Below are positions 1 to 64,000 of a stretch of DNA of 64,000 bases, piece after piece. The first letter of the stretch is position 1. The number at the start of each line of letters is the position of its first letter. The notes below the pieces were generated by a model, which saw only the letters and a program-made list of their open reading frames with translations, had not been told where the DNA came from and ran no database searches. The position numbers were made by a program, and so were the translations under genes. The DNA is from Candidatus Manganitrophus morganii (GTDB lineage Bacteria > Nitrospirota > Nitrospiria > SBBL01 > Manganitrophaceae): positions 3,782,001 to 3,846,000 of the forward strand of contig JAJHOH010000001.1 in assembly GCA_021651055.1 (NCBI GenBank), given 5' to 3'.

Positions 1-477
1 TGTGGGACCGGCCGGTTCGGCTCCTTTCTCTCCGGATTGGGGTTCCGTTGGATCGGCTCCGATATTTCGGCGCAGATGATGGCGAAGTCGCAGGAGAAGG
101 TGAAGGGGAATGACAGGGTCCTCGGCCACATCCGATCCGATGCGGAGATCCTTCCGTTCAGGGATAAAAGTGTCGATTGTTTCCTCTCGATCCGCTTTCT
201 GCCCCACCTCCCCCCCGATGTGAAACAGAATGCCTTGAAAGAGATGGCGAGAGTCAGTCGGCAATGGTTGATCATCGACCACACCTATCGAAACCCCTAT
301 AAGGCATTTTGGCGGAACATCGGAACCAAGATCGGTGTCGGGAGCGGCGGAAAGAAGCGACTGACGAAGGAGGAGGTCTTTCAAGAGATCGAGCGGGCCG
401 GGCTTCGGATCCATCGGGTTTTTCCCGTTTCCCGTCTTTTCTCTGATAATATGTTGTTGCTTTGCAGCAAAATCTAG
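1..477 (+). CDS. Class I SAM methyltransferase, 5'-truncated by the window edge
   Basis: The reading frame is open from base 1, so the gene starts outside the window. The first visible residues read CGTGRFGSFL, the glycine-rich motif I of class I SAM-dependent methyltransferases, followed by a Gly-Ser-Asp acidic SAM-ribose segment. Further on, a motif II-like stretch (SDAEILPFRDKSVDCFLS) and the usual helix with 'ALKEMARVSRQW' support a Methyltransf_11-type fold. The substrate cannot be read from the sequence. Its position just before a polysaccharide locus would allow a role in lipid or sugar methylation, but the 363-bp gap downstream means it need not belong to that operon. Family call is firm, function unknown. 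Confidence 0.8.
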   Translation, partial: CGTGRFGSFLSGLGFRWIGSDISAQMMAKSQEKVKGNDRVLGHIRSDAEILPFRDKSVDCFLSIRFLPHLPPDVKQNALKEMARVSRQWLIIDHTYRNPYKAFWRNIGTKIGVGSGGKKRLTKEEVFQEIERAGLRIHRVFPVSRLFSDNMLLLCSKI

Positions 478-840
478 CGACTTAGAATTTGTCTTCGGAC
501 GCATGGATACCCTCTTGGGCCATTTATCCCTACGTAGTTCTGAAAAGAATCGACTGTTACCCTCCTGTTGCAACGTCTGAAATCGTTGTTTCAAGCGACC
601 GGCCACGCCCGTCAAAATTTATCCCGAACTGTAAGATATCCTTGCATTGTTCATCTCATTTTGATATACGTATATGACTTAGATTTCTCTAAAGCCCCAT
701 CTATTTCTCCAGGGCATAAATTAGATTCAATACCAACGAGATCCTCTCTTTTTACAGATATATCTTTTATTATTTTTAAGATTGCAAGGCTGGGTTAGGT
801 CACATTCGATTTATATTCGTTTCTTGAGATTGAGGGCAAC
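478..840. other. AT-rich intergenic stretch upstream of the polysaccharide locus
   Basis: About 360 bases without a convincing gene. The composition is clearly more AT-rich than in the flanking genes. Two short open frames here (about 60-76 codons) show no family resemblance, no good ribosome binding site and overlap each other. It presumably holds the promoter of the manC operon, but I could not identify a clear -35/-10 pair or a JUMPstart-like element. Confidence 0.5.
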
Positions 841-2262
841 ATGTACGGAGTGATACTGGCAGGGGGTAGTGGAACGCGCTTTTGGCCGCTCAGCCGGGAA
901 GAATACCCAAAGCAGCTCTTAAAGATCTTCGGCAATCATAGTCTTATTCAGGCCACCCTGGCCCGGATTACCGACCTGATCCCTTCCAATCAGACATATA
1001 TTGCCACCAACCCTTCCCAGGCGGAGCAGATCAAATTTCAGCTGAACCCTTCCCAAGAGGGGCCTCACTTTATCTATGAGCCGATGGGGAGGAACACGGC
1101 GGCGGCGATCGGTCTGGCGGCAACTTATTTACGCAAACGCTTTGAAGATGGCGTCATGGTGGTCCTCTCCGCGGATCACTTTATCAGGGAGCCGCACATT
1201 TTCGTTGAGGCGCTTCGTTTGGGAGAAGGTCTTGCCAACGAAGGCTATCTCGTGACCTTGGGCGCCAAGCCGACCCGCCCCGAGACCGGCTATGGCTATA
1301 TCCAAAAGGGAAAACCTTTTCCGAATCATCCCGGTGCATCGACCGTACAGCGCTTCGTTGAAAAACCGAACCGTGAAACCGCCGAACAGTATTTAAAAAG
1401 AGAAGATCACTTCTGGAATACGGGGATCTTCCTCTGGAAGATCTCAACGATTTTGGCGGAGATCAAGCAGTTTGTTCCTGAGCTGTCGGAGGGTTTGAAG
1501 GAAATTGAAGAGAAGATCGGAACGGCGGAGGAAGCGGAAGTGCTTGCACGCGTTTATCCGACGCTTCCCTCCATCTCGATCGACTATGCCGTTTTGGAGA
1601 AGTCGGATCGCCTCGCCGTGATCTCCACCGACATGGGGTGGGAAGATGTCGGCTCCTGGAGCGCGCTCGATGAAGTGATCCAACGAGACGGCAATGGGAA
1701 CATCCTCACGGGAAATGTCGTCAACATCGACAGCTCCAACAGCATCATCTACGGACAAAAGCGGGTTATTGCGGTGGTCGGCCTGAAAGACATTGTCGTG
1801 GCCGATACGGAGGATGCAACCCTCATCTGCTCGAAGGATAAGGCGCAGGAGGTCAAGAAGGTCGTTGAGGCGCTGAAAGGCCGCAACGGCGATGAACACC
1901 GCGTTCACAGAACGGTCATCCGCGCCTGGGGGAGCTACACCGTTCTGGAAGAGGGACGCGATTACAAAATCAAGCGGATTCTGGTCAATCCTCGGGCGCG
2001 TCTTTCCCTTCAAATGCATCATAAGCGGAGCGAGCATTGGGTTGTGGTCGCGGGAACGGCGCGGGTCACCTGCGGGGAGAGTGTTTATACCATTCAGGCC
2101 AACCAGAGCACCTTTGTCCCGATGGGGGTGAAGCATCGGCTGGAGAATCCGGGCGATGAGCCGCTCCAGATCATCGAGGTGCAGAGCGGGAATTATCTCG
2201 GAGAAGACGACATCGTCCGGTATCAGGATGATTACGGGCGAGTGGAGGCCAAAAAGGGCTAA
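841..2262 (+). CDS. manC: Mannose-1-phosphate guanylyltransferase / mannose-6-phosphate isomerase (bifunctional ManC/AlgA type)
   Basis: Makes GDP-mannose from mannose-1-phosphate and GTP, and in the bifunctional type also interconverts fructose-6-P and mannose-6-P. At 473 residues it has the usual length of the type II family. The N-terminal nucleotidyltransferase signature GGSGTRFWPLSREEYPKQ (residues 8-25) is intact, followed by the FVEKP substrate-binding motif. The C-terminal third is a cupin with a HHKRSEHW metal-binding segment, typical of the phosphomannose isomerase half. It is followed two bases later by a phosphomannomutase gene, so the two are surely co-transcribed. It heads the GDP-sugar supply for the whole surface-polysaccharide locus. 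Confidence 0.95.
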   Translation: MYGVILAGGSGTRFWPLSREEYPKQLLKIFGNHSLIQATLARITDLIPSNQTYIATNPSQAEQIKFQLNPSQEGPHFIYEPMGRNTAAAIGLAATYLRKRFEDGVMVVLSADHFIREPHIFVEALRLGEGLANEGYLVTLGAKPTRPETGYGYIQKGKPFPNHPGASTVQRFVEKPNRETAEQYLKREDHFWNTGIFLWKISTILAEIKQFVPELSEGLKEIEEKIGTAEEAEVLARVYPTLPSISIDYAVLEKSDRLAVISTDMGWEDVGSWSALDEVIQRDGNGNILTGNVVNIDSSNSIIYGQKRVIAVVGLKDIVVADTEDATLICSKDKAQEVKKVVEALKGRNGDEHRVHRTVIRAWGSYTVLEEGRDYKIKRILVNPRARLSLQMHHKRSEHWVVVAGTARVTCGESVYTIQANQSTFVPMGVKHRLENPGDEPLQIIEVQSGNYLGEDDIVRYQDDYGRVEAKKG

Positions 2263-2264
2263 CC

Positions 2265-5569
<3,305 letters not shown>

Positions 5570-5724
5570 AATTGATTTACTTTACGCATCGATAGAGGCT
5601 CAGATGAGAGTCGGCTTATCAATATCTGTGTCTGGTTCCATTGTCGCTTCATGTTTACTCGATACACATTTCGAATGCAAGTCGCAGTGATCTTCAGGTG
5701 CCATAAATTGAAAAAGGTGAATTA

Positions 5725-6708
5725 ATGCCTGAAATATATACTGGAAATGGTATATTCCCATTTAGTGGAAAAAGAGTGTGGATTACGGGCCATCGTGGGA
5801 TGCTTGGGTCTGCTCTGGCTCGAAATTTTAGCAAAGAGGGAGCTCATTTATTGCTCGCCTCGCGTCAAGAACTTGATTTATGCAGCCAAAAATCCGTTTA
5901 CGATTGGATGGACAAGAATCGACCGGAGCTCATTTTTCATGTCGGGGCGAAGGTTGGGGGTATTTATGCGAATACCACTTTTCCCGCTGATTTTCTATAC
6001 AGTAATTTGATGATCCAAACGAATGTGATTCACGCCGCGCACCACTTTGGAGCCGAGAAGCTGGTTTTCGTTGCATCGAATTGTACCTATCCGACCATCG
6101 CGGCCCAGCCCATCTCCGAGGAGGCGCTGATGACCGGTCCACTGGAGGAGAACATTCGTTCGTATGCGATTGCCAAAATTGCGGGAATAGAGCTCTGCCG
6201 GGCATATCGCAAGCAGTACGGATGCAACTTCATTTCAGTGATCCCCCCCAATTTATACGGTCCGGGTGACAATTATCATCCCCAGCATGGCCATGTCGTT
6301 GCCGGCATCCTCCGCCGGGCCCATGAGGCGAAACTGGCCGGAAAAAAAGAATTGGTTGTCTGGGGCGACGGAACACCGAGACGGGAAGTATTGTATGTGG
6401 ACGATTTGGCCGACGCTATGAAATGCCTGATGGCCGCCTCGGTGAAGGACGATGTGTTCAATGTGGGATGCGGTCATGATCTATCCATTGCGGAATTGGC
6501 CCATTTGATTGCCGAAGTGATCGGTTTTGAGGGGCGCATTGTCTATGATAAGTCGAAGCCGAACGGAACGATGAGAAAGCTCCTTGACAGTTCCCGCATC
6601 CAGGCACTCGGCTGGCGCCCCAAGGTCGACGAAAAGACCGGATTGCAGAATGCCTATAATGATTTTCTGGCACGGCTCGAAACTCCTCAGCTTGGTGGGC
6701 GACTCTAA
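5725..6708 (+). CDS. fcl: GDP-L-fucose synthase (GDP-4-keto-6-deoxymannose 3,5-epimerase/4-reductase)
   Basis: Catalyses the epimerisation and NADPH-dependent reduction that turn the Gmd product into GDP-L-fucose. The 327-residue protein has TGHRGMLGSALARNF as nucleotide-binding motif, the ASNCTYP serine segment, the SYAIAK catalytic Tyr/Lys, and the PPNLYGPGDNYHPQHGHVV stretch diagnostic for this family. It is preceded by a non-coding gap of 155 bases. With gmd and the rmd-like gene, it means both a D-rhamnose and an L-fucose donor could be available to the locus. Confidence 0.93.
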   Translation: MPEIYTGNGIFPFSGKRVWITGHRGMLGSALARNFSKEGAHLLLASRQELDLCSQKSVYDWMDKNRPELIFHVGAKVGGIYANTTFPADFLYSNLMIQTNVIHAAHHFGAEKLVFVASNCTYPTIAAQPISEEALMTGPLEENIRSYAIAKIAGIELCRAYRKQYGCNFISVIPPNLYGPGDNYHPQHGHVVAGILRRAHEAKLAGKKELVVWGDGTPRREVLYVDDLADAMKCLMAASVKDDVFNVGCGHDLSIAELAHLIAEVIGFEGRIVYDKSKPNGTMRKLLDSSRIQALGWRPKVDEKTGLQNAYNDFLARLETPQLGGRL

Positions 6709-6842
6709 CACCGATCCTCTTAACACTAATCTGTTGCCCCAGTCACGTTGCATGCCCGCACAAAGCATGCGGAAGGACTGCGACTGCGCTCGTTATTGAT
6801 GGCGAGTGGGTTTCTTGAATAATCATTGGCGGTACATAAAGC

Positions 6843-8843
6843 ATGGTTGAGGATTTTGTTTTGCCTGCGGGGCTCGTTGGGCGCTTCGCGGTAGTAAAGC
6901 TGTGGCCTGAGATCAAGACTGCGGAAGATGAGGTAATCGCGCGTCTGAAAATCGCGGCGGCCGCTCTCGGCCTGGAATGCATTGAGATTTATGCAGATGG
7001 TCGTCTCTTGGAGACTCCAGCCAACGTTATAACAAAAAAAGATGTCGATTTCGTTTTTCATCTTCATTATGACACGCCAAAACTCTATGATGTTTTTTCA
7101 TTTGTGGCACTGTGGAATCCCATCCAGTTTTATCACGAATGGGGTTATCAACGCTGCTCGCGGAATCTGCTGACACATGATGATTTTGTAAGCTGCGGTT
7201 CTCCTGCTGCCGACGACCATGTCGGCCGTATGGTGCGAAGGGCCGCAACGCATCTGTCCCCTCTCTTCAACCTATATCATTCAGTCGCGGATATTGTTCA
7301 TCCGCCGTCACTGGGAGACCATAAACTTTTCTATGCTGGAATAAACTGGGAGGCTCTCGGTGGCGGGAGATCCCGCCATCAGGATTTGCTAAAATCCTTA
7401 GATCATACTGGCGTTCTCCGGATTTACGGCCCGAGGATATTCCAGGGCGTGAAGGTCTGGGACGGATATGACAGCTATGTCCGGGAGATTCCATTTGACG
7501 GTGTTTCGATGATGGATGAAATCGCCAAAGCTGGTATCGCGCTGGTTTTGTCATCGCAAGCGCACAAGGACTCCGAGCTGATGTCGAGCCGTTTGTTCGA
7601 GAGCGTGGCTGCCGGAGCGCTTGTCATTTGCGATGAAAATAACTTCTCTAAGAAGTTTTTCGGCGACTCTTTGCTATACATTGACACCCGATGGTCCGCC
7701 GACAGAATCTGCGATGACATATTAAAACATCTTGCTTGGGCAAAAAAGAATCACGATGAAGCCCTCGGAATGGTAGCGAAAGCACAGGATATATTTAGAA
7801 CGAAGTTCACTTTTAAGAAAAATCTGAAGGATCTGTATCTCGGATTTTCAGATCGGAAGCTTAAGCTCCTTAATCGTCAATGTCCAGAGGAGAGGAGAAT
7901 CAACGTTCGTTTAAACCTTCTAATGCCGGAATATTCGGATGCCATTCTTAATGCGCATATCGCCAGCGTGGTTACTCAGGAATACACCGATTTTTCTCCA
8001 ATCCTAATTATCGACAAAACTGCGGCGAGCGAAAACCAGTCTTGCATTAAAGCGGTTCTTTCAAAATTGAGAATGCCGATTGATGTGCTGGAGGTCGATT
8101 TCTTTACCTATGATCGTAGTCGGGAGATTAGATCGAGACGCAGAGTCGGCGAGATCATCGGCGAGGTCTTGAAGCGGACCCCACAAACGGATGCCGTGGT
8201 ATTCGTCGCGCCGAATGAGAAAATATTTTCCAATCATCTTCAAGTCCTTGCGGGAAGTTTGGCACGGAACCCGGACAAGAACTGTGCAGCAACGGCTGCC
8301 ATTTTGAAACATGGAGATCAACCGATTCATAGCGTCCACGAGAGGATTGATTTCCGGCATCTTAATCCATCTGCACCGAATGGTTATGCACGTTTCATTT
8401 TCAGGGTTCTAGGGTTCCCAAAAGATTTGGGTCTGGCGCTGCCTCATCTGGATAGAAAGACGCTTGCTGTTTTAGTGGGTGAGAGCGTAATCAGCCAGGA
8501 AGTCCCATCAACCGTCGTTATTGATCTCGAGGATGAGTTTCCTTCCGGTCCTTGGAATGAGGGGCAAGAGAATGCCGTCATCAGCGATTTCTCACCATCC
8601 GCTTTCGCTACATACACCGGTTATGAGACGATCCTGCCGCCTTTACCCCCTCCGGTTAGCGTATCTTGGCGCATCATGCAATTATTGCGTTTGATCGTAG
8701 CTCAGGCACGCGCACAGCGCAGACGGGGCCTCGCGCAACTGCTACGCTTGGTTATCGCTCAGGCTCGAATACTACGCAGGGAGGGCCTGGCGGCACGGCT
8801 CATTGTTTTGAAAAGGAAGCTCAGAAAGAAGTTGACTGAGTAA
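6843..8843 (+). CDS. Large two-domain glycosyltransferase with amphipathic C-terminal helices
   Basis: 666 residues, probably a peripheral membrane glycosyltransferase. Residues of about 1-345 look like a CgeB/GT4-related domain: the segment SSRLFESVAAGALVICD is the conserved donor-binding turn of Glyco_trans_1_2 proteins. Residues of about 355-590 resemble a GT-A-type domain (a strand-turn with 'HIASVVTQEYTDFSPILIID'), though its DXD motif is not obvious. The last 55 residues consist of two similar Arg/Leu-rich helices (LLRLIVAQAR and LLRLVIAQAR) followed by a Lys-rich end, suited to membrane attachment. It precedes the ABC exporter genes by 33 bases, so a role in building the exported glycan is likely. 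Specific linkage unknown. Confidence 0.65.
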   Translation: MVEDFVLPAGLVGRFAVVKLWPEIKTAEDEVIARLKIAAAALGLECIEIYADGRLLETPANVITKKDVDFVFHLHYDTPKLYDVFSFVALWNPIQFYHEWGYQRCSRNLLTHDDFVSCGSPAADDHVGRMVRRAATHLSPLFNLYHSVADIVHPPSLGDHKLFYAGINWEALGGGRSRHQDLLKSLDHTGVLRIYGPRIFQGVKVWDGYDSYVREIPFDGVSMMDEIAKAGIALVLSSQAHKDSELMSSRLFESVAAGALVICDENNFSKKFFGDSLLYIDTRWSADRICDDILKHLAWAKKNHDEALGMVAKAQDIFRTKFTFKKNLKDLYLGFSDRKLKLLNRQCPEERRINVRLNLLMPEYSDAILNAHIASVVTQEYTDFSPILIIDKTAASENQSCIKAVLSKLRMPIDVLEVDFFTYDRSREIRSRRRVGEIIGEVLKRTPQTDAVVFVAPNEKIFSNHLQVLAGSLARNPDKNCAATAAILKHGDQPIHSVHERIDFRHLNPSAPNGYARFIFRVLGFPKDLGLALPHLDRKTLAVLVGESVISQEVPSTVVIDLEDEFPSGPWNEGQENAVISDFSPSAFATYTGYETILPPLPPPVSVSWRIMQLLRLIVAQARAQRRRGLAQLLRLVIAQARILRREGLAARLIVLKRKLRKKLTE

Positions 8844-8876
8844 AGCCGGTGGTTTAGATCTTGTAATGGAAAATAC

Positions 8877-9707
8877 ATGAATCCCCACGTTGCACCCCCT
8901 ATTTCTCTAATTTCATTGGTCAGCAGTTTACAGCGTAATCGTCAGCTCATTTTTCAAATGATAAAACGTGAAGTGGTCGGTCGCTACAAAGGTTCTGCCA
9001 TTGGACTGCTGTGGTCCCTTTTTAATCCGATATTCATGCTGGTGATGTACACATTTGTTTTCTCTGTTGTGTTCAAAGCCCGTTGGGGTATCGGTGGGGA
9101 AGAAACAAAAACTAAGTTCGCCGTAGTGCTGTTTGTGGGCATGATCGTGCATAGTCTGTTTTCTGAAGTTCTCAACCGCGCTCCGGGATTGATTCTTAAT
9201 AATGTCAGCTACGTCAAAAAGATTGTCTTTCCCCTGGAAATCCTGCCGGTTATCAGCATGGGAGCTGCGTTATTCCATAGTCTGGTCAATCTATTTGTAC
9301 TGTCTATCGCTCTCATCATCCTCAATGGTTCCTTTTACTGGACAGCTATTTTCATGCCGTTGGTGTTACTTCCCTTCGTCGCGCTCACATTAGGTTTCGC
9401 TTGGGTCCTTGCATCTTTGAGCGTATTTTTGCGGGATGTAGGGCAAGCGATTGGATTTGCAATGACGGTTATGATATTCTTTTCCCCTGTTTTTTACCCG
9501 ACTTCGGCTTTGCCTGAAGACTTGCGTCCCTGGCTGATGATTAACCCGCTCACATTTATCATTGAGCAGGCCCGCTCGGTTCTTATTTTTGGCCAATTAC
9601 CGAATTGGGCCGGTTTGACAGTTTACAGCTTGATTTCGATCCTCGTGGCTTGGATGGGGTATGCCTGGTTCCAAAAAACCAGAAAGGGATTTGCCAATGT
9701 CCTTTAA
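8877..9707 (+). CDS. wzm: O-antigen/polysaccharide ABC exporter, permease subunit
   Basis: Inner-membrane half of an ABC-2 type transporter that moves undecaprenyl-linked polysaccharide across the membrane. The 276-residue protein has the N-terminal signature 'REVVGRYKGSAIGLLWSLF' of Wzm/TagG/KpsM-like permeases and about six hydrophobic segments, ending in a short cytoplasmic tail. The ATPase gene follows with an 11-base overlap. ABC-dependent export implies the glycan is completed in the cytoplasm, unlike Wzy-dependent systems; no wzx or wzy gene was found in this locus. Confidence 0.93.
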   Translation: MNPHVAPPISLISLVSSLQRNRQLIFQMIKREVVGRYKGSAIGLLWSLFNPIFMLVMYTFVFSVVFKARWGIGGEETKTKFAVVLFVGMIVHSLFSEVLNRAPGLILNNVSYVKKIVFPLEILPVISMGAALFHSLVNLFVLSIALIILNGSFYWTAIFMPLVLLPFVALTLGFAWVLASLSVFLRDVGQAIGFAMTVMIFFSPVFYPTSALPEDLRPWLMINPLTFIIEQARSVLIFGQLPNWAGLTVYSLISILVAWMGYAWFQKTRKGFANVL

Positions 9708-11103
9708 TGATGTCGTCATCCGAGTAGAAGAAATTTCCAAGCGCTTTGAACTCTACGATTCTCCTCGCGATCAGCTAAAACAGTTTATCTTTCCCAAGCT
9801 TCAACATTTCATCGGAATGGATCCGAAACGGTATTTCCGTGAATTCTGGGCGCTCAAGAACATCTCTTTTGAGGTCAGGAAGGGAGAGTCCGTCGGCATC
9901 ATCGGACGAAACGGCAGCGGGAAAAGCACGTTACTGCAAATCATTACGGGGACACTTGCGCCGACAACGGGTACAGTGACGACGAATGGACGAATTGCCG
10001 CCTTGCTGGAATTGGGTTCCGGCTTTAATCCCGAATTCTCCGGGCGTGAGAATGTTTATCTCAATGGTGCGTTGCTTGGATTCAGCAAAGAGCAAATGGA
10101 CATTAAATTTGACGCGATTGCCGCATTTGCGGATATTGGTGAGCATTTGGATCAGCCGGTCAAGACTTATTCCAGCGGCATGCTTGTTCGTCTTGCCTTT
10201 GCCGTTCAAGTGCAGGTTGAACCTGACATCTTGATCGTCGACGAGGCGCTTGCAGTTGGTGACGCGTTATTCCAGAAGCGGTGTTTTCAACAACTTGAAA
10301 AATTGGTCAATAATGGTACGACATTATTATTTGTGTCTCACGATCAGGAAAGCGTCAGAACATTGACCAGTCGTGCACTCCTCTTGAATAGGGGGGTAGC
10401 CGTCGAATGGGGGCTATCTTCGGAGGTGATACTTGAATATCGTCGGCTATTACACGATGAGGAGTCCGTGTATTTCAGCGCCGCCGTAAAGGATATAGCG
10501 GCACGAAGGCGCGCTGTAAAAGCCACAGAATCTTTAGAGGTGGGCAGCGCTTCGCAGGCGTCAGTCGCAGTTGATCCCTGTTCAATACAAAATGCAATTG
10601 GTGCGCGACCTGATCGTCTTTCATTTGGCGAAGGCATAGTGAAGATCATACGAGTGGAAACACTAGATTCCGAAGGTAATCCGTGCTTAGTATATTACCC
10701 AGGAGAGCGATTGCGCATCAGAATCGTATGCGAAGCGCAGGCGGACATTGATAAATTGAATATCGCCATAAGACTCCGCAATAAAGAAGGAGTCAAGATT
10801 TACTCGTGGGGCACACTCAATCAGGATATAAGTATTCTGGCGGCCAATTCGGTAGAGCCAGTTTTTTGGAGCCGACAAATCAAAGCGTGCGAGCAATTTA
10901 ACGTTTTATTCGAATGCGCCTGTAGCCTGGGAACCAATCTTTACGAGGTGCAGGCTGCAGTTTCATTTGAAGAAACGCCGGATTATATATCACAGCGCGT
11001 GTTACATTGGGTGGATGAAGCAGCTTTCTTTCAAGTTCTAATGAAGAAGAATGAGCATTTTTTCGGCGGTGTGGTTGACCTCAAAATGAAGGCGACATGG
11101 TGA
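9697..11103 (+). CDS. wzt: O-antigen ABC exporter ATPase with C-terminal glycan-binding domain
   Basis: Energises polysaccharide export together with the permease. Walker A is GRNGSGKST, the ABC signature is YSSGMLVRLAF and Walker B is ILIVDEALAVGD. After the ~240-residue ATPase, residues of about 310-465 form an extra beta-rich region matching the position and length of the Wzt C-terminal domain, which in E. coli O8/O9a recognises the modified end of the glycan. An in-frame ATG exists 36 bases upstream, but the ATG at 9697 has AAGGGA at a good distance and matches the family N-terminus, giving 468 residues. The stop overlaps the next gene's start. Confidence 0.93.
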   Translation: MSFNDVVIRVEEISKRFELYDSPRDQLKQFIFPKLQHFIGMDPKRYFREFWALKNISFEVRKGESVGIIGRNGSGKSTLLQIITGTLAPTTGTVTTNGRIAALLELGSGFNPEFSGRENVYLNGALLGFSKEQMDIKFDAIAAFADIGEHLDQPVKTYSSGMLVRLAFAVQVQVEPDILIVDEALAVGDALFQKRCFQQLEKLVNNGTTLLFVSHDQESVRTLTSRALLLNRGVAVEWGLSSEVILEYRRLLHDEESVYFSAAVKDIAARRRAVKATESLEVGSASQASVAVDPCSIQNAIGARPDRLSFGEGIVKIIRVETLDSEGNPCLVYYPGERLRIRIVCEAQADIDKLNIAIRLRNKEGVKIYSWGTLNQDISILAANSVEPVFWSRQIKACEQFNVLFECACSLGTNLYEVQAAVSFEETPDYISQRVLHWVDEAAFFQVLMKKNEHFFGGVVDLKMKATW

Positions 11104-13421
11104 CTGAACCTAATTATAGCGCAGAGTATGATAATTACTGGACCCGGAGGGATCGTATCGGTGAATCCAGTGGCAATCTTGAACTAACAGCAGATCAAAT
11201 TGTCATGATTTGTGGTTTCGGCAGCATTCTTGATATTGGTTCAGGAGAAGGGGCTTTAGTAGCTGCACTGTTGCGTCGTGGTCTAGACGCGTATGGTCTG
11301 GATGTATCGAGGGTTGTCGTGTCGCGTTGCCAAAAAAGGATGCCTGGACGATTTAGTCTTGGATCAGTTCTCTATATCCCATTTAGAGATAGCTCCTTTC
11401 ATACTGTGGTAACCACTGATTGTATGGAGCACCTTACGCCTGAGGATGTGCCGAAAGCACTTCAGGAAATTCGCCGTGTTGCAGGGCGCTATGTTTTTCT
11501 TAAGCTTGCGACGATCCGGGATCGGGATGATCATTGGCATTTAACGGTTGAGAAACGAGCGTGGTGGGAGGCGAGGTGTTTTGAAGCCGGCTTTCGTAAG
11601 CATCCCGGTTATTACAGGATTAACGACTATGAGTCACTGAATCAAGATGGATGGCAGATTGTAATTCCTTTAGAAAAAACTCCAGAAAAGGTTTTAATAA
11701 GCTATCCGTTGGCATCCCTAAATGAAGAGCGTGGCTTGCATATGGACATGTTGCGCGATTCCGGGGAGCGTTCGGATGCTCACGTAATTCGATATCAGTG
11801 GGCATGTGACTACATTAAACCTGGTGATCGTGTCCTGGATGCGGCATGCGGTCTCGGCTATGGCAGCCATGTTATTCAGTATATGACACAAGCCGAAAAG
11901 ATTGTGGGGTTTGATGGTAGTGAATACGCAGTCAACTACGCGACCCAATCGTTTGCATATGAGAACGGACAAGTGGAGTATCTCTGGGGCATATTGCCCG
12001 ATGCTCTTTCATCTTATAAGGATGGTTCCTTCGATGTCATCGTATCTTTTGAGACACTAGAACACGTCGCAGATCCTCCAGCCCTTTTGAAGGAATTCCA
12101 CCGCCTCCTTTCTCCTGGTGGCCGAATTATCGTAAGCGTTCCCAACAATTGGAGTGATGAAACCGGAAGAGATCCGAACCCTTATCACCTTCACGTGTAT
12201 GACTGGACGAGATTACAGGGTGAACTTGCGTCGCATTTTGTTTTGGAGGAAGCTTTTGCCCAGACGGCAAGCCGGTGTAAAAACTCCCACAACGGGAATC
12301 AGTGGGAGACACGGCCTAGATCATTTCGAAAGGTGGCCATTACCGAGCAGGTTCCAGCGGATTGCGAATGGTGGTTGATGGTGGCAATGAAATCGCCGTT
12401 GGGTACAACTCAAGATTACCAAGAGCGTATGTTTCATAATATTGCTCATGCCGGACATGCGTCGATTCGTTACGCTGAGTCATACCAAAATCCATGGTTG
12501 ATGCACGCCATGGTGAATGTAGGGTATCGATTGAAGCGTGTGGATGCCCTGGAAAAACTGGCCTCTGAAGTGATGTCGGTTTCGCCGAAGAATTCGAGCG
12601 ATTATGCCGCAGCGCTTTCCGTAAAGGCGTATCGCGTTCTTGAGCGGTGTTTTGCGGAGGCGCTTGCGGTACGAGAGATCATCGGCTGCATCGATGTCGT
12701 TGTCGCCGATCCGCCGGAAGGCCCCATGGGGTTGCGTTGGCAGGTCTCTCTTCTTTTTGTTAAAGCGAAGCTTCTCCAGAGGGGGGGCCATCTGGAGCGG
12801 GCAAAGGCTACATTCGTGAAATGCGCCGGCTTGGATGTGCGTGGATTTGGAATCCATTTGGCCACCAAGACCACGGAGGCTTGGTTCAATGCCGGAAAGA
12901 TTGCATACTCACTGAGCGATAAAGAAGAAGCTCGATCGTATTGGGAGCGCGGCGTTGATTGCGGGAACATTTTATTGTCCGCATCTCTTGATGACATTTT
13001 AATCAATCGATCATTTCCGAACCGGTTTAACCATGGGGATGGGGTTCGTGAGTACACCGTGGCATGGGACAACATCGCCCGCTGTGCCAACGGGCTGCAT
13101 CTTCTTCGACGGGGAGGAGAACTGGATCCTGCCGCTTTGGAAAACTGTTTCCAGACGGAGTATTCCGTCGTCACCCAGGATTTGATTGAATGCCGTCGGC
13201 AACTGGTGGAACGGACGCGGGAACTGGTCGAGACGCGGGAGATTCTCTTGGAACGAACTGCGCTGCTGGAACAGAGCAGCAAAGGGGTGTCGGATCTGAC
13301 GCGGGAATTGGTTGAAACGCGGCAAACCCTGGTCGACCGCAGCAAGATGCTCGAAGAGATACGGAATTCTTTCCGCTATAGAATCAAAAATAAGTTGAAA
13401 ATATTTTTTAATAAGCTGTAA
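11097..13421 (+). CDS. Double SAM methyltransferase with C-terminal coiled coil (possible WbdD-like chain terminator/ruler)
   Basis: 774 residues. Two class I methyltransferase domains lie in tandem: motif I reads LDIGSGEGALVAALL in the first (from about residue 43) and LDAACGLGYGSHVIQ in the second (from about 245), each followed by the usual acidic motifs. A helical, TPR-like region follows (about 450-660), then a heptad-rich segment with near-repeats (RELVETREILLERT and RELVETRQTLVDRS), ending in a basic, hydrophobic helix. It starts within the last codons of wzt. In E. coli O8/O9a, a methyltransferase with a coiled coil caps the chain and sets its length; that job is inferred here from architecture and neighbourhood only. 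Confidence 0.75.
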   Translation: MVTEPNYSAEYDNYWTRRDRIGESSGNLELTADQIVMICGFGSILDIGSGEGALVAALLRRGLDAYGLDVSRVVVSRCQKRMPGRFSLGSVLYIPFRDSSFHTVVTTDCMEHLTPEDVPKALQEIRRVAGRYVFLKLATIRDRDDHWHLTVEKRAWWEARCFEAGFRKHPGYYRINDYESLNQDGWQIVIPLEKTPEKVLISYPLASLNEERGLHMDMLRDSGERSDAHVIRYQWACDYIKPGDRVLDAACGLGYGSHVIQYMTQAEKIVGFDGSEYAVNYATQSFAYENGQVEYLWGILPDALSSYKDGSFDVIVSFETLEHVADPPALLKEFHRLLSPGGRIIVSVPNNWSDETGRDPNPYHLHVYDWTRLQGELASHFVLEEAFAQTASRCKNSHNGNQWETRPRSFRKVAITEQVPADCEWWLMVAMKSPLGTTQDYQERMFHNIAHAGHASIRYAESYQNPWLMHAMVNVGYRLKRVDALEKLASEVMSVSPKNSSDYAAALSVKAYRVLERCFAEALAVREIIGCIDVVVADPPEGPMGLRWQVSLLFVKAKLLQRGGHLERAKATFVKCAGLDVRGFGIHLATKTTEAWFNAGKIAYSLSDKEEARSYWERGVDCGNILLSASLDDILINRSFPNRFNHGDGVREYTVAWDNIARCANGLHLLRRGGELDPAALENCFQTEYSVVTQDLIECRRQLVERTRELVETREILLERTALLEQSSKGVSDLTRELVETRQTLVDRSKMLEEIRNSFRYRIKNKLKIFFNKL

Positions 13422-13485
13422 TGGACTATAAAGTTCCAGGCATGGGCCCAATAGATGGGTATCAGAATAATAACAAGGATTTGCT

Positions 13486-16374
13486 TTGATCAAACATGCA
13501 GCCGTTGAAATGTCAATCGCCGCAGTGACTGCGCTCATTGCGCTCATTAAGCGGAACAGAAGTTTTGCGCTTGCCATTGCAATGACGGCAATTTTTTACC
13601 TGCCAGCATTAAGGAACGGGTCGGTCGACGCTGGGTTTCTCTATGGGGGAGACACCCTCGGTTGGTATTTACCGGCATTGGCCAAAACACAGATGCTGAT
13701 CCATTCATTTAATTTCACGGCGATCGACTTCTCCTCATATAACGGCAGTTCCGACTTTTTTCTGAGCCCCAACTTCTTCGCCTATCATCCATTTGTCGTG
13801 ATCTACAGTTTGCTGGCGGCGCCGGAAACAACGACGCGGCAAGATCTCGGCCGCTTTTTGGTGTTGATGTTTGCGGCACATTCCTTTCTTGCGTGCTATT
13901 TTTCTTTAAAACTGTTCACCCGTTTCTTTTCTTTTGAATTCGGCCCCGCCGCACTGATTGCCGCCATATTCGCATTCAGCCTATACATGATGAATTCGCT
14001 TACACAACCATCGTTTCTCCTTTGTGCAACGATTATTCCCTGGGCCGCATACAGTGCTTTGGCCTATAGTGAGGGACCCAATCTCCGGCGGCTCGTATTC
14101 GCCTGTTTGCCTGTCGTGATCGGTTTTATGGGAGGGTATATGCCTCTCGGCGTTGCCTGTCTGGCTCTGTCGGCCGGTTTGGTCGCGGCGAAGCTACTTG
14201 TGATCGATGATTCAATCTCACTTGATGAACGGGTGCGTGCGTTATTTTTTGCCGCTACTCCCTATCTTTGCGCATCGCTGATCGTGTCGCCTTATTTATA
14301 TGCAGTTTATAAATTTCATAAGGAAACAACGAGTGTTAATGTAGTATCGCTTTTTTATAGTGCGTATCAACTGGCGGAGCTGCCGCAAACTTTTCTGAGG
14401 CTCATTTCCTCTCATTTTGACGTTCCGGGACCGAGCTATGAGTTTTCTTTGGCCTGGGGTCTTATTGCCATCACGACCGCCGCTATTTTTATTCTCAGTC
14501 CCAAGACAATGACCGCGCTGACCGCGCGGGATTGGAAAATATTCAAAGTTTCCGCTTTCGTTTACTTTGCGGCTGTTTTGGCGATCTTCGGTCATTACAG
14601 CGTGGTTAGCGACTTGGTTTATTATCTGGTTCCCCAGGTGGGGAAGATGCATATTTATCAGCGCTTTTTGCTCCCCACGTATCTGCTATTTGCTGTGATG
14701 GTTGCCCTGATGCTTAAAGCGTTAGTCCAAGTGCGCCCTCCGGTTGCGTTAAGAGTTGTTCTGACCATCCTTGTGGTTGCCACCCTCGTGGCTGCATACA
14801 TCGTGAGCCGTAATCCTGTCTTGGCGAAGGAAATGGGGCTGAACAACTATCTGATCTTTGAGCTGCTTCTGGCGTGTTTATTCGCTTTTACGCTTTTAAT
14901 CCCCGACGAAGCGTTCGTCTACGGCGTCGCAATTGTGCTATTTTGTCTTCCCCCCCTCGACCGCATGTATGACTTCTCTGTCGGCGGAAGTACCTTCGAG
15001 GAACAACGGAAACGGCAAGGAGTTATTTTAGATGAAGGGGAGAAAGCGCGGTTCGTCTCATACCTCAAACGCTTTGACGACAAGGAGGTCATAAAGTATG
15101 TCGACATCACCCCCATGTGGACCAAAGGCGGGGTGGAGACATTTCCAAAGGTCTTCCCCTATTATGTATTGAAAGATCTGCGACTGTCGTCCTACGGCGG
15201 TTTTACCTTCTATCTTTCCGCCCGGGCCGACTACATGCGAAGAATGCCGGTTATGGGAGAGGTCGCCGTCAGCCCGGATTGGGAAGTCATAGAGAATTCG
15301 GGCGCCGATTTTGTCGTTGCGCGCGAGTCGGACCTTGGGATCGGCGCTTTAGGCGCTCTGTTTACAAATATAAAAACCGATGAATTGTACAGGCTCCCGA
15401 ACGACGCCGTGGTCCTCCCTCTGCACACCCGGGCGGTAAAAGTGGCGTCATCTGACTCCATCATTTTCGACAACGGATATTTCAGGGCTTTTCCAAACGG
15501 AAATGAACCGAATAAGCTGGAAAATATCGCTCTGGGGAAACCTGCCAGGCAGAGTAGCAATGGCGGAGGGGAGGCAAGGCTGGCGGTCGACGGTAATACG
15601 AATGGGGACTATAACCTCGGCTCGGTTACCCATACCGGAGGTGAATCTCATTCCTGGCTTGAAATCGACTTAGGCGCTGTCGAGCCAATCGACAGCATAC
15701 GAGTTTGGAATAGAACCGATTGTTGCGGATTTCGGCTCAACAATTACTGGATATTTATTTCGGAAATCCCCTTTTTACCGAGCGATACAGCCTCCGAACT
15801 GCGGACGAGGCCAGCAACCTGGAGCAAAGTGAATTTTACCCCCAATCCTAAGGGCACGATAAAGACAGGGGGAGTGCGCGGCAGATATATTCGCGTTCAA
15901 CTGAGTGGGACGTCTACCGACCAAGGCTTCCTGAGCCTTGCGGAGGTGGAGGTTTTTCGTTCTGCTCAGGTGCCGGTCGCGGCTTCTGTGCCCGCTTCCG
16001 TAAAACTATCCGACTTGAAAGTGAGGGAATTTGCAACCGATCATGCGAGCTATCTACGCCTCGACCTCGAATCATCCTCGCCGACCACTGTACAGTACCT
16101 GTTTTGGCATAATCCAAGACTCAGATATTATCTAAACGGAAAACGGGTGAAATGGGTCGAGCAGGATGGATTACGCACCCTTTCAGTCCCCGCCGGACGC
16201 AATCTGCTTGAGATCAGATACCGGCACTGGCCCTTGACTGGATTCTGGATTCTTTATACCATATACGGGCTGATTTTCCTGTGGGCCTTAATGCCGACTG
16301 AATTCCGGACCGGCGTCTGGCGAAAGTTACGGTGGCCTCGGTCAATGGAAAGTCGGCCGGGAGAAATAAGCTGA
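13486..16374 (+). CDS. YfhO/GT-C-like polytopic membrane protein carrying an F-type lectin (fucolectin) domain
   Basis: 962 residues, TTG start with AAGGA six bases upstream. Residues of about 30-510 contain many hydrophobic segments with an early 'GGDTLGWYLPALAK' loop, as in YfhO-like GT-C membrane glycosyltransferases. After a soluble periplasmic stretch comes an F5/8-type fold (about 676-830) beginning NIALGKPARQSS. Inside it, His716, Arg743, Asp745 and Arg750 satisfy the F-type lectin fucose motif HX26RXDX4R exactly. A further beta-rich segment and a final hydrophobic helix (about 915-940) follow. Likely acts at the periplasmic face on a lipid-linked sugar; the lectin suggests recognition of fucosylated glycan, consistent with GDP-L-fucose synthesis nearby. 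Confidence 0.75.
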   Translation: MIKHAAVEMSIAAVTALIALIKRNRSFALAIAMTAIFYLPALRNGSVDAGFLYGGDTLGWYLPALAKTQMLIHSFNFTAIDFSSYNGSSDFFLSPNFFAYHPFVVIYSLLAAPETTTRQDLGRFLVLMFAAHSFLACYFSLKLFTRFFSFEFGPAALIAAIFAFSLYMMNSLTQPSFLLCATIIPWAAYSALAYSEGPNLRRLVFACLPVVIGFMGGYMPLGVACLALSAGLVAAKLLVIDDSISLDERVRALFFAATPYLCASLIVSPYLYAVYKFHKETTSVNVVSLFYSAYQLAELPQTFLRLISSHFDVPGPSYEFSLAWGLIAITTAAIFILSPKTMTALTARDWKIFKVSAFVYFAAVLAIFGHYSVVSDLVYYLVPQVGKMHIYQRFLLPTYLLFAVMVALMLKALVQVRPPVALRVVLTILVVATLVAAYIVSRNPVLAKEMGLNNYLIFELLLACLFAFTLLIPDEAFVYGVAIVLFCLPPLDRMYDFSVGGSTFEEQRKRQGVILDEGEKARFVSYLKRFDDKEVIKYVDITPMWTKGGVETFPKVFPYYVLKDLRLSSYGGFTFYLSARADYMRRMPVMGEVAVSPDWEVIENSGADFVVARESDLGIGALGALFTNIKTDELYRLPNDAVVLPLHTRAVKVASSDSIIFDNGYFRAFPNGNEPNKLENIALGKPARQSSNGGGEARLAVDGNTNGDYNLGSVTHTGGESHSWLEIDLGAVEPIDSIRVWNRTDCCGFRLNNYWIFISEIPFLPSDTASELRTRPATWSKVNFTPNPKGTIKTGGVRGRYIRVQLSGTSTDQGFLSLAEVEVFRSAQVPVAASVPASVKLSDLKVREFATDHASYLRLDLESSSPTTVQYLFWHNPRLRYYLNGKRVKWVEQDGLRTLSVPAGRNLLEIRYRHWPLTGFWILYTIYGLIFLWALMPTEFRTGVWRKLRWPRSMESRPGEIS

Positions 16375-16389
16375 GTCATTGGGGGTGTA

Positions 16390-17388
16390 ATGGAGCTCAA
16401 GAACAAAAAAGTACTGGTGACCGGGGCTGATGGATTCATCGGCAGCCATTTAGTGGAGGCGTTGCTGGATCGCGGCTGTGATGTCAGGGCATTTGTTTTT
16501 TATAACTCTTTCAATAGCTGGGGTTGGCTGGATACATTGTCAGCGGAGAAGTTAAAGTCTCTCGATGTTTTCTCCGGGGACATTCGCGATCCAAATGGCG
16601 TTTCGCAAGCGATGAAAGGGTACGACGTCGTCTTTCACCTGGCGGCCCTGATCGCTATACCCTTTTCGTATCATTCGCCCGATTCATACGTCGATACCAA
16701 CATCAAGGGGACGCTGAATGTGCTGCAAGCGGCGCGTCAGCAAGGGACCGAGCGCGTCTTGGTAACTTCCACCTCCGAGGTTTACGGCACCGCACAATAC
16801 GCTCCCATAGATGAAAAACACCCGTTCCAAGGCCAATCGCCATACAGCGCCACCAAGATCGGCGCCGACCGCTTGGCCGAGTCGTTCTATCGTTCCTTTG
16901 AAACGCCCGTTGTGATCGTCCGCCCGTTTAATACGTATGGACCCCGTCAGTCCGCAAGAGCGGTCATTCCGACCGTGATTACCCAATTGCTATCGGGACA
17001 AATCGAATTGCGGCTTGGAAATCTGACGCCCACCCGTGATTTCAACTATGTTAAGGATACGGTCCAAGGGTTCATCGCATTGGCCGGGGCGGACGCCGCA
17101 ATCGGACAGGAAATCAATATCGCGACCGGTGAAGAGCATTCAATCGGCGATGTGGCGCAGATCTTGATTGCCGATCTGAACCCCGAAGCAAAAATTGTTG
17201 CCGACGAGGAGAGGCTCCGCCCGGAAGCCTCTGAAGTATACCGACTCATGGGCGATAACACCCGGATTACCACGCTTACCTCGTGGCGGCCGGGCCATGA
17301 CCTGAAGGCGGGATTGAGAGACACCATTCGTTGGTTCAAACAACCCGACAATCTCACTCGTTATAAGGCTTGGCTGTACAACATTTAA
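16390..17388 (+). CDS. NAD-dependent sugar-nucleotide 4,6-dehydratase, LegB-like
   Basis: Extended SDR of 332 residues. The N-terminus TGADGFIGSHLVEALLDRG is the NAD-binding motif, and the following 'YNSFNSWGWLD' block is characteristic of the LegB group of 4,6-dehydratases, which act on a GDP- or UDP-linked GlcNAc in legionaminic acid pathways. Catalytic residues appear as TSTSEVYG and SPYSATKIGAD, with RPFNTYGPRQSARAVIP further on. The remaining legionaminic acid genes are not in the window, so the final sugar is open. It forms a tight run with the nucleotidyltransferase and SDR genes downstream. Confidence 0.8.
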   Translation: MELKNKKVLVTGADGFIGSHLVEALLDRGCDVRAFVFYNSFNSWGWLDTLSAEKLKSLDVFSGDIRDPNGVSQAMKGYDVVFHLAALIAIPFSYHSPDSYVDTNIKGTLNVLQAARQQGTERVLVTSTSEVYGTAQYAPIDEKHPFQGQSPYSATKIGADRLAESFYRSFETPVVIVRPFNTYGPRQSARAVIPTVITQLLSGQIELRLGNLTPTRDFNYVKDTVQGFIALAGADAAIGQEINIATGEEHSIGDVAQILIADLNPEAKIVADEERLRPEASEVYRLMGDNTRITTLTSWRPGHDLKAGLRDTIRWFKQPDNLTRYKAWLYNI

Positions 17389-17401
17389 AGAGGAAACGAT
17401 C

Positions 17402-18115
17402 ATGAGAGCGATCATCCTGGCTGGTGGAAAGGGAACCCGACTGCGCCCTTATACGGCACTTATTCCTAAGCCGCTTGTGCCATTGGGTGGAAAGTACTCC
17501 ATTCTGGAAATTGTAATCATGCAGCTGGCCCGTTCGGGATTTACCCACGTTACGCTTGCCGTGAATCACCTGTCTAATCTGATTATGGCTTATTTTGGTG
17601 ACGGATCACGTCTAGGCGTGAAGCTTGATTACTCGCTTGAAGAGGGCGAACTGAGCACGATCGGCCCACTAACCCTGGTGAAGGATCTGCCGGAGAGTTT
17701 CCTCGTAATGAATGGGGATATCTTGTGCGACCTTAATTACCGGTCATTTTTTGAAACGCACGTTCGGAAAGGAAATCAGATTTCCGTCTCTGCATATCAT
17801 AGACAGGTTAAAATCGATTTCGGCGTATTGAAATACGATCAAGCGGGGCATTTGACCGAGTTTCAGGAGAAACCGAAATTTGATTTTGATGTCAGTATGG
17901 GGATCTATTGCATGAACCGCTCCGTGATTGATATTTTGCCGCGAGGGAAACCATATGGTTTTGATAATTTGATGGTCGATGGGTTGGCGAAAGGACAAAA
18001 AATCAACATTGAACCGTTCTCCGGATATTGGCTGGACATCGGTCGTCCTGATGACTATCAGTATGCTGATGAAAACTTTTTAGAGCTTGCCGATCAATTG
18101 GGAATTGCATTATGA
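17402..18115 (+). CDS. Sugar-phosphate nucleotidyltransferase
   Basis: 237 residues, single NTP_transferase domain. The signature LAGGKGTRLRPYTALIPKP is at the N-terminus; VMNGDILCDL carries the metal-binding Asp; FQEKP and YWLDIGRPDDY are the later substrate-site motifs. The protein activates a sugar-1-phosphate, most likely for the 4,6-dehydratase encoded just before it. Family resemblance is to GDP-mannose/GlcN-1-P guanylyltransferase-like enzymes, but base and sugar specificity cannot be read directly. AAGAGGAAACG upstream is a good ribosome binding site, and the stop overlaps the next start by four bases (ATGA). Confidence 0.85.
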   Translation: MRAIILAGGKGTRLRPYTALIPKPLVPLGGKYSILEIVIMQLARSGFTHVTLAVNHLSNLIMAYFGDGSRLGVKLDYSLEEGELSTIGPLTLVKDLPESFLVMNGDILCDLNYRSFFETHVRKGNQISVSAYHRQVKIDFGVLKYDQAGHLTEFQEKPKFDFDVSMGIYCMNRSVIDILPRGKPYGFDNLMVDGLAKGQKINIEPFSGYWLDIGRPDDYQYADENFLELADQLGIAL

Positions 18116-18984
18116 AGAAAGCACTGGTGACCGGAGGCACGGGTGCGCTCGGTCGGGCTGTTATTGCCAGGATGAAAAAGTTAGGAAGCTATGACATTAT
18201 TGCAGCAGGGAGGCAGTATCGAAACGATGATCCGTCCGGAATACGGTGCGACGTTCGCGACCCGGAACAGCTCTCAGCTGCTTTTGATCAAGCCAAACCG
18301 GACCTGGTACTCCATCTAGCGGCAACATTTTCCGGTGATCTTCCTGAAGCTTATTCAACCAATGTCGCCCCGGCGCAGCATATTCTGGATTGGGTGCAGC
18401 GCAAGGGTCTTAAGACCCGCATTATCTTAATCGGTTCTGCCGCTGAGTATGGCGTGGTTAGTCCGGTTGAAAATCCAATTCGGGAGGATCATGTATTAGC
18501 TCCTGTCTCGGTTTATGGGATCAGCAAGGCGTGGCAAACCCAGTTGCTGGGCCTTTATGCTTACCAAGGGGTGGAAGTGGTCTGTGCGCGCGTATTCAAC
18601 TTATACGGACCGGGGATATCCGACAGGTTGTTCGTCGGGCGCCTACAGCATCAGATTAATGAAGTTGTGGCGAGAAAGAGGTCGATCATCGATGTCGGGC
18701 CTCTATCAGCCATCCGGGATTACCTCTCCACAGACGAAGCAGCAACTCAGTTGCTCACGATCGCTGCTCTTGGAGTATCCGGCAGGGTCTACCACGTAGC
18801 CAGCGGCGTTCCCGTCACCGTGCGGGACATCCTGATGCGTCATCTGGAGGCGCATGGTTTAGATCTTTCTATTGTGCGGGAGGCACCCAGTTTATCTAAC
18901 CGCAACGGTTACGATGTGCCTGCAATTTTTGCCGACATGACAAAAACCAATCAATTGGAAACAGCAGGGGGGGGGAATGCCTAG
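18112..18984 (+). CDS. SDR-family sugar-nucleotide epimerase/reductase
   Basis: 290 residues, extended SDR. TGGTGALGRAV is the NAD(P)-binding motif, IGSAAEYG carries the catalytic Ser/Glu, SVYGISKAWQ holds the Tyr/Lys pair, and ARVFNLYGPG is the usual substrate-loop segment. It overlaps the nucleotidyltransferase by four bases and the following glycosyltransferase by eight, so the three proteins are translated as a coupled set. It probably finishes the sugar started by the 4,6-dehydratase, as a 4-reductase or epimerase; the exact reaction is unknown. The C-terminus ends in a short Gly-rich tail produced by a run of G bases. Confidence 0.8.
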   Translation: MKKALVTGGTGALGRAVIARMKKLGSYDIIAAGRQYRNDDPSGIRCDVRDPEQLSAAFDQAKPDLVLHLAATFSGDLPEAYSTNVAPAQHILDWVQRKGLKTRIILIGSAAEYGVVSPVENPIREDHVLAPVSVYGISKAWQTQLLGLYAYQGVEVVCARVFNLYGPGISDRLFVGRLQHQINEVVARKRSIIDVGPLSAIRDYLSTDEAATQLLTIAALGVSGRVYHVASGVPVTVRDILMRHLEAHGLDLSIVREAPSLSNRNGYDVPAIFADMTKTNQLETAGGGNA

Positions 18985-19933
18985 ACTGAAACTCACTATT
19001 GTCACCCCAGTCTTTAATGAAGAGGAAGTAATTTCTCACTTTTATACTCGTACCCGCCAGGTGCTGGACCAATTGGAAAACGTCGACTCGGATATCATTT
19101 TCGTGGTAGATCGATCCACCGACAAAACTCTTGATATCCTCAGGGGTATTGTTTCAATGGATTCTGCCTCAAAAGTCATTGCACTATCATCGCGGTTTGG
19201 CCATCAAATGTCGCTCCTTGCAGGAATCGAGAATGCTGCCGCTGCGGACGTGATCGTAATGATGGACAGCGACTTGCAACATCCGCCTGAATTGATTCCG
19301 AAGCTTCTCGCTGAGTTCTGTGCAGGCGCCGACGTGGTTTATACGATTCGGCGCGATACGGATGACATCGGTTTCTTCAGGCGAACGTTGGGAAACCTTT
19401 TTTACCGGCTGCTTGGGTTTCTCGCGCGCGTGCCGATCAATGCCAACGCTGCAGACTTTCGTCTTATCAGCCGCAGGGTTGCCCTTTCGCTCACAAACGA
19501 TTTTCAGGAACGCAACATGTTCCTTCGGGGCGTCTTTTCATGGATCGGCTTCCGGCAAACGAGCATCGAATATGTTGCCGAACGCCGCTTTGCGGGCGAG
19601 TCGAAATACTCGCTCTCCAGGATGCTACAGTTGGCCATGGCCGGCATCCTATCGTTTAGCACAAAGCCTTTATACATTGGTATTTTTGTCGGGGTGGGTT
19701 TTGCCGCTCTGGCATTATTTTTCATGTTGGGTACCGTCATCAGCTACTTCATCGATCGGAGCATCCCGAGTGGCTGGACAACAATTGTCACTTTGTTACT
19801 TCTTTTCAGTGGCGTGCAACTTATCGTAATTGGAATCATGGGTGCTTACATTGGCGGCATATACGAGGAAGTTAAAGGGCGCCCTCGCTATATTATTGAG
19901 GAGGTGATTTCTCGCCGTGCCGAATCGCGTTGA
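18977..19933 (+). CDS. GT2 polyprenyl-phosphate glycosyltransferase (GtrB/DPM1-like)
   Basis: 318 residues. N-terminal GT-A domain of the dolichol-phosphate-mannose-synthase type: VTPVFNEEEVISHF at the start, the acidic metal site MMDSDLQHPPELIP, and the FAGESKYSLSRMLQLA segment. Two hydrophobic helices near residues 235-260 and 270-300 anchor it, as in GtrB. The usual DDGSTD is altered to DRSTDKT, a departure worth noting. Such enzymes load a sugar onto undecaprenyl phosphate in the cytoplasm; a GtrA-like flippase gene lies about 660 bases downstream, matching the classic gtr module. Confidence 0.88.
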   Translation: MPRLKLTIVTPVFNEEEVISHFYTRTRQVLDQLENVDSDIIFVVDRSTDKTLDILRGIVSMDSASKVIALSSRFGHQMSLLAGIENAAAADVIVMMDSDLQHPPELIPKLLAEFCAGADVVYTIRRDTDDIGFFRRTLGNLFYRLLGFLARVPINANAADFRLISRRVALSLTNDFQERNMFLRGVFSWIGFRQTSIEYVAERRFAGESKYSLSRMLQLAMAGILSFSTKPLYIGIFVGVGFAALALFFMLGTVISYFIDRSIPSGWTTIVTLLLLFSGVQLIVIGIMGAYIGGIYEEVKGRPRYIIEEVISRRAESR

Positions 19934-20594
19934 TTTTGACAAGTACACCGGTAATTACAATCAACTCTTGCGGGAGAGTACAGGATTCTTCTCCAAGAAT
20001 GATGCATACTTTGCAAAATATAAAGTAGAGCTGATGAGATCCCACATTTCCAGACCGGTGAAAAGGATACTTGAATACGGTTGCGGGATTGGAAGAAATA
20101 TCCCATTCTTAAGAGAAGCTTTCCCGAAGGTCGAGATCATTGGTACGGATCTTTCTCGCGCGAGTCTCGAGATCGCTCGCCGGGATCAACCAGATGTTGC
20201 GTTTTTTGACGAGGGGGATGGGACGTTGAGTCCCGGAACGTTTGATCTGATTTTTGTGGCCGGCGTCTATCACCATATCCCGATTAGTGAACGGGGGAAT
20301 GTTTCTAATTTACTATATCAGCGCCTGGATTCGTCAGGGGATCTATTTATTTTCGAACATAACCCTTACAATCCGGTGACACGCCGGATTGTTTCAAATT
20401 GCCCATATGATGACGATGCCATTCTGGTGTTGCCGAGAGAATTGAGGCAATATCTAAAGTCAACGGGATTCAAATATCCGCGTACCGAGTACTGTTTGTT
20501 TTTCCCTCCAAGTTTTACAAGACTCGCTTGGTTGGAACCTAGACTTGGATGGTTCCCGTTCGGCGGCCAGTACTTCGTGCATGTTTCGAAGTGA
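19917..20594 (+). CDS. Class I SAM methyltransferase
   Basis: 225 residues, starting inside the end of the GtrB-like gene. Motif I is LEYGCGIGRNIPFLRE, followed by IIGTDLSRASLEIAR and the LIFVAGVYHHI motif IV region. The N-terminal 'FDKYTGNYNQLLRE' is typical of small sugar/lipid methyltransferases found in polysaccharide loci. It sits between the GtrB-like and GtrA-like genes, so it may methylate the lipid-linked sugar or its precursor. Substrate unknown. Confidence 0.82.
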   Translation: MPNRVDFDKYTGNYNQLLRESTGFFSKNDAYFAKYKVELMRSHISRPVKRILEYGCGIGRNIPFLREAFPKVEIIGTDLSRASLEIARRDQPDVAFFDEGDGTLSPGTFDLIFVAGVYHHIPISERGNVSNLLYQRLDSSGDLFIFEHNPYNPVTRRIVSNCPYDDDAILVLPRELRQYLKSTGFKYPRTEYCLFFPPSFTRLAWLEPRLGWFPFGGQYFVHVSK

Positions 20595-20959
20595 AGAGGC
20601 AATTTTCGAGATTTCTAGCAGTTGGGGTACTGAATACGCTGTTGGGTTACGCAGCCATATTCAGTTGTATGTATTTTTTTGGGGTGTCTCCCGAACTCAG
20701 TAATGTGTTCGGATACTCAACCGGACTGTTATTCTCCTTTACTTTGAATAGAACCTTTACATTCAAATCGACTAAACCGCCTTCTGGAGAAGTGGTCCGT
20801 TTTTTGGCAGTTTTTGCAGTCGCGTTTGGCGCAAATTTGGTGGTACTTTACCTGCTTGTGAAGGTATTCTTCGTTCATGAGGCGGTTAGCCAAATACTAG
20901 CCGGTATTGTTTATGTGGCATTCTCGTATTTTATGAATAAACACTTTGTTTTTCATTAA
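20591..20959 (+). CDS. GtrA-like membrane protein (putative polyprenyl-phosphate-sugar flippase)
   Basis: Small integral membrane protein with four hydrophobic helices and the N-terminal FLAVGVLNTLLGYA signature of the GtrA/DPMS-flippase family; SYFMNKHFVF is the characteristic C-terminus. The GTG at 20591 overlaps the previous stop as GTGA and yields 122 residues, the usual GtrA length; a farther upstream ATG at 20549 would add 14 residues not expected in this family. It would flip the undecaprenyl-phosphate sugar made by the GtrB-like enzyme to the periplasm. Confidence 0.85.
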   Translation: MKRQFSRFLAVGVLNTLLGYAAIFSCMYFFGVSPELSNVFGYSTGLLFSFTLNRTFTFKSTKPPSGEVVRFLAVFAVAFGANLVVLYLLVKVFFVHEAVSQILAGIVYVAFSYFMNKHFVFH

Positions 20960-21089
20960 GGCGCGGCGATCAGGAAATGGGAATTTGAAGTCAAAGTTAA
21001 AAATTATCTCAGCATGGCTCAGCCTTTTTTATTTCCGTGTAGTTAGTTTCACTCAACATTAACGGTAATTCTCAGAAAATAGATATTCT

Positions 21090-22229
21090 ATGCGAATTAT
21101 CATCAACGGCATTCCACTTCTAAGCCCCCGAAGCGGCATTGGGAGTTATGTTTATCAAAATTCCAAAGCGCTGCTGGCTTTGAGGTCTCAATTCAACTTT
21201 TTCTTCTACTACGGCTTCCAATGCAGTCCTCATTTAAAGGATCGCCCCCTGGAGTCATATGTGAGCGCAAGAGATTTTGCCCGTCGGCTTGGAAAGGTCT
21301 ATCCAGCTTATCGGACATCCCTTGATCTTCTTTTCGCTTTTGGTCAGTGGCGAAGAAAGTTTGATCTCTACCATGAGACCAACTACATCCCGATGAGATT
21401 CAATGGGCCTACGGTCCTGACGGTATTCGATCTCTCCTTTTACCTTTTTCCGGAGACCCACCCTAGCGAACGAATCCGTTACATGGATCGTTACTTTTAT
21501 TCGAGGCTACATCGCGCATCGCATTATATTACGATTTCGGAAGCGATCAAGCAGGAGATGGTAAAGTATTTGAGCCTATCTCCCGAAAAAATCACAGTCA
21601 CGCCCCTCGGGGTGGATGATCACTTTAAACCGATCGTTTCTCATCTTTTAAATGAGACCCTGTCTCGTTATGGATTGAAACCTGGCTCTTACGTTTTGTA
21701 TCTCGGAACGCTGGAACCAAGAAAAAATATTACGACTCTGCTAAGAGCGTATGCTGTCCTTTCGAGCCGTTTGAGAGAGCGGTATCCTCTTGTGTTAGTC
21801 GGGGGAATGGGATGGTTGATGGAAGGGCTCGATGTCGAGATCGAAAAACTCGGCATTCGATCAACAACCATAAAAATAGGCTATGTTCCGAGAGAAGATC
21901 TTCCCTCCTTATATAGTGGCGCAGTCGTTTTCGTCTACCCCTCATTGTATGAAGGTTTTGGGCTCCCTCCCTTGGAGGCGATGGCATCCGGGACACCGGT
22001 GATTACCTCCAATGTCTCCTCTCTTCCGGAGGTCGTTGGGGACGCTGGCGTTCAACTCCATCCTGGAGATGTAAATCGATTGAGCGAAGAGATAGAGTCG
22101 TTCCTTGATGACGATCAGCGCAGGAGTTTTTTCAGGCAAAAGGGGTTAGAACGAGCAAAGCAGTTTACCTGGGAGAAGTGTGCTGCCATGACGTTGGATG
22201 TTTATGATCGGATGATTCGGAGCAGATAA
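21090..22229 (+). CDS. GT4 glycosyltransferase (mannosyltransferase-like)
   Basis: 379 residues, GT-B fold. The N-terminus '[18 protein letters not shown]' and the donor-site segments [16 protein letters not shown] and [19 protein letters not shown] are typical of GT4 enzymes of the WbpY/WbdB kind that use GDP-mannose or a related GDP-sugar. Both catalytic-side motifs (EGFGLPPLE) are intact. A 130-base gap separates it from the gtr-like module. Given the GDP-sugar enzymes upstream, a mannosyl- or rhamnosyltransferase for the exported glycan is the best guess. Confidence 0.85.
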
Positions 22230-22337
22230 AATTAAACCTGGACAATCTGAAGAGTAATGCGATCCATATACATTATACATTGAAGTATCAGCGCCCCTTC
22301 CCTTCGTTTTTTTGAGTGGTTCTCATAGAGCATCTTG

Positions 22338-23429
22338 ATGAAAATAGCCATCATCCATGATTATCTCAATCAATACGGCGGGGCGGAAAGGGTGGTTGAG
22401 GCGATGCACGAGGTGTTTCCAGATGCACCGATTTATACATCAATTTTTCTTCCCGCGAAGCTCCCTCCGGTCTTCTCACGGATGGACATCCGCCCCTCCT
22501 TTATGCAGCGTCTTCCATCTCTCGACCGGCACTTCAAGAAATATCTGCTCCTATACCCGATTGCAATAGAAAATTTTGACCTGAATGGATATGATGTCAT
22601 TCTCAGTAGCAGCAGCGCCTTTGCGAAAGGGGCTTCCGTGCCGCAAGGGACTTGTCATATCTGTTATTGTTATACACCGATGCGATTTGTCTGGGAGACG
22701 GAATCGTACCTTGCCCAAGAAGAGTTTAATCGATTTTATAAAATGATTTTGCCTTTGGCGCTTTGGCGCTTGAGAAACTGGGATCTCAAAACCATTGACC
22801 GTGTCCATCACTATATCGGGATCTCTCGCCATATTTGCCGGAAAATAGGAAGGCTCTATTCCCGCCAAGCCGATCTAATCTATCCTCCCGTTGATTTATC
22901 CCGATTCTCTATTTCAGAAAAGCAGGACGACTATTTTTTGGTTGTTTCGCGATTGAATACATACAAACGGATCGATCTCGTCATCAATGCCTTCAATCGG
23001 CTATCTCTGCCATTGGTCGTTATTGGCACGGGTCCGTATGAGGAAAAACTCAAAAAAATGGCAAAAAAGAATATTGTTTTCCTCGGCCGGATTTCGGATG
23101 AAGAATTAGCCCAATATCTAGGGAATTGCAGGGCTTTTATATTCCCTGGAGAGGAAGATTTCGGAATTGCCCCTGTCGAAGCGATGGCCTCCGGACGGCC
23201 CGTGATTGCCTATGGACGGGGAGGGGCATTGGAAACGGTCGTAGACGGACTGACAGGGACCTTTTTTAAGAGGCAAACCACCGAAGATCTGATCGATGCG
23301 ATTCATCTTTTTGAGAAGATGTCGTTTGACCCTCAGAACATCCGGCGGCACGCAGAACAGTTTGATAAAGAAGTGTTCAAAGAAAAAATAAAAAGTTATG
23401 TGGACGAAAAGTTTCAAACATTCCGTTGA
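22338..23429 (+). CDS. GT4 glycosyltransferase, WbaZ-like
   Basis: 363 residues. The N-terminus HDYLNQYGGAERVVEAM and the block 'YCYTPMRFVWE' mark the WbaZ/mannosyltransferase B-like group of GT4 enzymes. Donor-binding motifs SRLNTYKRIDLVI and FPGEEDFGIAPVEAMASGRP are intact. A TTG three bases upstream is also possible; the ATG was preferred. It is likely the mannosyltransferase adding the first residues to the lipid-linked primer, since the next gene encodes the initiating enzyme. Confidence 0.87.
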   Translation: MKIAIIHDYLNQYGGAERVVEAMHEVFPDAPIYTSIFLPAKLPPVFSRMDIRPSFMQRLPSLDRHFKKYLLLYPIAIENFDLNGYDVILSSSSAFAKGASVPQGTCHICYCYTPMRFVWETESYLAQEEFNRFYKMILPLALWRLRNWDLKTIDRVHHYIGISRHICRKIGRLYSRQADLIYPPVDLSRFSISEKQDDYFLVVSRLNTYKRIDLVINAFNRLSLPLVVIGTGPYEEKLKKMAKKNIVFLGRISDEELAQYLGNCRAFIFPGEEDFGIAPVEAMASGRPVIAYGRGGALETVVDGLTGTFFKRQTTEDLIDAIHLFEKMSFDPQNIRRHAEQFDKEVFKEKIKSYVDEKFQTFR

Positions 23430-23570
23430 TTCAGAAATGGAATTCGTTTAACGATTCACGAGTGTTTAACGTCTTTTCGGTTTCGGCAATGCCAGGTTAG
23501 GTTGAAGATCGCTATTGCATGTGGAAAATCAATCGTGTTATTTTACTTTTTGGTATGTTAATGAGGTTCA

Positions 23571-24992
23571 ATGTTAAGGCAGAAAGCAAAACTTATCTCA
23601 CTCTGGGTTTACCTGACAGATGTCGCGTTACTGATCGGGGCGTTCTTTCTTTCATTTCTCCTTAGGGATTCCTATTTTTCAGAACCTTACGGGAGACTCC
23701 TCTCCTTTGATCGGTATCTGTGGCTCGTCTATGTAATCGTTCCCCTTTGGTCGTCCCTTTTTTACTATATCGGCTTTTATGAATCCCAAAGGACGAAAAC
23801 CTTCTGGCGGGAAGTCTGGAACCTGGTCAAGGTTTCCTCCTTGGGAACGCTCCTTCTCATGGCGATTGTCTTTGCCGCCAAAGCCGACTATATCAGCCGT
23901 CTTTTCATCATCTCATTTGGATCTCTGAGTTTTATTTTCATTTTTCTAGAGAGGTTGACACTTCGAACCTTTATCCGTGCCGCCAGAAAACGAGGTTATA
24001 ACTATCGAAATATCTTGATCGTCGGGACGGGAAGACGGGCCAGAGAGGTGGCCGAAATCATCGGGAAAAACAAACACTGGGGATTAAGGCTGATCGGTTT
24101 TGTTTCGGATAATCAGGAAATAAAGATCGAGAAAGTCGGAAAAGCCCCAGTTCTCGGGCATGTTGCAGATCTTCCATCGATGCTTCAGAGAGTTGTTGTT
24201 GATGAATTAATCTTTGCCGTTTCTCGGAAAAGACTGGAAGAACTCGAAGAAATCTTCCTCCTCTGCGAAGAGCAGGGAATTCGGACCCGCGTGGCGGTCA
24301 ACTTTTTCCCTCATATGATCGCGAAAGTTCACCTCGAAGATCTTCACGGAGTGCCGTTATTGACTTTCACGACCACCCCGCATGACGAAGTGCTCTTGGC
24401 GGCGAAGCGGGTCTTTGATCTCATCATCGCTTCCGTTGTACTGCTCGCACTTCTTCCCCTCTCATTGCTTATCGCTTTGATGATCAAATTGACATCGGCC
24501 GGCCCGGTTCTTTTCCGACAGAACCGGATTGGTTTGAATGGGAGGCATTTTATCCTCTACAAATTCCGGTCCATGCTGGAGAATGCAGAGGGGATGAGAA
24601 ATGACGTTGAGCATCTGAACGAGATGAAGGGGCCTGCATTTAAGATTCTCAAAGACCCCCGCACCACCTGGGTCGGCCGCCTTCTCCGCAGAACCAGCCT
24701 CGACGAATTCCCACAGCTCTACAACGTCCTTCGCGGCGACATGAGCATCGTCGGCCCGCGCCCTCCCTTGCCTGAAGAAGTTGCGAAATACGAGCGGTGG
24801 CAGCGGCGGCGGCTCTCCATGAAGCCGGGGTTGACCTGCCTTTGGCAGGTCAATGGCCGTAACAAGATTACCGATTTCAAAAAATGGATGGAGCTCGACC
24901 TCCACTACATCGACAACTGGTCTTTAAAGCTCGACCTGAAAATTTTCATCAAAACCATCTTCGTCGTCTTGGCCGGCCGCGGAGCCTCGTAG
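23571..24992 (+). CDS. Undecaprenyl-phosphate hexose-1-phosphate transferase (WbaP/WcaJ type)
   Basis: Initiating enzyme: transfers a sugar-1-phosphate to undecaprenyl phosphate on the inner membrane. 473 residues, as usual for polyprenyl glycosylphosphotransferases. N-terminal part has four to five hydrophobic helices, followed by a Rossmann-like CoA_binding_3 region (ILIVGTGRRAREVA) and a further helix near residue 290. The C-terminal catalytic domain shows LYKFRSM, RRTSLDEFPQLYNVL with the essential Asp-Glu pair, and GDMSIVGPRPPLPEE. Position at the end of the locus is common. Sugar choice (glucose, galactose or other) is not resolved. Confidence 0.92.
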   Translation: MLRQKAKLISLWVYLTDVALLIGAFFLSFLLRDSYFSEPYGRLLSFDRYLWLVYVIVPLWSSLFYYIGFYESQRTKTFWREVWNLVKVSSLGTLLLMAIVFAAKADYISRLFIISFGSLSFIFIFLERLTLRTFIRAARKRGYNYRNILIVGTGRRAREVAEIIGKNKHWGLRLIGFVSDNQEIKIEKVGKAPVLGHVADLPSMLQRVVVDELIFAVSRKRLEELEEIFLLCEEQGIRTRVAVNFFPHMIAKVHLEDLHGVPLLTFTTTPHDEVLLAAKRVFDLIIASVVLLALLPLSLLIALMIKLTSAGPVLFRQNRIGLNGRHFILYKFRSMLENAEGMRNDVEHLNEMKGPAFKILKDPRTTWVGRLLRRTSLDEFPQLYNVLRGDMSIVGPRPPLPEEVAKYERWQRRRLSMKPGLTCLWQVNGRNKITDFKKWMELDLHYIDNWSLKLDLKIFIKTIFVVLAGRGAS

Positions 24993-25029
24993 GAGGACCT
25001 TCCTTCCAACAGTCGCGCTTCAACCGCAT

Positions 25030-25432
25030 TTCCCTCTTCTTCTATTATCTCTTCTTCTTTTTCTGTATTGATTCCATTCACGCTGAGTCATCACCTTCTT
25101 TAGAGATCCGCTTCCTCGATGTCGGATATGGGGAGGCAATCGTGCTGCTTCATGGCTGATATCGGTCCCTAGGTGCAGCGCGAGCTCTTGGCGATTTATG
25201 GTCCGAAGTTAAAGGCCAATGTGGCCAAAATTCCGCATCATGGGGGAGAGTCGATAGAACCTTTCGTTCAGGCGATTCGTCCGGAGCGGGCCATTTTAAG
25301 CGCCGGCCCGAATCCCTACGGCCTTCCGAAAGAAGAAGTGCTTGAGATGTATCGACGAACGGGGGCGCACCTCCACCGGACCGATTTGGAGGGGACCATT
25401 ACGATCACCAGCGACGGCCGATTGGGTTTGTC
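25030..25432 (+). pseudogene. Metallo-beta-lactamase-fold (ComEC-like) hydrolase remnant with internal deletion
   Basis: Two fragments in different frames. The first (to 25159) shows a hydrophobic secretion signal ending in SIHA-ES and then LEIRFLDVGYGEAIVL, which is the first strand of a ComEC-type MBL domain; it stops after HG. The second (from 25173) begins QRELLAIYGPKL and contains KIPHHGGES and ILSAGPNPYGLP, the C-terminal half of the same fold. The metal-binding HXHXDH block that should lie between them is missing, so the gene is broken by a deletion of its middle. No good start codon precedes the signal peptide. It sits immediately after the polysaccharide locus. Confidence 0.7.
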
Positions 25433-25579
25433 TTCACCGTCGGGGTCGGGGATGAAATCATCCAATGGATCCTGCCAAATCGGATCTTCGACCTTCGAGA
25501 TATCTTCTTTAATTGGGTCGGAGGGATTGCTGGGATTCTACTACAGGCTGGTACCCATCCGGGGTCACTTTCGTCTTGA
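25421..25579 (+). pseudogene. VanZ-like gene fragment
   Basis: In the second forward frame the bases read through VFTVGVGDEIIQWILPNR and then DLRDIFFNWVGGIAGILL before a stop. The pattern 'DE-x-x-Q-x-x-x-P-x-R ... D-x-x-x-N-x-x-G' is the conserved C-terminal part of VanZ-family membrane proteins. No start codon or N-terminal membrane helices are present in this frame, since the upstream bases belong to the metallo-beta-lactamase remnant. It therefore looks like the tail of a second gene fused to the first by the same decay. The following 210 bases up to 25789 hold nothing I recognise. Confidence 0.55.
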
Positions 25580-25789
25580 CCTTTTTCCGGAACGTCTGGT
25601 ATTTTTATAAGATTCCCGGGGATTGCATCTTTTCTGGGATCTCAAGGAGATGACGTGCAAAACGTGCATTCTCCCGGAGCATCCGGTGTCGGCAGTGATC
25701 ATTGGATGTTGCCGAAGGCAGGTTACCAAACGGTCCGTTTATTCAGTCCCGCAGGGACGCGTTAATAAACCCCGATCACAAAGGACGCG

Positions 25790-26629
25790 ATGAAGTTTTG
25801 GGTCACACTGATTTTCTTTGCCTGCTTGCTGTTTATTTCTCCCATAGAGGCGACAGAGCCGATTTCCGTTCCCCCTTCATCGCATCATCTCGCCAACTCC
25901 TCTTTCGGACCGGGTGAGCGCCTCACCTACGATATTACCTATTTCGGCGCGAAAGCGGGAATCGCCGTCATGGAGGTGATGGAGAAAACAAGGCTGAAAG
26001 GCCGCGAGGTCTACCACATCGTCTCCACCGCCCAGTCGAACGATTTTGTCTCGCTTTTTTACCCGGTGGATGATCGGGTCGAATCGTATATCGATGTCGA
26101 AGGATTCTACTCGCATTTCATCAAGGTCAAGCAACATCAAGGAAAGCGAAGAAGAGAAAAAGTGATTTCATTTGATCAGACTCAGCATCGGGCGGTGCAG
26201 TTTAAAAACAACAAGGAAAAGGTCTTCGAGGTTCCTCCTCAGGTCCAGGATTCATTGAGCTCCCTTTATTTTTTCAGGGTGAAGAACACGATCGACGTGG
26301 GGCGTTCGGTTTTCATCGATGTCCATGAGAGCGAGAAAAATTGGGTGTTGGAGATTCGCGGGTTGGCGAGGGAGCGGGTGACGACGCCGGTCGGAACCTT
26401 CAACACGATTAAGGTCCAGGCGAAGGTCCAATACGAGGGGCTCTTCATGGATAAAGGGGATGTCTTCATCTGGTTTAGCGAGGATGAGAAACGGATCCCG
26501 GTGATGATGCAGTCGAAAATTAAGATCGGCACTATCACCGCCGTCCTCTCCTCCAGGAGGGAGGGGAATCGCTTGTCGAATGCGATCCTCTCAAGAAGGG
26601 AGACAAGCCTTATCAACCGTCCTGAATAG
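25790..26629 (+). CDS. DUF3108 domain-containing exported protein
   Basis: 279 residues. A clear Sec signal peptide (hydrophobic stretch FWVTLIFFACLLFI, cleavage near residue 20) precedes a beta-rich domain. FGPGERLTYDITYFGAKAG is the conserved start of DUF3108 and the later 'TPVGTFNTIKVQAKVQYEG' with 'VFIWFSEDEKRIPVM' is its conserved C-terminal core. The family folds as a lipocalin-like periplasmic barrel of unknown role in many Gram-negative bacteria. It has no operonic partner of obvious relation; a yacG gene follows after 66 bases. Confidence 0.85.
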   Translation: MKFWVTLIFFACLLFISPIEATEPISVPPSSHHLANSSFGPGERLTYDITYFGAKAGIAVMEVMEKTRLKGREVYHIVSTAQSNDFVSLFYPVDDRVESYIDVEGFYSHFIKVKQHQGKRRREKVISFDQTQHRAVQFKNNKEKVFEVPPQVQDSLSSLYFFRVKNTIDVGRSVFIDVHESEKNWVLEIRGLARERVTTPVGTFNTIKVQAKVQYEGLFMDKGDVFIWFSEDEKRIPVMMQSKIKIGTITAVLSSRREGNRLSNAILSRRETSLINRPE

Positions 26630-26695
26630 ATCCGTCTGGGACGTCGAATTCCTCCGAACACTTTTCCCGATCAGTAGCGTCTGAGAGATTCCGAT

Positions 26696-26935
26696 ATGAA
26701 AGCAGTCTGTCCTACCTGTCAAAAAGAGATCGATTGGAAGGAGAGCCGTTATCGTCCTTTCTGTTCGGAGAGATGCAAATTGATCGACCTGGGCCGATGG
26801 GCCAGCGGGGACTATCGAATTCCGGCGCAGCCCGACGATGAAGAGGAAAAAGAAGATCCCGAGCCCTCCGAAGGGGAGGACGCTCATTCAAGTAAGCGTC
26901 CAAATGAGGGGGGCAACGGAAAATCTCCCGCGTGA
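26696..26935 (+). CDS. yacG: YacG-family zinc protein (DNA gyrase inhibitor)
   Basis: 79 residues. The four-cysteine zinc site is intact: Cys5 and Cys8 (CPTC) with Cys23 and Cys27 (CSERC), followed by the [16 protein letters not shown] block that defines the family. In E. coli the protein binds GyrB and inhibits gyrase. The C-terminal third is an acidic, low-complexity tail ([14 protein letters not shown]), longer than in many YacG proteins. Interesting only in that a GyrA-like stand-alone protein is encoded elsewhere in the window; no link is implied by position. Confidence 0.9.
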
Positions 26936-27030
26936 CAGGACGGCCGGCAACGAGGCCGTTCCCATTGATTTCAATACCCTGATACGTTATAATCCCCCTT
27001 ATTCTTCGCCGAACCCTTCAAAAACAGGAC

Positions 27031-27546
27031 ATGTCTAAGGTTACCTTTTATCCATACGGGAAAAGTGGAGAGATTCCGGACGGAACCAGCCTCCTCGACG
27101 CGGCTGAAAAGCTCGGTCTTCAGATGCGGCACGACTGCGGCGGTTTTGCGACCTGCAGCACCTGCCGGATTTGGGTGGTAGAGGGGATGACGAATCTGAC
27201 GGAGATCGATCTGGATGAAGAGAATATGCTCGAGGAGGCCCAACTGACCGCGCCGTTTCGGCTCTCCTGCCAGGCGAAGATTCAGGGGGACGTTGTCGTC
27301 CGTGTTCCGGATCAGGAGATGGAGTGGAGCCGCGGGGCCCTCCGGGAGCTGGATGCGCTCGACCCCGCTGTACGAGAAATCATCCGAATGATGGTGGAGA
27401 AGCGGGCCAGGCTGCAAGGGCTCTCCGCGATCCTCCCTGATACGGCGATTCCTTTCGTGGCGGATGCCAAGAAAGAGGTTGAGGCGGTCGCAAGCGATCC
27501 CGATCAACTCGCCGCTCTGGTGAAGCGGATCTTTGAAGCAGAATAA
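27031..27546 (+). CDS. [2Fe-2S] ferredoxin with C-terminal extension
   Basis: 171 residues. The cluster ligands are Cys36, Cys42, Cys45 and Cys80, a CX5CX2C...C spacing as in adrenodoxin/Isc-type ferredoxins (MRHDCGGFATCSTC and RLSCQ). The final ~75 residues are helical and not part of the standard fold (REIIRMMVEKRARLQG and so on). It lies 53 bases ahead of the cytochrome b frame, so the two probably work together in electron transfer. The partner of the extension is unknown. Confidence 0.9.
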   Translation: MSKVTFYPYGKSGEIPDGTSLLDAAEKLGLQMRHDCGGFATCSTCRIWVVEGMTNLTEIDLDEENMLEEAQLTAPFRLSCQAKIQGDVVVRVPDQEMEWSRGALRELDALDPAVREIIRMMVEKRARLQGLSAILPDTAIPFVADAKKEVEAVASDPDQLAALVKRIFEAE

Positions 27547-27599
27547 AAATTCGTCATCATCCGATCCCTTATTCCCACTATCTATTTGGAGGAAAAGTC

Positions 27600-29000
27600 A
27601 TCTCCTCGCCAGCCTCGGGAAAATCAGCGACGGAGCCCTCTCGGTGGGGACGGCTCGACACCTGGCTTGGACTAAGGCATCTCGATTTTCCCGTCCCCGA
27701 GCATGGCCGCTCCGCGCTTTATACTTTCGGCGGGGTCGCCTTTATCGGCTTTGTTCTGATGGTCCTCACCGGTTTTATCCTGGCGCAGCTCTATAACCCC
27801 CTTCCTCAACAAGCCTACAAGAGCTTAGAGCAAATTCAACGGATCAACTGGGCGAGTTATCTTCGCGCGCTTCATTACTGGTTTGCGCAGGGGGTGATCT
27901 TCGCTCTCATCCTTCATACCACCCGGGTCTTCATCACCGGCGCCTACAAACATCCGCGCCAGGTCACCTGGTGGATCGGCGTCGCCCTTCTCGGGGTCAT
28001 GTTGATGGGCTCGTACTTCTCCGGAACGGTCCTGAAATGGGATCAGGAGGGAGCCGATGCGCTGAGTCATTTGAAGGGCCTGTTGCGGATGCTCGGTCCG
28101 GTCGGTGCGGTGATGACCGATTGGCCCGGAAGCAGCCCGATGAACCTGCGGATTTATGTGTCGCATATCGCCGTCTACCCGGTCCTGATCGTTCTTCTTC
28201 TGATGGGGCATTTCTACCTGATCCACATTTTCAACCTGGCCCCCACCCCCTGGGGGAAATGGTCGAATGCGCCGGAAGTGCCGGCGCAGGAGGTCAAAGG
28301 CCGGTTCAGCGAGCACGCTCGGAGCATCCTTCTTCTCTCCGTCGCTTATTACGGGTTCCTGGCGCTGATGGCCGTTTTTGTTCGCGCGCCGCTCGGAGAG
28401 GCCCCCTCCGGGCATGGAGATCCGGTCAAGCCCCCTTGGCCGTTCCTCTGGATGTATCTGTTCGAGAATATCTGGGGGGTCGGCGCCGTTCTCTACATCA
28501 CCATGATTCTCTTCGGCTTCTTGGCGTTGGTTCCCTTGTTGGATCGCGGACAGGAGCGGCGCTTGGGAGCCCGCAAAGGAATCTTGAGCCTCGGCGCCCT
28601 CTTCGGCCTCTCCTTGATCGCTCTCACTGTCTACGGATGGGCTGTGCCCGCGCAGGAGCATGAGGGGCATACCCATGAGGAGGAGGGAGCGGTCATGGGA
28701 GAGGAGGGGGACCACCACGACGAAGGCGATCATCCCCACGAGGAGGAGGATCATTCCCACGATCCCGCCGCACCGGAGGGGGGGGCCTCTCAGATGGGGA
28801 GCCCCTCTGAAGAGAAGCCTCATGTGGACGATCACGATCATCCGGAGGAGGCCGACCACCACGACGAAGAAGAAGGGGATCACCCCCATGATCCGGCGCC
28901 GGCCAAGCCGGCCCCTTCCAAGATGAGCGGCTCCCCAAAAAAGAAGCCGCATGTAGACGATCATGATCATCCAAATGGCGACAAAGATCATCACGACTGA
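27600..29000 (+). CDS. Cytochrome b/b6-family membrane protein with His/Asp-rich C-terminal tail; apparent ATC start
   Basis: Diheme cytochrome b of quinol-oxidising complexes. Two His pairs about 13-14 residues apart, in LRALHYWFAQGVIFALILHTT-type and HIAVYPVLIVLLLMGH helices, are the heme ligands; later helices and PPWPFLWMYLFENIWG match the C-terminal (subunit IV-like) portion. The frame must begin before 27759, because the conserved N-terminal stretch (WLGLRHLDFPVPEHG) and first membrane helix lie upstream of the first ATG. No ATG, GTG or TTG occurs there; GGAGG at 27588-27592 lies six to seven bases before an ATC at 27600, which I take as the start (466 residues). The last ~115 residues are a duplicated His/Asp/Glu-rich tail. 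Confidence 0.75.
   Translation: MSSPASGKSATEPSRWGRLDTWLGLRHLDFPVPEHGRSALYTFGGVAFIGFVLMVLTGFILAQLYNPLPQQAYKSLEQIQRINWASYLRALHYWFAQGVIFALILHTTRVFITGAYKHPRQVTWWIGVALLGVMLMGSYFSGTVLKWDQEGADALSHLKGLLRMLGPVGAVMTDWPGSSPMNLRIYVSHIAVYPVLIVLLLMGHFYLIHIFNLAPTPWGKWSNAPEVPAQEVKGRFSEHARSILLLSVAYYGFLALMAVFVRAPLGEAPSGHGDPVKPPWPFLWMYLFENIWGVGAVLYITMILFGFLALVPLLDRGQERRLGARKGILSLGALFGLSLIALTVYGWAVPAQEHEGHTHEEEGAVMGEEGDHHDEGDHPHEEEDHSHDPAAPEGGASQMGSPSEEKPHVDDHDHPEEADHHDEEEGDHPHDPAPAKPAPSKMSGSPKKKPHVDDHDHPNGDKDHHD
28651..28997 (+). repeat. Duplicated His/Asp/Glu-rich tail segment within the cytochrome b gene
   Basis: The end of the cytochrome b frame encodes roughly two copies of a ~43-residue unit, each with clusters such as GDHPHEEEDHSHD or GDHPHD, then an Ala/Pro linker, then KPHVDDHDHP. 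At DNA level the KPHVDDHDHP coding blocks near 28818 and 28947 are close to identical. The composition (His, Asp, Glu) resembles metal-buffering tails. Confidence 0.75.
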
Positions 29001-29049
29001 TCATTTTTAGCCATCCAATGTGATCTTCCTTTCCATCCTTTCGAGCGCG

Positions 29050-29079
29050 TTGACTTCCATTTTTGCCTTATGCTACGGT
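29050..29079 (+). promoter_or_regulatory. Candidate sigma-70 promoter of the cold-shock gene
   Basis: TTGACT at 29050-29055 and TACGGT at 29074-29079, spacer 18. The -10 is weak. If used, it would give a leader of about 170 bases before the cold-shock start codon, in keeping with the long 5' leaders of cspA-type genes. Confidence 0.35.
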
Positions 29080-29108
29080 AAATTGATCTTGTTTGAGGAA
29101 GCTTTCTA

Positions 29109-29164
29109 GAGGCTGTTCGGACAGCCTCCCGGCTTCTGTCCGAAGTCGCCGACGGAAATCGGCG
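29109..29164 (+). promoter_or_regulatory. Structured 5' leader of the cold-shock gene with mutually exclusive hairpins
   Basis: Three stems can be drawn. Stem A pairs GAGGCTG (29109-29115) with CAGCCTC (29122-29128). Stem B pairs TTCGGACAG (29116-29124) with CTGTCCGAA (29136-29144). Stem C pairs CGCCGA (29147-29152) with TCGGCG (29159-29164). A and B share bases 29116-29124 and cannot form together, so the leader could switch fold. The sequence shows the pairing; a thermosensor role is inference from cspA mRNAs. Confidence 0.45.
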
Positions 29165-29254
29165 CTGGTAATAGAGATTTGTTTCAAACAAGCGGCAGTG
29201 TTCTTTCTGCCAAAGAACAAGGTCAATCAAGAGAGAATTGAGGAGGAAGGCTCC

Positions 29255-29458
29255 ATGATTAAAGGGCGCGTCAAATGGTTCGACGCCAACAAAGGGTTTG
29301 GGTTTATCACTCGCGATGATGGCGGCGACGTGTTTGTTCACTACACAGCGATTCAGGGGGAGGGTTATCGCAAGCTCGAAGAGGGCCAAAAGGTTCAATT
29401 CGAAGTTGAACAGGGGAAAAAGGGCCCGCAGGCGATCAACGTCAGTCTGGCTGCGTAG
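29255..29458 (+). CDS. Cold-shock domain protein (CspA family)
   Basis: 67-residue single cold-shock domain that binds single-stranded nucleic acid. RNP1 appears as KGFGFIT and RNP2 as VFVHY, with the VKWFDANKG start of the family. The start at 29255 has a full AGGAGG eight bases before it. A strong intrinsic terminator follows 15 bases after the stop, so it is a single-gene transcript with a long leader containing alternative hairpins. Confidence 0.95.
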
Positions 29459-29473
29459 CGGACGAACAACCCC

Positions 29474-29515
29474 AAAGAGCCCCGCAGGAGCCTTCCTGCG
29501 GGGCTCTTTTATTTT
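29474..29515 (+). terminator. Intrinsic terminator after the cold-shock gene
   Basis: A perfect 16-bp stem: AAAGAGCCCCGCAGGA (29474-29489), a four-base loop, then TCCTGCGGGGCTCTTT (29494-29509), running into TTTTATTTT. With an A-rich start on one arm and T-rich end on the other it may work in both directions, but no reverse-strand gene ends here. Confidence 0.92.
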
Positions 29516-29526
29516 AACTCCTTCCC

Positions 29527-29555
29527 TTGACCTCGATACCCAGTTATGATAATAA
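29527..29555 (+). promoter_or_regulatory. Candidate sigma-70 promoter of guaBA
   Basis: TTGACC at 29527-29532, a 17-base spacer, then TAATAA at 29550-29555, between the cold-shock terminator and guaB. A transcript from here would have a leader of about 30 bases. Confidence 0.45.
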
Positions 29556-29558
29556 TAA

Positions 29559-31061
<1,503 letters not shown>

Positions 31062-31090
31062 CAGCGCTCGATTTCCGCCACACAGGTCTG

Positions 31091-32635
<1,545 letters not shown>

Positions 32636-32765
32636 GGGCCGGCTCCCCACTCACCCGATTATCTTTCCTCTCCCTTGTTCCGCTTCCATTAAATATGCGA
32701 TCATAGAAGCGAGGAATGTTCTCTCCTGAGGTTTGTCTTCTGCCGTTTCTCTCTTCTTAGCCAGG

Positions 32766-35700
32766 ATGACGATGTCGCAGACTCCGCCGTTCGGGAATGA
32801 TCGGATCGATGCTTTCATTCACGCTTTCATCGCCCGGTTTTCGGACATTGAGATCGCTCCCGCCGCAACCTATCGGGCGCAATTCAATCACCAGTTTCGA
32901 TTTTCGGATGCCGCGCAGATCATCCCGTACCTGAACGATCTCGGCATCACCCACCTCTATGCCTCTCCCTATCTACAGGCGCGGCCGAAGAGCCTTCACG
33001 GATACGACATCTGTAATCATAATGCGCTGAATCCGGAAATCGGGAGCGAGGCCGATCATGCCGGCATGGTCGACGCGCTGCGGCGGCATGATCTCGGGCA
33101 CATCCTCGACATCGTGCCGAACCATATGGGGGTGACGGAAAACCAATGGTGGCTCGATGTTTTGGAAAACGGGCGGAACTCTCCCTTCGCCCGCTATTTC
33201 GATATCGACTGGCATCCGATCAAAAAAGAGCTGAGCGGAAAGGTCCTCCTTCCCGTGTTGGGCGATCAGTACGGCAAGGTTCTGGAGAACCAAGAGCTGA
33301 AGCTGGTTTTCTCCGAGGGGGCGTTCTGGGTGACCTATTACGAAAACCGCTTCCCGATTTCTCCCCGGACCTATCCGAGGCTCTTGAGGCACCGCTTGGA
33401 TGCGTTGGAGACGGAGATGGGCGATGATCCGGAGAACCTCCAGGAGTATCACGGGATCACGCTTGCCCTGCTCCATCTTCCCGCTGAAATCCAGTCCGAT
33501 CCCCAGCGGGTCGCGGAAGAGCGCCGCCAGATCGACTGGATCAAGCGACGGTTGGCGAAACTCTATCAGGCCGAGGGGAAAATTCGGAAGTTCATCGACG
33601 CGAATGTGGCGCTCTTCAACGGAAGGAAGGGGGACCCGCGGAGCTTCGACCTGCTCGATCAGCTTCTCAACGATCAGTCCTACCGCCTCTCCTACTGGCG
33701 GGTCGCTTCGGACGAGATCAACTACCGGCGCTTCTTCGATGTGAACGAGCTCGCCTCCATCGCGATGGAGCGGAAGGAGGTTTTCGAGGAGACGCACCGG
33801 TTGATCTTTCAATTCATTCGAGAGGGGAAGCTCGACGGACTTCGGGTCGATCACCCCGACGGTTTGTACGATCCGGTCGATTATTTTCGGCGGCTTCAAA
33901 AGCGTTGTTTTGTCCTTCGCGGAGTGAGGCAGATCCCGGAGGAAATGCCGGAAGAAGAGAGAAAAAGTGTCGAGGAGCGTCTGGCCGAGGCGGCCGATCG
34001 CTTTTTGGAGAGCCGGACCCGGCCGGGGGTGCGGCTGCCGTATTATGTGATCGTCGAGAAAATCCTCAGCAAAGGGGAGCGGCTGCCGGAGCGGTGGCCG
34101 GTGCACGGGACGGTCGGGTATGAATTTCTCAACGCCGTGAATGCCCTCTTCGTCGACAGCCGCCATGCCAAGCGGTTCGACGAGATCTACGCCGACTTCA
34201 ACGGAAGGAAGGGCCGCTTCTTCGATATTGTCTACGAACGGAAGAAGTTCATCATGAACACCACGATGGCGAGCGAGATCAACGTCCTCTCCCACCAATT
34301 GAATCGCCTCTCCGAAAAAGACCGGCTTTCGCGCGACTTTACCCTCTACAGTCTACGGGACGCGATCCGCGAGGTGATCGCCTCTTTTCCGATCTACCGA
34401 ACCTATATTACAAAATTCGAGAGACTCGAAGAGCACGACCGGAAATTTATCGAAATGGCGGTGACGAAGGCCAAACAGCGAAGCCCGGCGACCGACATCT
34501 CCATCTTCGATTACGTGAAGCGGATCCTCCTCATGCAGCATCCCGAATACTTCACCGAGGAAGATCGGATGGAGCAACTCGCCTTCGTCCAAAAATTCCA
34601 ACAGTGCACCGGCCCGATCATGGCCAAGGGATTGGAAGATACCGCCTTTTATGTCTACAACCGGCTGGTCTCGCTGAACGAGGTGGGAGGAGATCCGCAG
34701 ACCTTCGGCATTTCGATGAACGATTTTCACGCGCAGAATGCGGAGCGGCTGGAGAGGTGGCCCTATTCGATGCTCGCCACATCGACGCACGATACGAAAC
34801 GGAGCGAAGATGTTCGCGCCCGGATCAATGTGCTCTCCGAAATGCCGGATGCGTGGCAAGCGGCGGCGACGCGATGGGCCGATCTCAATCGTTCAAAGAA
34901 GTCGGAATTGGAGGGAGATCCGGCGCCAGATGCCAACGAGGAGTATCTTCTCTATCAAACGCTGCTCGGGGCCTGGCCGTTCGGGGAGCCTTCTCCCGGT
35001 GAATATCAAGAATTCGTGAAGCGGATTCAGGCGTATATGATGAAAGCCTCGAAAGAGGCGAAGGTGAATACCAGCTGGATCAGCCCCAACGAAGCGTATG
35101 ATCAAGCCCTGGCGGCCTTCATCGAGGCGATTTTAGATCCCGGTCGATCGGGCCCTTTCCTGGACGACTTGAGAGGGTTTCAAAAGAAGGTGGCCCATTT
35201 CGGGATCTTCAACAGCCTCTCGCAAGTCTTGCTGAAGATCACCTCACCGGGGGTTCCCGATCTCTATCAAGGCGGCGAGCTGTTCGATTTGAGCCTGGTC
35301 GATCCCGACAACCGGCGGCCGGTCGACTATCCTTCCCGAATGCGGCGCTTGGAGGGTCTTAAGAAGGAGATCCTATCCGATCGGCCTTCCCCTTTGTTGA
35401 TCCAGCGCCTTCTTCGGGAAAAAGAGGAAGGGACGATTAAACTTTTTGTCACCTGGCGGGCGATGAATTGCCGCCGCGCGCACCGCCGGCTGTTTTTAAA
35501 CGGAGCCTACATTCCGCATGAGGTGATCGGGCCGGGCAAGGAGCATCTGATCGCCTTTTCCAGGAAATTGAATCAGGAACGGGTGGTCGTAGCCGCCCCG
35601 CGTTTTCTCTCCGTATGGATGGATGGACGTTTGGATGATCCGATCGGGGCGGTGTGGGAGGGGGCCGATCTTCTTCTCGAAGGGGAAGAGCCCGGCGCGG

Positions 35701-35828
35701 CTTATCTGAATGTGCTGACCGGGGAGCGAATAGAGGCGGAGCAGAAGAACGGGAAAACCGTTCTCCCTTTTCATTCGATCTTCAAGACATTCCCTCTCGG
35801 TCTTCTGATCAATCAGACAAAAGCATAA
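32766..35828 (+). CDS. treY: Malto-oligosyltrehalose synthase
   Basis: Rearranges the reducing-end alpha-1,4 bond of malto-oligosaccharides to alpha-1,1, giving malto-oligosyltrehalose for trehalose production. The GH13_26 signature is clear: ATYRAQFNHQFRF at the N-terminus, HLYASPYLQARP, DIVPNHMG (region I), GLRVDHPDGLYDP (nucleophile region), and DTKRSEDVRARI. About 1020 residues, somewhat longer than many TreY proteins. Start is uncertain: ATG at 32766 or 32772 are both plausible, and a TTG lies farther upstream. Its usual partner TreZ is not in the window. Confidence 0.92.
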   Translation: MTMSQTPPFGNDRIDAFIHAFIARFSDIEIAPAATYRAQFNHQFRFSDAAQIIPYLNDLGITHLYASPYLQARPKSLHGYDICNHNALNPEIGSEADHAGMVDALRRHDLGHILDIVPNHMGVTENQWWLDVLENGRNSPFARYFDIDWHPIKKELSGKVLLPVLGDQYGKVLENQELKLVFSEGAFWVTYYENRFPISPRTYPRLLRHRLDALETEMGDDPENLQEYHGITLALLHLPAEIQSDPQRVAEERRQIDWIKRRLAKLYQAEGKIRKFIDANVALFNGRKGDPRSFDLLDQLLNDQSYRLSYWRVASDEINYRRFFDVNELASIAMERKEVFEETHRLIFQFIREGKLDGLRVDHPDGLYDPVDYFRRLQKRCFVLRGVRQIPEEMPEEERKSVEERLAEAADRFLESRTRPGVRLPYYVIVEKILSKGERLPERWPVHGTVGYEFLNAVNALFVDSRHAKRFDEIYADFNGRKGRFFDIVYERKKFIMNTTMASEINVLSHQLNRLSEKDRLSRDFTLYSLRDAIREVIASFPIYRTYITKFERLEEHDRKFIEMAVTKAKQRSPATDISIFDYVKRILLMQHPEYFTEEDRMEQLAFVQKFQQCTGPIMAKGLEDTAFYVYNRLVSLNEVGGDPQTFGISMNDFHAQNAERLERWPYSMLATSTHDTKRSEDVRARINVLSEMPDAWQAAATRWADLNRSKKSELEGDPAPDANEEYLLYQTLLGAWPFGEPSPGEYQEFVKRIQAYMMKASKEAKVNTSWISPNEAYDQALAAFIEAILDPGRSGPFLDDLRGFQKKVAHFGIFNSLSQVLLKITSPGVPDLYQGGELFDLSLVDPDNRRPVDYPSRMRRLEGLKKEILSDRPSPLLIQRLLREKEEGTIKLFVTWRAMNCRRAHRRLFLNGAYIPHEVIGPGKEHLIAFSRKLNQERVVVAAPRFLSVWMDGRLDDPIGAVWEGADLLLEGEEPGAAYLNVLTGERIEAEQKNGKTVLPFHSIFKTFPLGLLINQTKA

Positions 35829-35906
35829 TTGAAAACGCTTCGACGAGTTTCCTTGACTTCGTTTTGAAATCCCAGTACCATTTTTCGGAATGACTCGGAG
35901 AGAGGG

Positions 35907-36065
35907 ATGATCACGTATCGGTACGCCTTTGCCTTTGCCGACGGGAGAATGAAGATGTTGAATGCCCCGGCCAATCTCGATGTTTTCGCCTTTACCCTCC
36001 ACGAGTCGACGGAAGATTCCGTCGGCGCCCTCGAATCGCTCTTCCACGTTTATCTTAAAGAGTAA
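35907..36065 (+). CDS. Small hypothetical protein (52 aa)
   Basis: ATG at 35907 with AGAGAGGG immediately upstream. The sequence (starting MITYRYAFAFADGRMKML) is mixed alpha/beta with no membrane segment and one run DVFAFTLHE. It ends five bases before the next gene, so the two are almost certainly co-translated. No family recognised; the coding call rests on the ribosome binding site, the tight spacing and an unbroken frame. Confidence 0.6.
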   Translation: MITYRYAFAFADGRMKMLNAPANLDVFAFTLHESTEDSVGALESLFHVYLKE

Positions 36066-36069
36066 ATTG

Positions 36070-37134
36070 ATGCGCGAACGTCGATGGGAATCCCAGGAGA
36101 CGATCGGTTTTGATGCGGTGGTCGCCCTTTCCCGGTCTCTCTCGGAACAGGGACTTGACGTAAAAGGGATCGATAAAGAGGTTTCTTGCTACTTTGAGGA
36201 GTTCTGGATCAAGAGCCTCGATGAGATCAACCGATTGGAGGCGTGGCCGGTGGATGAGGTGACTTTGGTCCAGGTCAACGATCGATGGGAAGGAGATTTT
36301 TTCGTTCTGGCGGGAAGCCATTATGATCTCTTTCGCCGGCATCTTTCGATGGAGGCTTATCTCTCCCTCAGTCACCCCTGGTCGATTCCGCCCGAGCTGA
36401 AGGTACGGCTGCACCAGCATGAGGCGATGTTCTGGATTGGCTTCCGCCAAGATCACGGCTTTATCCGCGTTCGCCTGACCCCCAACGAGATCATCACCCC
36501 CGGAGAGCGGCGAGGCGATCAGCGGCGGTTCTCTTGGTTGAGCGAGCGGGCCTCCCTCTTTGCGGCGGCGGTGGAGGTGTTGGATCTTCCGCTCTTCGTG
36601 GAGTGGGAGAAGGGGAGCCTCTCCATCTCTTCCGAAGATCCGGCTTGGCCCGTTTCCTGCTCCTGGCCCGATGCGTTCGGACCGTGCCAATTCGAGCAGA
36701 TTGTCGCCGATCCCTATCAGTTGCTGGTGCCGGCGGCGCGGTTGATCTCAAAAAGGGGGGTGCGTCCGGCCACCATCCGCACCTTCTTCTCCGGTTTTAC
36801 CCCCGAAGCCTTGGAATCGTTTCACCGCCTTCAGCCGTTGTCCCGCCTTCTTTATCGCGGTTATATTCAGGCGCCGTTAAAGGATCTTCCGAAGATGGTC
36901 GAGGCGATCGGACCGACGGCCAGGGTCTTGGCGAACCTGTGTGAATTCCGGACCGGGCAGCTCTTGCCGGAAGGGGAAGAGGCGTATGCCGTGGTCGGGG
37001 TGGTCGGGGGCCAATCGGGATATAAGATCGAAATCCGTCTAAATCGGGCGCCCCTTCCGGAGGAACGGATGGAGGAGTGGCTGCAGCGCCTGACCGGAAT
37101 ACCGATGCGATATGCGCCGCTTTCGTTATATTAA
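36070..37134 (+). CDS. Conserved-looking hypothetical protein (354 aa)
   Basis: Soluble protein with no signal peptide or membrane helix. Codon use is like that of the neighbours and the frame is long and unbroken, so it is a real gene, but I recognise no motif. Notable segments include VTLVQVNDRWEGDFFVLAG and 'WEKGSLSISSEDPAWPVSCS'. The start at 36070 follows the stop of the 52-residue gene by four bases; an upstream ATG at 35962 would run through that gene in another frame and was rejected. Together with the small gene it lies downstream of treY, with no functional link visible. Confidence 0.65.
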   Translation: MRERRWESQETIGFDAVVALSRSLSEQGLDVKGIDKEVSCYFEEFWIKSLDEINRLEAWPVDEVTLVQVNDRWEGDFFVLAGSHYDLFRRHLSMEAYLSLSHPWSIPPELKVRLHQHEAMFWIGFRQDHGFIRVRLTPNEIITPGERRGDQRRFSWLSERASLFAAAVEVLDLPLFVEWEKGSLSISSEDPAWPVSCSWPDAFGPCQFEQIVADPYQLLVPAARLISKRGVRPATIRTFFSGFTPEALESFHRLQPLSRLLYRGYIQAPLKDLPKMVEAIGPTARVLANLCEFRTGQLLPEGEEAYAVVGVVGGQSGYKIEIRLNRAPLPEERMEEWLQRLTGIPMRYAPLSLY

Positions 37135-37160
37135 GGACGGGAGGGGGGAGTGGCGGGAGG

Positions 37161-37275
37161 GTATAGCGTATAGGGTATAGGGGGTAGGATAGAATTAAGA
37201 ACCGATCGCTTACCCCTGTTTAATCTCCTCTTATCTCTTCTTGCCTTGTCTTTTCCTACCCCCTGTCCCCTACCC
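37161..37275. repeat. Inverted repeat and GGGTATAG-rich stretch downstream of a hypothetical gene
   Basis: AGGGGGTAGGA (37179-37189) is the exact reverse complement of TCCTACCCCCT (37254-37264), 11 bp with a 64-base spacer. The left arm is embedded in short tandem GTATAGGG-like units (37161-37184), and the right arm is followed by another CCCCTACCCCCT. It separates convergent genes and could act as a bidirectional transcription end, though it is not a compact terminator hairpin. Confidence 0.5.
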
Positions 37276-37280
37276 CCTCG

Positions 37281-37712
37281 TTATTTATGTTCTTGCACGA
37301 ATTCTTCCATCCGCTTCTGAAGCATGTCGCGAACTTCTTTGAAGGCGATCTGTTTTCCTTCCGCCGAACTCTTGAAGCCGTAATGGGAGGTCATTGTCAC
37401 CGGATCGGGAACGGGCCAGTGTAAGCGCTGAATCGTGGGGGGAAGGGAGGGTAGGCTTTTGGAAGAGGTACCGCAGAGGGTGACGATCATGTCCATCTCT
37501 TTCCAGGGAACGTCATTGATTGACTTGCTTTTTTGCCCGGAAATATCGATCCCGATCTCATTCATGATTTTGACCGCCAACGGGTGCATTGCGATCGGTT
37601 GAATTCCCGCGCTGTAAATTTCAAAACGGTCGGCGAGCGCCTTGCGCGCCATCCCTTCCGCCATCTGGCTTCGTGTGGCGTTGCTCGCACAAAGAAACAA
37701 AATTTTTTTCAT
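37281..37712 (-). CDS. ArsC-like low-molecular-weight phosphatase/arsenate reductase, resolving cysteine absent
   Basis: 143 residues of the LMW-PTP/ArsC (thioredoxin-linked) fold. The P-loop CX5R is CASNATR with Cys8 and Arg14, and the general-acid Asp is in PVPDP. Cys80 in VTLCG corresponds to the first resolving cysteine of ArsC. The second resolving cysteine, expected about seven residues later (CGxxxxxCP), is Leu87 here (GTSSKSLP). True thioredoxin-coupled ArsC enzymes need all three, so it may be a phosphatase or use another reductant. It is a lone reverse-strand gene with no ars neighbours. Confidence 0.75.
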   Translation of the reverse strand: MKKILFLCASNATRSQMAEGMARKALADRFEIYSAGIQPIAMHPLAVKIMNEIGIDISGQKSKSINDVPWKEMDMIVTLCGTSSKSLPSLPPTIQRLHWPVPDPVTMTSHYGFKSSAEGKQIAFKEVRDMLQKRMEEFVQEHK

Positions 37713-37928
37713 GCCGGTCCTTTATAATGATTAAACGAAGGGACTGTTGGACGACCCGCCTCACCGAATCGCGAAGGTGATCCGCGTCAATCCCCTTGAT
37801 GATCCTGGTCAAAGATAACGTGGTTTTCAACCAGGGTCAAGTGAAATCCTTGCGGACCGGGTAGAAGGAGAGAAGGTCGATGTGTTATGATGCCGGCGAT
37901 CAAATCTCAGTCGGATGGGGGAAGCGCA

Positions 37929-38222
37929 ATGAGCGACGCCAGTGAGGCAACACGGCAAAAGATCGAGCGGAAGATGAAGGAATCGTTGGGGGCGGTTTTC
38001 GTCGAGGTCATCGATGAGAGTTGGAAGCATGCCGGGCATGCGGGGGCGGCCGCGGGAGGAGGGCATTTCATTTTGCAGGTCGTCTCCGACCGTTTTGATG
38101 GAATCTCCCTTCTCAATCGGAACCGGTTGGTCTTCTCCGCTTTGCAGGACGAAATGGGAAAAGAGATCCATGCGCTAACGATCAAGGCCGCCACTCCGCG
38201 CGAGTGGAAGGGGGCGACCTAA
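37929..38222 (+). CDS. bolA: BolA family protein
   Basis: 97 residues. The family core HAGHAGAAAGGGHFILQVVS and the end EIHALTIKAATPREW are clear. The usual 'RHR' before the conserved helix is NRNR here. BolA proteins work with monothiol glutaredoxins in iron regulation and affect envelope genes. The ATG at 37929 has GGGGGAAG upstream; an earlier ATG at 37887 would add 14 residues not seen in the family. A short hairpin (ATCTCCC-CGTC-GGGAGAT) lies just after the stop, without a T-run. Confidence 0.88.
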   Translation: MSDASEATRQKIERKMKESLGAVFVEVIDESWKHAGHAGAAAGGGHFILQVVSDRFDGISLLNRNRLVFSALQDEMGKEIHALTIKAATPREWKGAT

Positions 38223-38329
38223 TCGGCCATCTCCCCGTCGGGAGATAAAATTTCATCGGCGGCATTGACGTTTTCCTCTCGAATTGATTGACTTTTCTGA
38301 GCAAAACTGTTAGGGTACGCGTCCAGAAG

Positions 38330-39433
38330 ATGAAAGTCGGCGTACCAAGAGAGATTAAAGATCACGAGTATCGCGTCAGCGTTACACCCGCCGGCGTCAG
38401 CACCCTTTACCGAGAAGGCCATCAACTCCTGGTGGAGACTGGGGCCGGAGAGGGAAGTGGAATCCCCGACGCCGCGTATCGGAACGCGGGGGCTGAGATC
38501 GTTACATCGAAAGCGTCGCTCTTCGATCAGGCCGACCTGATTGTCAAGGTAAAAGAGCCGCTCCCCAATGAATATGGGCTCTTTCATCCCGGCCAACTTC
38601 TTTTTACCTATCTCCATATGGCGGCCAACCCTGCGCTGTTGGAGGCATTGCTCAAAGGAAAGGTCACGTCGATCGCTTATGAGACGATCGAGTCGGCCGA
38701 CGGCAGCCGTCCTCTTCTCCGGCCGATGAGTGAAGTCGCAGGACGGATGTCGGTCCTGGTCGGCGTCCAGTATCTGCAAAAGCAAGCGGGCGGGATGGGG
38801 CTGCTCCTCTCCGGCGTGCCCGGGGTGGAAAAGGGACGGGTGACCGTGATCGGGGGGGGTGTCGTCGGGAAGAATGCGGCGCAGGTCGCCCTCGCACTTG
38901 GAGCGTCGGTCACCGTAATCGATGAAAACGCCATGCGGCGGGTCTATCTCGACGATTTCTTTCGAGGGCAGGTGGTGACCCTCCCCCCGTACCATGATGT
39001 CATCGCGGAGCAGGTTGCGGCGAGTGATCTGGTCATCGGAGCGGTGGCCCGATCGGCCGACAAGGCCCCTCATCTGGTGACACGAGAGATGGTCTCCAAG
39101 ATGAAAAAAGGGTCTGTGGTGGTCGACGTCTCGATCGATCAAGGGGGCTGTTTCGAAACCTCCCGTCCGACGAGCCACTCGGAGCCGGTCTACGAGGTCG
39201 ACGGCGTCCTGCACTACTGTGTGACGAATATGCCGGGAGCGGTGCCGAGGAGCTCGACCTTCGCGTTGACCGGAGTGACGTTCCCCTATCTTGAAGCATT
39301 GGCGCAATTCGGTTTCAAGCGGGCGATCGAAGCCGACCCGGCCCTGGCGGCCGGCGTCAACACCCACGACGGGAAGGTGGTCCATCCGGGTGTGGCGAAG
39401 GTCTTCGGGATGAAGGCTGAAAAGATAAAGTAA
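38330..39433 (+). CDS. ald: Alanine dehydrogenase
   Basis: Interconverts alanine and pyruvate plus ammonia with NAD. 367 residues. N-terminus MKVGVPREIKDHEYRVSVTP is the family signature; the substrate-site region LFTYLHMA holds the catalytic His; VTVIGGGVVGKNAAQVALA is the NAD-binding loop; and 'VVDVSIDQGGCFETSRPT' follows. Start at 38330 chosen by homology to the family N-terminus. A long inverted repeat follows the stop. Confidence 0.95.
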   Translation: MKVGVPREIKDHEYRVSVTPAGVSTLYREGHQLLVETGAGEGSGIPDAAYRNAGAEIVTSKASLFDQADLIVKVKEPLPNEYGLFHPGQLLFTYLHMAANPALLEALLKGKVTSIAYETIESADGSRPLLRPMSEVAGRMSVLVGVQYLQKQAGGMGLLLSGVPGVEKGRVTVIGGGVVGKNAAQVALALGASVTVIDENAMRRVYLDDFFRGQVVTLPPYHDVIAEQVAASDLVIGAVARSADKAPHLVTREMVSKMKKGSVVVDVSIDQGGCFETSRPTSHSEPVYEVDGVLHYCVTNMPGAVPRSSTFALTGVTFPYLEALAQFGFKRAIEADPALAAGVNTHDGKVVHPGVAKVFGMKAEKIK

Positions 39434-39434
39434 G

Positions 39435-39519
39435 ATTTGCCATTTTCCATTTGTTATTTTTCTTTTTCCATTCGGGAAGGGATATTCAATTGACAAATGA
39501 TAAATGGAAAATGGCAAAT
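39435..39519. repeat. Long AT-rich inverted repeat between ald and tRNA-Pro
   Basis: The 25-base left arm (39435-39459, beginning ATTTGCCATTTTCCAT) pairs with the right arm (39495-39519, ending GGAAAATGGCAAAT) with only two mismatches and an 18-bp perfect outer core. It is not a typical terminator. Arms of the type TGGAAAATGG are reminiscent of short interspersed palindromic repeats; whether other genomic copies exist cannot be told from this window. Confidence 0.7.
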
Positions 39520-39535
39520 AGTTCTCAAGTAGTAT

Positions 39536-39612
<77 letters not shown>

Positions 39613-39656
39613 TTCCAGGGGGACGATCGACATCGATTGTCCCCCTCCTTTTCCCT

Positions 39657-39938
39657 ATGTCGGAACTCGTTTCAAATCACATTTATGTGAGCGGAAAGGT
39701 CCAGGGGGTCGGATATCGAGATTTCGCACAACGGCGCGCCTCGGACCTTCAGCTAAAGGGGTATGCCCGAAACCTGGCGGACGGCCGGGTGGAGATCGAG
39801 GTCGAAGGGGAGAGGGCCAAGATTGAGGAGTTTGTTCAATTCCTCCGGCAGGGTCCGCCGCGATCGAAGGTCACTGCGGTCGACGTCTCCTGGGGCCCCC
39901 CCTCCAGCCGATTTCACGCGTTCTCCATTCGATATTAA
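39657..39938 (+). CDS. acyP: Acylphosphatase
   Basis: 93 residues, hydrolysing acyl phosphates. The active-site loop GKVQGVGYRDF contains the essential Arg, and YARNLADGRVEIEVEG contains the essential Asn; both are intact. It begins 44 bases after the tRNA. Ordinary member of the family. Confidence 0.93.
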   Translation: MSELVSNHIYVSGKVQGVGYRDFAQRRASDLQLKGYARNLADGRVEIEVEGERAKIEEFVQFLRQGPPRSKVTAVDVSWGPPSSRFHAFSIRY

Positions 39939-40001
39939 ATTCTGCTTGTCTTCTCTTTTGTTTCTACTATAATGAAAGAAAAACTTCGACGAGGATAGGC
40001 C

Positions 40002-40979
40002 ATGAGCGAAGAGTGGGTAGAGCAGGAGAAAGAGAACATCGACGGCGAGGAATTGGAGGAAGATTCCGAGGATTCCGACGGGGAGGGATTTTCCGAGACG
40101 GAAGAATCTCCCGCGGCCGAATATGAAGAGGAAGAAGATCGTTATGCCCCGCCGGCCGATGCGGTCAAGACCTATCTCCGAGACATCCGCCGCTCGACGC
40201 TGCTGACCTTTAAAGAAGAGGTCATGCTCGCCAAAAAGATCGCCAAGGGGGATGAGGCGGCCCGGCAGCGGATGATCGAGTCGAACCTTCGGTTGGTGGT
40301 CAGTATCGGCAAGCGGTATATGAATCGGGGCCTTCCCTTCTCGGACATTATCGAAGAAGGGAACATCGGCCTGATCAAGGCGGTTGAAAAATACAATCAT
40401 CGAAAAGGTTTCCGCTTCTCGACCTATGCTTCCTGGTGGATTCGCCAGTCGATCGAGCGGGCGATCATCAATCAGAGCAAGCTGATCCGCCTTCCGGTCC
40501 ATGTGGTGGAGCGGGTCAATCACTATCTCTCGCACGTCGAAGATCTGGTCCAGGAGCTCGGCCGGGAGCCCCAAACGGATGAGATCTCGAAGAAGATGAA
40601 GATCCATCCGGAAGATGTCGATCACATCCAGCAGCTGCTCCGGAAGACCTACTCTCTCGACAGCCCCATCGCCGCGAACAAGGAAACGGCCCTTCGGGAT
40701 GTCATCGAAGATACCAGCCAAATTTCTCCGATCAACAAGGCGGAGGGGGTCCGGAGACGAGAGGACATTCTGCGATGGATGTCGTTGCTGAAGGACAATG
40801 AGCGGCAGGTGATCGTTCTTCGGTTCGGGTTGGAAGGAGATGAGCCGCACACCCTCGAAGAGATTGGAAAGGTCTTCGGGCTGACGCGCGAGCGGGTCCG
40901 GCAGATCGAGTCGAGCGCCCTCCGGAAGCTCCGGACCATCATCACCGAGAAGACGATCGGACCGGATGAAATTCTCTAA
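40002..40979 (+). CDS. Sigma-70 family RNA polymerase sigma factor, RpoS-like
   Basis: 325 residues: an acidic, Glu/Asp-rich N-terminus of about 45 residues, then region 1.2 ([17 protein letters not shown]), region 2 ([36 protein letters not shown]), region 3 and region 4 with the helix-turn-helix [21 protein letters not shown]. No long region 1.1 or non-conserved insert, so it is shorter than a primary RpoD and closest in shape to RpoS of Geobacter-like bacteria. Probably a stationary-phase or general-stress sigma factor; the exact class needs a tree. apt follows 18 bases later. Confidence 0.88.
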
Positions 40980-40997
40980 AGAATCGAGGAGAGGACT

Positions 40998-41513
40998 TTG
41001 GATTTAAAATCAAAAATTCGTGAGGTTCCGAACTTTCCGAAAGAGGGGATTCTTTTCTACGATATCACGACCCTCTTGAAGGAGCCGGTCGCTTATCAAG
41101 AGGTGCTCCGCCGGTTGGCGGCCCCCTTCATCGGCAAAAGGATCGATAAAGTCGTGGCGATCGAGTCGCGCGGGTTTATCTTCGGCGCGCCGCTCGCCGA
41201 GCGGCTGGGGGCCGGCCTGATCCCTGTCCGAAAACCTGGAAAACTTCCCTCCGATAAAATAGAAGAGAAATATAAACTTGAGTACGGTTCGGACGGTCTG
41301 GCGATCCACCGGGACGCCATCTCTCCGGGAGAGCGGGTCCTCATCGTCGACGATCTGTTGGCGACCGGCGGGACGATCCTTACCACGGTGAATTTGGTTC
41401 GCCAACTCGAGGGAGATATTGAGGGGGTGGCCTTTGTCATCGAGCTGTTAGGATTAAAAGGTCGGGACAAGTTGAAGGGAATTCCGATCACTGCGCTTAT
41501 CTCCTACGAATAA
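40998..41513 (+). CDS. apt: Adenine phosphoribosyltransferase
   Basis: Salvages adenine to AMP with PRPP. 171 residues, normal length. The family N-terminus IREVPNFPKEGILFYDITTLL and the PRPP-binding motif VLIVDDLLATGGT are intact. The start is TTG with GGAGAGGA just upstream. It follows the sigma factor gene closely and may share its transcript. Confidence 0.95.
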   Translation: MDLKSKIREVPNFPKEGILFYDITTLLKEPVAYQEVLRRLAAPFIGKRIDKVVAIESRGFIFGAPLAERLGAGLIPVRKPGKLPSDKIEEKYKLEYGSDGLAIHRDAISPGERVLIVDDLLATGGTILTTVNLVRQLEGDIEGVAFVIELLGLKGRDKLKGIPITALISYE

Positions 41514-41575
41514 TCATTCCGAGAAATCCTATTCGCTTTTATTCCCATTCCAGAGTTCCGCTCGCTCTTAATCCC

Positions 41576-41603
41576 TTGCATATTTACGCTTTTGTGCTAT
41601 TCT
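41576..41603 (+). promoter_or_regulatory. Candidate promoter upstream of the small lipoprotein gene
   Basis: TTGCAT at 41576-41581, 16-base spacer, TATTCT at 41598-41603. A start of transcription near 41610 would leave a short leader containing GGGGGA before the ATG at 41627. Confidence 0.4.
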
Positions 41604-41626
41604 TTAACCGGAAAGGGGGAAGTATC

Positions 41627-42112
41627 ATGAAAAGATTGGGCTTTTTTTTAATCTCCATTATATTATTTTCCAGTTGCGGCGGCGGTGGCCGGGGAGGGGA
41701 CGACGAGATTCGCGTGGCGCTTGAGATTCTTCTTGGCGATCCTCAAGGGGGAGGCGTTGTTGCTGGACAAACGATTCGTGTAGAAGGGTCTGGAATCAAC
41801 TTTACCTGCACACAGAGTCCTACACCGACCAATACGAACGACCCTGATCGATGCGAGATCCCTTCGCAAGGTCAAGGAAATCAATCCGTCCCGTTGACGT
41901 TTAAATCTCTTCCAGCCGAAAATGATACCTATACATTTACAGATGCTGATAATACGGCCCCTCGATCGGGAGAGTGTATCGTGACCATTGTGAATTCGTC
42001 AACGTTAGAGAGCCCTGGAAATACGGTCTCATCCGACAATAGTAGTGTCGTGTGCGACCAGATCGGTGCTGGCTCTCCAAATCCGTTAAGCTTGACGATC
42101 ACATTTAGTTAA
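41627..42112 (+). CDS. Small lipoprotein of unknown function
   Basis: 161 residues. Signal peptide of the lipoprotein type: KR, hydrophobic LGFFLISIILF, then lipobox FSSC at about residue 18, followed by a glycine run. The mature part is Ser/Thr/Asn-rich with four cysteines that could form two disulfides (TCTQ, DRCEIP, ECIV, VVCDQ). The internal Gly-Asp-Pro-Gln-Gly-Gly-Gly segment suggests a flexible linker followed by a small beta domain. No known family recognised. Base composition is lower in GC than that of its neighbours. Confidence 0.75.
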   Translation: MKRLGFFLISIILFSSCGGGGRGGDDEIRVALEILLGDPQGGGVVAGQTIRVEGSGINFTCTQSPTPTNTNDPDRCEIPSQGQGNQSVPLTFKSLPAENDTYTFTDADNTAPRSGECIVTIVNSSTLESPGNTVSSDNSSVVCDQIGAGSPNPLSLTITFS

Positions 42113-42127
42113 TGAAACGGAGTAAAG

Positions 42128-42508
42128 ATGGGTGCATCCAGGAAGCGGGTGTTGGTCGTCGATGATTCACAAACCGTCCGGAAGAACCTCGCCGAGATTC
42201 TTACAAAAGACGGTTATGAAGTGATCGAAGCGACCAACGGGACGGAAGCCCTCAAACGGCTCGGTCAGGAGCAAGTCGATCTGATTCTGATGGATCTGGA
42301 AATGCCGGGGCTGAACGGCTTCGAACTCCTCCGGATCGTCGAGGCGGGAAACCTCGCAAAGGATGCGCCGATCCTGGTGATCACCGGCACTCACAAGGAC
42401 CTTGATGCGGTGCATGAAATCAAAAAACTCGGCGGGGCGGGATTCATCGATAAGTCATTGCCTCCCGAAGAGCTTCTCTTCCACATCTCTCAGTGCCTGC
42501 CTAAATAA
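42128..42508 (+). CDS. Single-domain response regulator (CheY-like receiver)
   Basis: 126 residues, receiver domain only. The acidic pocket is Asp12-Asp13, the phospho-acceptor is Asp56 (LILMDLEMPG), Thr86 is in the VITGT strand, and Lys109 is in FIDKS. All switch residues are present, so it should be phosphorylated. No histidine kinase gene is next to it. Starts 15 bases after the lipoprotein stop. Confidence 0.93.
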   Translation: MGASRKRVLVVDDSQTVRKNLAEILTKDGYEVIEATNGTEALKRLGQEQVDLILMDLEMPGLNGFELLRIVEAGNLAKDAPILVITGTHKDLDAVHEIKKLGGAGFIDKSLPPEELLFHISQCLPK

Positions 42509-42533
42509 AGTGACCTTCCATCCCTCTCGTTGA

Positions 42534-43421
42534 CTAACCTCTGGGATGCGTTTTCTGATGTGTTCTTTTCAATTGCTCCCGCGCCACATGGGTATAGATC
42601 TGCGTGGTCGAGATGTCGGTATGCCCTAAAAGCATCTGCACCGATCGAAGATCGGCCCCTCCTTCCAACAGATGGCTGGCGAACGAGTGGCGAAGCATAT
42701 GCGGCGTGATCGATCTTCGGATGCCGGCTTTTCGCGCCGTCTTTTTTAACTGCATCCAGAAGGCCTGCCGGCTGATTCCCTTTCCGGACCGGTTGATAAA
42801 AAGAGGGGTCGCTATCTTTGTTTTAAGGAGAAGCGGCCGCGCGAAGGTCAAATAACGCGAGAGTTTCTCCCGGGCGCATTTTCCGATCGGGACCAATCGT
42901 TCCTTGGACCCTTTTCCATGAGCGATCAAATAACCGCTCTCCAGATTGACCGCTCCCATCGGCAGTGAGACCAGTTCGGAGACCCGCAGTCCGGTGGCGT
43001 AGAGAAGCTCGATCATCGCATCGTTCCGGAGTCCGATCGGATTGTCTCCCTTAGGTAAGTTCAGGAGCGCTTCCACCTCGGTTGGATGGAGCACCTTCGG
43101 CAGGCGGAACGCCTGGCGTGGCGAGTGAATATGCGCGAAAGGATCCTGTTGGAGGACCCCCTCCGTGATCAAGAATTGGAAAAAGGTCCGGAGGGTCGAG
43201 AGGATGCGCGCGGTCGAAGAAGCTGCGAGGGCGCGGCGCTTCAGGTCGGACAGGAAAAGAAGGATCTCCTTCCGCTCGATTCGATCCGGTCCGGAAATCC
43301 CTTTTTGGTCGACGAATTCAGTCAGTTTTTGAAGATCCTGAGCATAAGCGGAGAGGGTATTGGGTGAGAGTCCCTTTTCAACGGAGAGGTGATTGATAAA
43401 TCGATCGATCAGCGTATCCAT
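42534..43421 (-). CDS. xerD: Tyrosine recombinase XerD
   Basis: 295 residues. SAM-like N-terminal DNA-binding domain (FINHLSVEKGLSPNTLSAY) followed by the catalytic domain with Arg in ATGLRVSEL, His-x-x-Arg in HMLRHSFASH, His in LGHTDIS and the nucleophile in QIYTHV. Acts with XerC at dif to resolve chromosome dimers. The ATG at 43421 matches the family N-terminus; the frame stays open farther upstream into the divergent gene's control region but that part is unlike any XerD. Confidence 0.93.
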   Translation of the reverse strand: MDTLIDRFINHLSVEKGLSPNTLSAYAQDLQKLTEFVDQKGISGPDRIERKEILLFLSDLKRRALAASSTARILSTLRTFFQFLITEGVLQQDPFAHIHSPRQAFRLPKVLHPTEVEALLNLPKGDNPIGLRNDAMIELLYATGLRVSELVSLPMGAVNLESGYLIAHGKGSKERLVPIGKCAREKLSRYLTFARPLLLKTKIATPLFINRSGKGISRQAFWMQLKKTARKAGIRRSITPHMLRHSFASHLLEGGADLRSVQMLLGHTDISTTQIYTHVAREQLKRTHQKTHPRG

Positions 43422-43533
43422 TTGCGGAGATTCTATCGGAAATTCAGATTCTTGACAAGGTGAATCAATTCTTTTATCATCAAGAAATTTCCCCGGAGGG
43501 GATGTTCCTCTCCCGTTTAAGGAGCGCGTCTGA

Positions 43534-45471
43534 TTGTTAAAAGGAAGTTTTTTTTTGAGTTTGGTTTTCCTTCTTTTGTTCCCTCCCGCCGGGATGGGGC
43601 AAGGTCCTTCCCGCGCCGATCCGCCTCCAGGCGTATCGAACAATGGCGCCCCCCCTCCCATCTCCCCCGAAGAAAAAGCGCTTTTTGATCAGGCGGCGTC
43701 GGCCGCCGCCTCAGGCAATGCGGAGGCGGCGCTCCCTTCTTTCGAACAGTTCGTTCTGAGATTTCCGGACAGCGTGCTTCTCCCCGATGTCTACCTCGCC
43801 CTGGGACAACTCTATTCCAAACGGGGGGAGATCAAGCGCGCGATCGATGCTTTGAAGACGATCCTCGATCGATTCCCGAAACACCCTCGGGCCGATACGG
43901 CCCGTCTCCAGTTAAGCGATTTCTATCTGATGCTCGGTGATTTGAGGGAAACGATGGACCTCTGGGTCGATCTTCCTGAACGCGAATCCTCCAAGATGTT
44001 GATTTACGAGCAGGTCGCCCAGGCTTATCTTGATCGGAATGAATTCCTGGAGGCGCTTCAGGTCTTGATGAAGAAAAAGGAACTGATCGTCGATCCGATT
44101 GCGAGTAGTGCGGTGCGGGAAGCGATCATTTCGATTCTGAAGGAAAAGCTTCCTGAGAAAGAACTTCAGACGATCTTGAAAGAGTACGGGTCCGCTTTTC
44201 CGGCCGATGAGGCGATGGTCCGGCTCATCGGGATCTACGACAGCCGGGGAGACTACTACCGCGAGGAGCGGGAGATTAAACGGTTCCTTTCCGCATTCCC
44301 GAATCATCTCTTTGCCGGGGAGGCCGGACGGCTGATCGGCCAGATTCGGGAGAAAATCAAGGCGCACCGTTTTCTGCTTGGCGTGGCGCTTCCTCTCTCC
44401 GGCCGGCTGGCCCCGTTTGGGAACAATGCGTTGAACGGCGTTCAATTGGCGTTGCAGCAATTCAAGGAAGCGTTGCCGGGGGCCTCGGTCGGTCTGGTTG
44501 TCCGCGATCTCGACGAAGATGGGAGCCGATCTCAGCCGAGTCTGGCGGAATGGATTGATGAATTCCGTCCGATCGCCCTGGTCGGACCCCTTTTGAGCAA
44601 AGAGGTCGATCGGATTGCGCCGGTGGCGGAGAAGGCCGATCTGGTCTTGATCACCCCCGCCGCCACGGCGGCGCGGCTTCCCTCCCTCGGCAAATCGGTT
44701 TTCCGAAACGCGATCACCGCCCGCTTCCAATGCCATTCCATCGCGGAGTATGCGGTCACCCAAATGAACCTGAGGCGGTTCGCCATTCTCTTTCCCAAGG
44801 AGGGGCTGGGGGCCGAGTGGGTCCGGTGCTTCTCCGAAGCGGTGAGCCGGCTCGGCGGCGAAATCGTTCATGCCGAACCCTATCCCATCGATGCGACCGA
44901 TTTTACCGCGACGATCCGGCAGTTGAAAGAAGCCGATTTAAAGAAGGACGGAATCGTGGAGATCGTGCAGGAGGGAAAGAGAAAGAGGGAGGTCTCCTAT
45001 ACGCCCGGTTTTGATGCGATCTTCTTGCCGGGGGATGCCGGCAAGGCGGGATTGATGATTCCTCAACTGGTTTTTCACAACATCAAAGACATCCCTTTGC
45101 TGGGAACCAGCGGTTGGAACACGCCCGAGTTCCTGAAGTTGGTCGGTCCTTATGCGGAGGGAGCGACCTTTATCGACGGTTTTTTCGTGGGAAGCCCCGA
45201 TCCGATGGTTCGCAAGTTCGTCGGACAGTATCGCGCGAAATTCCAACAGGAACCCGATTTATTCGCAGCCCAGGCCTTCGATGCCGCCCGTTTGGTTTTG
45301 GCGGCGTTGGAAGGCGGGGCGCTGACGTCGCGGGATGTGAAGGCGGCGCTTGCAAATACAAAAGATTTCCAGGGGGTCTCCGGACTCGTTTCCGAAATCC
45401 GGGACGGCGAGGTCCTCAAGAAGCCGATCTTGATCCAGGTACAAAGGGGAAAGCTGGTGCAGGTGAATTAG
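43534..45471 (+). CDS. Penicillin-binding protein activator / periplasmic-binding-fold protein (LpoA-like)
   Basis: 645 residues, TTG start with AAGGAG nine bases upstream. A signal peptide (SFFLSLVFLLLF) precedes a TPR-like region with repeats such as PDVYLALGQLYSKRGEIKRA and 'ADTARLQLSDFYLML'. From about residue 285 a type I periplasmic-binding fold follows (FLLGVALPLSGRLAPFGNNA, VGPLLSKEVDRIAPVAE, GFDAIFLPGDAGKAGLMIPQ). This two-part order is that of LpoA-type activators and relatives. No lipobox, so it is soluble in the periplasm. Divergent from xerD. Confidence 0.8.
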   Translation: MLKGSFFLSLVFLLLFPPAGMGQGPSRADPPPGVSNNGAPPPISPEEKALFDQAASAAASGNAEAALPSFEQFVLRFPDSVLLPDVYLALGQLYSKRGEIKRAIDALKTILDRFPKHPRADTARLQLSDFYLMLGDLRETMDLWVDLPERESSKMLIYEQVAQAYLDRNEFLEALQVLMKKKELIVDPIASSAVREAIISILKEKLPEKELQTILKEYGSAFPADEAMVRLIGIYDSRGDYYREEREIKRFLSAFPNHLFAGEAGRLIGQIREKIKAHRFLLGVALPLSGRLAPFGNNALNGVQLALQQFKEALPGASVGLVVRDLDEDGSRSQPSLAEWIDEFRPIALVGPLLSKEVDRIAPVAEKADLVLITPAATAARLPSLGKSVFRNAITARFQCHSIAEYAVTQMNLRRFAILFPKEGLGAEWVRCFSEAVSRLGGEIVHAEPYPIDATDFTATIRQLKEADLKKDGIVEIVQEGKRKREVSYTPGFDAIFLPGDAGKAGLMIPQLVFHNIKDIPLLGTSGWNTPEFLKLVGPYAEGATFIDGFFVGSPDPMVRKFVGQYRAKFQQEPDLFAAQAFDAARLVLAALEGGALTSRDVKAALANTKDFQGVSGLVSEIRDGEVLKKPILIQVQRGKLVQVN

Positions 45472-45480
45472 ATGATAAAT

Positions 45481-45545
45481 GTAGGGGCGAATCTTGTATT
45501 CGCCCCCCACTGGAATATCAGGGCGATCACAAGGATCGCCCCTAC
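45481..45545. repeat. Nested inverted repeat of the GTAGGGGCGA...TCGCCCCTAC type
   Basis: Outer arms GTAGGGGCGA (45481-45490) and TCGCCCCTAC (45536-45545) are perfect reverse complements. Inside, GGCGAAT/ATTCGCC and GGGCGATC/GATCGCCC form two further hairpins. The same kind of element, with GTAGGGGCG ends, is widespread as an interspersed repeat in many bacterial genomes; it lies just before pycA, where it may also affect transcription. Confidence 0.75.
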
Positions 45546-45556
45546 GAGACGAATTT

Positions 45557-46975
<1,419 letters not shown>

Positions 46976-46983
46976 GGAGACCC

Positions 46984-48861
46984 ATGGCGCCGAATTCCAA
47001 GCCGAAGCAGAAACCGAAGCCGATCCGGATTATGGACACGACCCTTCGCGACGGTCATCAATCGCTCATCGCAACGCGTCTGCGGACGGAAGACATGCTT
47101 CCGATCGCCTCAAAGATCGACCAGGTCGGCTATGCCGCCGTGGAGATGTGGGGAGGGGCGACGTTCGACAGCGCCATCCGGTATCTGAAGGAAGATCCTT
47201 GGGAGCGGATCAGGCAGCTCAAAACGCTGATGCCGCGGACCCCCTTCCAGATGCTCCTTCGCGGTCAGAATCTGGTCGGCTATCGCCATTACGCCGACGA
47301 TGTGGTGGAGCGGTTTATCGAGCGGGCGATCGGCAATGGGATCAATATCCTCCGGATCTTCGATGCCCTCAATGACCTCCGCAACCTGAAGATGGCGTTT
47401 AAGGCGACCCTCAAGTACGGCGGAAAGGTCGAGGGGACCTTCTGTTATACGATCAGTCCCGTTCATAACAACGATCTTTTTGTCGAGCTGTCGAAACGGC
47501 TTGAAGACATGGGATCGGATTCGATCTGCATCAAAGATATGGCGGGGCTTCTCTCCCCCTATGCCGCGTATGACTTGATTGGCAAGATGAAGCGGGCGGT
47601 CAGTGTCCCGATTCATCTTCACAGCCACGATACCAGCGCGATGGCCCTTTCCACCTATGTGAAGGCGATTGAGGCGGGGGTCGACGTCATCGATACGGCG
47701 ATCTCGTCGATGGCTTCCGGCACGTCTCAGCCGCCGGTGGAGACGATTGTCAATGTGTTGCAAGGGAGCGAGTACGATCCCAAACTGGATCTCAACCTTC
47801 TGGCCGAAATCGCCGATTATTTCAGAGAGGTCCGGAAGAAGTACAAGGAGTTCGAATCGGATTACACCAGCGTCGATCCGCACGTGATGATTTACCAAGT
47901 TCCGGGCGGGATGTTGTCCAATTTGGCCCTCCAGCTCTCCGAGCAGAAGGCGCTCCATCGAATGAGGGAGGTCTTGGAAGAAGTTCCCAAGGTTAGGGAA
48001 GATTTCGGCTATCCTCCGCTGGTGACGCCGACCAGCCAAATCGTCGGGACGCAGGCGACATTGAATATCCTGACCGGGGAGCGTTATAAAGTTATTACCA
48101 CCGAGACCAAAAATTATCTAAAGGGACTCTATGGGGAGCCTTCGGCCGCCATCAACGAGCAGGTCCGCAAGCGGGCGATCGGCGATGAAGAGGTGGTGAC
48201 GCAACGTCCCGCCGACCTGATCGCGCCGGAGTTGAGCCGATGCCAAGCGGAGCTCAAGGATATCTCTGAAAGTGTCGAAGATCTCATCACCTATACCCTC
48301 TTCCCTAAAGTCGCGCTTGACTTTTTTGCGAAGAAGAACGATCCTATTAACAAGCCTGAAATTCCTTCCAATGAGAAGGAAACCGAATCGACCCTGTCTC
48401 CCCCCTCCCCTCTCCTCGCCCCCAGCGAATTCAATGTCAAGGTCCATGGGGAGACGTTTCATGTGAAGGTCGGCGGGATGGGACATCCGGGGGAGGGCGG
48501 GCGGCCCTATTTCCTTTATGTCGATGGACAGCTTGAGGAGGTGATGGTCGAGTCGCTCCTGGAGGTGGTCCCCAGCGCCGAGGGAAGGATCGATGCAAAG
48601 GCGGGGGGGCGATCGACCCGCCCTAAGGCCGCCCATGAAGGGGATGTGACCACGCCGATGCCGGGTGCGGTGGTCGGCATCAAAGTTCAGTTGGGTGAGA
48701 AGGTCAAAGCGGGGCAGACGGTTCTGATTGTGGAAGCGATGAAGATGCAGAGCGAAGTTCACACCTCGATTGCAGGGGTGGTCAAGGAGATCTACGTTTC
48801 AGAAGGAGATCGGGTGAATCCGGACGAGGTGCTCGTCGAAGTGCGGACTGAAAAGGATTAA
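46984..48861 (+). CDS. pycB: Carboxyltransferase/biotin-carrier subunit (pyruvate carboxylase subunit B)
   Basis: 625 residues. The N-terminal HMGL-like TIM barrel begins IRIMDTTLRDGHQSLIATR and holds the metal site in HLHSHDTSAMA; the conserved carboxylase domain follows (PGGMLSNLALQL). A Pro/Ser-rich linker (about 465-480) leads to a C-terminal biotinyl domain with the lysine acceptor in VEAMKMQSE (Lys587). A GGAGA ribosome binding site precedes it. Oxaloacetate decarboxylase alpha is a close homolog, but the biotin carboxylase neighbour and the lack of membrane beta/gamma subunits favour a carboxylase. Confidence 0.9.
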   Translation: MAPNSKPKQKPKPIRIMDTTLRDGHQSLIATRLRTEDMLPIASKIDQVGYAAVEMWGGATFDSAIRYLKEDPWERIRQLKTLMPRTPFQMLLRGQNLVGYRHYADDVVERFIERAIGNGINILRIFDALNDLRNLKMAFKATLKYGGKVEGTFCYTISPVHNNDLFVELSKRLEDMGSDSICIKDMAGLLSPYAAYDLIGKMKRAVSVPIHLHSHDTSAMALSTYVKAIEAGVDVIDTAISSMASGTSQPPVETIVNVLQGSEYDPKLDLNLLAEIADYFREVRKKYKEFESDYTSVDPHVMIYQVPGGMLSNLALQLSEQKALHRMREVLEEVPKVREDFGYPPLVTPTSQIVGTQATLNILTGERYKVITTETKNYLKGLYGEPSAAINEQVRKRAIGDEEVVTQRPADLIAPELSRCQAELKDISESVEDLITYTLFPKVALDFFAKKNDPINKPEIPSNEKETESTLSPPSPLLAPSEFNVKVHGETFHVKVGGMGHPGEGGRPYFLYVDGQLEEVMVESLLEVVPSAEGRIDAKAGGRSTRPKAAHEGDVTTPMPGAVVGIKVQLGEKVKAGQTVLIVEAMKMQSEVHTSIAGVVKEIYVSEGDRVNPDEVLVEVRTEKD

Positions 48862-48866
48862 AAGGT

Positions 48867-49571
48867 TTGAATCAAACGATTCAGCAAATTGCGATTATGG
48901 TTTTGCCGCTTCTCTTCGCGGTGACGCTGCACGAGGCGGCGCATGCCTGGGTGGCCGATAAAAAGGGGGATTCGACCGCCCGGATGCTGGGGCGGATTAC
49001 CCTGAATCCCTGGGTTCATACCGATCTCTTCGGGACCATCATCATTCCGCTTCTTCTTTTTACGACCACCGGTTTTATCTTCGGCTATGCCAAGCCGGTC
49101 CCGGTCAACCCCTTTCATCTCCGCCGTCCGAAGCAAGACATGGCCTGGGTGGCGGCGGCCGGTCCGGGAATGAACCTCCTGCTGGCCGTTATCAGCGGTG
49201 TGTTGTACCGGGCCATCCTCCTGATCTATCCCCAACTTTCCACCTTCGGCGGGATTGGAAACTTCGGGAGTTCAGACGGACTTCTCTCGGCGTTTTTTGT
49301 TCCCCTCCTTCTGATGCTTCGGTTTTCGGTCACGATCAATATCCTTCTAATGGTGTTCAATCTGATTCCGATCCCGCCTCTGGACGGCGGGCGTGTTTTG
49401 GTCGGCATCCTGCCGGAGCGCCAATCGCGGCTGATCGGTCAAATCGAGCCGTATGGGATGTTGCTTTTGATCGTCCTTGTTTTTATCGATCCGTTCGGCA
49501 TCATGCAGCGATTTTTCTGGCCGATTGTTTCGGTCTTCACCGGATATATTTTCGGAGAATGGGTGATATAG
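48867..49571 (+). CDS. Site-2 protease family (M50) membrane protein
   Basis: 234 residues, TTG start, five bases after pycB. The zinc-binding motif HEAAH lies at residues 22-26 in the first membrane helix, and the third ligand is in NLIPIPPLDGGRVL near residue 170. About five to six hydrophobic segments. It is of the compact, PDZ-less type. Substrate unknown. A palindromic terminator follows the stop. Confidence 0.88.
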   Translation: MNQTIQQIAIMVLPLLFAVTLHEAAHAWVADKKGDSTARMLGRITLNPWVHTDLFGTIIIPLLLFTTTGFIFGYAKPVPVNPFHLRRPKQDMAWVAAAGPGMNLLLAVISGVLYRAILLIYPQLSTFGGIGNFGSSDGLLSAFFVPLLLMLRFSVTINILLMVFNLIPIPPLDGGRVLVGILPERQSRLIGQIEPYGMLLLIVLVFIDPFGIMQRFFWPIVSVFTGYIFGEWVI

Positions 49572-49586
49572 AATGGCTCGGCAAAA

Positions 49587-49620
49587 AAAGAGGCGGGCCG
49601 CGGCCCGCCTCTTTCGTTTC
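49587..49620. terminator. Palindromic terminator between convergent genes
   Basis: AAAGAGGCGGGCCG pairs with CGGCCCGCCTCTTT at 49587-49614 as a gap-free 28-base palindrome, with A-tract on the left and CTTTCGTTT on the right. Symmetric shape and position between the forward protease gene and reverse-strand genes suggest it ends transcription from both sides. Confidence 0.8.
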
Positions 49621-49633
49621 AGGATCGAGTTCT

Positions 49634-49714
49634 TTAGAATACGTTTGCCAGCAGCATCCAAATCAGGATCAGGCTCAACGGAACTCCTAATAACCAAGCC
49701 AATACGTATACCAT
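49634..49714 (-). CDS. Single-helix membrane microprotein (26 aa)
   Basis: A 26-codon reading frame encoding MVYVLAWLLGVPLSLILI followed by WMLLANVF, i.e. one hydrophobic helix with almost no soluble part. The ATG is preceded by AAGGAAGGAG at the right distance, as strong a ribosome binding site as any in the window. It lies 18 bases after the PRC-barrel gene on the same strand and before the bidirectional terminator. No biochemical role can be given; such small single-pass proteins often stabilise membrane complexes or are stress-induced. Confidence 0.65.
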   Translation of the reverse strand: MVYVLAWLLGVPLSLILIWMLLANVF

Positions 49715-49732
49715 CTTTGACTCCTTCCTTGA

Positions 49733-50830
49733 TTAAGCGCTCTTCTGAAGCCTTTCGTCCGTCTGCGCCGGCGGCGGAGGCCGCTTTGCGAAGATCTCCT
49801 CGGCGGCCGATTGGGTCTCTTTACGGCGGAGCGCGAAAATGTTTTCTTTCACGACCGAATCGAGCAGAATTTCCAAAACTCCTGCTTCCTTCGCTCGTCG
49901 TATTGCGATGTATGTGATCATCTCCCCTTGGTTGAGGATCACATCGTCAGAGGGATCCAAAATCGTTCGGCTGACCCGGCGCCCGACCGCCTGCTCGATG
50001 CGGCGTTGCAGGAGCCGGCTGCGAAGCCAGTCGAAATAGTCCTCTGCTCTTCTCCGGAAGCGCTCGAAACCGGTCCGGAGGTCTTCCCAGAAGCGCGAAG
50101 CTTCGCTTCTCCCCCGATCGAGGCCGGATCGACTCCGCTCCCGCATCTCTTCCATCCGCTGCTGAGCGGTTTTCCCCCACGACTCCTTTTTCTCTCGCGC
50201 CGTGGCGCCGAGAGTTCCTGATTTCCCTCGGACTTTTTCCAAAGATTCAACACTCGACTCTTTCACACTTTGGTATGTTGCGGCCCCGGACTCTTTAACG
50301 CTCTGATAGGTTGCAGAAAGCCCCCCTTTCTGAGCGGTAAGGATCTCCAGCGCCGCCTCTGAAACGATGACGGCGTCTTTTCCGATCTGCTGAATGTATT
50401 CGAAATCGATCCGTTTTTTTCCTTCGGCCGTATCTTGGAAGAGGCCGCGTCTGACCTCAATTCCGGTCACGGCGCCGGTTTGCTCATTGATTTCCAAATC
50501 GTATGCCGTTCCAATCTCGTGACCGCGGTCGGAAATCACCTTTCGTCCCGTCAAATTAAAACCCTCTTTTTTGACCTGTTTCGGATCGATCTCATCAGAG
50601 AACGTTTTTAAGGACTCGCCTCGTTTTAATACGATCACATCGGGGCCGATGCTCTCGACGCTTTCAAAAGGGATCACCTCGGGGGATCGGAAAAGACCCC
50701 CCTCTTCCAGAACAAACCCGACCACCTTTTTCTGGTCCGGATCGAAGATCAGATTTTCGACTTCGCCGATCTCTTCTCCGCGATCCAAGGAAAAAATCGG
50801 CATTCCGATTAACTCTCTTCCTGAGATCAT
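49733..50830 (-). CDS. PRC-barrel domain protein with long helical stalk
   Basis: 365 residues. Two PRC-barrel domains at residues of about 3-85 (GRELIGMPIFSLDRGEEIGE) and 90-170 (LTGRKVISDRGHEIGTAYD), each with the barrel's conserved Gly-Glu/Val pattern. After this a repeat ATYQSVKES (twice) leads into a charged, apolipoprotein-like helix region (about 195-285), then a C-terminal segment (ILDPSDDVILNQGEMITY) that is again PRC-like. No signal peptide. Translationally coupled with the upstream membrane-protein gene by an ATGA overlap. Confidence 0.78.
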   Translation of the reverse strand: MISGRELIGMPIFSLDRGEEIGEVENLIFDPDQKKVVGFVLEEGGLFRSPEVIPFESVESIGPDVIVLKRGESLKTFSDEIDPKQVKKEGFNLTGRKVISDRGHEIGTAYDLEINEQTGAVTGIEVRRGLFQDTAEGKKRIDFEYIQQIGKDAVIVSEAALEILTAQKGGLSATYQSVKESGAATYQSVKESSVESLEKVRGKSGTLGATAREKKESWGKTAQQRMEEMRERSRSGLDRGRSEASRFWEDLRTGFERFRRRAEDYFDWLRSRLLQRRIEQAVGRRVSRTILDPSDDVILNQGEMITYIAIRRAKEAGVLEILLDSVVKENIFALRRKETQSAAEEIFAKRPPPPAQTDERLQKSA

Positions 50831-51207
50831 GCGACCCTCCTCTGTCCTGTGTGGACGGTTTTAAAATAGCCTCTCGTCCCTCTTTTGTATGCCGCCCGAA
50901 TGAGAAAGGGCAGTAAAATAATCAGCAAAAGAACCAACAGGGTGACCGCCGTGGCAAAGGGGGTCAGTGAAATGAAAAGTCCGGAACCGGAACGATTAAA
51001 CCAGCTGTCGGCCCGGCTTCTCTGGGGAGATTCTGCAGGGGCGCCTCCTTCTTCCGGGCTGCTGTTTTCCGCGGAAGAGGGTGGGGTTTGTGTCGGCGGG
51101 GGATTTGCACTCTGCGCCGAAGCCGCTGTCGTCCAAAACAGCAGTAAAAAGAGCATGGACGATATCAGGGCTTTCATTGAGCGATTAGAGGATCTCTCTA
51201 CCATCAT
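50827..51207 (-). CDS. Exported/membrane protein of unknown function
   Basis: 126 residues from the ATG at 51207, which has GAGAGG about seven bases upstream; a later ATG at 51177 would also leave a complete signal peptide (ALISSMLFLLLFWTTAASAQ). The mature N-terminus is Pro/Ser/Glu-rich (a linker), then one hydrophobic helix (FATAVTLLVLLLIILLPFLI) and a basic cytoplasmic tail. The next gene, a PRC-barrel protein, overlaps its stop as ATGA, so the two products likely work together at the membrane. No family recognised. Confidence 0.65.
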   Translation of the reverse strand: MMVERSSNRSMKALISSMLFLLLFWTTAASAQSANPPPTQTPPSSAENSSPEEGGAPAESPQRSRADSWFNRSGSGLFISLTPFATAVTLLVLLLIILLPFLIRAAYKRGTRGYFKTVHTGQRRVA

Positions 51208-51456
51208 TTTTCTACCTCTCACACTTTCAGCGTTCACCACCCTTCGGGAATTCCAGAAAAGTTATGCCTGAAGGAATGCGAACACTCTTGAAATTCAAGA
51301 TCTGCTTTAATTATTTATAATTTAATCGTAGCAAATAAGGTTCAAGGCAAACAAGGGGGGAGGGGAGAGAAGGGTATTCAGACAGTAGTATGCGTTGCTG
51401 AGTTTATAGTGAGGATGGATATCTCTTCGGGAGTTCTGGTGGGAAGAAAAGGTGGT

Positions 51457-51660
51457 TTAGTCGGCTTCGGGTTCGCTTGATCCCTGGCGGTGGGTCACCT
51501 TATCCTCATCGAAGATTTCTTTCATATCTTCCTCGAGCTCGTCGTTGTCGTTTCGGATAAAGCGGAGGGGGATGTGGGTGGTTTCTTTCTTTTTTTCTTC
51601 CTTTTTCTTGTCTTGCGTCTCTTCCTGTTTCTTTTCCGATTTTGCCTTTTCTTCAGACAT
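51457..51660 (-). CDS. Small Lys/Glu-rich protein (67 aa)
   Basis: ATG at 51660 with AAGGAG seven bases upstream. The N-terminal half is a low-complexity charged run (KAKSEKKQEETQDKKKEEKK), probably a helix; the second half LRFIRNDNDELEEDMKEIF is more ordinary. The frame extends 11 codons farther upstream without a better start. No family recognised. It lies downstream of a structured non-coding region on the same strand. Confidence 0.6.
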   Translation of the reverse strand: MSEEKAKSEKKQEETQDKKKEEKKKETTHIPLRFIRNDNDELEEDMKEIFDEDKVTHRQGSSEPEAD

Positions 51661-51764
51661 TTTGGGTCTCCTTAACCTGTTTGTATCTGCCATTATACAC
51701 AGAGAGACCCCCTTTTGGCATCAACAATTTTCAACTGATTTTAAGGCTGAAGAAGGGGGGGCTG

Positions 51765-51842
51765 GCATGCGCTTAAAAATAAAAACCCGGAAGCAGATCG
51801 TTTCGATCTCAAAGCGGCTACAGCAACCGCGCTTCCGGGTTT
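51765..51842 (-). terminator. Three-way-junction terminator-like structure, reverse strand
   Basis: AAACCCGGAAGC (51783-51794) pairs perfectly with GCTTCCGGGTTT (51831-51842). Between the arms lie two smaller hairpins, AGATCG/CGATCT and GCGG/CCGC. Read on the reverse strand the outer stem runs straight into TTTTTATTTTTAA, the tail of an intrinsic terminator. It could end the dusB-maf transcript or a separate small RNA. Confidence 0.65.
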
Positions 51843-52125
51843 CGGTGGCGCCGGGGACATGCGTCCCTAGCATCTACCTAGTACTGTGACGCGTCAATCA
51901 GGACGCCGCCACCTCACTTGCCGTAGGGTTCGTACTGCCCACTGGACCACCTCCTTCCGCCGGCGTGGAACGTTGCGGCAAGGCCCAGACCTTGCCCCCC
52001 TCCGAATCGTCGCGCCGATCGCCGCCCGGAAGGCCGCCCCCAAGGCGTTGGGGACTCGGAAAGGTGTGTCGCCTCTCCTCAACCGTGAATATAACACAGA
52101 ATTTTCTGATTTGCACCCCCCCCCT
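51843..52125 (-). ncRNA. Candidate structured RNA or long 3' untranslated region after maf
   Basis: About 280 GC-rich bases without a credible gene. On the reverse strand several stable hairpins can be drawn: CCCCAA-CGCC-TTGGGG, GGCAAGG-TCTGGG-CCTTGCC, CCTTCCG with CGGAGGG, and GGGAC-GCAT-GTCCC, leading into the three-way-junction terminator. TTATAT near 52094 could be a -10. I checked by eye for RNase P, 4.5S, tmRNA and 6S signatures and found none that fit. Short open frames on this strand have no ribosome binding site or family resemblance. Confidence 0.35.
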
Positions 52126-52776
52126 CTAAAACGTATTCCAGTTTAGGAAATCCCTTTCACGATAGAGCCGTTCCAGGTCGAGCGGGACGGCAATCGCATG
52201 CCTTCGGAGAAAGGAAACGATCGGTTTGAGGGTAAGTCCGACGGCGGCCAAATAGTCCCCCTCCAGCCGTTCGATAAAGCGCCGCCCTTCCCCCTGAAGA
52301 GAATAGGCCCCGGCCTTATCGAGCGGCTCACCGGCCGCGACATAACGGTCGATCTCAGCCTCAGCGATAGGCTTCATCAAGACCCGGATGGTCTCTACGC
52401 TTGTTTCAGTAGGGGGCTGATGCAGATCGATCAAGGAGACCGCCGTCAAAATTCGATGAGAGCGGCCGCTTAACCGGCGCAAAATCCGCTTGGCATCCTG
52501 CGGGTCGCGCGGCTTTCCGACCTTTTCCCCTTCACACTCAATCAGGGTGTCGCTCCCGATAATGACCCCTTCCGGAAATTCTTTGAGGACCGAATGGGCC
52601 TTCCCTTCGGCAAACGCAGTCACCTCTTCGGCAATAGACCGCCTTTCGCTGAGGATCTCCTCGAAATCAGGAGGGACGATTCGAAAGGGGAGGCCGAGAA
52701 GGGAGAGGATCTCTCTGCGGCGGGGAGAAGTTGAGGCGAGGATGATCTCTCGCCGGGCGCCGGAAGGAGGGCTCAT
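52126..52776 (-). CDS. maf: Maf-like nucleoside triphosphate pyrophosphatase
   Basis: 216 residues. IILASTSPRRREILSLLGL is the family's phosphate-binding N-terminus, and VIIGSDTLIECEGEKVGKPRD contains the conserved Asp and Lys of the active site. Maf proteins hydrolyse non-canonical or methylated nucleotides such as dTTP/UTP analogues. The start overlaps the dusB stop as ATGA, so the pair is translationally coupled. Confidence 0.92.
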   Translation of the reverse strand: MSPPSGARREIILASTSPRRREILSLLGLPFRIVPPDFEEILSERRSIAEEVTAFAEGKAHSVLKEFPEGVIIGSDTLIECEGEKVGKPRDPQDAKRILRRLSGRSHRILTAVSLIDLHQPPTETSVETIRVLMKPIAEAEIDRYVAAGEPLDKAGAYSLQGEGRRFIERLEGDYLAAVGLTLKPIVSFLRRHAIAVPLDLERLYRERDFLNWNTF

Positions 52777-53879
52777 CGGTATGAAACTTCGCTCATGAAG
52801 GGGGCGAGCAGCGCTTCGACCTCATCGACGTTGCGGACACGGACCAGCTTCTCTCGCAGCTGGCTTGCGCCGGGAAATCCCTTGCAGTACCAACCGAGAT
52901 GTTTTCTCATCTCTGCAAACCGGGAGAGAGGACGGCTCTCTTGAAAGATGCGGGCATGTTCCAGCGCCGCCTCCAGCCGCTCCAGGGGAGAGGCCGGCTC
53001 GTCCGGGATGAGTTCCCGTTCGTGATGGCTTAGTGCCTCGCGGAGAAGGCTCTTTTTTCGAAAGATCCACGGATTTCCCAGGGCGGCCCGGCCGATGAGG
53101 ACCCCATCGACGCCGCTTTCCCGAATGCGCTGGGCGGCCTCGTTGAGCGATCGAATATCGCCGTTTCCAAGGATCAATGTGCCGGAGCCGCGCGCGATGG
53201 AGGCCGCTTCGGCGATCGCCTTCCAGTCGGCGGCGCCGCGATAGCCCTGGTGCAGGGTTCGGCCATGGATGGAGATGGCGGCCGGTTTTTCTTCCAACAG
53301 GTGGGAGACCCACTCTTGGATGACGACGCGATTGACGCCAATCCGTGTCTTGACCGAAACGGGGAGGGGACGCCGCTCGGAAGGGGGGAGCTGTCCCGCC
53401 TCTTTTCTGCGGGTAAGCCATTCACCGATTTTGGGGTGAAGATCGACAATCGGAAGTGCGCCGCCGGCCACCCAGGCATCGATCCCTTGCCGGGCCGCCT
53501 GGAGAATCGCTTTCGCGCGGGGGGGATCGGCGATGAGCCCGGCCCCGCATCCCTTGGACGAAACCGCCTTGGCGGGACAGCCCATGTTGATGTCGAGGCC
53601 GTCGAATCCCAATTCGCAGACAAGCTGAGCGATCAGAAAGAACGATTCCGGTTTGGCGCCGTAGATTTGAGCGACAATGGGGCGCTCGATTTCATCGAAG
53701 ACCAAACCGCCCAACTCGCTTTCGGCGCCATGGAGGATTCCTTCCACGCTGGTGAACTCGGTCACAATCAGGTCGGGTTTCCCGTGGGTCGCCACGATCC
53801 GCCGAAAGCAGGGATCGGTCACCCCGTCCATGGGGGAGAGGGCGACGATCGGTTTGGGGATGTTGTTCCAGAAGGTCAA
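52773..53879 (-). CDS. dusB: tRNA-dihydrouridine synthase
   Basis: FMN enzyme reducing uridines in tRNA. 368 residues. Key segments: ALSPMDGVTDPCFRRI (flavin site), LDINMGCPAK, SSKGCGAGL with the catalytic Cys, ISIHGRTLHQGYRGAADW and LILGNGDIRSL. The C-terminal helical domain is present (HLGWYCKGFPGASQLRE). Bacterial Dus B subgroup is likely but not proven by eye. First gene of the dus-maf pair. Confidence 0.9.
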   Translation of the reverse strand: MTFWNNIPKPIVALSPMDGVTDPCFRRIVATHGKPDLIVTEFTSVEGILHGAESELGGLVFDEIERPIVAQIYGAKPESFFLIAQLVCELGFDGLDINMGCPAKAVSSKGCGAGLIADPPRAKAILQAARQGIDAWVAGGALPIVDLHPKIGEWLTRRKEAGQLPPSERRPLPVSVKTRIGVNRVVIQEWVSHLLEEKPAAISIHGRTLHQGYRGAADWKAIAEAASIARGSGTLILGNGDIRSLNEAAQRIRESGVDGVLIGRAALGNPWIFRKKSLLREALSHHERELIPDEPASPLERLEAALEHARIFQESRPLSRFAEMRKHLGWYCKGFPGASQLREKLVRVRNVDEVEALLAPFMSEVSYR

Positions 53880-54014
53880 TTGGGTTCCTCGGATAGTCTT
53901 CTTTATAGCACAACCCGCGTTGAGTTCAAAGGGGAGAAGAGATAATTAGTGGAGGGGAAGGAAAGTCGGAAGGGACTGGACCCTGGAAATGAAGTCATCT
54001 AAACCCTCTGATCT

Positions 54015-57000
54015 CTATTGGGTTATGTACATAGCACGGGTCGTCCCGAAGATTAGCTCTTGTGCTCCATCATTGTTAATATCGGCAAAAGAGAGACTGT
54101 TGGGTACAATGTCGCCGAGCAATGGTGGGGAACTCCAAATTATTGTACCGGTCATCCCATCGACCGTGATGAGTTTAGCTGACGTTTCGAATGAAGAGTT
54201 GAAAGAGTTTTTGGAAGTTCCGATTAAGAGGTTGCCGCTTCCATCCAGGGGAACCGCCAATTCGGAAATCGGGACGGAAAGCGTGTATTGACCTTTTAGA
54301 TCAAAAGTCACTCCATCGTAGATGAAAACGGCTGTATCATAAGCGGAAGAGGTAATGATGATCTCTGGTGTCCCGTCGCTGTCCAGATCACCTACTGCCA
54401 AGTGGTTGCCGGCGTTTACACCGATTAACATATTTAAAAGGTAGACGTTTCCTTGCTTCTTGTAAACCAATAGGGACTCAGTGGCGGTGGCAATGATTTC
54501 TAAAGCGCCGTCTCCATCTAGGTCTGCAACCTCTAAGTCAAAAGCGCCATAGCTGGGTAGTTGGGTGCTCTTCCAAATTAGTGTTGAATTGAAAACGTCG
54601 TAGGCATAGATATAACCATCAACCGTTAAGGCGATCAGATCGTCATGTCCGTCCCGGTTCAAATCTCCGCGGGTGACCGCCCGTCCGATACCGAGATTGG
54701 CGGCAGAAGTCCACTCTGGCAAGTCGCGGATAAAATCGTAGACTGTGAAATAGCCATCATATGCGCTTGAGGTTGTAAGGAACACTTCATCAACGCCATC
54801 GCCATCATAATCGGCTCCACTAAGGGAGGCGATGCCACTAAAGTTAGTTCCGATTTCAGAACTAGTGGTGAAATTCCCGGTGACCGGATCAATACCTATT
54901 AAACGTGTGCCGCCATGGCCTGAATTGCTTCGAGGTGATGCGAATATGGCTTGTCTTTGTCCAGTGGAAGTGCTTAACCAATGTCCGCCGACGAACGGTC
55001 CATCAAGTTGCAAAAGGGCTGTTCCGTCGAACCACCTATCAAATCTTGTTCCATTCGTCCACTCCACCTGGATTGAGGGGTTTAACCCAGCAATCACGAG
55101 AGAATCCGGAAGGCTGTCCTCAACACCCGCTCCCCATACAAACTCTGGTGATCCATCGTTGTCCGTATCGCCGACGGTAATACTCCACACTCCATAATTC
55201 TGTTCACTAATGCTCCACTCTTGAGAGCCGGCCCCTCTAGATCCATCGTACGCGATTACATCTCCGAGAGGGCGATCAGCAACGATAATTTCGGCCTGCG
55301 GATCATGATCGATATTCGTTACTACTAAAGCACTTACTTCACGCTGGATTTCCCAAAGAGGTGATTTCAAAACGGCACTATACACCCGTATGAATTGAAG
55401 GCCATTGCTGACGATCTCCTCAACACCATCATTGTTCAGATCGCCCGTGTCAACAAGAGCGCCGAATCCGGCCCCATAGGCCCATTGATTTTCATGGGTT
55501 GCACCGTCGTAAACGTAACCATTGGAAGTAACGATCTCCAACGTAGGGTCATTATCAACATTCCCGATTGCCAGGGAAGGTCCTAGGTCAAGAGGAGGTG
55601 ACTGCCACTCCTGCCGAAGAGTGTCGGCATCATAAACATTGATGGTTTGCAGAAAGGAAAATGAGTCATCACCGAAGCCAAGGTAAATAATTTCTTCCCC
55701 ACCGTCATTGTCAATGTCGATGACGCGAATCGAGGAACGGAAGGAATAGCCATCGGTGATTTCTTTAACAATTTTTCGGTTGACACCATCCAAGATTATA
55801 ATCCCAGAACTAACGCCAACGATCATATCAGGGTGGCCATCACCGGTGAGGTCATGAGCAGTAATGGCCATGATTGAGGTGAGGTCGAAGGGGTAGACCC
55901 AATTCTGTACATAGTTGGTACCGTCAAAAATTAAAGTATAGAGGAGGTTTTGATTGGTAATCAGGACCTCATTCTTCAGGTCGCCATTAAAATCGGCGAT
56001 CACGATGCCATCTGGAGCAGCTGGGATTTGAATGCCTGTGCGTACCAGAGGCTTGGGATGGCCCGGATCAGTCACCGTAATGGTGCCGGCAGTTTCGACT
56101 GTAATTTCCCCCGAGGTGGCGCGTACTCCGAAATGAACTTCCAACGTTTCATCAAACATGGGACCGGTGGGTGTCCAGGAAATCTTCCCGGTCTGATCAA
56201 TTCGCATACCCCCGGGGCCATAAGCGAGCCGATAAGAGACGGAGTCCCCATCTGGATCGCTCACTCCTAACTGGAGTTCCAAGGGAACTCCATACGCCGC
56301 GTTAACTGGGTTTGTAGGTTCAGCAACGAGTGGCGAATCGCCAATAGTTATTGAGGCGATAATTGAGGTTGAGCCTAAACCATCGGAAAGACCGACGATA
56401 ACGGTGACAATATCTCCTTTAACGAATTGGTTCCCGTCGAGTGTCGGCGTATTCGCGCCATCAATCGGAGTTCCGTTACGTGTCCATGCGTAGGCGTAGG
56501 TCAACGGGTCGTTTTCCGGGTCTGACGCAGTCACCGTTGCCGTGAGGGTGTCGCCTCTTTTCGGCATGGCGGGAGATAGGGTCACGATGCCTGTGGGAGG
56601 CTCATTGGGGGAGGGCGCGCCCGTGAGGTTCGTCCACGAATAAAAAGCCGCCGTTTCAAAAATCCCGTCACCATCGGTGTCCACTTCGATGCGTGCCTTG
56701 CTCGCAGATATCGCGAGCAACCGCGCCCGTGAACCCTCGGCGCCAATGATCACCAGCAGGCCGCCGTCGTCCGGAAAATTCAATCCTTCATTGCTGAAGA
56801 TCAATGGCGAGCCGGTGGCGATATTGACGTAACCTTCCACCGAATCATAGATTCGACCGGAGATGCTTTCAGTGTGCCTGGTTGGATTCAAGTAATCATC
56901 GTAAACGAAGACGATGACGACGCTTTCCAACTTGAATAATTTGGCGGAGCGGCTGTCTTTAAAAATTCCGTTGACGATTAGGATTTCACGTTGATCAGAG

Positions 57001-57638
57001 AGTAGGACTTGGCTGCGTATTGAGCCGTTGAAAATGACTTCAGAAAGTGAGTCTTCTGTCCTCAGTGCGGTAGATTGAATTGTGCCGTCGAGTATGATTC
57101 CCGTGCCAGGGTCGACCGCATCAACTTGGAAAGTCGCATCGCCGTTGGTCATGAAACCGTCACCGTCATCGCAATCGACATAATGAAACTTGAGCGTGCC
57201 CGTGCCGTCATCGTTAATAGCGCCGGTTATCGTTACCGTGCCACTGGAGGTGCAATCCTCCGTTTCATTCACCGGATTCGGGGCGGCCGAAGCAAGCGAG
57301 GTCTTCATCAATGCCTGGGTGGATTGAAGGAAGGCGCGGCGGGCCGAAGCAGTTTGAGCGATAAACGAGCGGGAGAGTAACTGAGGTTGCCCCGAACGTG
57401 GTGCCGCCGACGCGTTGCTCGGTTTAGAAACAGCGAGAGTGCCGGGTCCGGTGAGGACGTTCGCTATTAGGAGATTGGCCTTCTCGCCGGTGATGTGAGC
57501 CGGATCGGTCTTGCCGGTGTAGTTGACCTCCGTGGGGGTCGAGGTGCCTCCACCGTCGCCACTCCCGCAGGCCCCTATTCCTAAGGCAGAGATAAAAAAT
57601 AAAACTACAATGATGCTGCTCGATTTATTGGAATTCAT
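54015..57638 (-). CDS. Large FG-GAP/VCBS-repeat surface lipoprotein
   Basis: 1207 residues. Lipoprotein signal: SIIVVLFFISALGIGAC with the cysteine near residue 24, then a Gly-rich linker. An Ig/cadherin-like segment follows (about 340-520; 'TVTASDPENDPLTYAYAW'). From about residue 540 a long array of FG-GAP/VCBS repeats has at least a dozen calcium loops such as DLTGDGHPDMIV, DLNNDGVEEIVS, DYDGDGVDEVFL and DLDGDGALEIIA, predicting one or two integrin-like beta-propellers. Such proteins bind extracellular ligands or surfaces. AT-richer than its neighbours and without operon partners. Confidence 0.88.
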   Translation of the reverse strand: MNSNKSSSIIVVLFFISALGIGACGSGDGGGTSTPTEVNYTGKTDPAHITGEKANLLIANVLTGPGTLAVSKPSNASAAPRSGQPQLLSRSFIAQTASARRAFLQSTQALMKTSLASAAPNPVNETEDCTSSGTVTITGAINDDGTGTLKFHYVDCDDGDGFMTNGDATFQVDAVDPGTGIILDGTIQSTALRTEDSLSEVIFNGSIRSQVLLSDQREILIVNGIFKDSRSAKLFKLESVVIVFVYDDYLNPTRHTESISGRIYDSVEGYVNIATGSPLIFSNEGLNFPDDGGLLVIIGAEGSRARLLAISASKARIEVDTDGDGIFETAAFYSWTNLTGAPSPNEPPTGIVTLSPAMPKRGDTLTATVTASDPENDPLTYAYAWTRNGTPIDGANTPTLDGNQFVKGDIVTVIVGLSDGLGSTSIIASITIGDSPLVAEPTNPVNAAYGVPLELQLGVSDPDGDSVSYRLAYGPGGMRIDQTGKISWTPTGPMFDETLEVHFGVRATSGEITVETAGTITVTDPGHPKPLVRTGIQIPAAPDGIVIADFNGDLKNEVLITNQNLLYTLIFDGTNYVQNWVYPFDLTSIMAITAHDLTGDGHPDMIVGVSSGIIILDGVNRKIVKEITDGYSFRSSIRVIDIDNDGGEEIIYLGFGDDSFSFLQTINVYDADTLRQEWQSPPLDLGPSLAIGNVDNDPTLEIVTSNGYVYDGATHENQWAYGAGFGALVDTGDLNNDGVEEIVSNGLQFIRVYSAVLKSPLWEIQREVSALVVTNIDHDPQAEIIVADRPLGDVIAYDGSRGAGSQEWSISEQNYGVWSITVGDTDNDGSPEFVWGAGVEDSLPDSLVIAGLNPSIQVEWTNGTRFDRWFDGTALLQLDGPFVGGHWLSTSTGQRQAIFASPRSNSGHGGTRLIGIDPVTGNFTTSSEIGTNFSGIASLSGADYDGDGVDEVFLTTSSAYDGYFTVYDFIRDLPEWTSAANLGIGRAVTRGDLNRDGHDDLIALTVDGYIYAYDVFNSTLIWKSTQLPSYGAFDLEVADLDGDGALEIIATATESLLVYKKQGNVYLLNMLIGVNAGNHLAVGDLDSDGTPEIIITSSAYDTAVFIYDGVTFDLKGQYTLSVPISELAVPLDGSGNLLIGTSKNSFNSSFETSAKLITVDGMTGTIIWSSPPLLGDIVPNSLSFADINNDGAQELIFGTTRAMYITQ

Positions 57639-57947
57639 GAGAGGTGGCCTGTGTGAGGAGTGTTTCCATCGGGAAGTGCTCTTCTTCGCATCCTGTTTGA
57701 ACTGAAGTGCGGTTTCTCGCGGGTGAAAAAAGTGCGCTCGATTAACCCGATGCGGGATATCCTAGTGATTTCCGTCAGTATTGTCAAGCTAAAATATGCA
57801 GTGAAAACATCTTAAGAGCGGCAGAGTTCACTGTAAGAAGATCTGGTTTGACCGATGCTGGCAAAAAGAAGAAAGAGCATGACAAGGGGAAGGAGAGTGG
57901 GTTAGAATCGTTCCTTCGGAAAAGGTTTTCCGTAGAAAGGGGACCAC
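57639..57947. other. Divergent intergenic region (309 bp)
   Basis: No gene seen. It separates the reverse-strand FG-GAP lipoprotein from the forward GyrA-like gene and must hold both promoters. The forward candidate is listed separately. An AT-rich stretch around 57780-57815 could serve the reverse gene, but no clear -35/-10 pair stood out. Confidence 0.5.
57879..57908 (+). promoter_or_regulatory. Candidate promoter of the GyrA-like gene
   Basis: ATGACA at 57879-57884, 18-base spacer, TAGAAT at 57903-57908, about 40 bases before the start codon. Confidence 0.35.
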
Positions 57948-59066
57948 ATGGATGATTTTCTCTTTTTAGACGGGCTGACCCCGCTTCAGCGGCGGTTGAT
58001 CGATATCTGCCGCGCGGAAGCGCCGAATGATCGGATCTTGATTAACGCGAAAGATATTCTCAAGGTCTTGGCGCTCAACGATTGGAAGATGGACGAGAAT
58101 GACTTTGAATATGATTGCGAGGCCCTTAGCTCTTACGTCGAGCCGATCGAGTCGTATCCCCCGAACAGCCTTGGATATGCCTACCGGATGATCCTTCAGC
58201 TCGGTCTTCCGTGGCGCTGTCGGTATCCCCATTTTGAGCTGCGCGGGATGTATGGCGATCCGCATGATGAGGTCCCCCAGGGACCCGAATATGTCGAGCT
58301 TCGGCTCTCTCGTTTTTCCCATATCGTTATGCCGGTCGGAAAGGCCCCGCTTCTTCCCCTCGCCCTTTTGAACGGCGCGAGCTTGCCCGATGGAACGCGG
58401 ATCCCTCCGCATCATTTGGAAGAGCTTTGGACCGCCTTCGAGCAGATCCGGCAAGCGCCGGAGCTGCCGCTTGATGAGCTGATGGAGTTTCTGCCGGGAC
58501 CCGACTTCGCCTCCGGCGGGGTGGTCGGCGGACATGCCGCCGTCCGCGCGCTCTACGCGGATGGAAAAGGGGAGCTGATCCTGAGGGCCGACATCCAGAC
58601 AGAGATGGAGGGGGCCCGGACCCGCCTCTCGATCAGCTCGCTTCCTGACGGGGTGTTGGTGAGGACAGTGATGCAGCAGCTTCGCTCATTGCTGGAAGAG
58701 GGGACGATTCAACTCCACCTGCTCAAGAACGCGTCGGAGCGAAATCAAATCAGAATCGTTCTTGATGCTCCCCGGCGCTGGTCGGCGGAGGCCCTCAAAG
58801 AGATCCTCTTCAAAAAGACAGATCTGGAAAAACGGGTTCTCTTTCACTGCTCGGCGTCGGATGCCTCCGGATGGAAAGGGGGTGTCTCATTAATCGAGAC
58901 GCTGAAGCAGGCGACCTCCCGCTGCACCCTTTCGTGGGAGAGAAAAGACGACGAACCGATTGAGCATATTCCGCTGCTCAGGGAGATCCAAGAGTTCGGC
59001 GGCTACAAAAGCCCATTGAGCGACCTGATCGATCCTCGGAGGAGCCGTCTTTTAAATATTCCGTAA
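57948..59066 (+). CDS. Stand-alone degenerate GyrA/ParC-like protein
   Basis: 372 residues. Several segments align with the breakage-reunion domain of type IIA topoisomerase A subunits, in order: DGLTPLQRRLI (8-18), RYPHFELRGMYGD (92-104), GPEYVELRLSR (112-122, with Tyr115 at the position of the DNA-linking tyrosine but Glu instead of the preceding Arg), LLNGASLPDGTRIPPHHLEEL (spread over 140-160), DELMEFLPGPDFASGGVV (176-193) and a tower-like part. The HPHGD motif and the GIAVGMAT loop are lost, and the C-terminal beta-pinwheel is absent. It is too short and too altered for a normal gyrase; no ParE/GyrB partner is adjacent. Function unknown. Confidence 0.7.
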   Translation: MDDFLFLDGLTPLQRRLIDICRAEAPNDRILINAKDILKVLALNDWKMDENDFEYDCEALSSYVEPIESYPPNSLGYAYRMILQLGLPWRCRYPHFELRGMYGDPHDEVPQGPEYVELRLSRFSHIVMPVGKAPLLPLALLNGASLPDGTRIPPHHLEELWTAFEQIRQAPELPLDELMEFLPGPDFASGGVVGGHAAVRALYADGKGELILRADIQTEMEGARTRLSISSLPDGVLVRTVMQQLRSLLEEGTIQLHLLKNASERNQIRIVLDAPRRWSAEALKEILFKKTDLEKRVLFHCSASDASGWKGGVSLIETLKQATSRCTLSWERKDDEPIEHIPLLREIQEFGGYKSPLSDLIDPRRSRLLNIP

Positions 59067-59161
59067 TTAAAGAAGACTCATTAATGCTCCTAAATACCTG
59101 ATTTGCCTCTCCTGATCCCGATCTTCCCGCCAGAGATCTCTCCATGACGCAGAGGGGGAGG

Positions 59162-59190
59162 TTGATCGTTCAGCGTTCCGGCATTATACT
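59162..59190 (+). promoter_or_regulatory. Sigma-70 promoter of the alternative-oxidase-like gene
   Basis: TTGATC at 59162-59167, exactly 17 bases of spacer, TATACT at 59185-59190, giving a leader of about 40 bases. One of the best matches to consensus in the window. Confidence 0.6.
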
Positions 59191-59238
59191 TGTAAAGATC
59201 CGGTTTGTTTCAATGGCTCCATTAGAGAAGGAAGTTGA

Positions 59239-59895
59239 ATGGAAAGACTGACTGCCGAGCAGCTGAGGAAAGAGCAAGAAAATACCCTATCCGCTCAGAA
59301 GCTGCATTATGGGTTTCTCGCGAAGGTCCTTTTTGTGGTGATGGACCTAATATACGGGAAGGGGAGAAGCCTTAGTAAATTTAAGGTGCTCGAGGTGATC
59401 GCCCGGGTCCCCTATCAGGCGTGGGAGCATGTTGCTTATATCGCGATTACCCACACTTACAAGCAGGCCGATTTTGCGCGAAGGATTTTTGATCGGATCC
59501 AAGAGAGCCGAATTCAGCAGGACAATGAGCAGTGGCATCTTCTGATTTTGGAAGAGTGGGTACATCGTCTGCAGATTCGGGAGAACTTTCTCCTCTATCG
59601 AATCATTCCTCAGATTATCGCTTTTTTCTATTATCATATTTGCTGGTTTTTATATGTCGTTCGTCCCTCCATGAGCTACGCATTGAATGCGCAGTTCGAA
59701 GACCATGCCGAGCATGAGTACATGCGCTACGTTCAAGAACATCCGGAGTTGGAGTCGGAGCCCTTTGAAAGCGCGTTTCAATCCGACTTCGGGGATTTCA
59801 CATCGATGGCCGATGCGGTTCGTCAGATCGGCTATGACGAGCGGGTTCACAAAGAAGAGAGCCTCAGTCGAATCCGCGATGCGCGCTTTTCCTAA
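59239..59895 (+). CDS. Alternative-oxidase-like diiron protein
   Basis: 218 residues. The four-helix diiron pattern of the AOX/PTOX family is present: Glu52 in LEVIARVPYQ, Glu97 and His100 in NEQWH, the acidic helix FEDHAEHEY (residues 153-161), and Glu201/His204 in DERVH. A hydrophobic region (about 115-145) fits the membrane-facing surface of these monotopic quinol oxidases. The segment NAQFEDHAEHEY is especially close to known family members. It may pass quinol electrons directly to oxygen without pumping protons. It has its own promoter and no obvious operon partner. Confidence 0.82.
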   Translation: MERLTAEQLRKEQENTLSAQKLHYGFLAKVLFVVMDLIYGKGRSLSKFKVLEVIARVPYQAWEHVAYIAITHTYKQADFARRIFDRIQESRIQQDNEQWHLLILEEWVHRLQIRENFLLYRIIPQIIAFFYYHICWFLYVVRPSMSYALNAQFEDHAEHEYMRYVQEHPELESEPFESAFQSDFGDFTSMADAVRQIGYDERVHKEESLSRIRDARFS

Positions 59896-59932
59896 ATCAT
59901 AAAACCATTTTTTTGAAAGGAACGTTCGAGCC

Positions 59933-60838
59933 GTGACGGCGAAAGGACGGGCGGAGTGGTTTCTTTTTGCCACGACATTTATTTGGGGTGGAACCTTTGT
60001 CATCATCAAACAGGGTCTGGTCGATCTCTCCCCCCTTCTGATGGTGTCGATCCGGTTTACCCTGGCAACGCTTGTTCTTCTTCCTTTCTGCATGAAAGCG
60101 CTTCTTCGTGCCGATCGAAAGTCGATCTTCTGGGGGTGTTTTCTCGGGTTTCTTATCTTTGCCGGCTTCCTCTTGCAGACCCTCGGCTTAAAAGAGACCA
60201 CGACGTCGAAGTCGGCCTTCATCACCACGATGATGGTCATTTTCACCCCTCTTTTTCAAATGCTCATTTTGAAACGGCGTCCGAGATGGGGAAATCTCGT
60301 GGGAGTGATTGTTGTTTCGGTCGGTCTCTGGTTCTTGACGAATCCCTCCGGGGGAGGATTGAACCGGGGAGATCTTCTCACCCTGCTCTGCGCCATTGTG
60401 TTCGGCCTGTTTATCGTATTGCTCGACTGGACGACCCGGCGGTATGATTTTCTTCTGATGACCTTCCTCCAGATATCCTTTCCCGCCGTCTGCGGCTGGA
60501 TTCTCCTCCCTTTTTTCGAACCGCCGGTGTTCAGGCCGACGCAGGGGGCATTATTCGCGCTCGGCTACACGGCGATTCTTGCGACGGTAGTGACCGGTTA
60601 TATTCAGACCCGCTATCAGCGGGACACGACGCCGACCCGCGCCGCGCTGATCTTTACCGTCGAGCCGCTCTGGGCTGCCGCTTTGGGTTATTTCTTTCTT
60701 CAGGAAACGATGGGAACATGGGGGATGCTGGGAGGGGGGCTGATTATCGGCGGGATTTTATTCTCCGAGCTTTCCGAAACGATGATGGCGCAAGGTCAGC
60801 GGTTTTTCCGATCCGTCTTGAAAAATGAGTCAAGCTGA
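59933..60838 (+). CDS. EamA/DMT-family transporter
   Basis: 301 residues, ten hydrophobic helices in two EamA repeats. 'FIWGGTFVIIKQGL' opens the first and 'TPTRAALIFTVEPLWAA' marks the second. GTG start with GAAAGGAAC upstream. Probably exports a small metabolite; substrates in this superfamily vary too widely to name one. Confidence 0.88.
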   Translation: MTAKGRAEWFLFATTFIWGGTFVIIKQGLVDLSPLLMVSIRFTLATLVLLPFCMKALLRADRKSIFWGCFLGFLIFAGFLLQTLGLKETTTSKSAFITTMMVIFTPLFQMLILKRRPRWGNLVGVIVVSVGLWFLTNPSGGGLNRGDLLTLLCAIVFGLFIVLLDWTTRRYDFLLMTFLQISFPAVCGWILLPFFEPPVFRPTQGALFALGYTAILATVVTGYIQTRYQRDTTPTRAALIFTVEPLWAAALGYFFLQETMGTWGMLGGGLIIGGILFSELSETMMAQGQRFFRSVLKNESS

Positions 60839-60866
60839 TTCTCTCCTCGGAACAAGGCGGCCGGAT

Positions 60867-61733
60867 TTAACGGCCGATTTCGGCCAGCGGCTCCTCGGTA
60901 ATGAAGAGAGGACCCCGGGGATTTTGGATGAAGAGATTGGCCGAAACCAACGCTTCTCGATCGGGAGAACTCTTGCACTCCGGAGTGGTCACGAGTCCCC
61001 AATGGTGGTTATCGCGACAGGTATTCTCCAGGATCATCGCTTCTGCATGATAGAAGAGGAGGATGCCGCTGAGCATGTTCTTTCGGCAGAGATTCCGCAC
61101 CAGATCGGGACGCGTCTGCGGATCGCGCACCGCAATGCCGAAGTGGTGGTTGCCGAAGCAGTCGTTTTTGGAAATGTAGGGCCGCGCTCCGGCGAAGATA
61201 AAGATTCCCGATTCGCGGTTGTAGCAGACTTCGTTTTCGGTCAGCGTCGCACGGCATTCGGGACCGTAGACGACAATGCCGGAGAGGACCCCCTCCGTAA
61301 TTCGGCATTGGGTAATCGTGCAGACCGAATCGAGAACATTTATGGCCGAATGGGGATCGCTCCCGATGTATCGGAAGGTGATTCCGCTGATCAGCCCTTC
61401 CGGCACGTGTTGAAGGTAGAGCTGGCCGCCCCGGCGGCTGAAGATTTGGACGGTATCTCGGCCCGCGCCGATTAACCGGACCGGTTTGTGGATTAGAAAA
61501 ATCTTGTCTTCATAAACCCCGGGTCGTATGAAGACCTGATCCTCCGGCTTGGCGTCCTTTAGCGCGGCGCTTGGTCTCGGGTAAGATTGGGGATCGGCTC
61601 CATCGACAATCAGGGTGCGGCCGCCGGCCGGATTGGCGGGTGGTTCCTGAATCACAGCGGGCGCCGGAGTCGAAGCGGCTTGCGGCAAAAGGGGGTTTCC
61701 CTCGCCGGTATCTTCTGGCGTTTTCTCAAGCAT
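60867..61733 (-). CDS. Right-handed parallel beta-helix protein
   Basis: 288 residues from the ATG at 61733, which has GGAAGGAA upstream; a TTG farther up was rejected. After a Pro/Ala-rich N-terminus comes a DUF1565-like start (FIRPGVYEDKIFLIHKPVRLIGAG) and then repeated beta-helix coils: NVLDSVCTITQCRI, SGIVVYGPECRATLTENEV, SGIFIFAGARPYISKNDC, FGIAVRDPQTRP, SGILLFYHAEAMILENTC. This pattern is that of pectate-lyase/NosD-like folds. No signal peptide is evident, which is unusual for such folds. Function unknown. Confidence 0.78.
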   Translation of the reverse strand: MLEKTPEDTGEGNPLLPQAASTPAPAVIQEPPANPAGGRTLIVDGADPQSYPRPSAALKDAKPEDQVFIRPGVYEDKIFLIHKPVRLIGAGRDTVQIFSRRGGQLYLQHVPEGLISGITFRYIGSDPHSAINVLDSVCTITQCRITEGVLSGIVVYGPECRATLTENEVCYNRESGIFIFAGARPYISKNDCFGNHHFGIAVRDPQTRPDLVRNLCRKNMLSGILLFYHAEAMILENTCRDNHHWGLVTTPECKSSPDREALVSANLFIQNPRGPLFITEEPLAEIGR

Positions 61734-61791
61734 CGATTCGGTTCCTTCCGCTCTCTCGCAATCGTGTGCCGTTAAGGATATCTGCAAAATA

Positions 61792-62448
61792 ATGCAAATG
61801 CCTCGTCAAAATCAAGATCGAAAAAAGAGGAAGCCTGGGCCGAGTCGGAAAACCCTCGCATCGTATACGGCCGGGGCGGATGATTATCTGGCGCATTGGG
61901 ACCGCGGCCGAACCTATCGTGTTCCGCCGTTGCTGAGAGAGTGGGCGGAGCCTCTTCCGAAGAGGGCTCTGATTTTAGATCTCGGCTGCGGTCCGGGGCA
62001 GGACAGCCGTTATCTTCAAAGAGAGGGGTTCCGTCCGATCGCGCTCGACGGGACGTGGCCGTTTCTCGCTCACGCGCGCAGGCGCTCCCGCCGTCTTTCT
62101 TTGGTCATGGCCGATCTGGAGGCGATGCCTTTCCGGTTTGACGCGTTTGATGGAATCTGGGCGGCCGCCTCGTTGATTCATCTTCCAAAGAAAAAACTGG
62201 ATCGCGTTTTGGTCGCGTTGCGACAGCGTATTCGATCGGGCGGGAAATTCGGGGCGACCTTCGCCCATGGAAAGGGAGAGGGATTCGCAACGCAGGGTTG
62301 GATTCCGGGGAGGTACTTTTCCTATTGGAAGAAGGATGCGTTGGCTCAGGTATTCACCCGGGCCGGCTGGAAGATCCTTTCGCTGAAGACGGTGTGCAAC
62401 CGGGAGCGCAAGGGGCGCTGGTTGAACCTCATCGTGGAGAAAGCCTGA
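61792..62448 (+). CDS. Class I SAM methyltransferase
   Basis: 218 residues with a basic N-terminus. Motif I is LILDLGCGPGQDSRYL, then PIALDGTWPFLAHAR and MADLEAMPFRFDAFDGIWA. It belongs to the Methyltransf_11/25 group, with no recognisable substrate. Divergent from the beta-helix gene. Confidence 0.85.
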   Translation: MQMPRQNQDRKKRKPGPSRKTLASYTAGADDYLAHWDRGRTYRVPPLLREWAEPLPKRALILDLGCGPGQDSRYLQREGFRPIALDGTWPFLAHARRRSRRLSLVMADLEAMPFRFDAFDGIWAAASLIHLPKKKLDRVLVALRQRIRSGGKFGATFAHGKGEGFATQGWIPGRYFSYWKKDALAQVFTRAGWKILSLKTVCNRERKGRWLNLIVEKA

Positions 62449-62465
62449 AACTTGTTTTTCTTTTC

Positions 62466-62494
62466 TTGACAGTTCGGCCCGAATACGATAATTC
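62466..62494 (+). promoter_or_regulatory. Candidate promoter of orn
   Basis: A consensus TTGACA at 62466-62471 followed, at 17 bases, by TAATTC (62489-62494), or at 15 bases by GATAAT. The -35 is perfect; which -10 is used is uncertain. Confidence 0.5.
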
Positions 62495-62525
62495 TTAGGT
62501 CAAAATTCTAAATAAAGAGGTGTTT

Positions 62526-63080
62526 GTGTCCCATCTGCAGAATGACTCGAATTTGGTTTGGCTTGACCTCGAAATGACCGGGCTCGACCCCAAATGTTGT
62601 GCGATCATCGAAATTGCCACCATCATTACCGATAGCCAGCTCAATATTTTGGCCGAAGGGCCCGCCATCGCGATTCATCAAGATCCGGAGGCGTTGAAGA
62701 CGATGGAAAAATGGAGCCGGGATACCCATTCCAAATCGGGTCTTCTGAAGCGGGTCGGATCGTCCACGATCGATGTCAGGCAGGCGGAGGAAATGACGCT
62801 CGAATTCATCCGGCACTACTGTCCCGAAAGGACCTCTCCTCTCTGCGGCAATTCGATCGGGCACGATCGACGCTTCTTAGAACGGTATATGCCGACGCTC
62901 TTCGAGTATCTTCACTATCGAAATGTGGATGTGAGCACCCTGAAGGAACTGGTCCGACGGTGGTATCCGAACGGACCACCGCCGCCGATGAAGAAGGGAA
63001 ACCACTTAGCGTTGGATGATATTAGGGAGTCAATTAACGAGCTGATCTTCTATCGAAATTATTACTTCGTCAAGCAATGA
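62526..63080 (+). CDS. orn: Oligoribonuclease
   Basis: 184 residues. DEDDh 3'-5' exonuclease that degrades RNA dinucleotides. The first two acidic residues are in [13 protein letters not shown], the third in [16 protein letters not shown], and the last pair in [15 protein letters not shown] at 62526 with AGAGG just before it fits the family start; a GTG six bases earlier would overlap that ribosome binding site. Confidence 0.93.
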
Positions 63081-63122
63081 GAGGTTACCTGAAACTCTAG
63101 GATCGTCTTCCTGAATCGATTC

Positions 63123-63386
63123 TCAGGCATCCGTTTCAACCGAAAGAACACGCTCTTTTTCCTTGTAAAAACGAATCGCATCTTCGACGTGAAGATCTTC
63201 AATCTGAACCCACGCCTCCCGCCATTCTCCTTCTGAATGGGGAAGATCAATCGGATGATTGCATCCGGATTGCGCCGACTCTTTGGAGATGCCTCCGTCA
63301 ATAAAACCCTTCGGCTGCTCTAAATCGACCCAGGCGTCATCGCCAAGCGTTCCGGAAATATCAAATTCCAACCACAATTTCTTCAA
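63123..63386 (-). CDS. Small hypothetical protein (87 aa)
   Basis: TTG start at 63386 with GGGAGG five bases upstream; an ATG at 63419 in the same frame would add 11 residues. It begins KKLWLEFDISGTLGDD and is acidic and Trp-rich (EGEWREAWVQIEDLHVEDA). No family recognised. Convergent with orn. Confidence 0.55.
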   Translation of the reverse strand: MKKLWLEFDISGTLGDDAWVDLEQPKGFIDGGISKESAQSGCNHPIDLPHSEGEWREAWVQIEDLHVEDAIRFYKEKERVLSVETDA

Positions 63387-63514
63387 AAGAACCTCCCTCT
63401 CATGAACGAACGCAATCAAGCGGCAGAGCTTAGGAAACGCTTGAGAGCGTACAAAATTTTTGACCGTCTTTCAAGTGAAAAATAGATAAATTCCGCATTT
63501 CGCATCAATTTTCA

Positions 63515-64000
63515 TTAAAAAAGACTCTCTTGCACCGGTTGGGAGGAGCGAAAGTGCGCAGTTGAGAGTAGGGGAGACCGCCCTGCAATCCCGTATTTCC
63601 GGCACGCAAGGTCGAAAAGACTCCTGATCTGATCCGAAAATATTCCTTCTCCTTCCATACGGCTGCCGAACCGTGGATCGTTCAATTTTCCACCCCGGAT
63701 CGATCGGATTCGATTGAGGACTTTATCTTTTTGATCCGGAAGGTGTTTTTCCAGCCATGTCTCGAAGAGCGATGCAACGGCATAGGGAAGACGGAGAGGA
63801 ACCATTCCGGCAAAGGCGGCTCCCGCAGCCACGGCGGAACGGAGAATGTTCGGAATTTCATGATCGGTCAGGCCGGGAATAATAGGCGCAATGAGAACAC
63901 CGGTCGGAATACCGGCTTTCGCGAGGATCGAGACGGCCTCGAGTTTCCTTTCCGGTGGAGAGGTCCGCGGTTCCAGGATGCTGCATAGATCCTTATTCAA
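63515..64000 (-). CDS. Radical SAM protein of the PA0069 type, C-terminal part only
   Basis: The frame is open to the window end, so the N-terminal half with the CX3CX2C cluster motif is outside. The visible part starts in the TIM-barrel: LEPRTSPPERKLEAVSIL, then GIPTGVLIAPIIPGLTDHE, LRLPYAVASLFETWL and RGGKLNDPRFGSRM. These blocks are characteristic of PA0069-like radical SAM proteins related to spore photoproduct lyase. Role unknown. Confidence 0.85.
   Translation of the reverse strand: MNKDLCSILEPRTSPPERKLEAVSILAKAGIPTGVLIAPIIPGLTDHEIPNILRSAVAAGAAFAGMVPLRLPYAVASLFETWLEKHLPDQKDKVLNRIRSIRGGKLNDPRFGSRMEGEGIFSDQIRSLFDLACRKYGIAGRSPLLSTAHFRSSQPVQESLF

Follow-up and report, generated by a model that had tools for sequence, protein, structure and literature searches.

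Results

Organization of the locus

The window analysed here is a stretch of 64,000 nucleotides from Candidatus Manganitrophus morganii. One of its open reading frames encodes a protein laid out as a predicted YfhO-type membrane core, a periplasmic domain into which an F-type lectin domain (FLD) is inserted, and a last transmembrane (TM) helix. This protein is referred to as FLD-GT-C. Its ORF starts with TTG, and AAGGA is found 6 nt upstream of this codon. The gene, its parts and its neighbors are listed in Table 1.

Table 1. Genes and domains in and around the FLD-GT-C locus, in window coordinates
Feature	Position	Strand	Basis or remark
ManC, GDP-mannose synthesis	841..2262	+	TIGR01479, above cut-off
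Phosphomannomutase (ManB-like)	2265..3608	+	
Gmd, GDP-mannose 4,6-dehydratase	3637..4611	+	TIGR01472, 445 bits, above cut-off
Fcl, GDP-L-fucose synthase	5725..6708	+	NF047922, 427 bits, below the 500-bit cut-off
Wzm, ABC exporter permease	8877..9707	+	PF01061
Wzt, ABC exporter ATPase with Wzt_C sugar-binding domain	9661..11103	+	PF00005, PF14524
Double methyltransferase, heptad-like C-terminus (weak heptad signal)	11097..13421	+	Possible chain terminator
FLD-GT-C protein, 962 aa	13486..16374	+	ORF; six homologs at 48-72% identity; hhalign against YfhO family
Multi-TM core, residues about 1-508	13486..15009	+	Hydropathy segments; invariance
F-type lectin domain (FLD), residues about 678-826	15517..15963	+	Inserted within the YfhO periplasmic domain, with a piece on either side
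Fucose motif H716-X26-R743-X-D745-X4-R750, including C746-C747	15631..15735	+	
C-terminal beta domain and last TM helix, residues about 843-940	16012..16308	+	Common to YfhO and the FLD-less paralog
LegB-type NDP-sugar 4,6-dehydratase, donor pathway candidate	16390..17388	+	TIGR04180, 498.5 bits, above cut-off
Sugar-1-phosphate nucleotidyltransferase, donor pathway candidate	17402..18115	+	
SDR-family sugar epimerase/reductase, donor pathway candidate	18112..18984	+	
GtrB-type polyprenyl-phosphate glycosyltransferase, GT2 with C-terminal TM helices	18977..19933	+	phmmer
Methyltransferase	19917..20594	+	Between gtrB and gtrA, kept in relatives
GtrA-family putative flippase	20549..20959	+	PF04138, E 5.8e-25

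Judged from its genes, the locus makes an ABC-exported polysaccharide, possibly with a terminator. The initial annotation had placed Gmd and GDP-L-fucose synthase in the same locus as FLD-GT-C, which is correct, and next to it, which is not: their genes lie 7-10 kb upstream and are not immediately adjacent, and the first gene downstream of FLD-GT-C resembles legB and is not gmd. The Wzt_C-bearing Wzt and the double methyltransferase (window 9661-13421) resemble an export system like that of E. coli O9a, which is coupled to a terminator. Farther along the window, positions 27759-29000 hold a cytochrome b-like ORF with a long C-terminal tail rich in His, Asp and Glu.

The inserted domain as an F-type lectin

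When the whole FLD-GT-C protein was compared with Pfam and NCBIfam, only F5/8 domains were obtained; PHROGs returned no match. The FLD is the sole PF00754 match in the 4.29-Mb genome. The HX26RXDX4(R/K) motif of F-type lectins is present exactly, at H716, R743, D745 and R750, just as the initial annotation had read it residue for residue. The cation motif h2DGx occurs as AVDGN (residues 700-704) and the contiguous Cys pair as C746-C747, both being features described for Anguilla agglutinin (PMC5712786).

The FLD sequence was searched against the PDB. At E <= 1e-10 only F-type lectins were found (3cqo, 1.1e-23; 2j22, 1.6e-20; 4gwi, 3.7e-19; 1k12, 2.8e-11), with nothing else below 0.1, and the alignment was colinear with the fucose-binding structures. 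Since the search returned F-type lectins only, the motif is no chance match, and such an origin was rejected. A model of the FLD, built from a 74-sequence alignment, reached a pLDDT of 92 and showed the F-type jellyroll fold. In Foldseek its eleven best matches were F-type lectins, lectinolysin (3lei) and 2j22 among them (E 3e-15 to 2e-12), and the top matches included complexes with fucose and Lewis antigens; TM scores by target length were 0.76-0.89 against single-domain F-type lectin chains. The comparison with Anguilla agglutinin that had been proposed as a check came out in favor of the lectin, 1k12 being among the best fold matches. CBM32 modules came behind (E 9e-10), and a generic CBM32/discoidin identity was rejected, as F-type lectins scored far better. 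Sequence and predicted fold together confirm that the FLD belongs to the true F-type lectins. Such lectins had been called rare in bacteria, which was overstated: a pattern scan gave 286 stretches encoding them in GTDB genomes.

Homologs and conservation of the motif

Six homologs keep the full architecture and span Nitrospirota, WOR-1 and Gammaproteobacteria. Their identities to FLD-GT-C are 72% (L006, Nitrospirota), 67% (L007, WOR-1), 56% (L008, Ectothiorhodospiraceae), 54% and 48% (L009 and L010, from one Proteobacteria MAG), and 48% (L011, Methylobacter). Wider searches with the GT-C core yielded the window's own genome only among 396 phylum genomes, and the L008 genome only in a 369-genome sample around it.

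The FLD could be a structural spacer or an oligomerisation module that does not bind fucose, like F-type relatives whose motif is lost. The fucose His is indeed missing from 21/74 related domains, nearly all of Acidobacteriota; in L008 a Cys replaces Arg750, though this locus has gmd and fcl; and the CysCys pair is absent from L007, L009 and L010. Against such a role, H716, R743 and D745 were found in all seven full-length FLD-GT-C proteins, down to 48% identity, and R750 in six of the seven. As the His has been lost in 21 of the 74 related domains, its conservation here is not automatic. The initial annotation had counted loss of the motif in all close homologs as evidence against itself, and no such loss was seen. 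Moreover, FLD identity equalled or exceeded that of the membrane core in every homolog, and omega relative to L006 was 0.13 for the FLD and 0.15 for the core, so that the FLD is under purifying selection no weaker than that on the core. A mere spacer is therefore improbable.

Among the related domains (L012-L038, mostly from the Bryobacterales MAG PMTT01), one Acidobacteriota MAG carries some twenty F-type-like domains in which RxDCCxxR is retained but the fucose His is lost (SVTATN), which suggests a changed ligand.

In the WOR-1 genome, a paralog of FLD-GT-C (L007:3-2201) can be aligned with residues 51-611 and 846-936, and what it lacks is exactly the FLD. The FLD is therefore a cassette that was inserted into the periplasmic region ahead of the last TM helix. 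The paralog sits in the same WOR-1 locus as the FLD-GT-C protein of L007 and has its own GtrB. It provides a natural comparison for FLD-GT-C. That locus (L091:1013-5544 and 9391-14637) has two three-component systems, in which one GT-C only bears a lectin domain.

Relationship of the membrane core to YfhO

FLD-GT-C had been labeled YfhO/GT-C-like from its letters. The Pfam family YfhO (PF09586) gave no direct match, and a profile search of the PDB, aimed at GT-C relatives, returned F-type lectins only. In the absence of a direct Pfam match, the evidence for a YfhO link comes from comparing profiles with profiles. When the family, with the FLD deleted, was aligned by hhalign to a profile of 18 YfhO-type full-length ORFs fetched from the phylum, an E value of 2.3e-22 over 656 columns was obtained, whereas five unrelated or polytopic control families gave E >= 0.2. 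With truncated YfhO ORFs only the C-terminal part had matched. The acidic residue of the first outer loop that marks YfhO-type GT-C proteins is present as Asp56 (GGDTLGWYLP), invariant in all homologs and in the FLD-less paralog. The label thus stands by profile comparison, though not by a direct Pfam match, and outside the FLD the protein is, on these alignments, a YfhO-type GT-C membrane protein and a predicted transferase. A full-length AlphaFold model from 7 sequences had a pLDDT of 48.5 and was discarded.

The tail after the last TM helix is basic (6 K/R, 3 D/E). This fits a cytoplasmic C-terminus, which would put the FLD on the periplasmic side of the inner membrane. Many bacterial FLDs sit in secreted glycosidases or toxins (PMC5712786), and the domain could accordingly be pictured as facing outward, where it would adhere to or sense fucosylated glycans of the environment or of a host and have no part in glycosyl transfer. 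With the location predicted from the last TM helix and the tail, and with biosynthetic partners, this picture is hardly credible; a secreted adhesin identity for FLD-GT-C was rejected.

GtrB and GtrA partners

Genes for a GtrB-type enzyme and a GtrA-family protein, the two gene partners of a GT-C in a three-component system, were found 2.6-4.2 kb downstream of FLD-GT-C; the initial annotation had overlooked this context. By phmmer the GtrB product matched 5ekp (sll0501) at E 5e-60 and the undecaprenyl-phosphate transferase 9hwj at 2.7e-36, and GtrA is the sole PF04138 match in the 4.29-Mb genome. As predicted from the genes, GtrB, GtrA and GT-C make up the usual trio for three-component glycosylation in the periplasm. 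Given that gtrB and gtrA are in the locus, periplasmic glycosylation would be the natural role of FLD-GT-C.

The association recurs in the relatives. A gtrB gene lies near FLD-GT-C in 5/6 related loci, the contig of the sixth being short, and gtrA, or a GtrA fused to FLD-GT-C, in 3/6. The order gtrB-methyltransferase-gtrA was seen around L007 and L008, and gtrB around L006 and L010. In L011, gtrB and the methyltransferase gene are present and GtrA is fused to the C-terminus of FLD-GT-C (L011:5919-9248); a fusion of this kind is a strong sign, at the level of sequence, that the two work together.

The donor genes do not vary with the GT-C. The LegB/nucleotidyltransferase/SDR cassette lies between GT-C and gtrB in the window, L006 and L008; in the latter two, LegB is 85-91% and GtrB 73-74% identical to that of the window. 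In L007, L010 and L011 the cassette was not found and GtrB is just 33-37% identical, despite the 67% identity of the L007 GT-C. GtrB similarity thus follows the legB cassette, not GT-C similarity.

These data bear on whether the FLD reads the donor or product side. The GT-C might transfer L-fucose itself, with GtrB using GDP-fucose, and the FLD might hold the newly added terminal fucose, aiding processivity or product release. In favor of this, the locus contains fcl, and GDP-sugars are the donors used by DPM1-type relatives of GtrB. In addition, the fucose that F-type lectins bind has its 3-OH and 4-OH free, as suits a terminal residue (PMC5712786). We consider this unlikely, as the legB/nucleotidyltransferase/SDR cassette tracks the GtrB subtype while FLD and fcl are constant. 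Because the donor side varies whereas the FLD persists, as do the fucose genes wherever the contigs permit a view of them, we infer that it is the acceptor that the FLD recognizes.

Linkage to the fucose genes

The window, L087, L088 and L089 each have a genuine fcl ortholog within the locus. In L091, gmd is at the contig end, and a search of this WOR-1 MAG for Fcl found none. L009 and L010 are on short contigs, and their MAG carries gmd-fcl on another contig. For comparison, 148 genomes of the phylum were sampled; their 28 other GtrA genes all had no Fcl within 20 kb, many of these control domains being in longer, apparently fused ORFs. The resulting linkage, 4/6 FLD-GT-C loci against 0/28, has a Fisher p of 3e-4 for samples that are unmatched. 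None of 70 other FLD loci had gmd, fcl, gtrB or gtrA nearby; most of these are not polysaccharide loci. The survey for co-occurrence with fcl that the initial annotation had suggested thus gave a divided answer. Linkage within the locus supports it, but co-occurrence at the level of genomes is weak evidence, because Fcl is present in 60 of the 148 phylum genomes (E <= 1e-90). The failure to find Fcl in the WOR-1 MAG counts against the fucose link.

GT-C enzymes act on many acceptors and enzyme-fused FLDs otherwise target glycans (PMC5712786, PMC8035078), so that FLD-GT-C may modify another target, such as lipid A-core, a glycoprotein or a glycolipid, with the FLD reading fucose there. We give little weight to this, since wzm/wzt, the GT family of 6843-8843 and fcl are co-located with FLD-GT-C in three other loci.

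A second membrane family with an FLD

Two polytopic membrane proteins that end in an FLD, L039:5901-8447 (Nitrospiraceae) and L052:5916-8453 (Gammaproteobacteria), are 49% identical to each other. Their membrane part has no detectable relation to the FLD-GT-C family and no clear match to YfhO. In a tree of FLDs, the FLD-GT-C and L039/L052 groups formed separate, well-supported clades. The L039 protein is flanked by gtrB, a methyltransferase gene and gtrA. The L052 protein has the motif intact; no gtr genes adjoin it and no Fcl was found in its genome, which speaks against the reading of the FLD as a docking module for fucose made by the locus. An intact motif in this family also argues against the FLD being a spacer. 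This second, unrelated membrane family with a similar FLD amounts to a built-in comparison. Between gtrA and the FLD protein of L039, an 830-aa polytopic protein (L039:3412-5904) matched YfhO weakly (hhalign E 0.0065) and is possibly another GT-C.

Discussion

Three-component periplasmic modification is familiar from Gtr O-antigen glucosylation (GtrA, GtrB and a serotype-specific Gtr), where the donor is undecaprenyl-phosphate glucose; we know of no lectin domain in the serotype-specific enzymes. CsbB/GtcA/YfhO teichoic-acid glycosylation likewise combines a GtrB-type GT-A enzyme, a GtrA-family flippase and a YfhO GT-C, but the acceptors are Gram-positive teichoic acids and no F-type lectin domain is reported (PMC8035078, PMC7389260); for staphylococcal YfhO a binding module is suspected (review PMC8035078).

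A close functional parallel is described in PMC11127046. ORF12 of Citrobacter youngae O1 is the GT-C of a three-component system that adds Ribf. As predicted for the FLD-GT-C locus, there is an ABC-exported O-polysaccharide, a Wzt CBM, a predicted chain terminator and a polyprenyl-P-sugar donor, and the GT-C has a periplasmic sugar-binding module, which was shown to bind the acceptor polysaccharide. Unlike the FLD, that module is C-terminal, with an immunoglobulin-like fold described as a CBM, and the sugar added is ribofuranose. The module was dispensable for activity under the conditions tested, and in the sections consulted no link is drawn between its specificity and a sugar made by the locus. 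EmbC and AftD of mycobacteria, as cited there, are also GT-C enzymes with CBMs contacting the acceptor polysaccharide, although they serve arabinan synthesis with other modules and another donor. A GT-C that reads sugar, offered at the outset as a new principle, therefore has precedents in EmbC, AftD and ORF12 (PMC11127046, PMC8035078).

What distinguishes FLD-GT-C is the lectin. The FLD shares fold, HX26RXDX4R, CysCys and the DGx cation motif with Anguilla agglutinin (1k12), SpX (2j22) and lectinolysin (3lei), but lectins of these types are soluble or secreted lectins, glycosidases and toxins, whereas here the domain is inserted in a polytopic predicted transferase. A literature search, outside which most subscription journals lay, found no F-type lectin domain described in a GT-C enzyme, and a fucose-lectin version of the GT-C module linked to fucose synthesis appears undescribed.

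Taken together, we consider it probable that FLD-GT-C serves as the transferase in a three-component system for glycosylation in the periplasm, docked by its FLD on the fucose-containing polysaccharide of the locus. GtrB would load undecaprenyl phosphate with a sugar that may come from the LegB pathway, and GtrA would carry the lipid-linked sugar to the periplasmic face. There the YfhO-type core would transfer it onto the polysaccharide exported by Wzm/Wzt. The FLD would bind alpha-L-fucose residues of that polysaccharide, their fucose being supplied by ManC-ManB-Gmd-Fcl, and so would dock the GT-C on its own acceptor. As F-type lectins hydrogen-bond the 3-OH, the 4-OH and the ring oxygen of fucose (PMC5712786), the fucose read by the FLD should be terminal or O2-linked.

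How GT-C enzymes of three-component systems recognize their acceptors is poorly understood; binding modules have been observed, but in most cases not what they bind. The FLD belongs to a family with a well-defined ligand, and genes for making that ligand lie in the same locus, which allows a specific, testable prediction of acceptor structure from sequence alone. As a tentative extension, on the doubtful side at present, decoration may be lectin-gated, the sugar being added only to chains that already show the locus-made fucose, and the two unrelated membrane families may have acquired FLDs for such gating. The initial annotation had offered decoration of fucosylated chains only as an example, which overstates the case, given that ORF12 is active without its module. 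If gating is true, one residue would have to be recognized on the periplasmic face before the next could be added there.

Follow-up and report, generated by a model that had tools for sequence, protein, structure and literature searches.

A predicted catalytically dead GyrA paralogue kept beside normal DNA gyrase in manganese-oxidising Nitrospirota and some close relatives

The protein described here, referred to as pseudo-GyrA, is encoded in a window of 64,000 nucleotides (the whole stretch of DNA analysed) and is a variant of a known fold, that of the type IIA topoisomerase A subunit. On balance, it appears to be an ancient, clade-restricted and dead paralogue of this subunit which serves as a protein-binding scaffold, with gyrase as its likeliest partner. 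The winged-helix and tower scaffold has been kept, while the GyrB-docking arm and the catalytic, gate and wrapping parts were lost. Judging from conservation, a partner protein would be bound through the rebuilt wing of the former active site and the first tower helix. This partner may be the cell's own gyrase, the leading candidate by way of a guess, and pseudo-GyrA could then act at the DNA gate, either regulating gyrase or serving as a decoy. The open reading frame starts with ATG, is preceded by a GGGG-type stretch as plausible ribosome-binding site, and lies in a genome assembled as one contig of 4.29 Mb. The features discussed below are collected in Table 1.

Table 1. Features of pseudo-GyrA and of other genes in the window (window coordinates).
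Feature	Position	Strand	Basis or remark
Whole gene, 372-aa pseudo-GyrA	57948..59066	+	ORF; PF00521; 17-member family
Winged-helix domain remnant, aa 8-127	57969..58328	+	net charge -7 in window protein
YPPNSLG (aa 70-76), aligned with YHPHGD-S/A of GyrA	58155..58175	+	alignment
Former active-site wing, aa 88-121	58209..58310	+	mean 3.48 bits vs 3.05 overall
Glu114-Tyr115, aligned with the catalytic pair Arg121-Tyr122 of E. coli	58287..58292	+	alignment, 17 members
Tower domain, aa 128-312	58329..58883	+	49/184 identities with GyrA of this genome
NGASLPDGTRIPPH, aa 142-155, shortened GyrA SGIAVGMATN loop	58371..58412	+	alignment
C-terminal segment, aa 313-372	58884..59063	+	start of coiled-coil helix, then family-specific GGYKSPL, then GyrA NTD end
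DPRRSRLL (aa 362-369), corresponding to GDERRTEI of the GyrA NTD end	59031..59054	+	profile scan
dus	52773-53879	-	conserved divergent neighbour
maf	52126-52776	-	conserved divergent neighbour
YacG, known gyrase inhibitor family	26708-26851	+	PF03884, 4.1e-23

The earlier note, made from the sequence alone, had recognised the segment order of GyrA from DGLTPLQRR to PGPDFASGG, and this relationship was borne out by matches far beyond chance. Residues 133-305 match PF00521 (Pfam) with an E-value of 2.6e-23, PRK05561 of NCBIfam is matched at 1.5e-32 and ParC/GyrA chains of the PDB at 1e-22; the scores against the NCBIfam GyrA/ParC models are far under their cut-offs. The family profile of pseudo-GyrA reached up to 1.7e-37 against PDB GyrA/ParC chains, and profile-profile comparison with the GyrA N-terminal domain (NTD) gave 6e-42 across residues 7-319. 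Because of these Pfam, PDB-profile and profile-profile matches, the kinship to GyrA/ParC is certain. The structural comparison with GyrA59 proposed in the note agreed with the HMM result: the AlphaFold model (pLDDT 81) superposes on GyrA59 (4ckk_C) over 330 residues with a Z-score of 34 and an rmsd of 2.5 Å, the winged-helix plus tower fold being present in the model. A second prediction with full NTD rows left the fold unchanged, though with less confidence, and brought no clarity for the tail. In common with GyrA59/ParC55 (PF00521), pseudo-GyrA carries the winged-helix/tower order, the PGPDF and PPHNL segments and the DxRRT motif of the NTD end.

In E. coli GyrA, Arg121 and Tyr122 form the catalytic pair, Ile174 is the residue that intercalates into and bends the DNA, and the N-terminal arm docks and holds GyrB. 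The winged-helix part of pseudo-GyrA begins at DGL, and the arm is therefore missing. The absence of HPHGD, of the Arg before the Tyr and of the GIAVGMAT loop, reported for the single protein by the note, was found in all 17 members of the family. At the Arg121 place 15 of them carry Glu and none carries Arg, and the intercalating Ile (SGIAVG) is deleted throughout. The D87 place is occupied by Arg in 17/17 members, the Lys of DGLKP is lost, and about 20 residues following the Tyr are missing in the alignment with GyrA. The tyrosine at the catalytic place is indeed there in the window protein, but it is not conserved across the family (Tyr in seven members, Ser in seven, Leu in two and Gln in one); since it is replaced in 10 of the 17, the hint of retained catalysis found no support.

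HHalign did not bridge the excised coiled coil, and the tail was for that reason tested by a profile scan. Its DxRRTxL motif scored best at the GyrA NTD end (profile score 16.8, next best 9.3; one of 3000 shuffles equally good), where it was also placed independently by MAFFT. About 130 residues forming the coiled-coil C-gate are thus absent while the motif closing the NTD is kept, which points to an internal excision of coiled coil and exit gate and not to a simple truncation at the C-terminus. The tail has low confidence in both AlphaFold predictions (pLDDT 32-49 in the first). Pseudo-GyrA ends at the NTD-end motif, with neither a C-terminal DNA-wrapping domain nor a GyrA box, in agreement with the missing pinwheel noted before. 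In comparison with GyrA59/ParC55 it thus lacks the N-terminal arm, the Arg-Tyr pair, HPHGD, the intercalating Ile, the coiled-coil exit gate and the C-terminal domain, and its winged-helix part is acidic. From the residues and the model together, such a protein would be unable to cut or pass DNA. With every DNA-cutting part lost and the gene preserved, it would have to do a different job.

Among 269 genomes of the class, 17 carry pseudo-GyrA; they comprise every one of the six from the window's genus and the majority of the sister family f5, together with one from the sister family f3 and three from the more distant family f11. In a phylum-wide sample nine of 395 genomes were positive, all belonging to these 17 carriers, and among the public-record relatives listed the labels were Candidatus Manganitrophaceae and Nitrospirota. 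In 282 genomes from a single other phylum, searched without a positive control there, no pseudo-GyrA was found. The members are 41-98% identical and 372-378 aa long, except for one cut by a contig end. In the phylogeny they form one separate clade (SH-aLRT 100), as the note had asked to be checked; it is distinct from the GyrA clade of the class and its stem is very long, for which reason the tree does not fix how it is placed with respect to GyrA or ParC. Within the genus, dN/dS amounts to 0.04-0.15 (about 0.1), a sign of purifying selection. Conservation within the family is highest in the former active-site wing and at the tower start (aa 153-190). Ten residues that are invariant in the family and rare in GyrA/ParC (P88, W89, D104, D107, G112, P113, W161, E165, R168 and Q169) cluster in this wing and in the first tower helix, a concentration which suggests a rebuilt binding surface at the old DNA-cutting site.

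The genome contains one detected GyrB (G000:C1:2094062), which adjoins the real gyrA; the two genes, named from their sequences, stand together after dnaA and dnaN. This GyrB is about 1.75 Mb away from pseudo-GyrA, and the note was thus right that no GyrB/ParE gene is a neighbour. Family models of GyrB and GyrA, searched against the genome, matched a single GyrB and, for PF00521, two places, namely gyrA and pseudo-GyrA; no ParC/ParE pair was thus detected. Across genomes, no pattern was seen between pseudo-GyrA and the presence or absence of ParC. A role as inhibitor or decoy, as put forward in the note, is possible for pseudo-GyrA. Binding of GyrB by the usual route is unlikely, as the arm that holds GyrB is missing. 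A more specific and rather doubtful proposal has the dead GyrA half joining or capping the DNA gate of the sole detected type IIA topoisomerase and so tuning gyrase in a cell where no topoisomerase IV was found. The gyrase inhibitors YacG, GyrI, Qnr/MfpA and CcdB have folds unrelated to the GyrA type, and with these there could be a functional analogy only. The YacG homologue mentioned by the note is indeed present in the window, but at a distance of about 31 kb it lends no weight to a gyrase-inhibitor reading, and a link between the two genes was rejected on this ground.

The divergent genes dus and maf accompany pseudo-GyrA in 10 fetched loci, and this arrangement is shared by two families (the window's genus and f5). 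Between dus and pseudo-GyrA, the source genome encodes a repeat-rich, secreted-looking protein of 1207 aa (54015-57638, minus strand); the two genes are about 66 bp apart in genomes G002 and G004. Directly downstream of pseudo-GyrA lies a gene for an alternative-oxidase-like protein (59239-59895, plus strand; PF01786, 7.5e-9), which was found in three loci of the window's genus. In f5, pseudo-GyrA is directly followed by a MobA-like nucleotidyltransferase (PF12804, weak; L035 10336-11280 and L036 8274-9218, also L037, L038, L039, L043 and L044), and the two genes overlap by 4 bases where checked. The transferase copies adjacent to pseudo-GyrA are without the motif Lys, which is kept in the copies inspected in G000, G001, G004, G008 and G014. 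With the two genes adjacent or overlapping and this Lys missing, f5 may have an operon made up of two degenerate enzymes. In G014 pseudo-GyrA is absent while dus-maf and the downstream transferase are retained, with an apparently clean junction between dus and transferase (L148 5828-8065), showing that the gene can be lost. Given this loss and its absence from most of the class, pseudo-GyrA is dispensable for gyrase in general.

Among the alternatives, a scaffold or adaptor outside DNA topology, for example one working with the MobA-like transferase of the one family, is unlikely, though the likeliest of them. The adjacency in seven loci, the 4-base overlap and the lost Lys speak for it; in the window's genus, however, the transferase is located elsewhere, it also occurs in relatives without pseudo-GyrA, and the Lys loss may represent a single event in one lineage. 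An architectural protein that sits on the old G-segment groove without cutting is improbable. Such a role could draw on the retained winged-helix fold, on the DNA-contacting second Arg of HRR (Arg in 16/17 members, the remaining one being a truncated sequence) and on the often basic tail. The winged-helix part, however, is strongly acidic, its net charge ranging across the family from -4 (a partial sequence) to -16, whereas 92 GyrA/ParC sequences average +2.6 (range -2 to +5), and neither the Lys of DGLKP nor HPHGD, Arg121 or the intercalating Ile has been kept. For these reasons pseudo-GyrA probably does not hold a G-segment, and the suggestion of the note that it is a DNA-binding protein derived from GyrA is disfavoured as far as binding is concerned.

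That a reduced but active subunit works with the chromosomal GyrB, at least in lineages keeping the Tyr (the window's genus and G007), is very unlikely, as the partner Arg is Glu, the arm and exit gate are missing and the Tyr is not a family trait; an active topoisomerase was rejected on these replaced residues. The many lost motifs could also be those of a decaying pseudogene or an assembly artefact, but the frame is open in 17 genomes, dN/dS is low and the neighbours are conserved, which leaves this explanation with next to no probability. The pseudogene was rejected on dN/dS and presence in 17 genomes, and derivation from GyrA, as opposed to a random copy in one genome, agrees with fold, tree, distribution and purifying selection. 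In the collections of viral contigs, phages and plasmids searched, no family members were found, and a phage or plasmid origin gained no support there; the matches listed stay at GyrA/ParC level with an identity of 28% or less, and the viral relatives among them are of ordinary GyrA/ParC type with 23-28% identity. PADLOC gave no match, and a phage-defence role was rejected. The protein-binding scaffold, with gyrase as likeliest partner, remains the preferred reading.

No description of a dead, exit-gate-less bacterial GyrA paralogue under selection was found in the open-access literature searched, and gyrase is not mentioned in the comparative genomics paper on the Manganitrophaceae (PMC9040806). 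In Synechocystis, sll1941 is a second GyrA-like gene annotated as gyrase A or ParC subunit (PMC9825172); both it and pseudo-GyrA are second GyrA-type genes beside a normal gyrA, but only pseudo-GyrA is truncated and, by its residues, dead. Viral gyrA-like sequences without GyrA box have likewise been suspected not to be gyrase (PMC9348778), a suspicion that pseudo-GyrA shares as a GyrA relative.

Manganese-oxidising Nitrospirota and some close relatives thus keep pseudo-GyrA alongside a normal DNA gyrase. If it acts on gyrase, this would be a case of regulation by a pseudo-subunit; if it is not directed at gyrase, the GyrA core would have been reused for another purpose. Either way, the automatic label 'DNA gyrase subunit A' would mislead.
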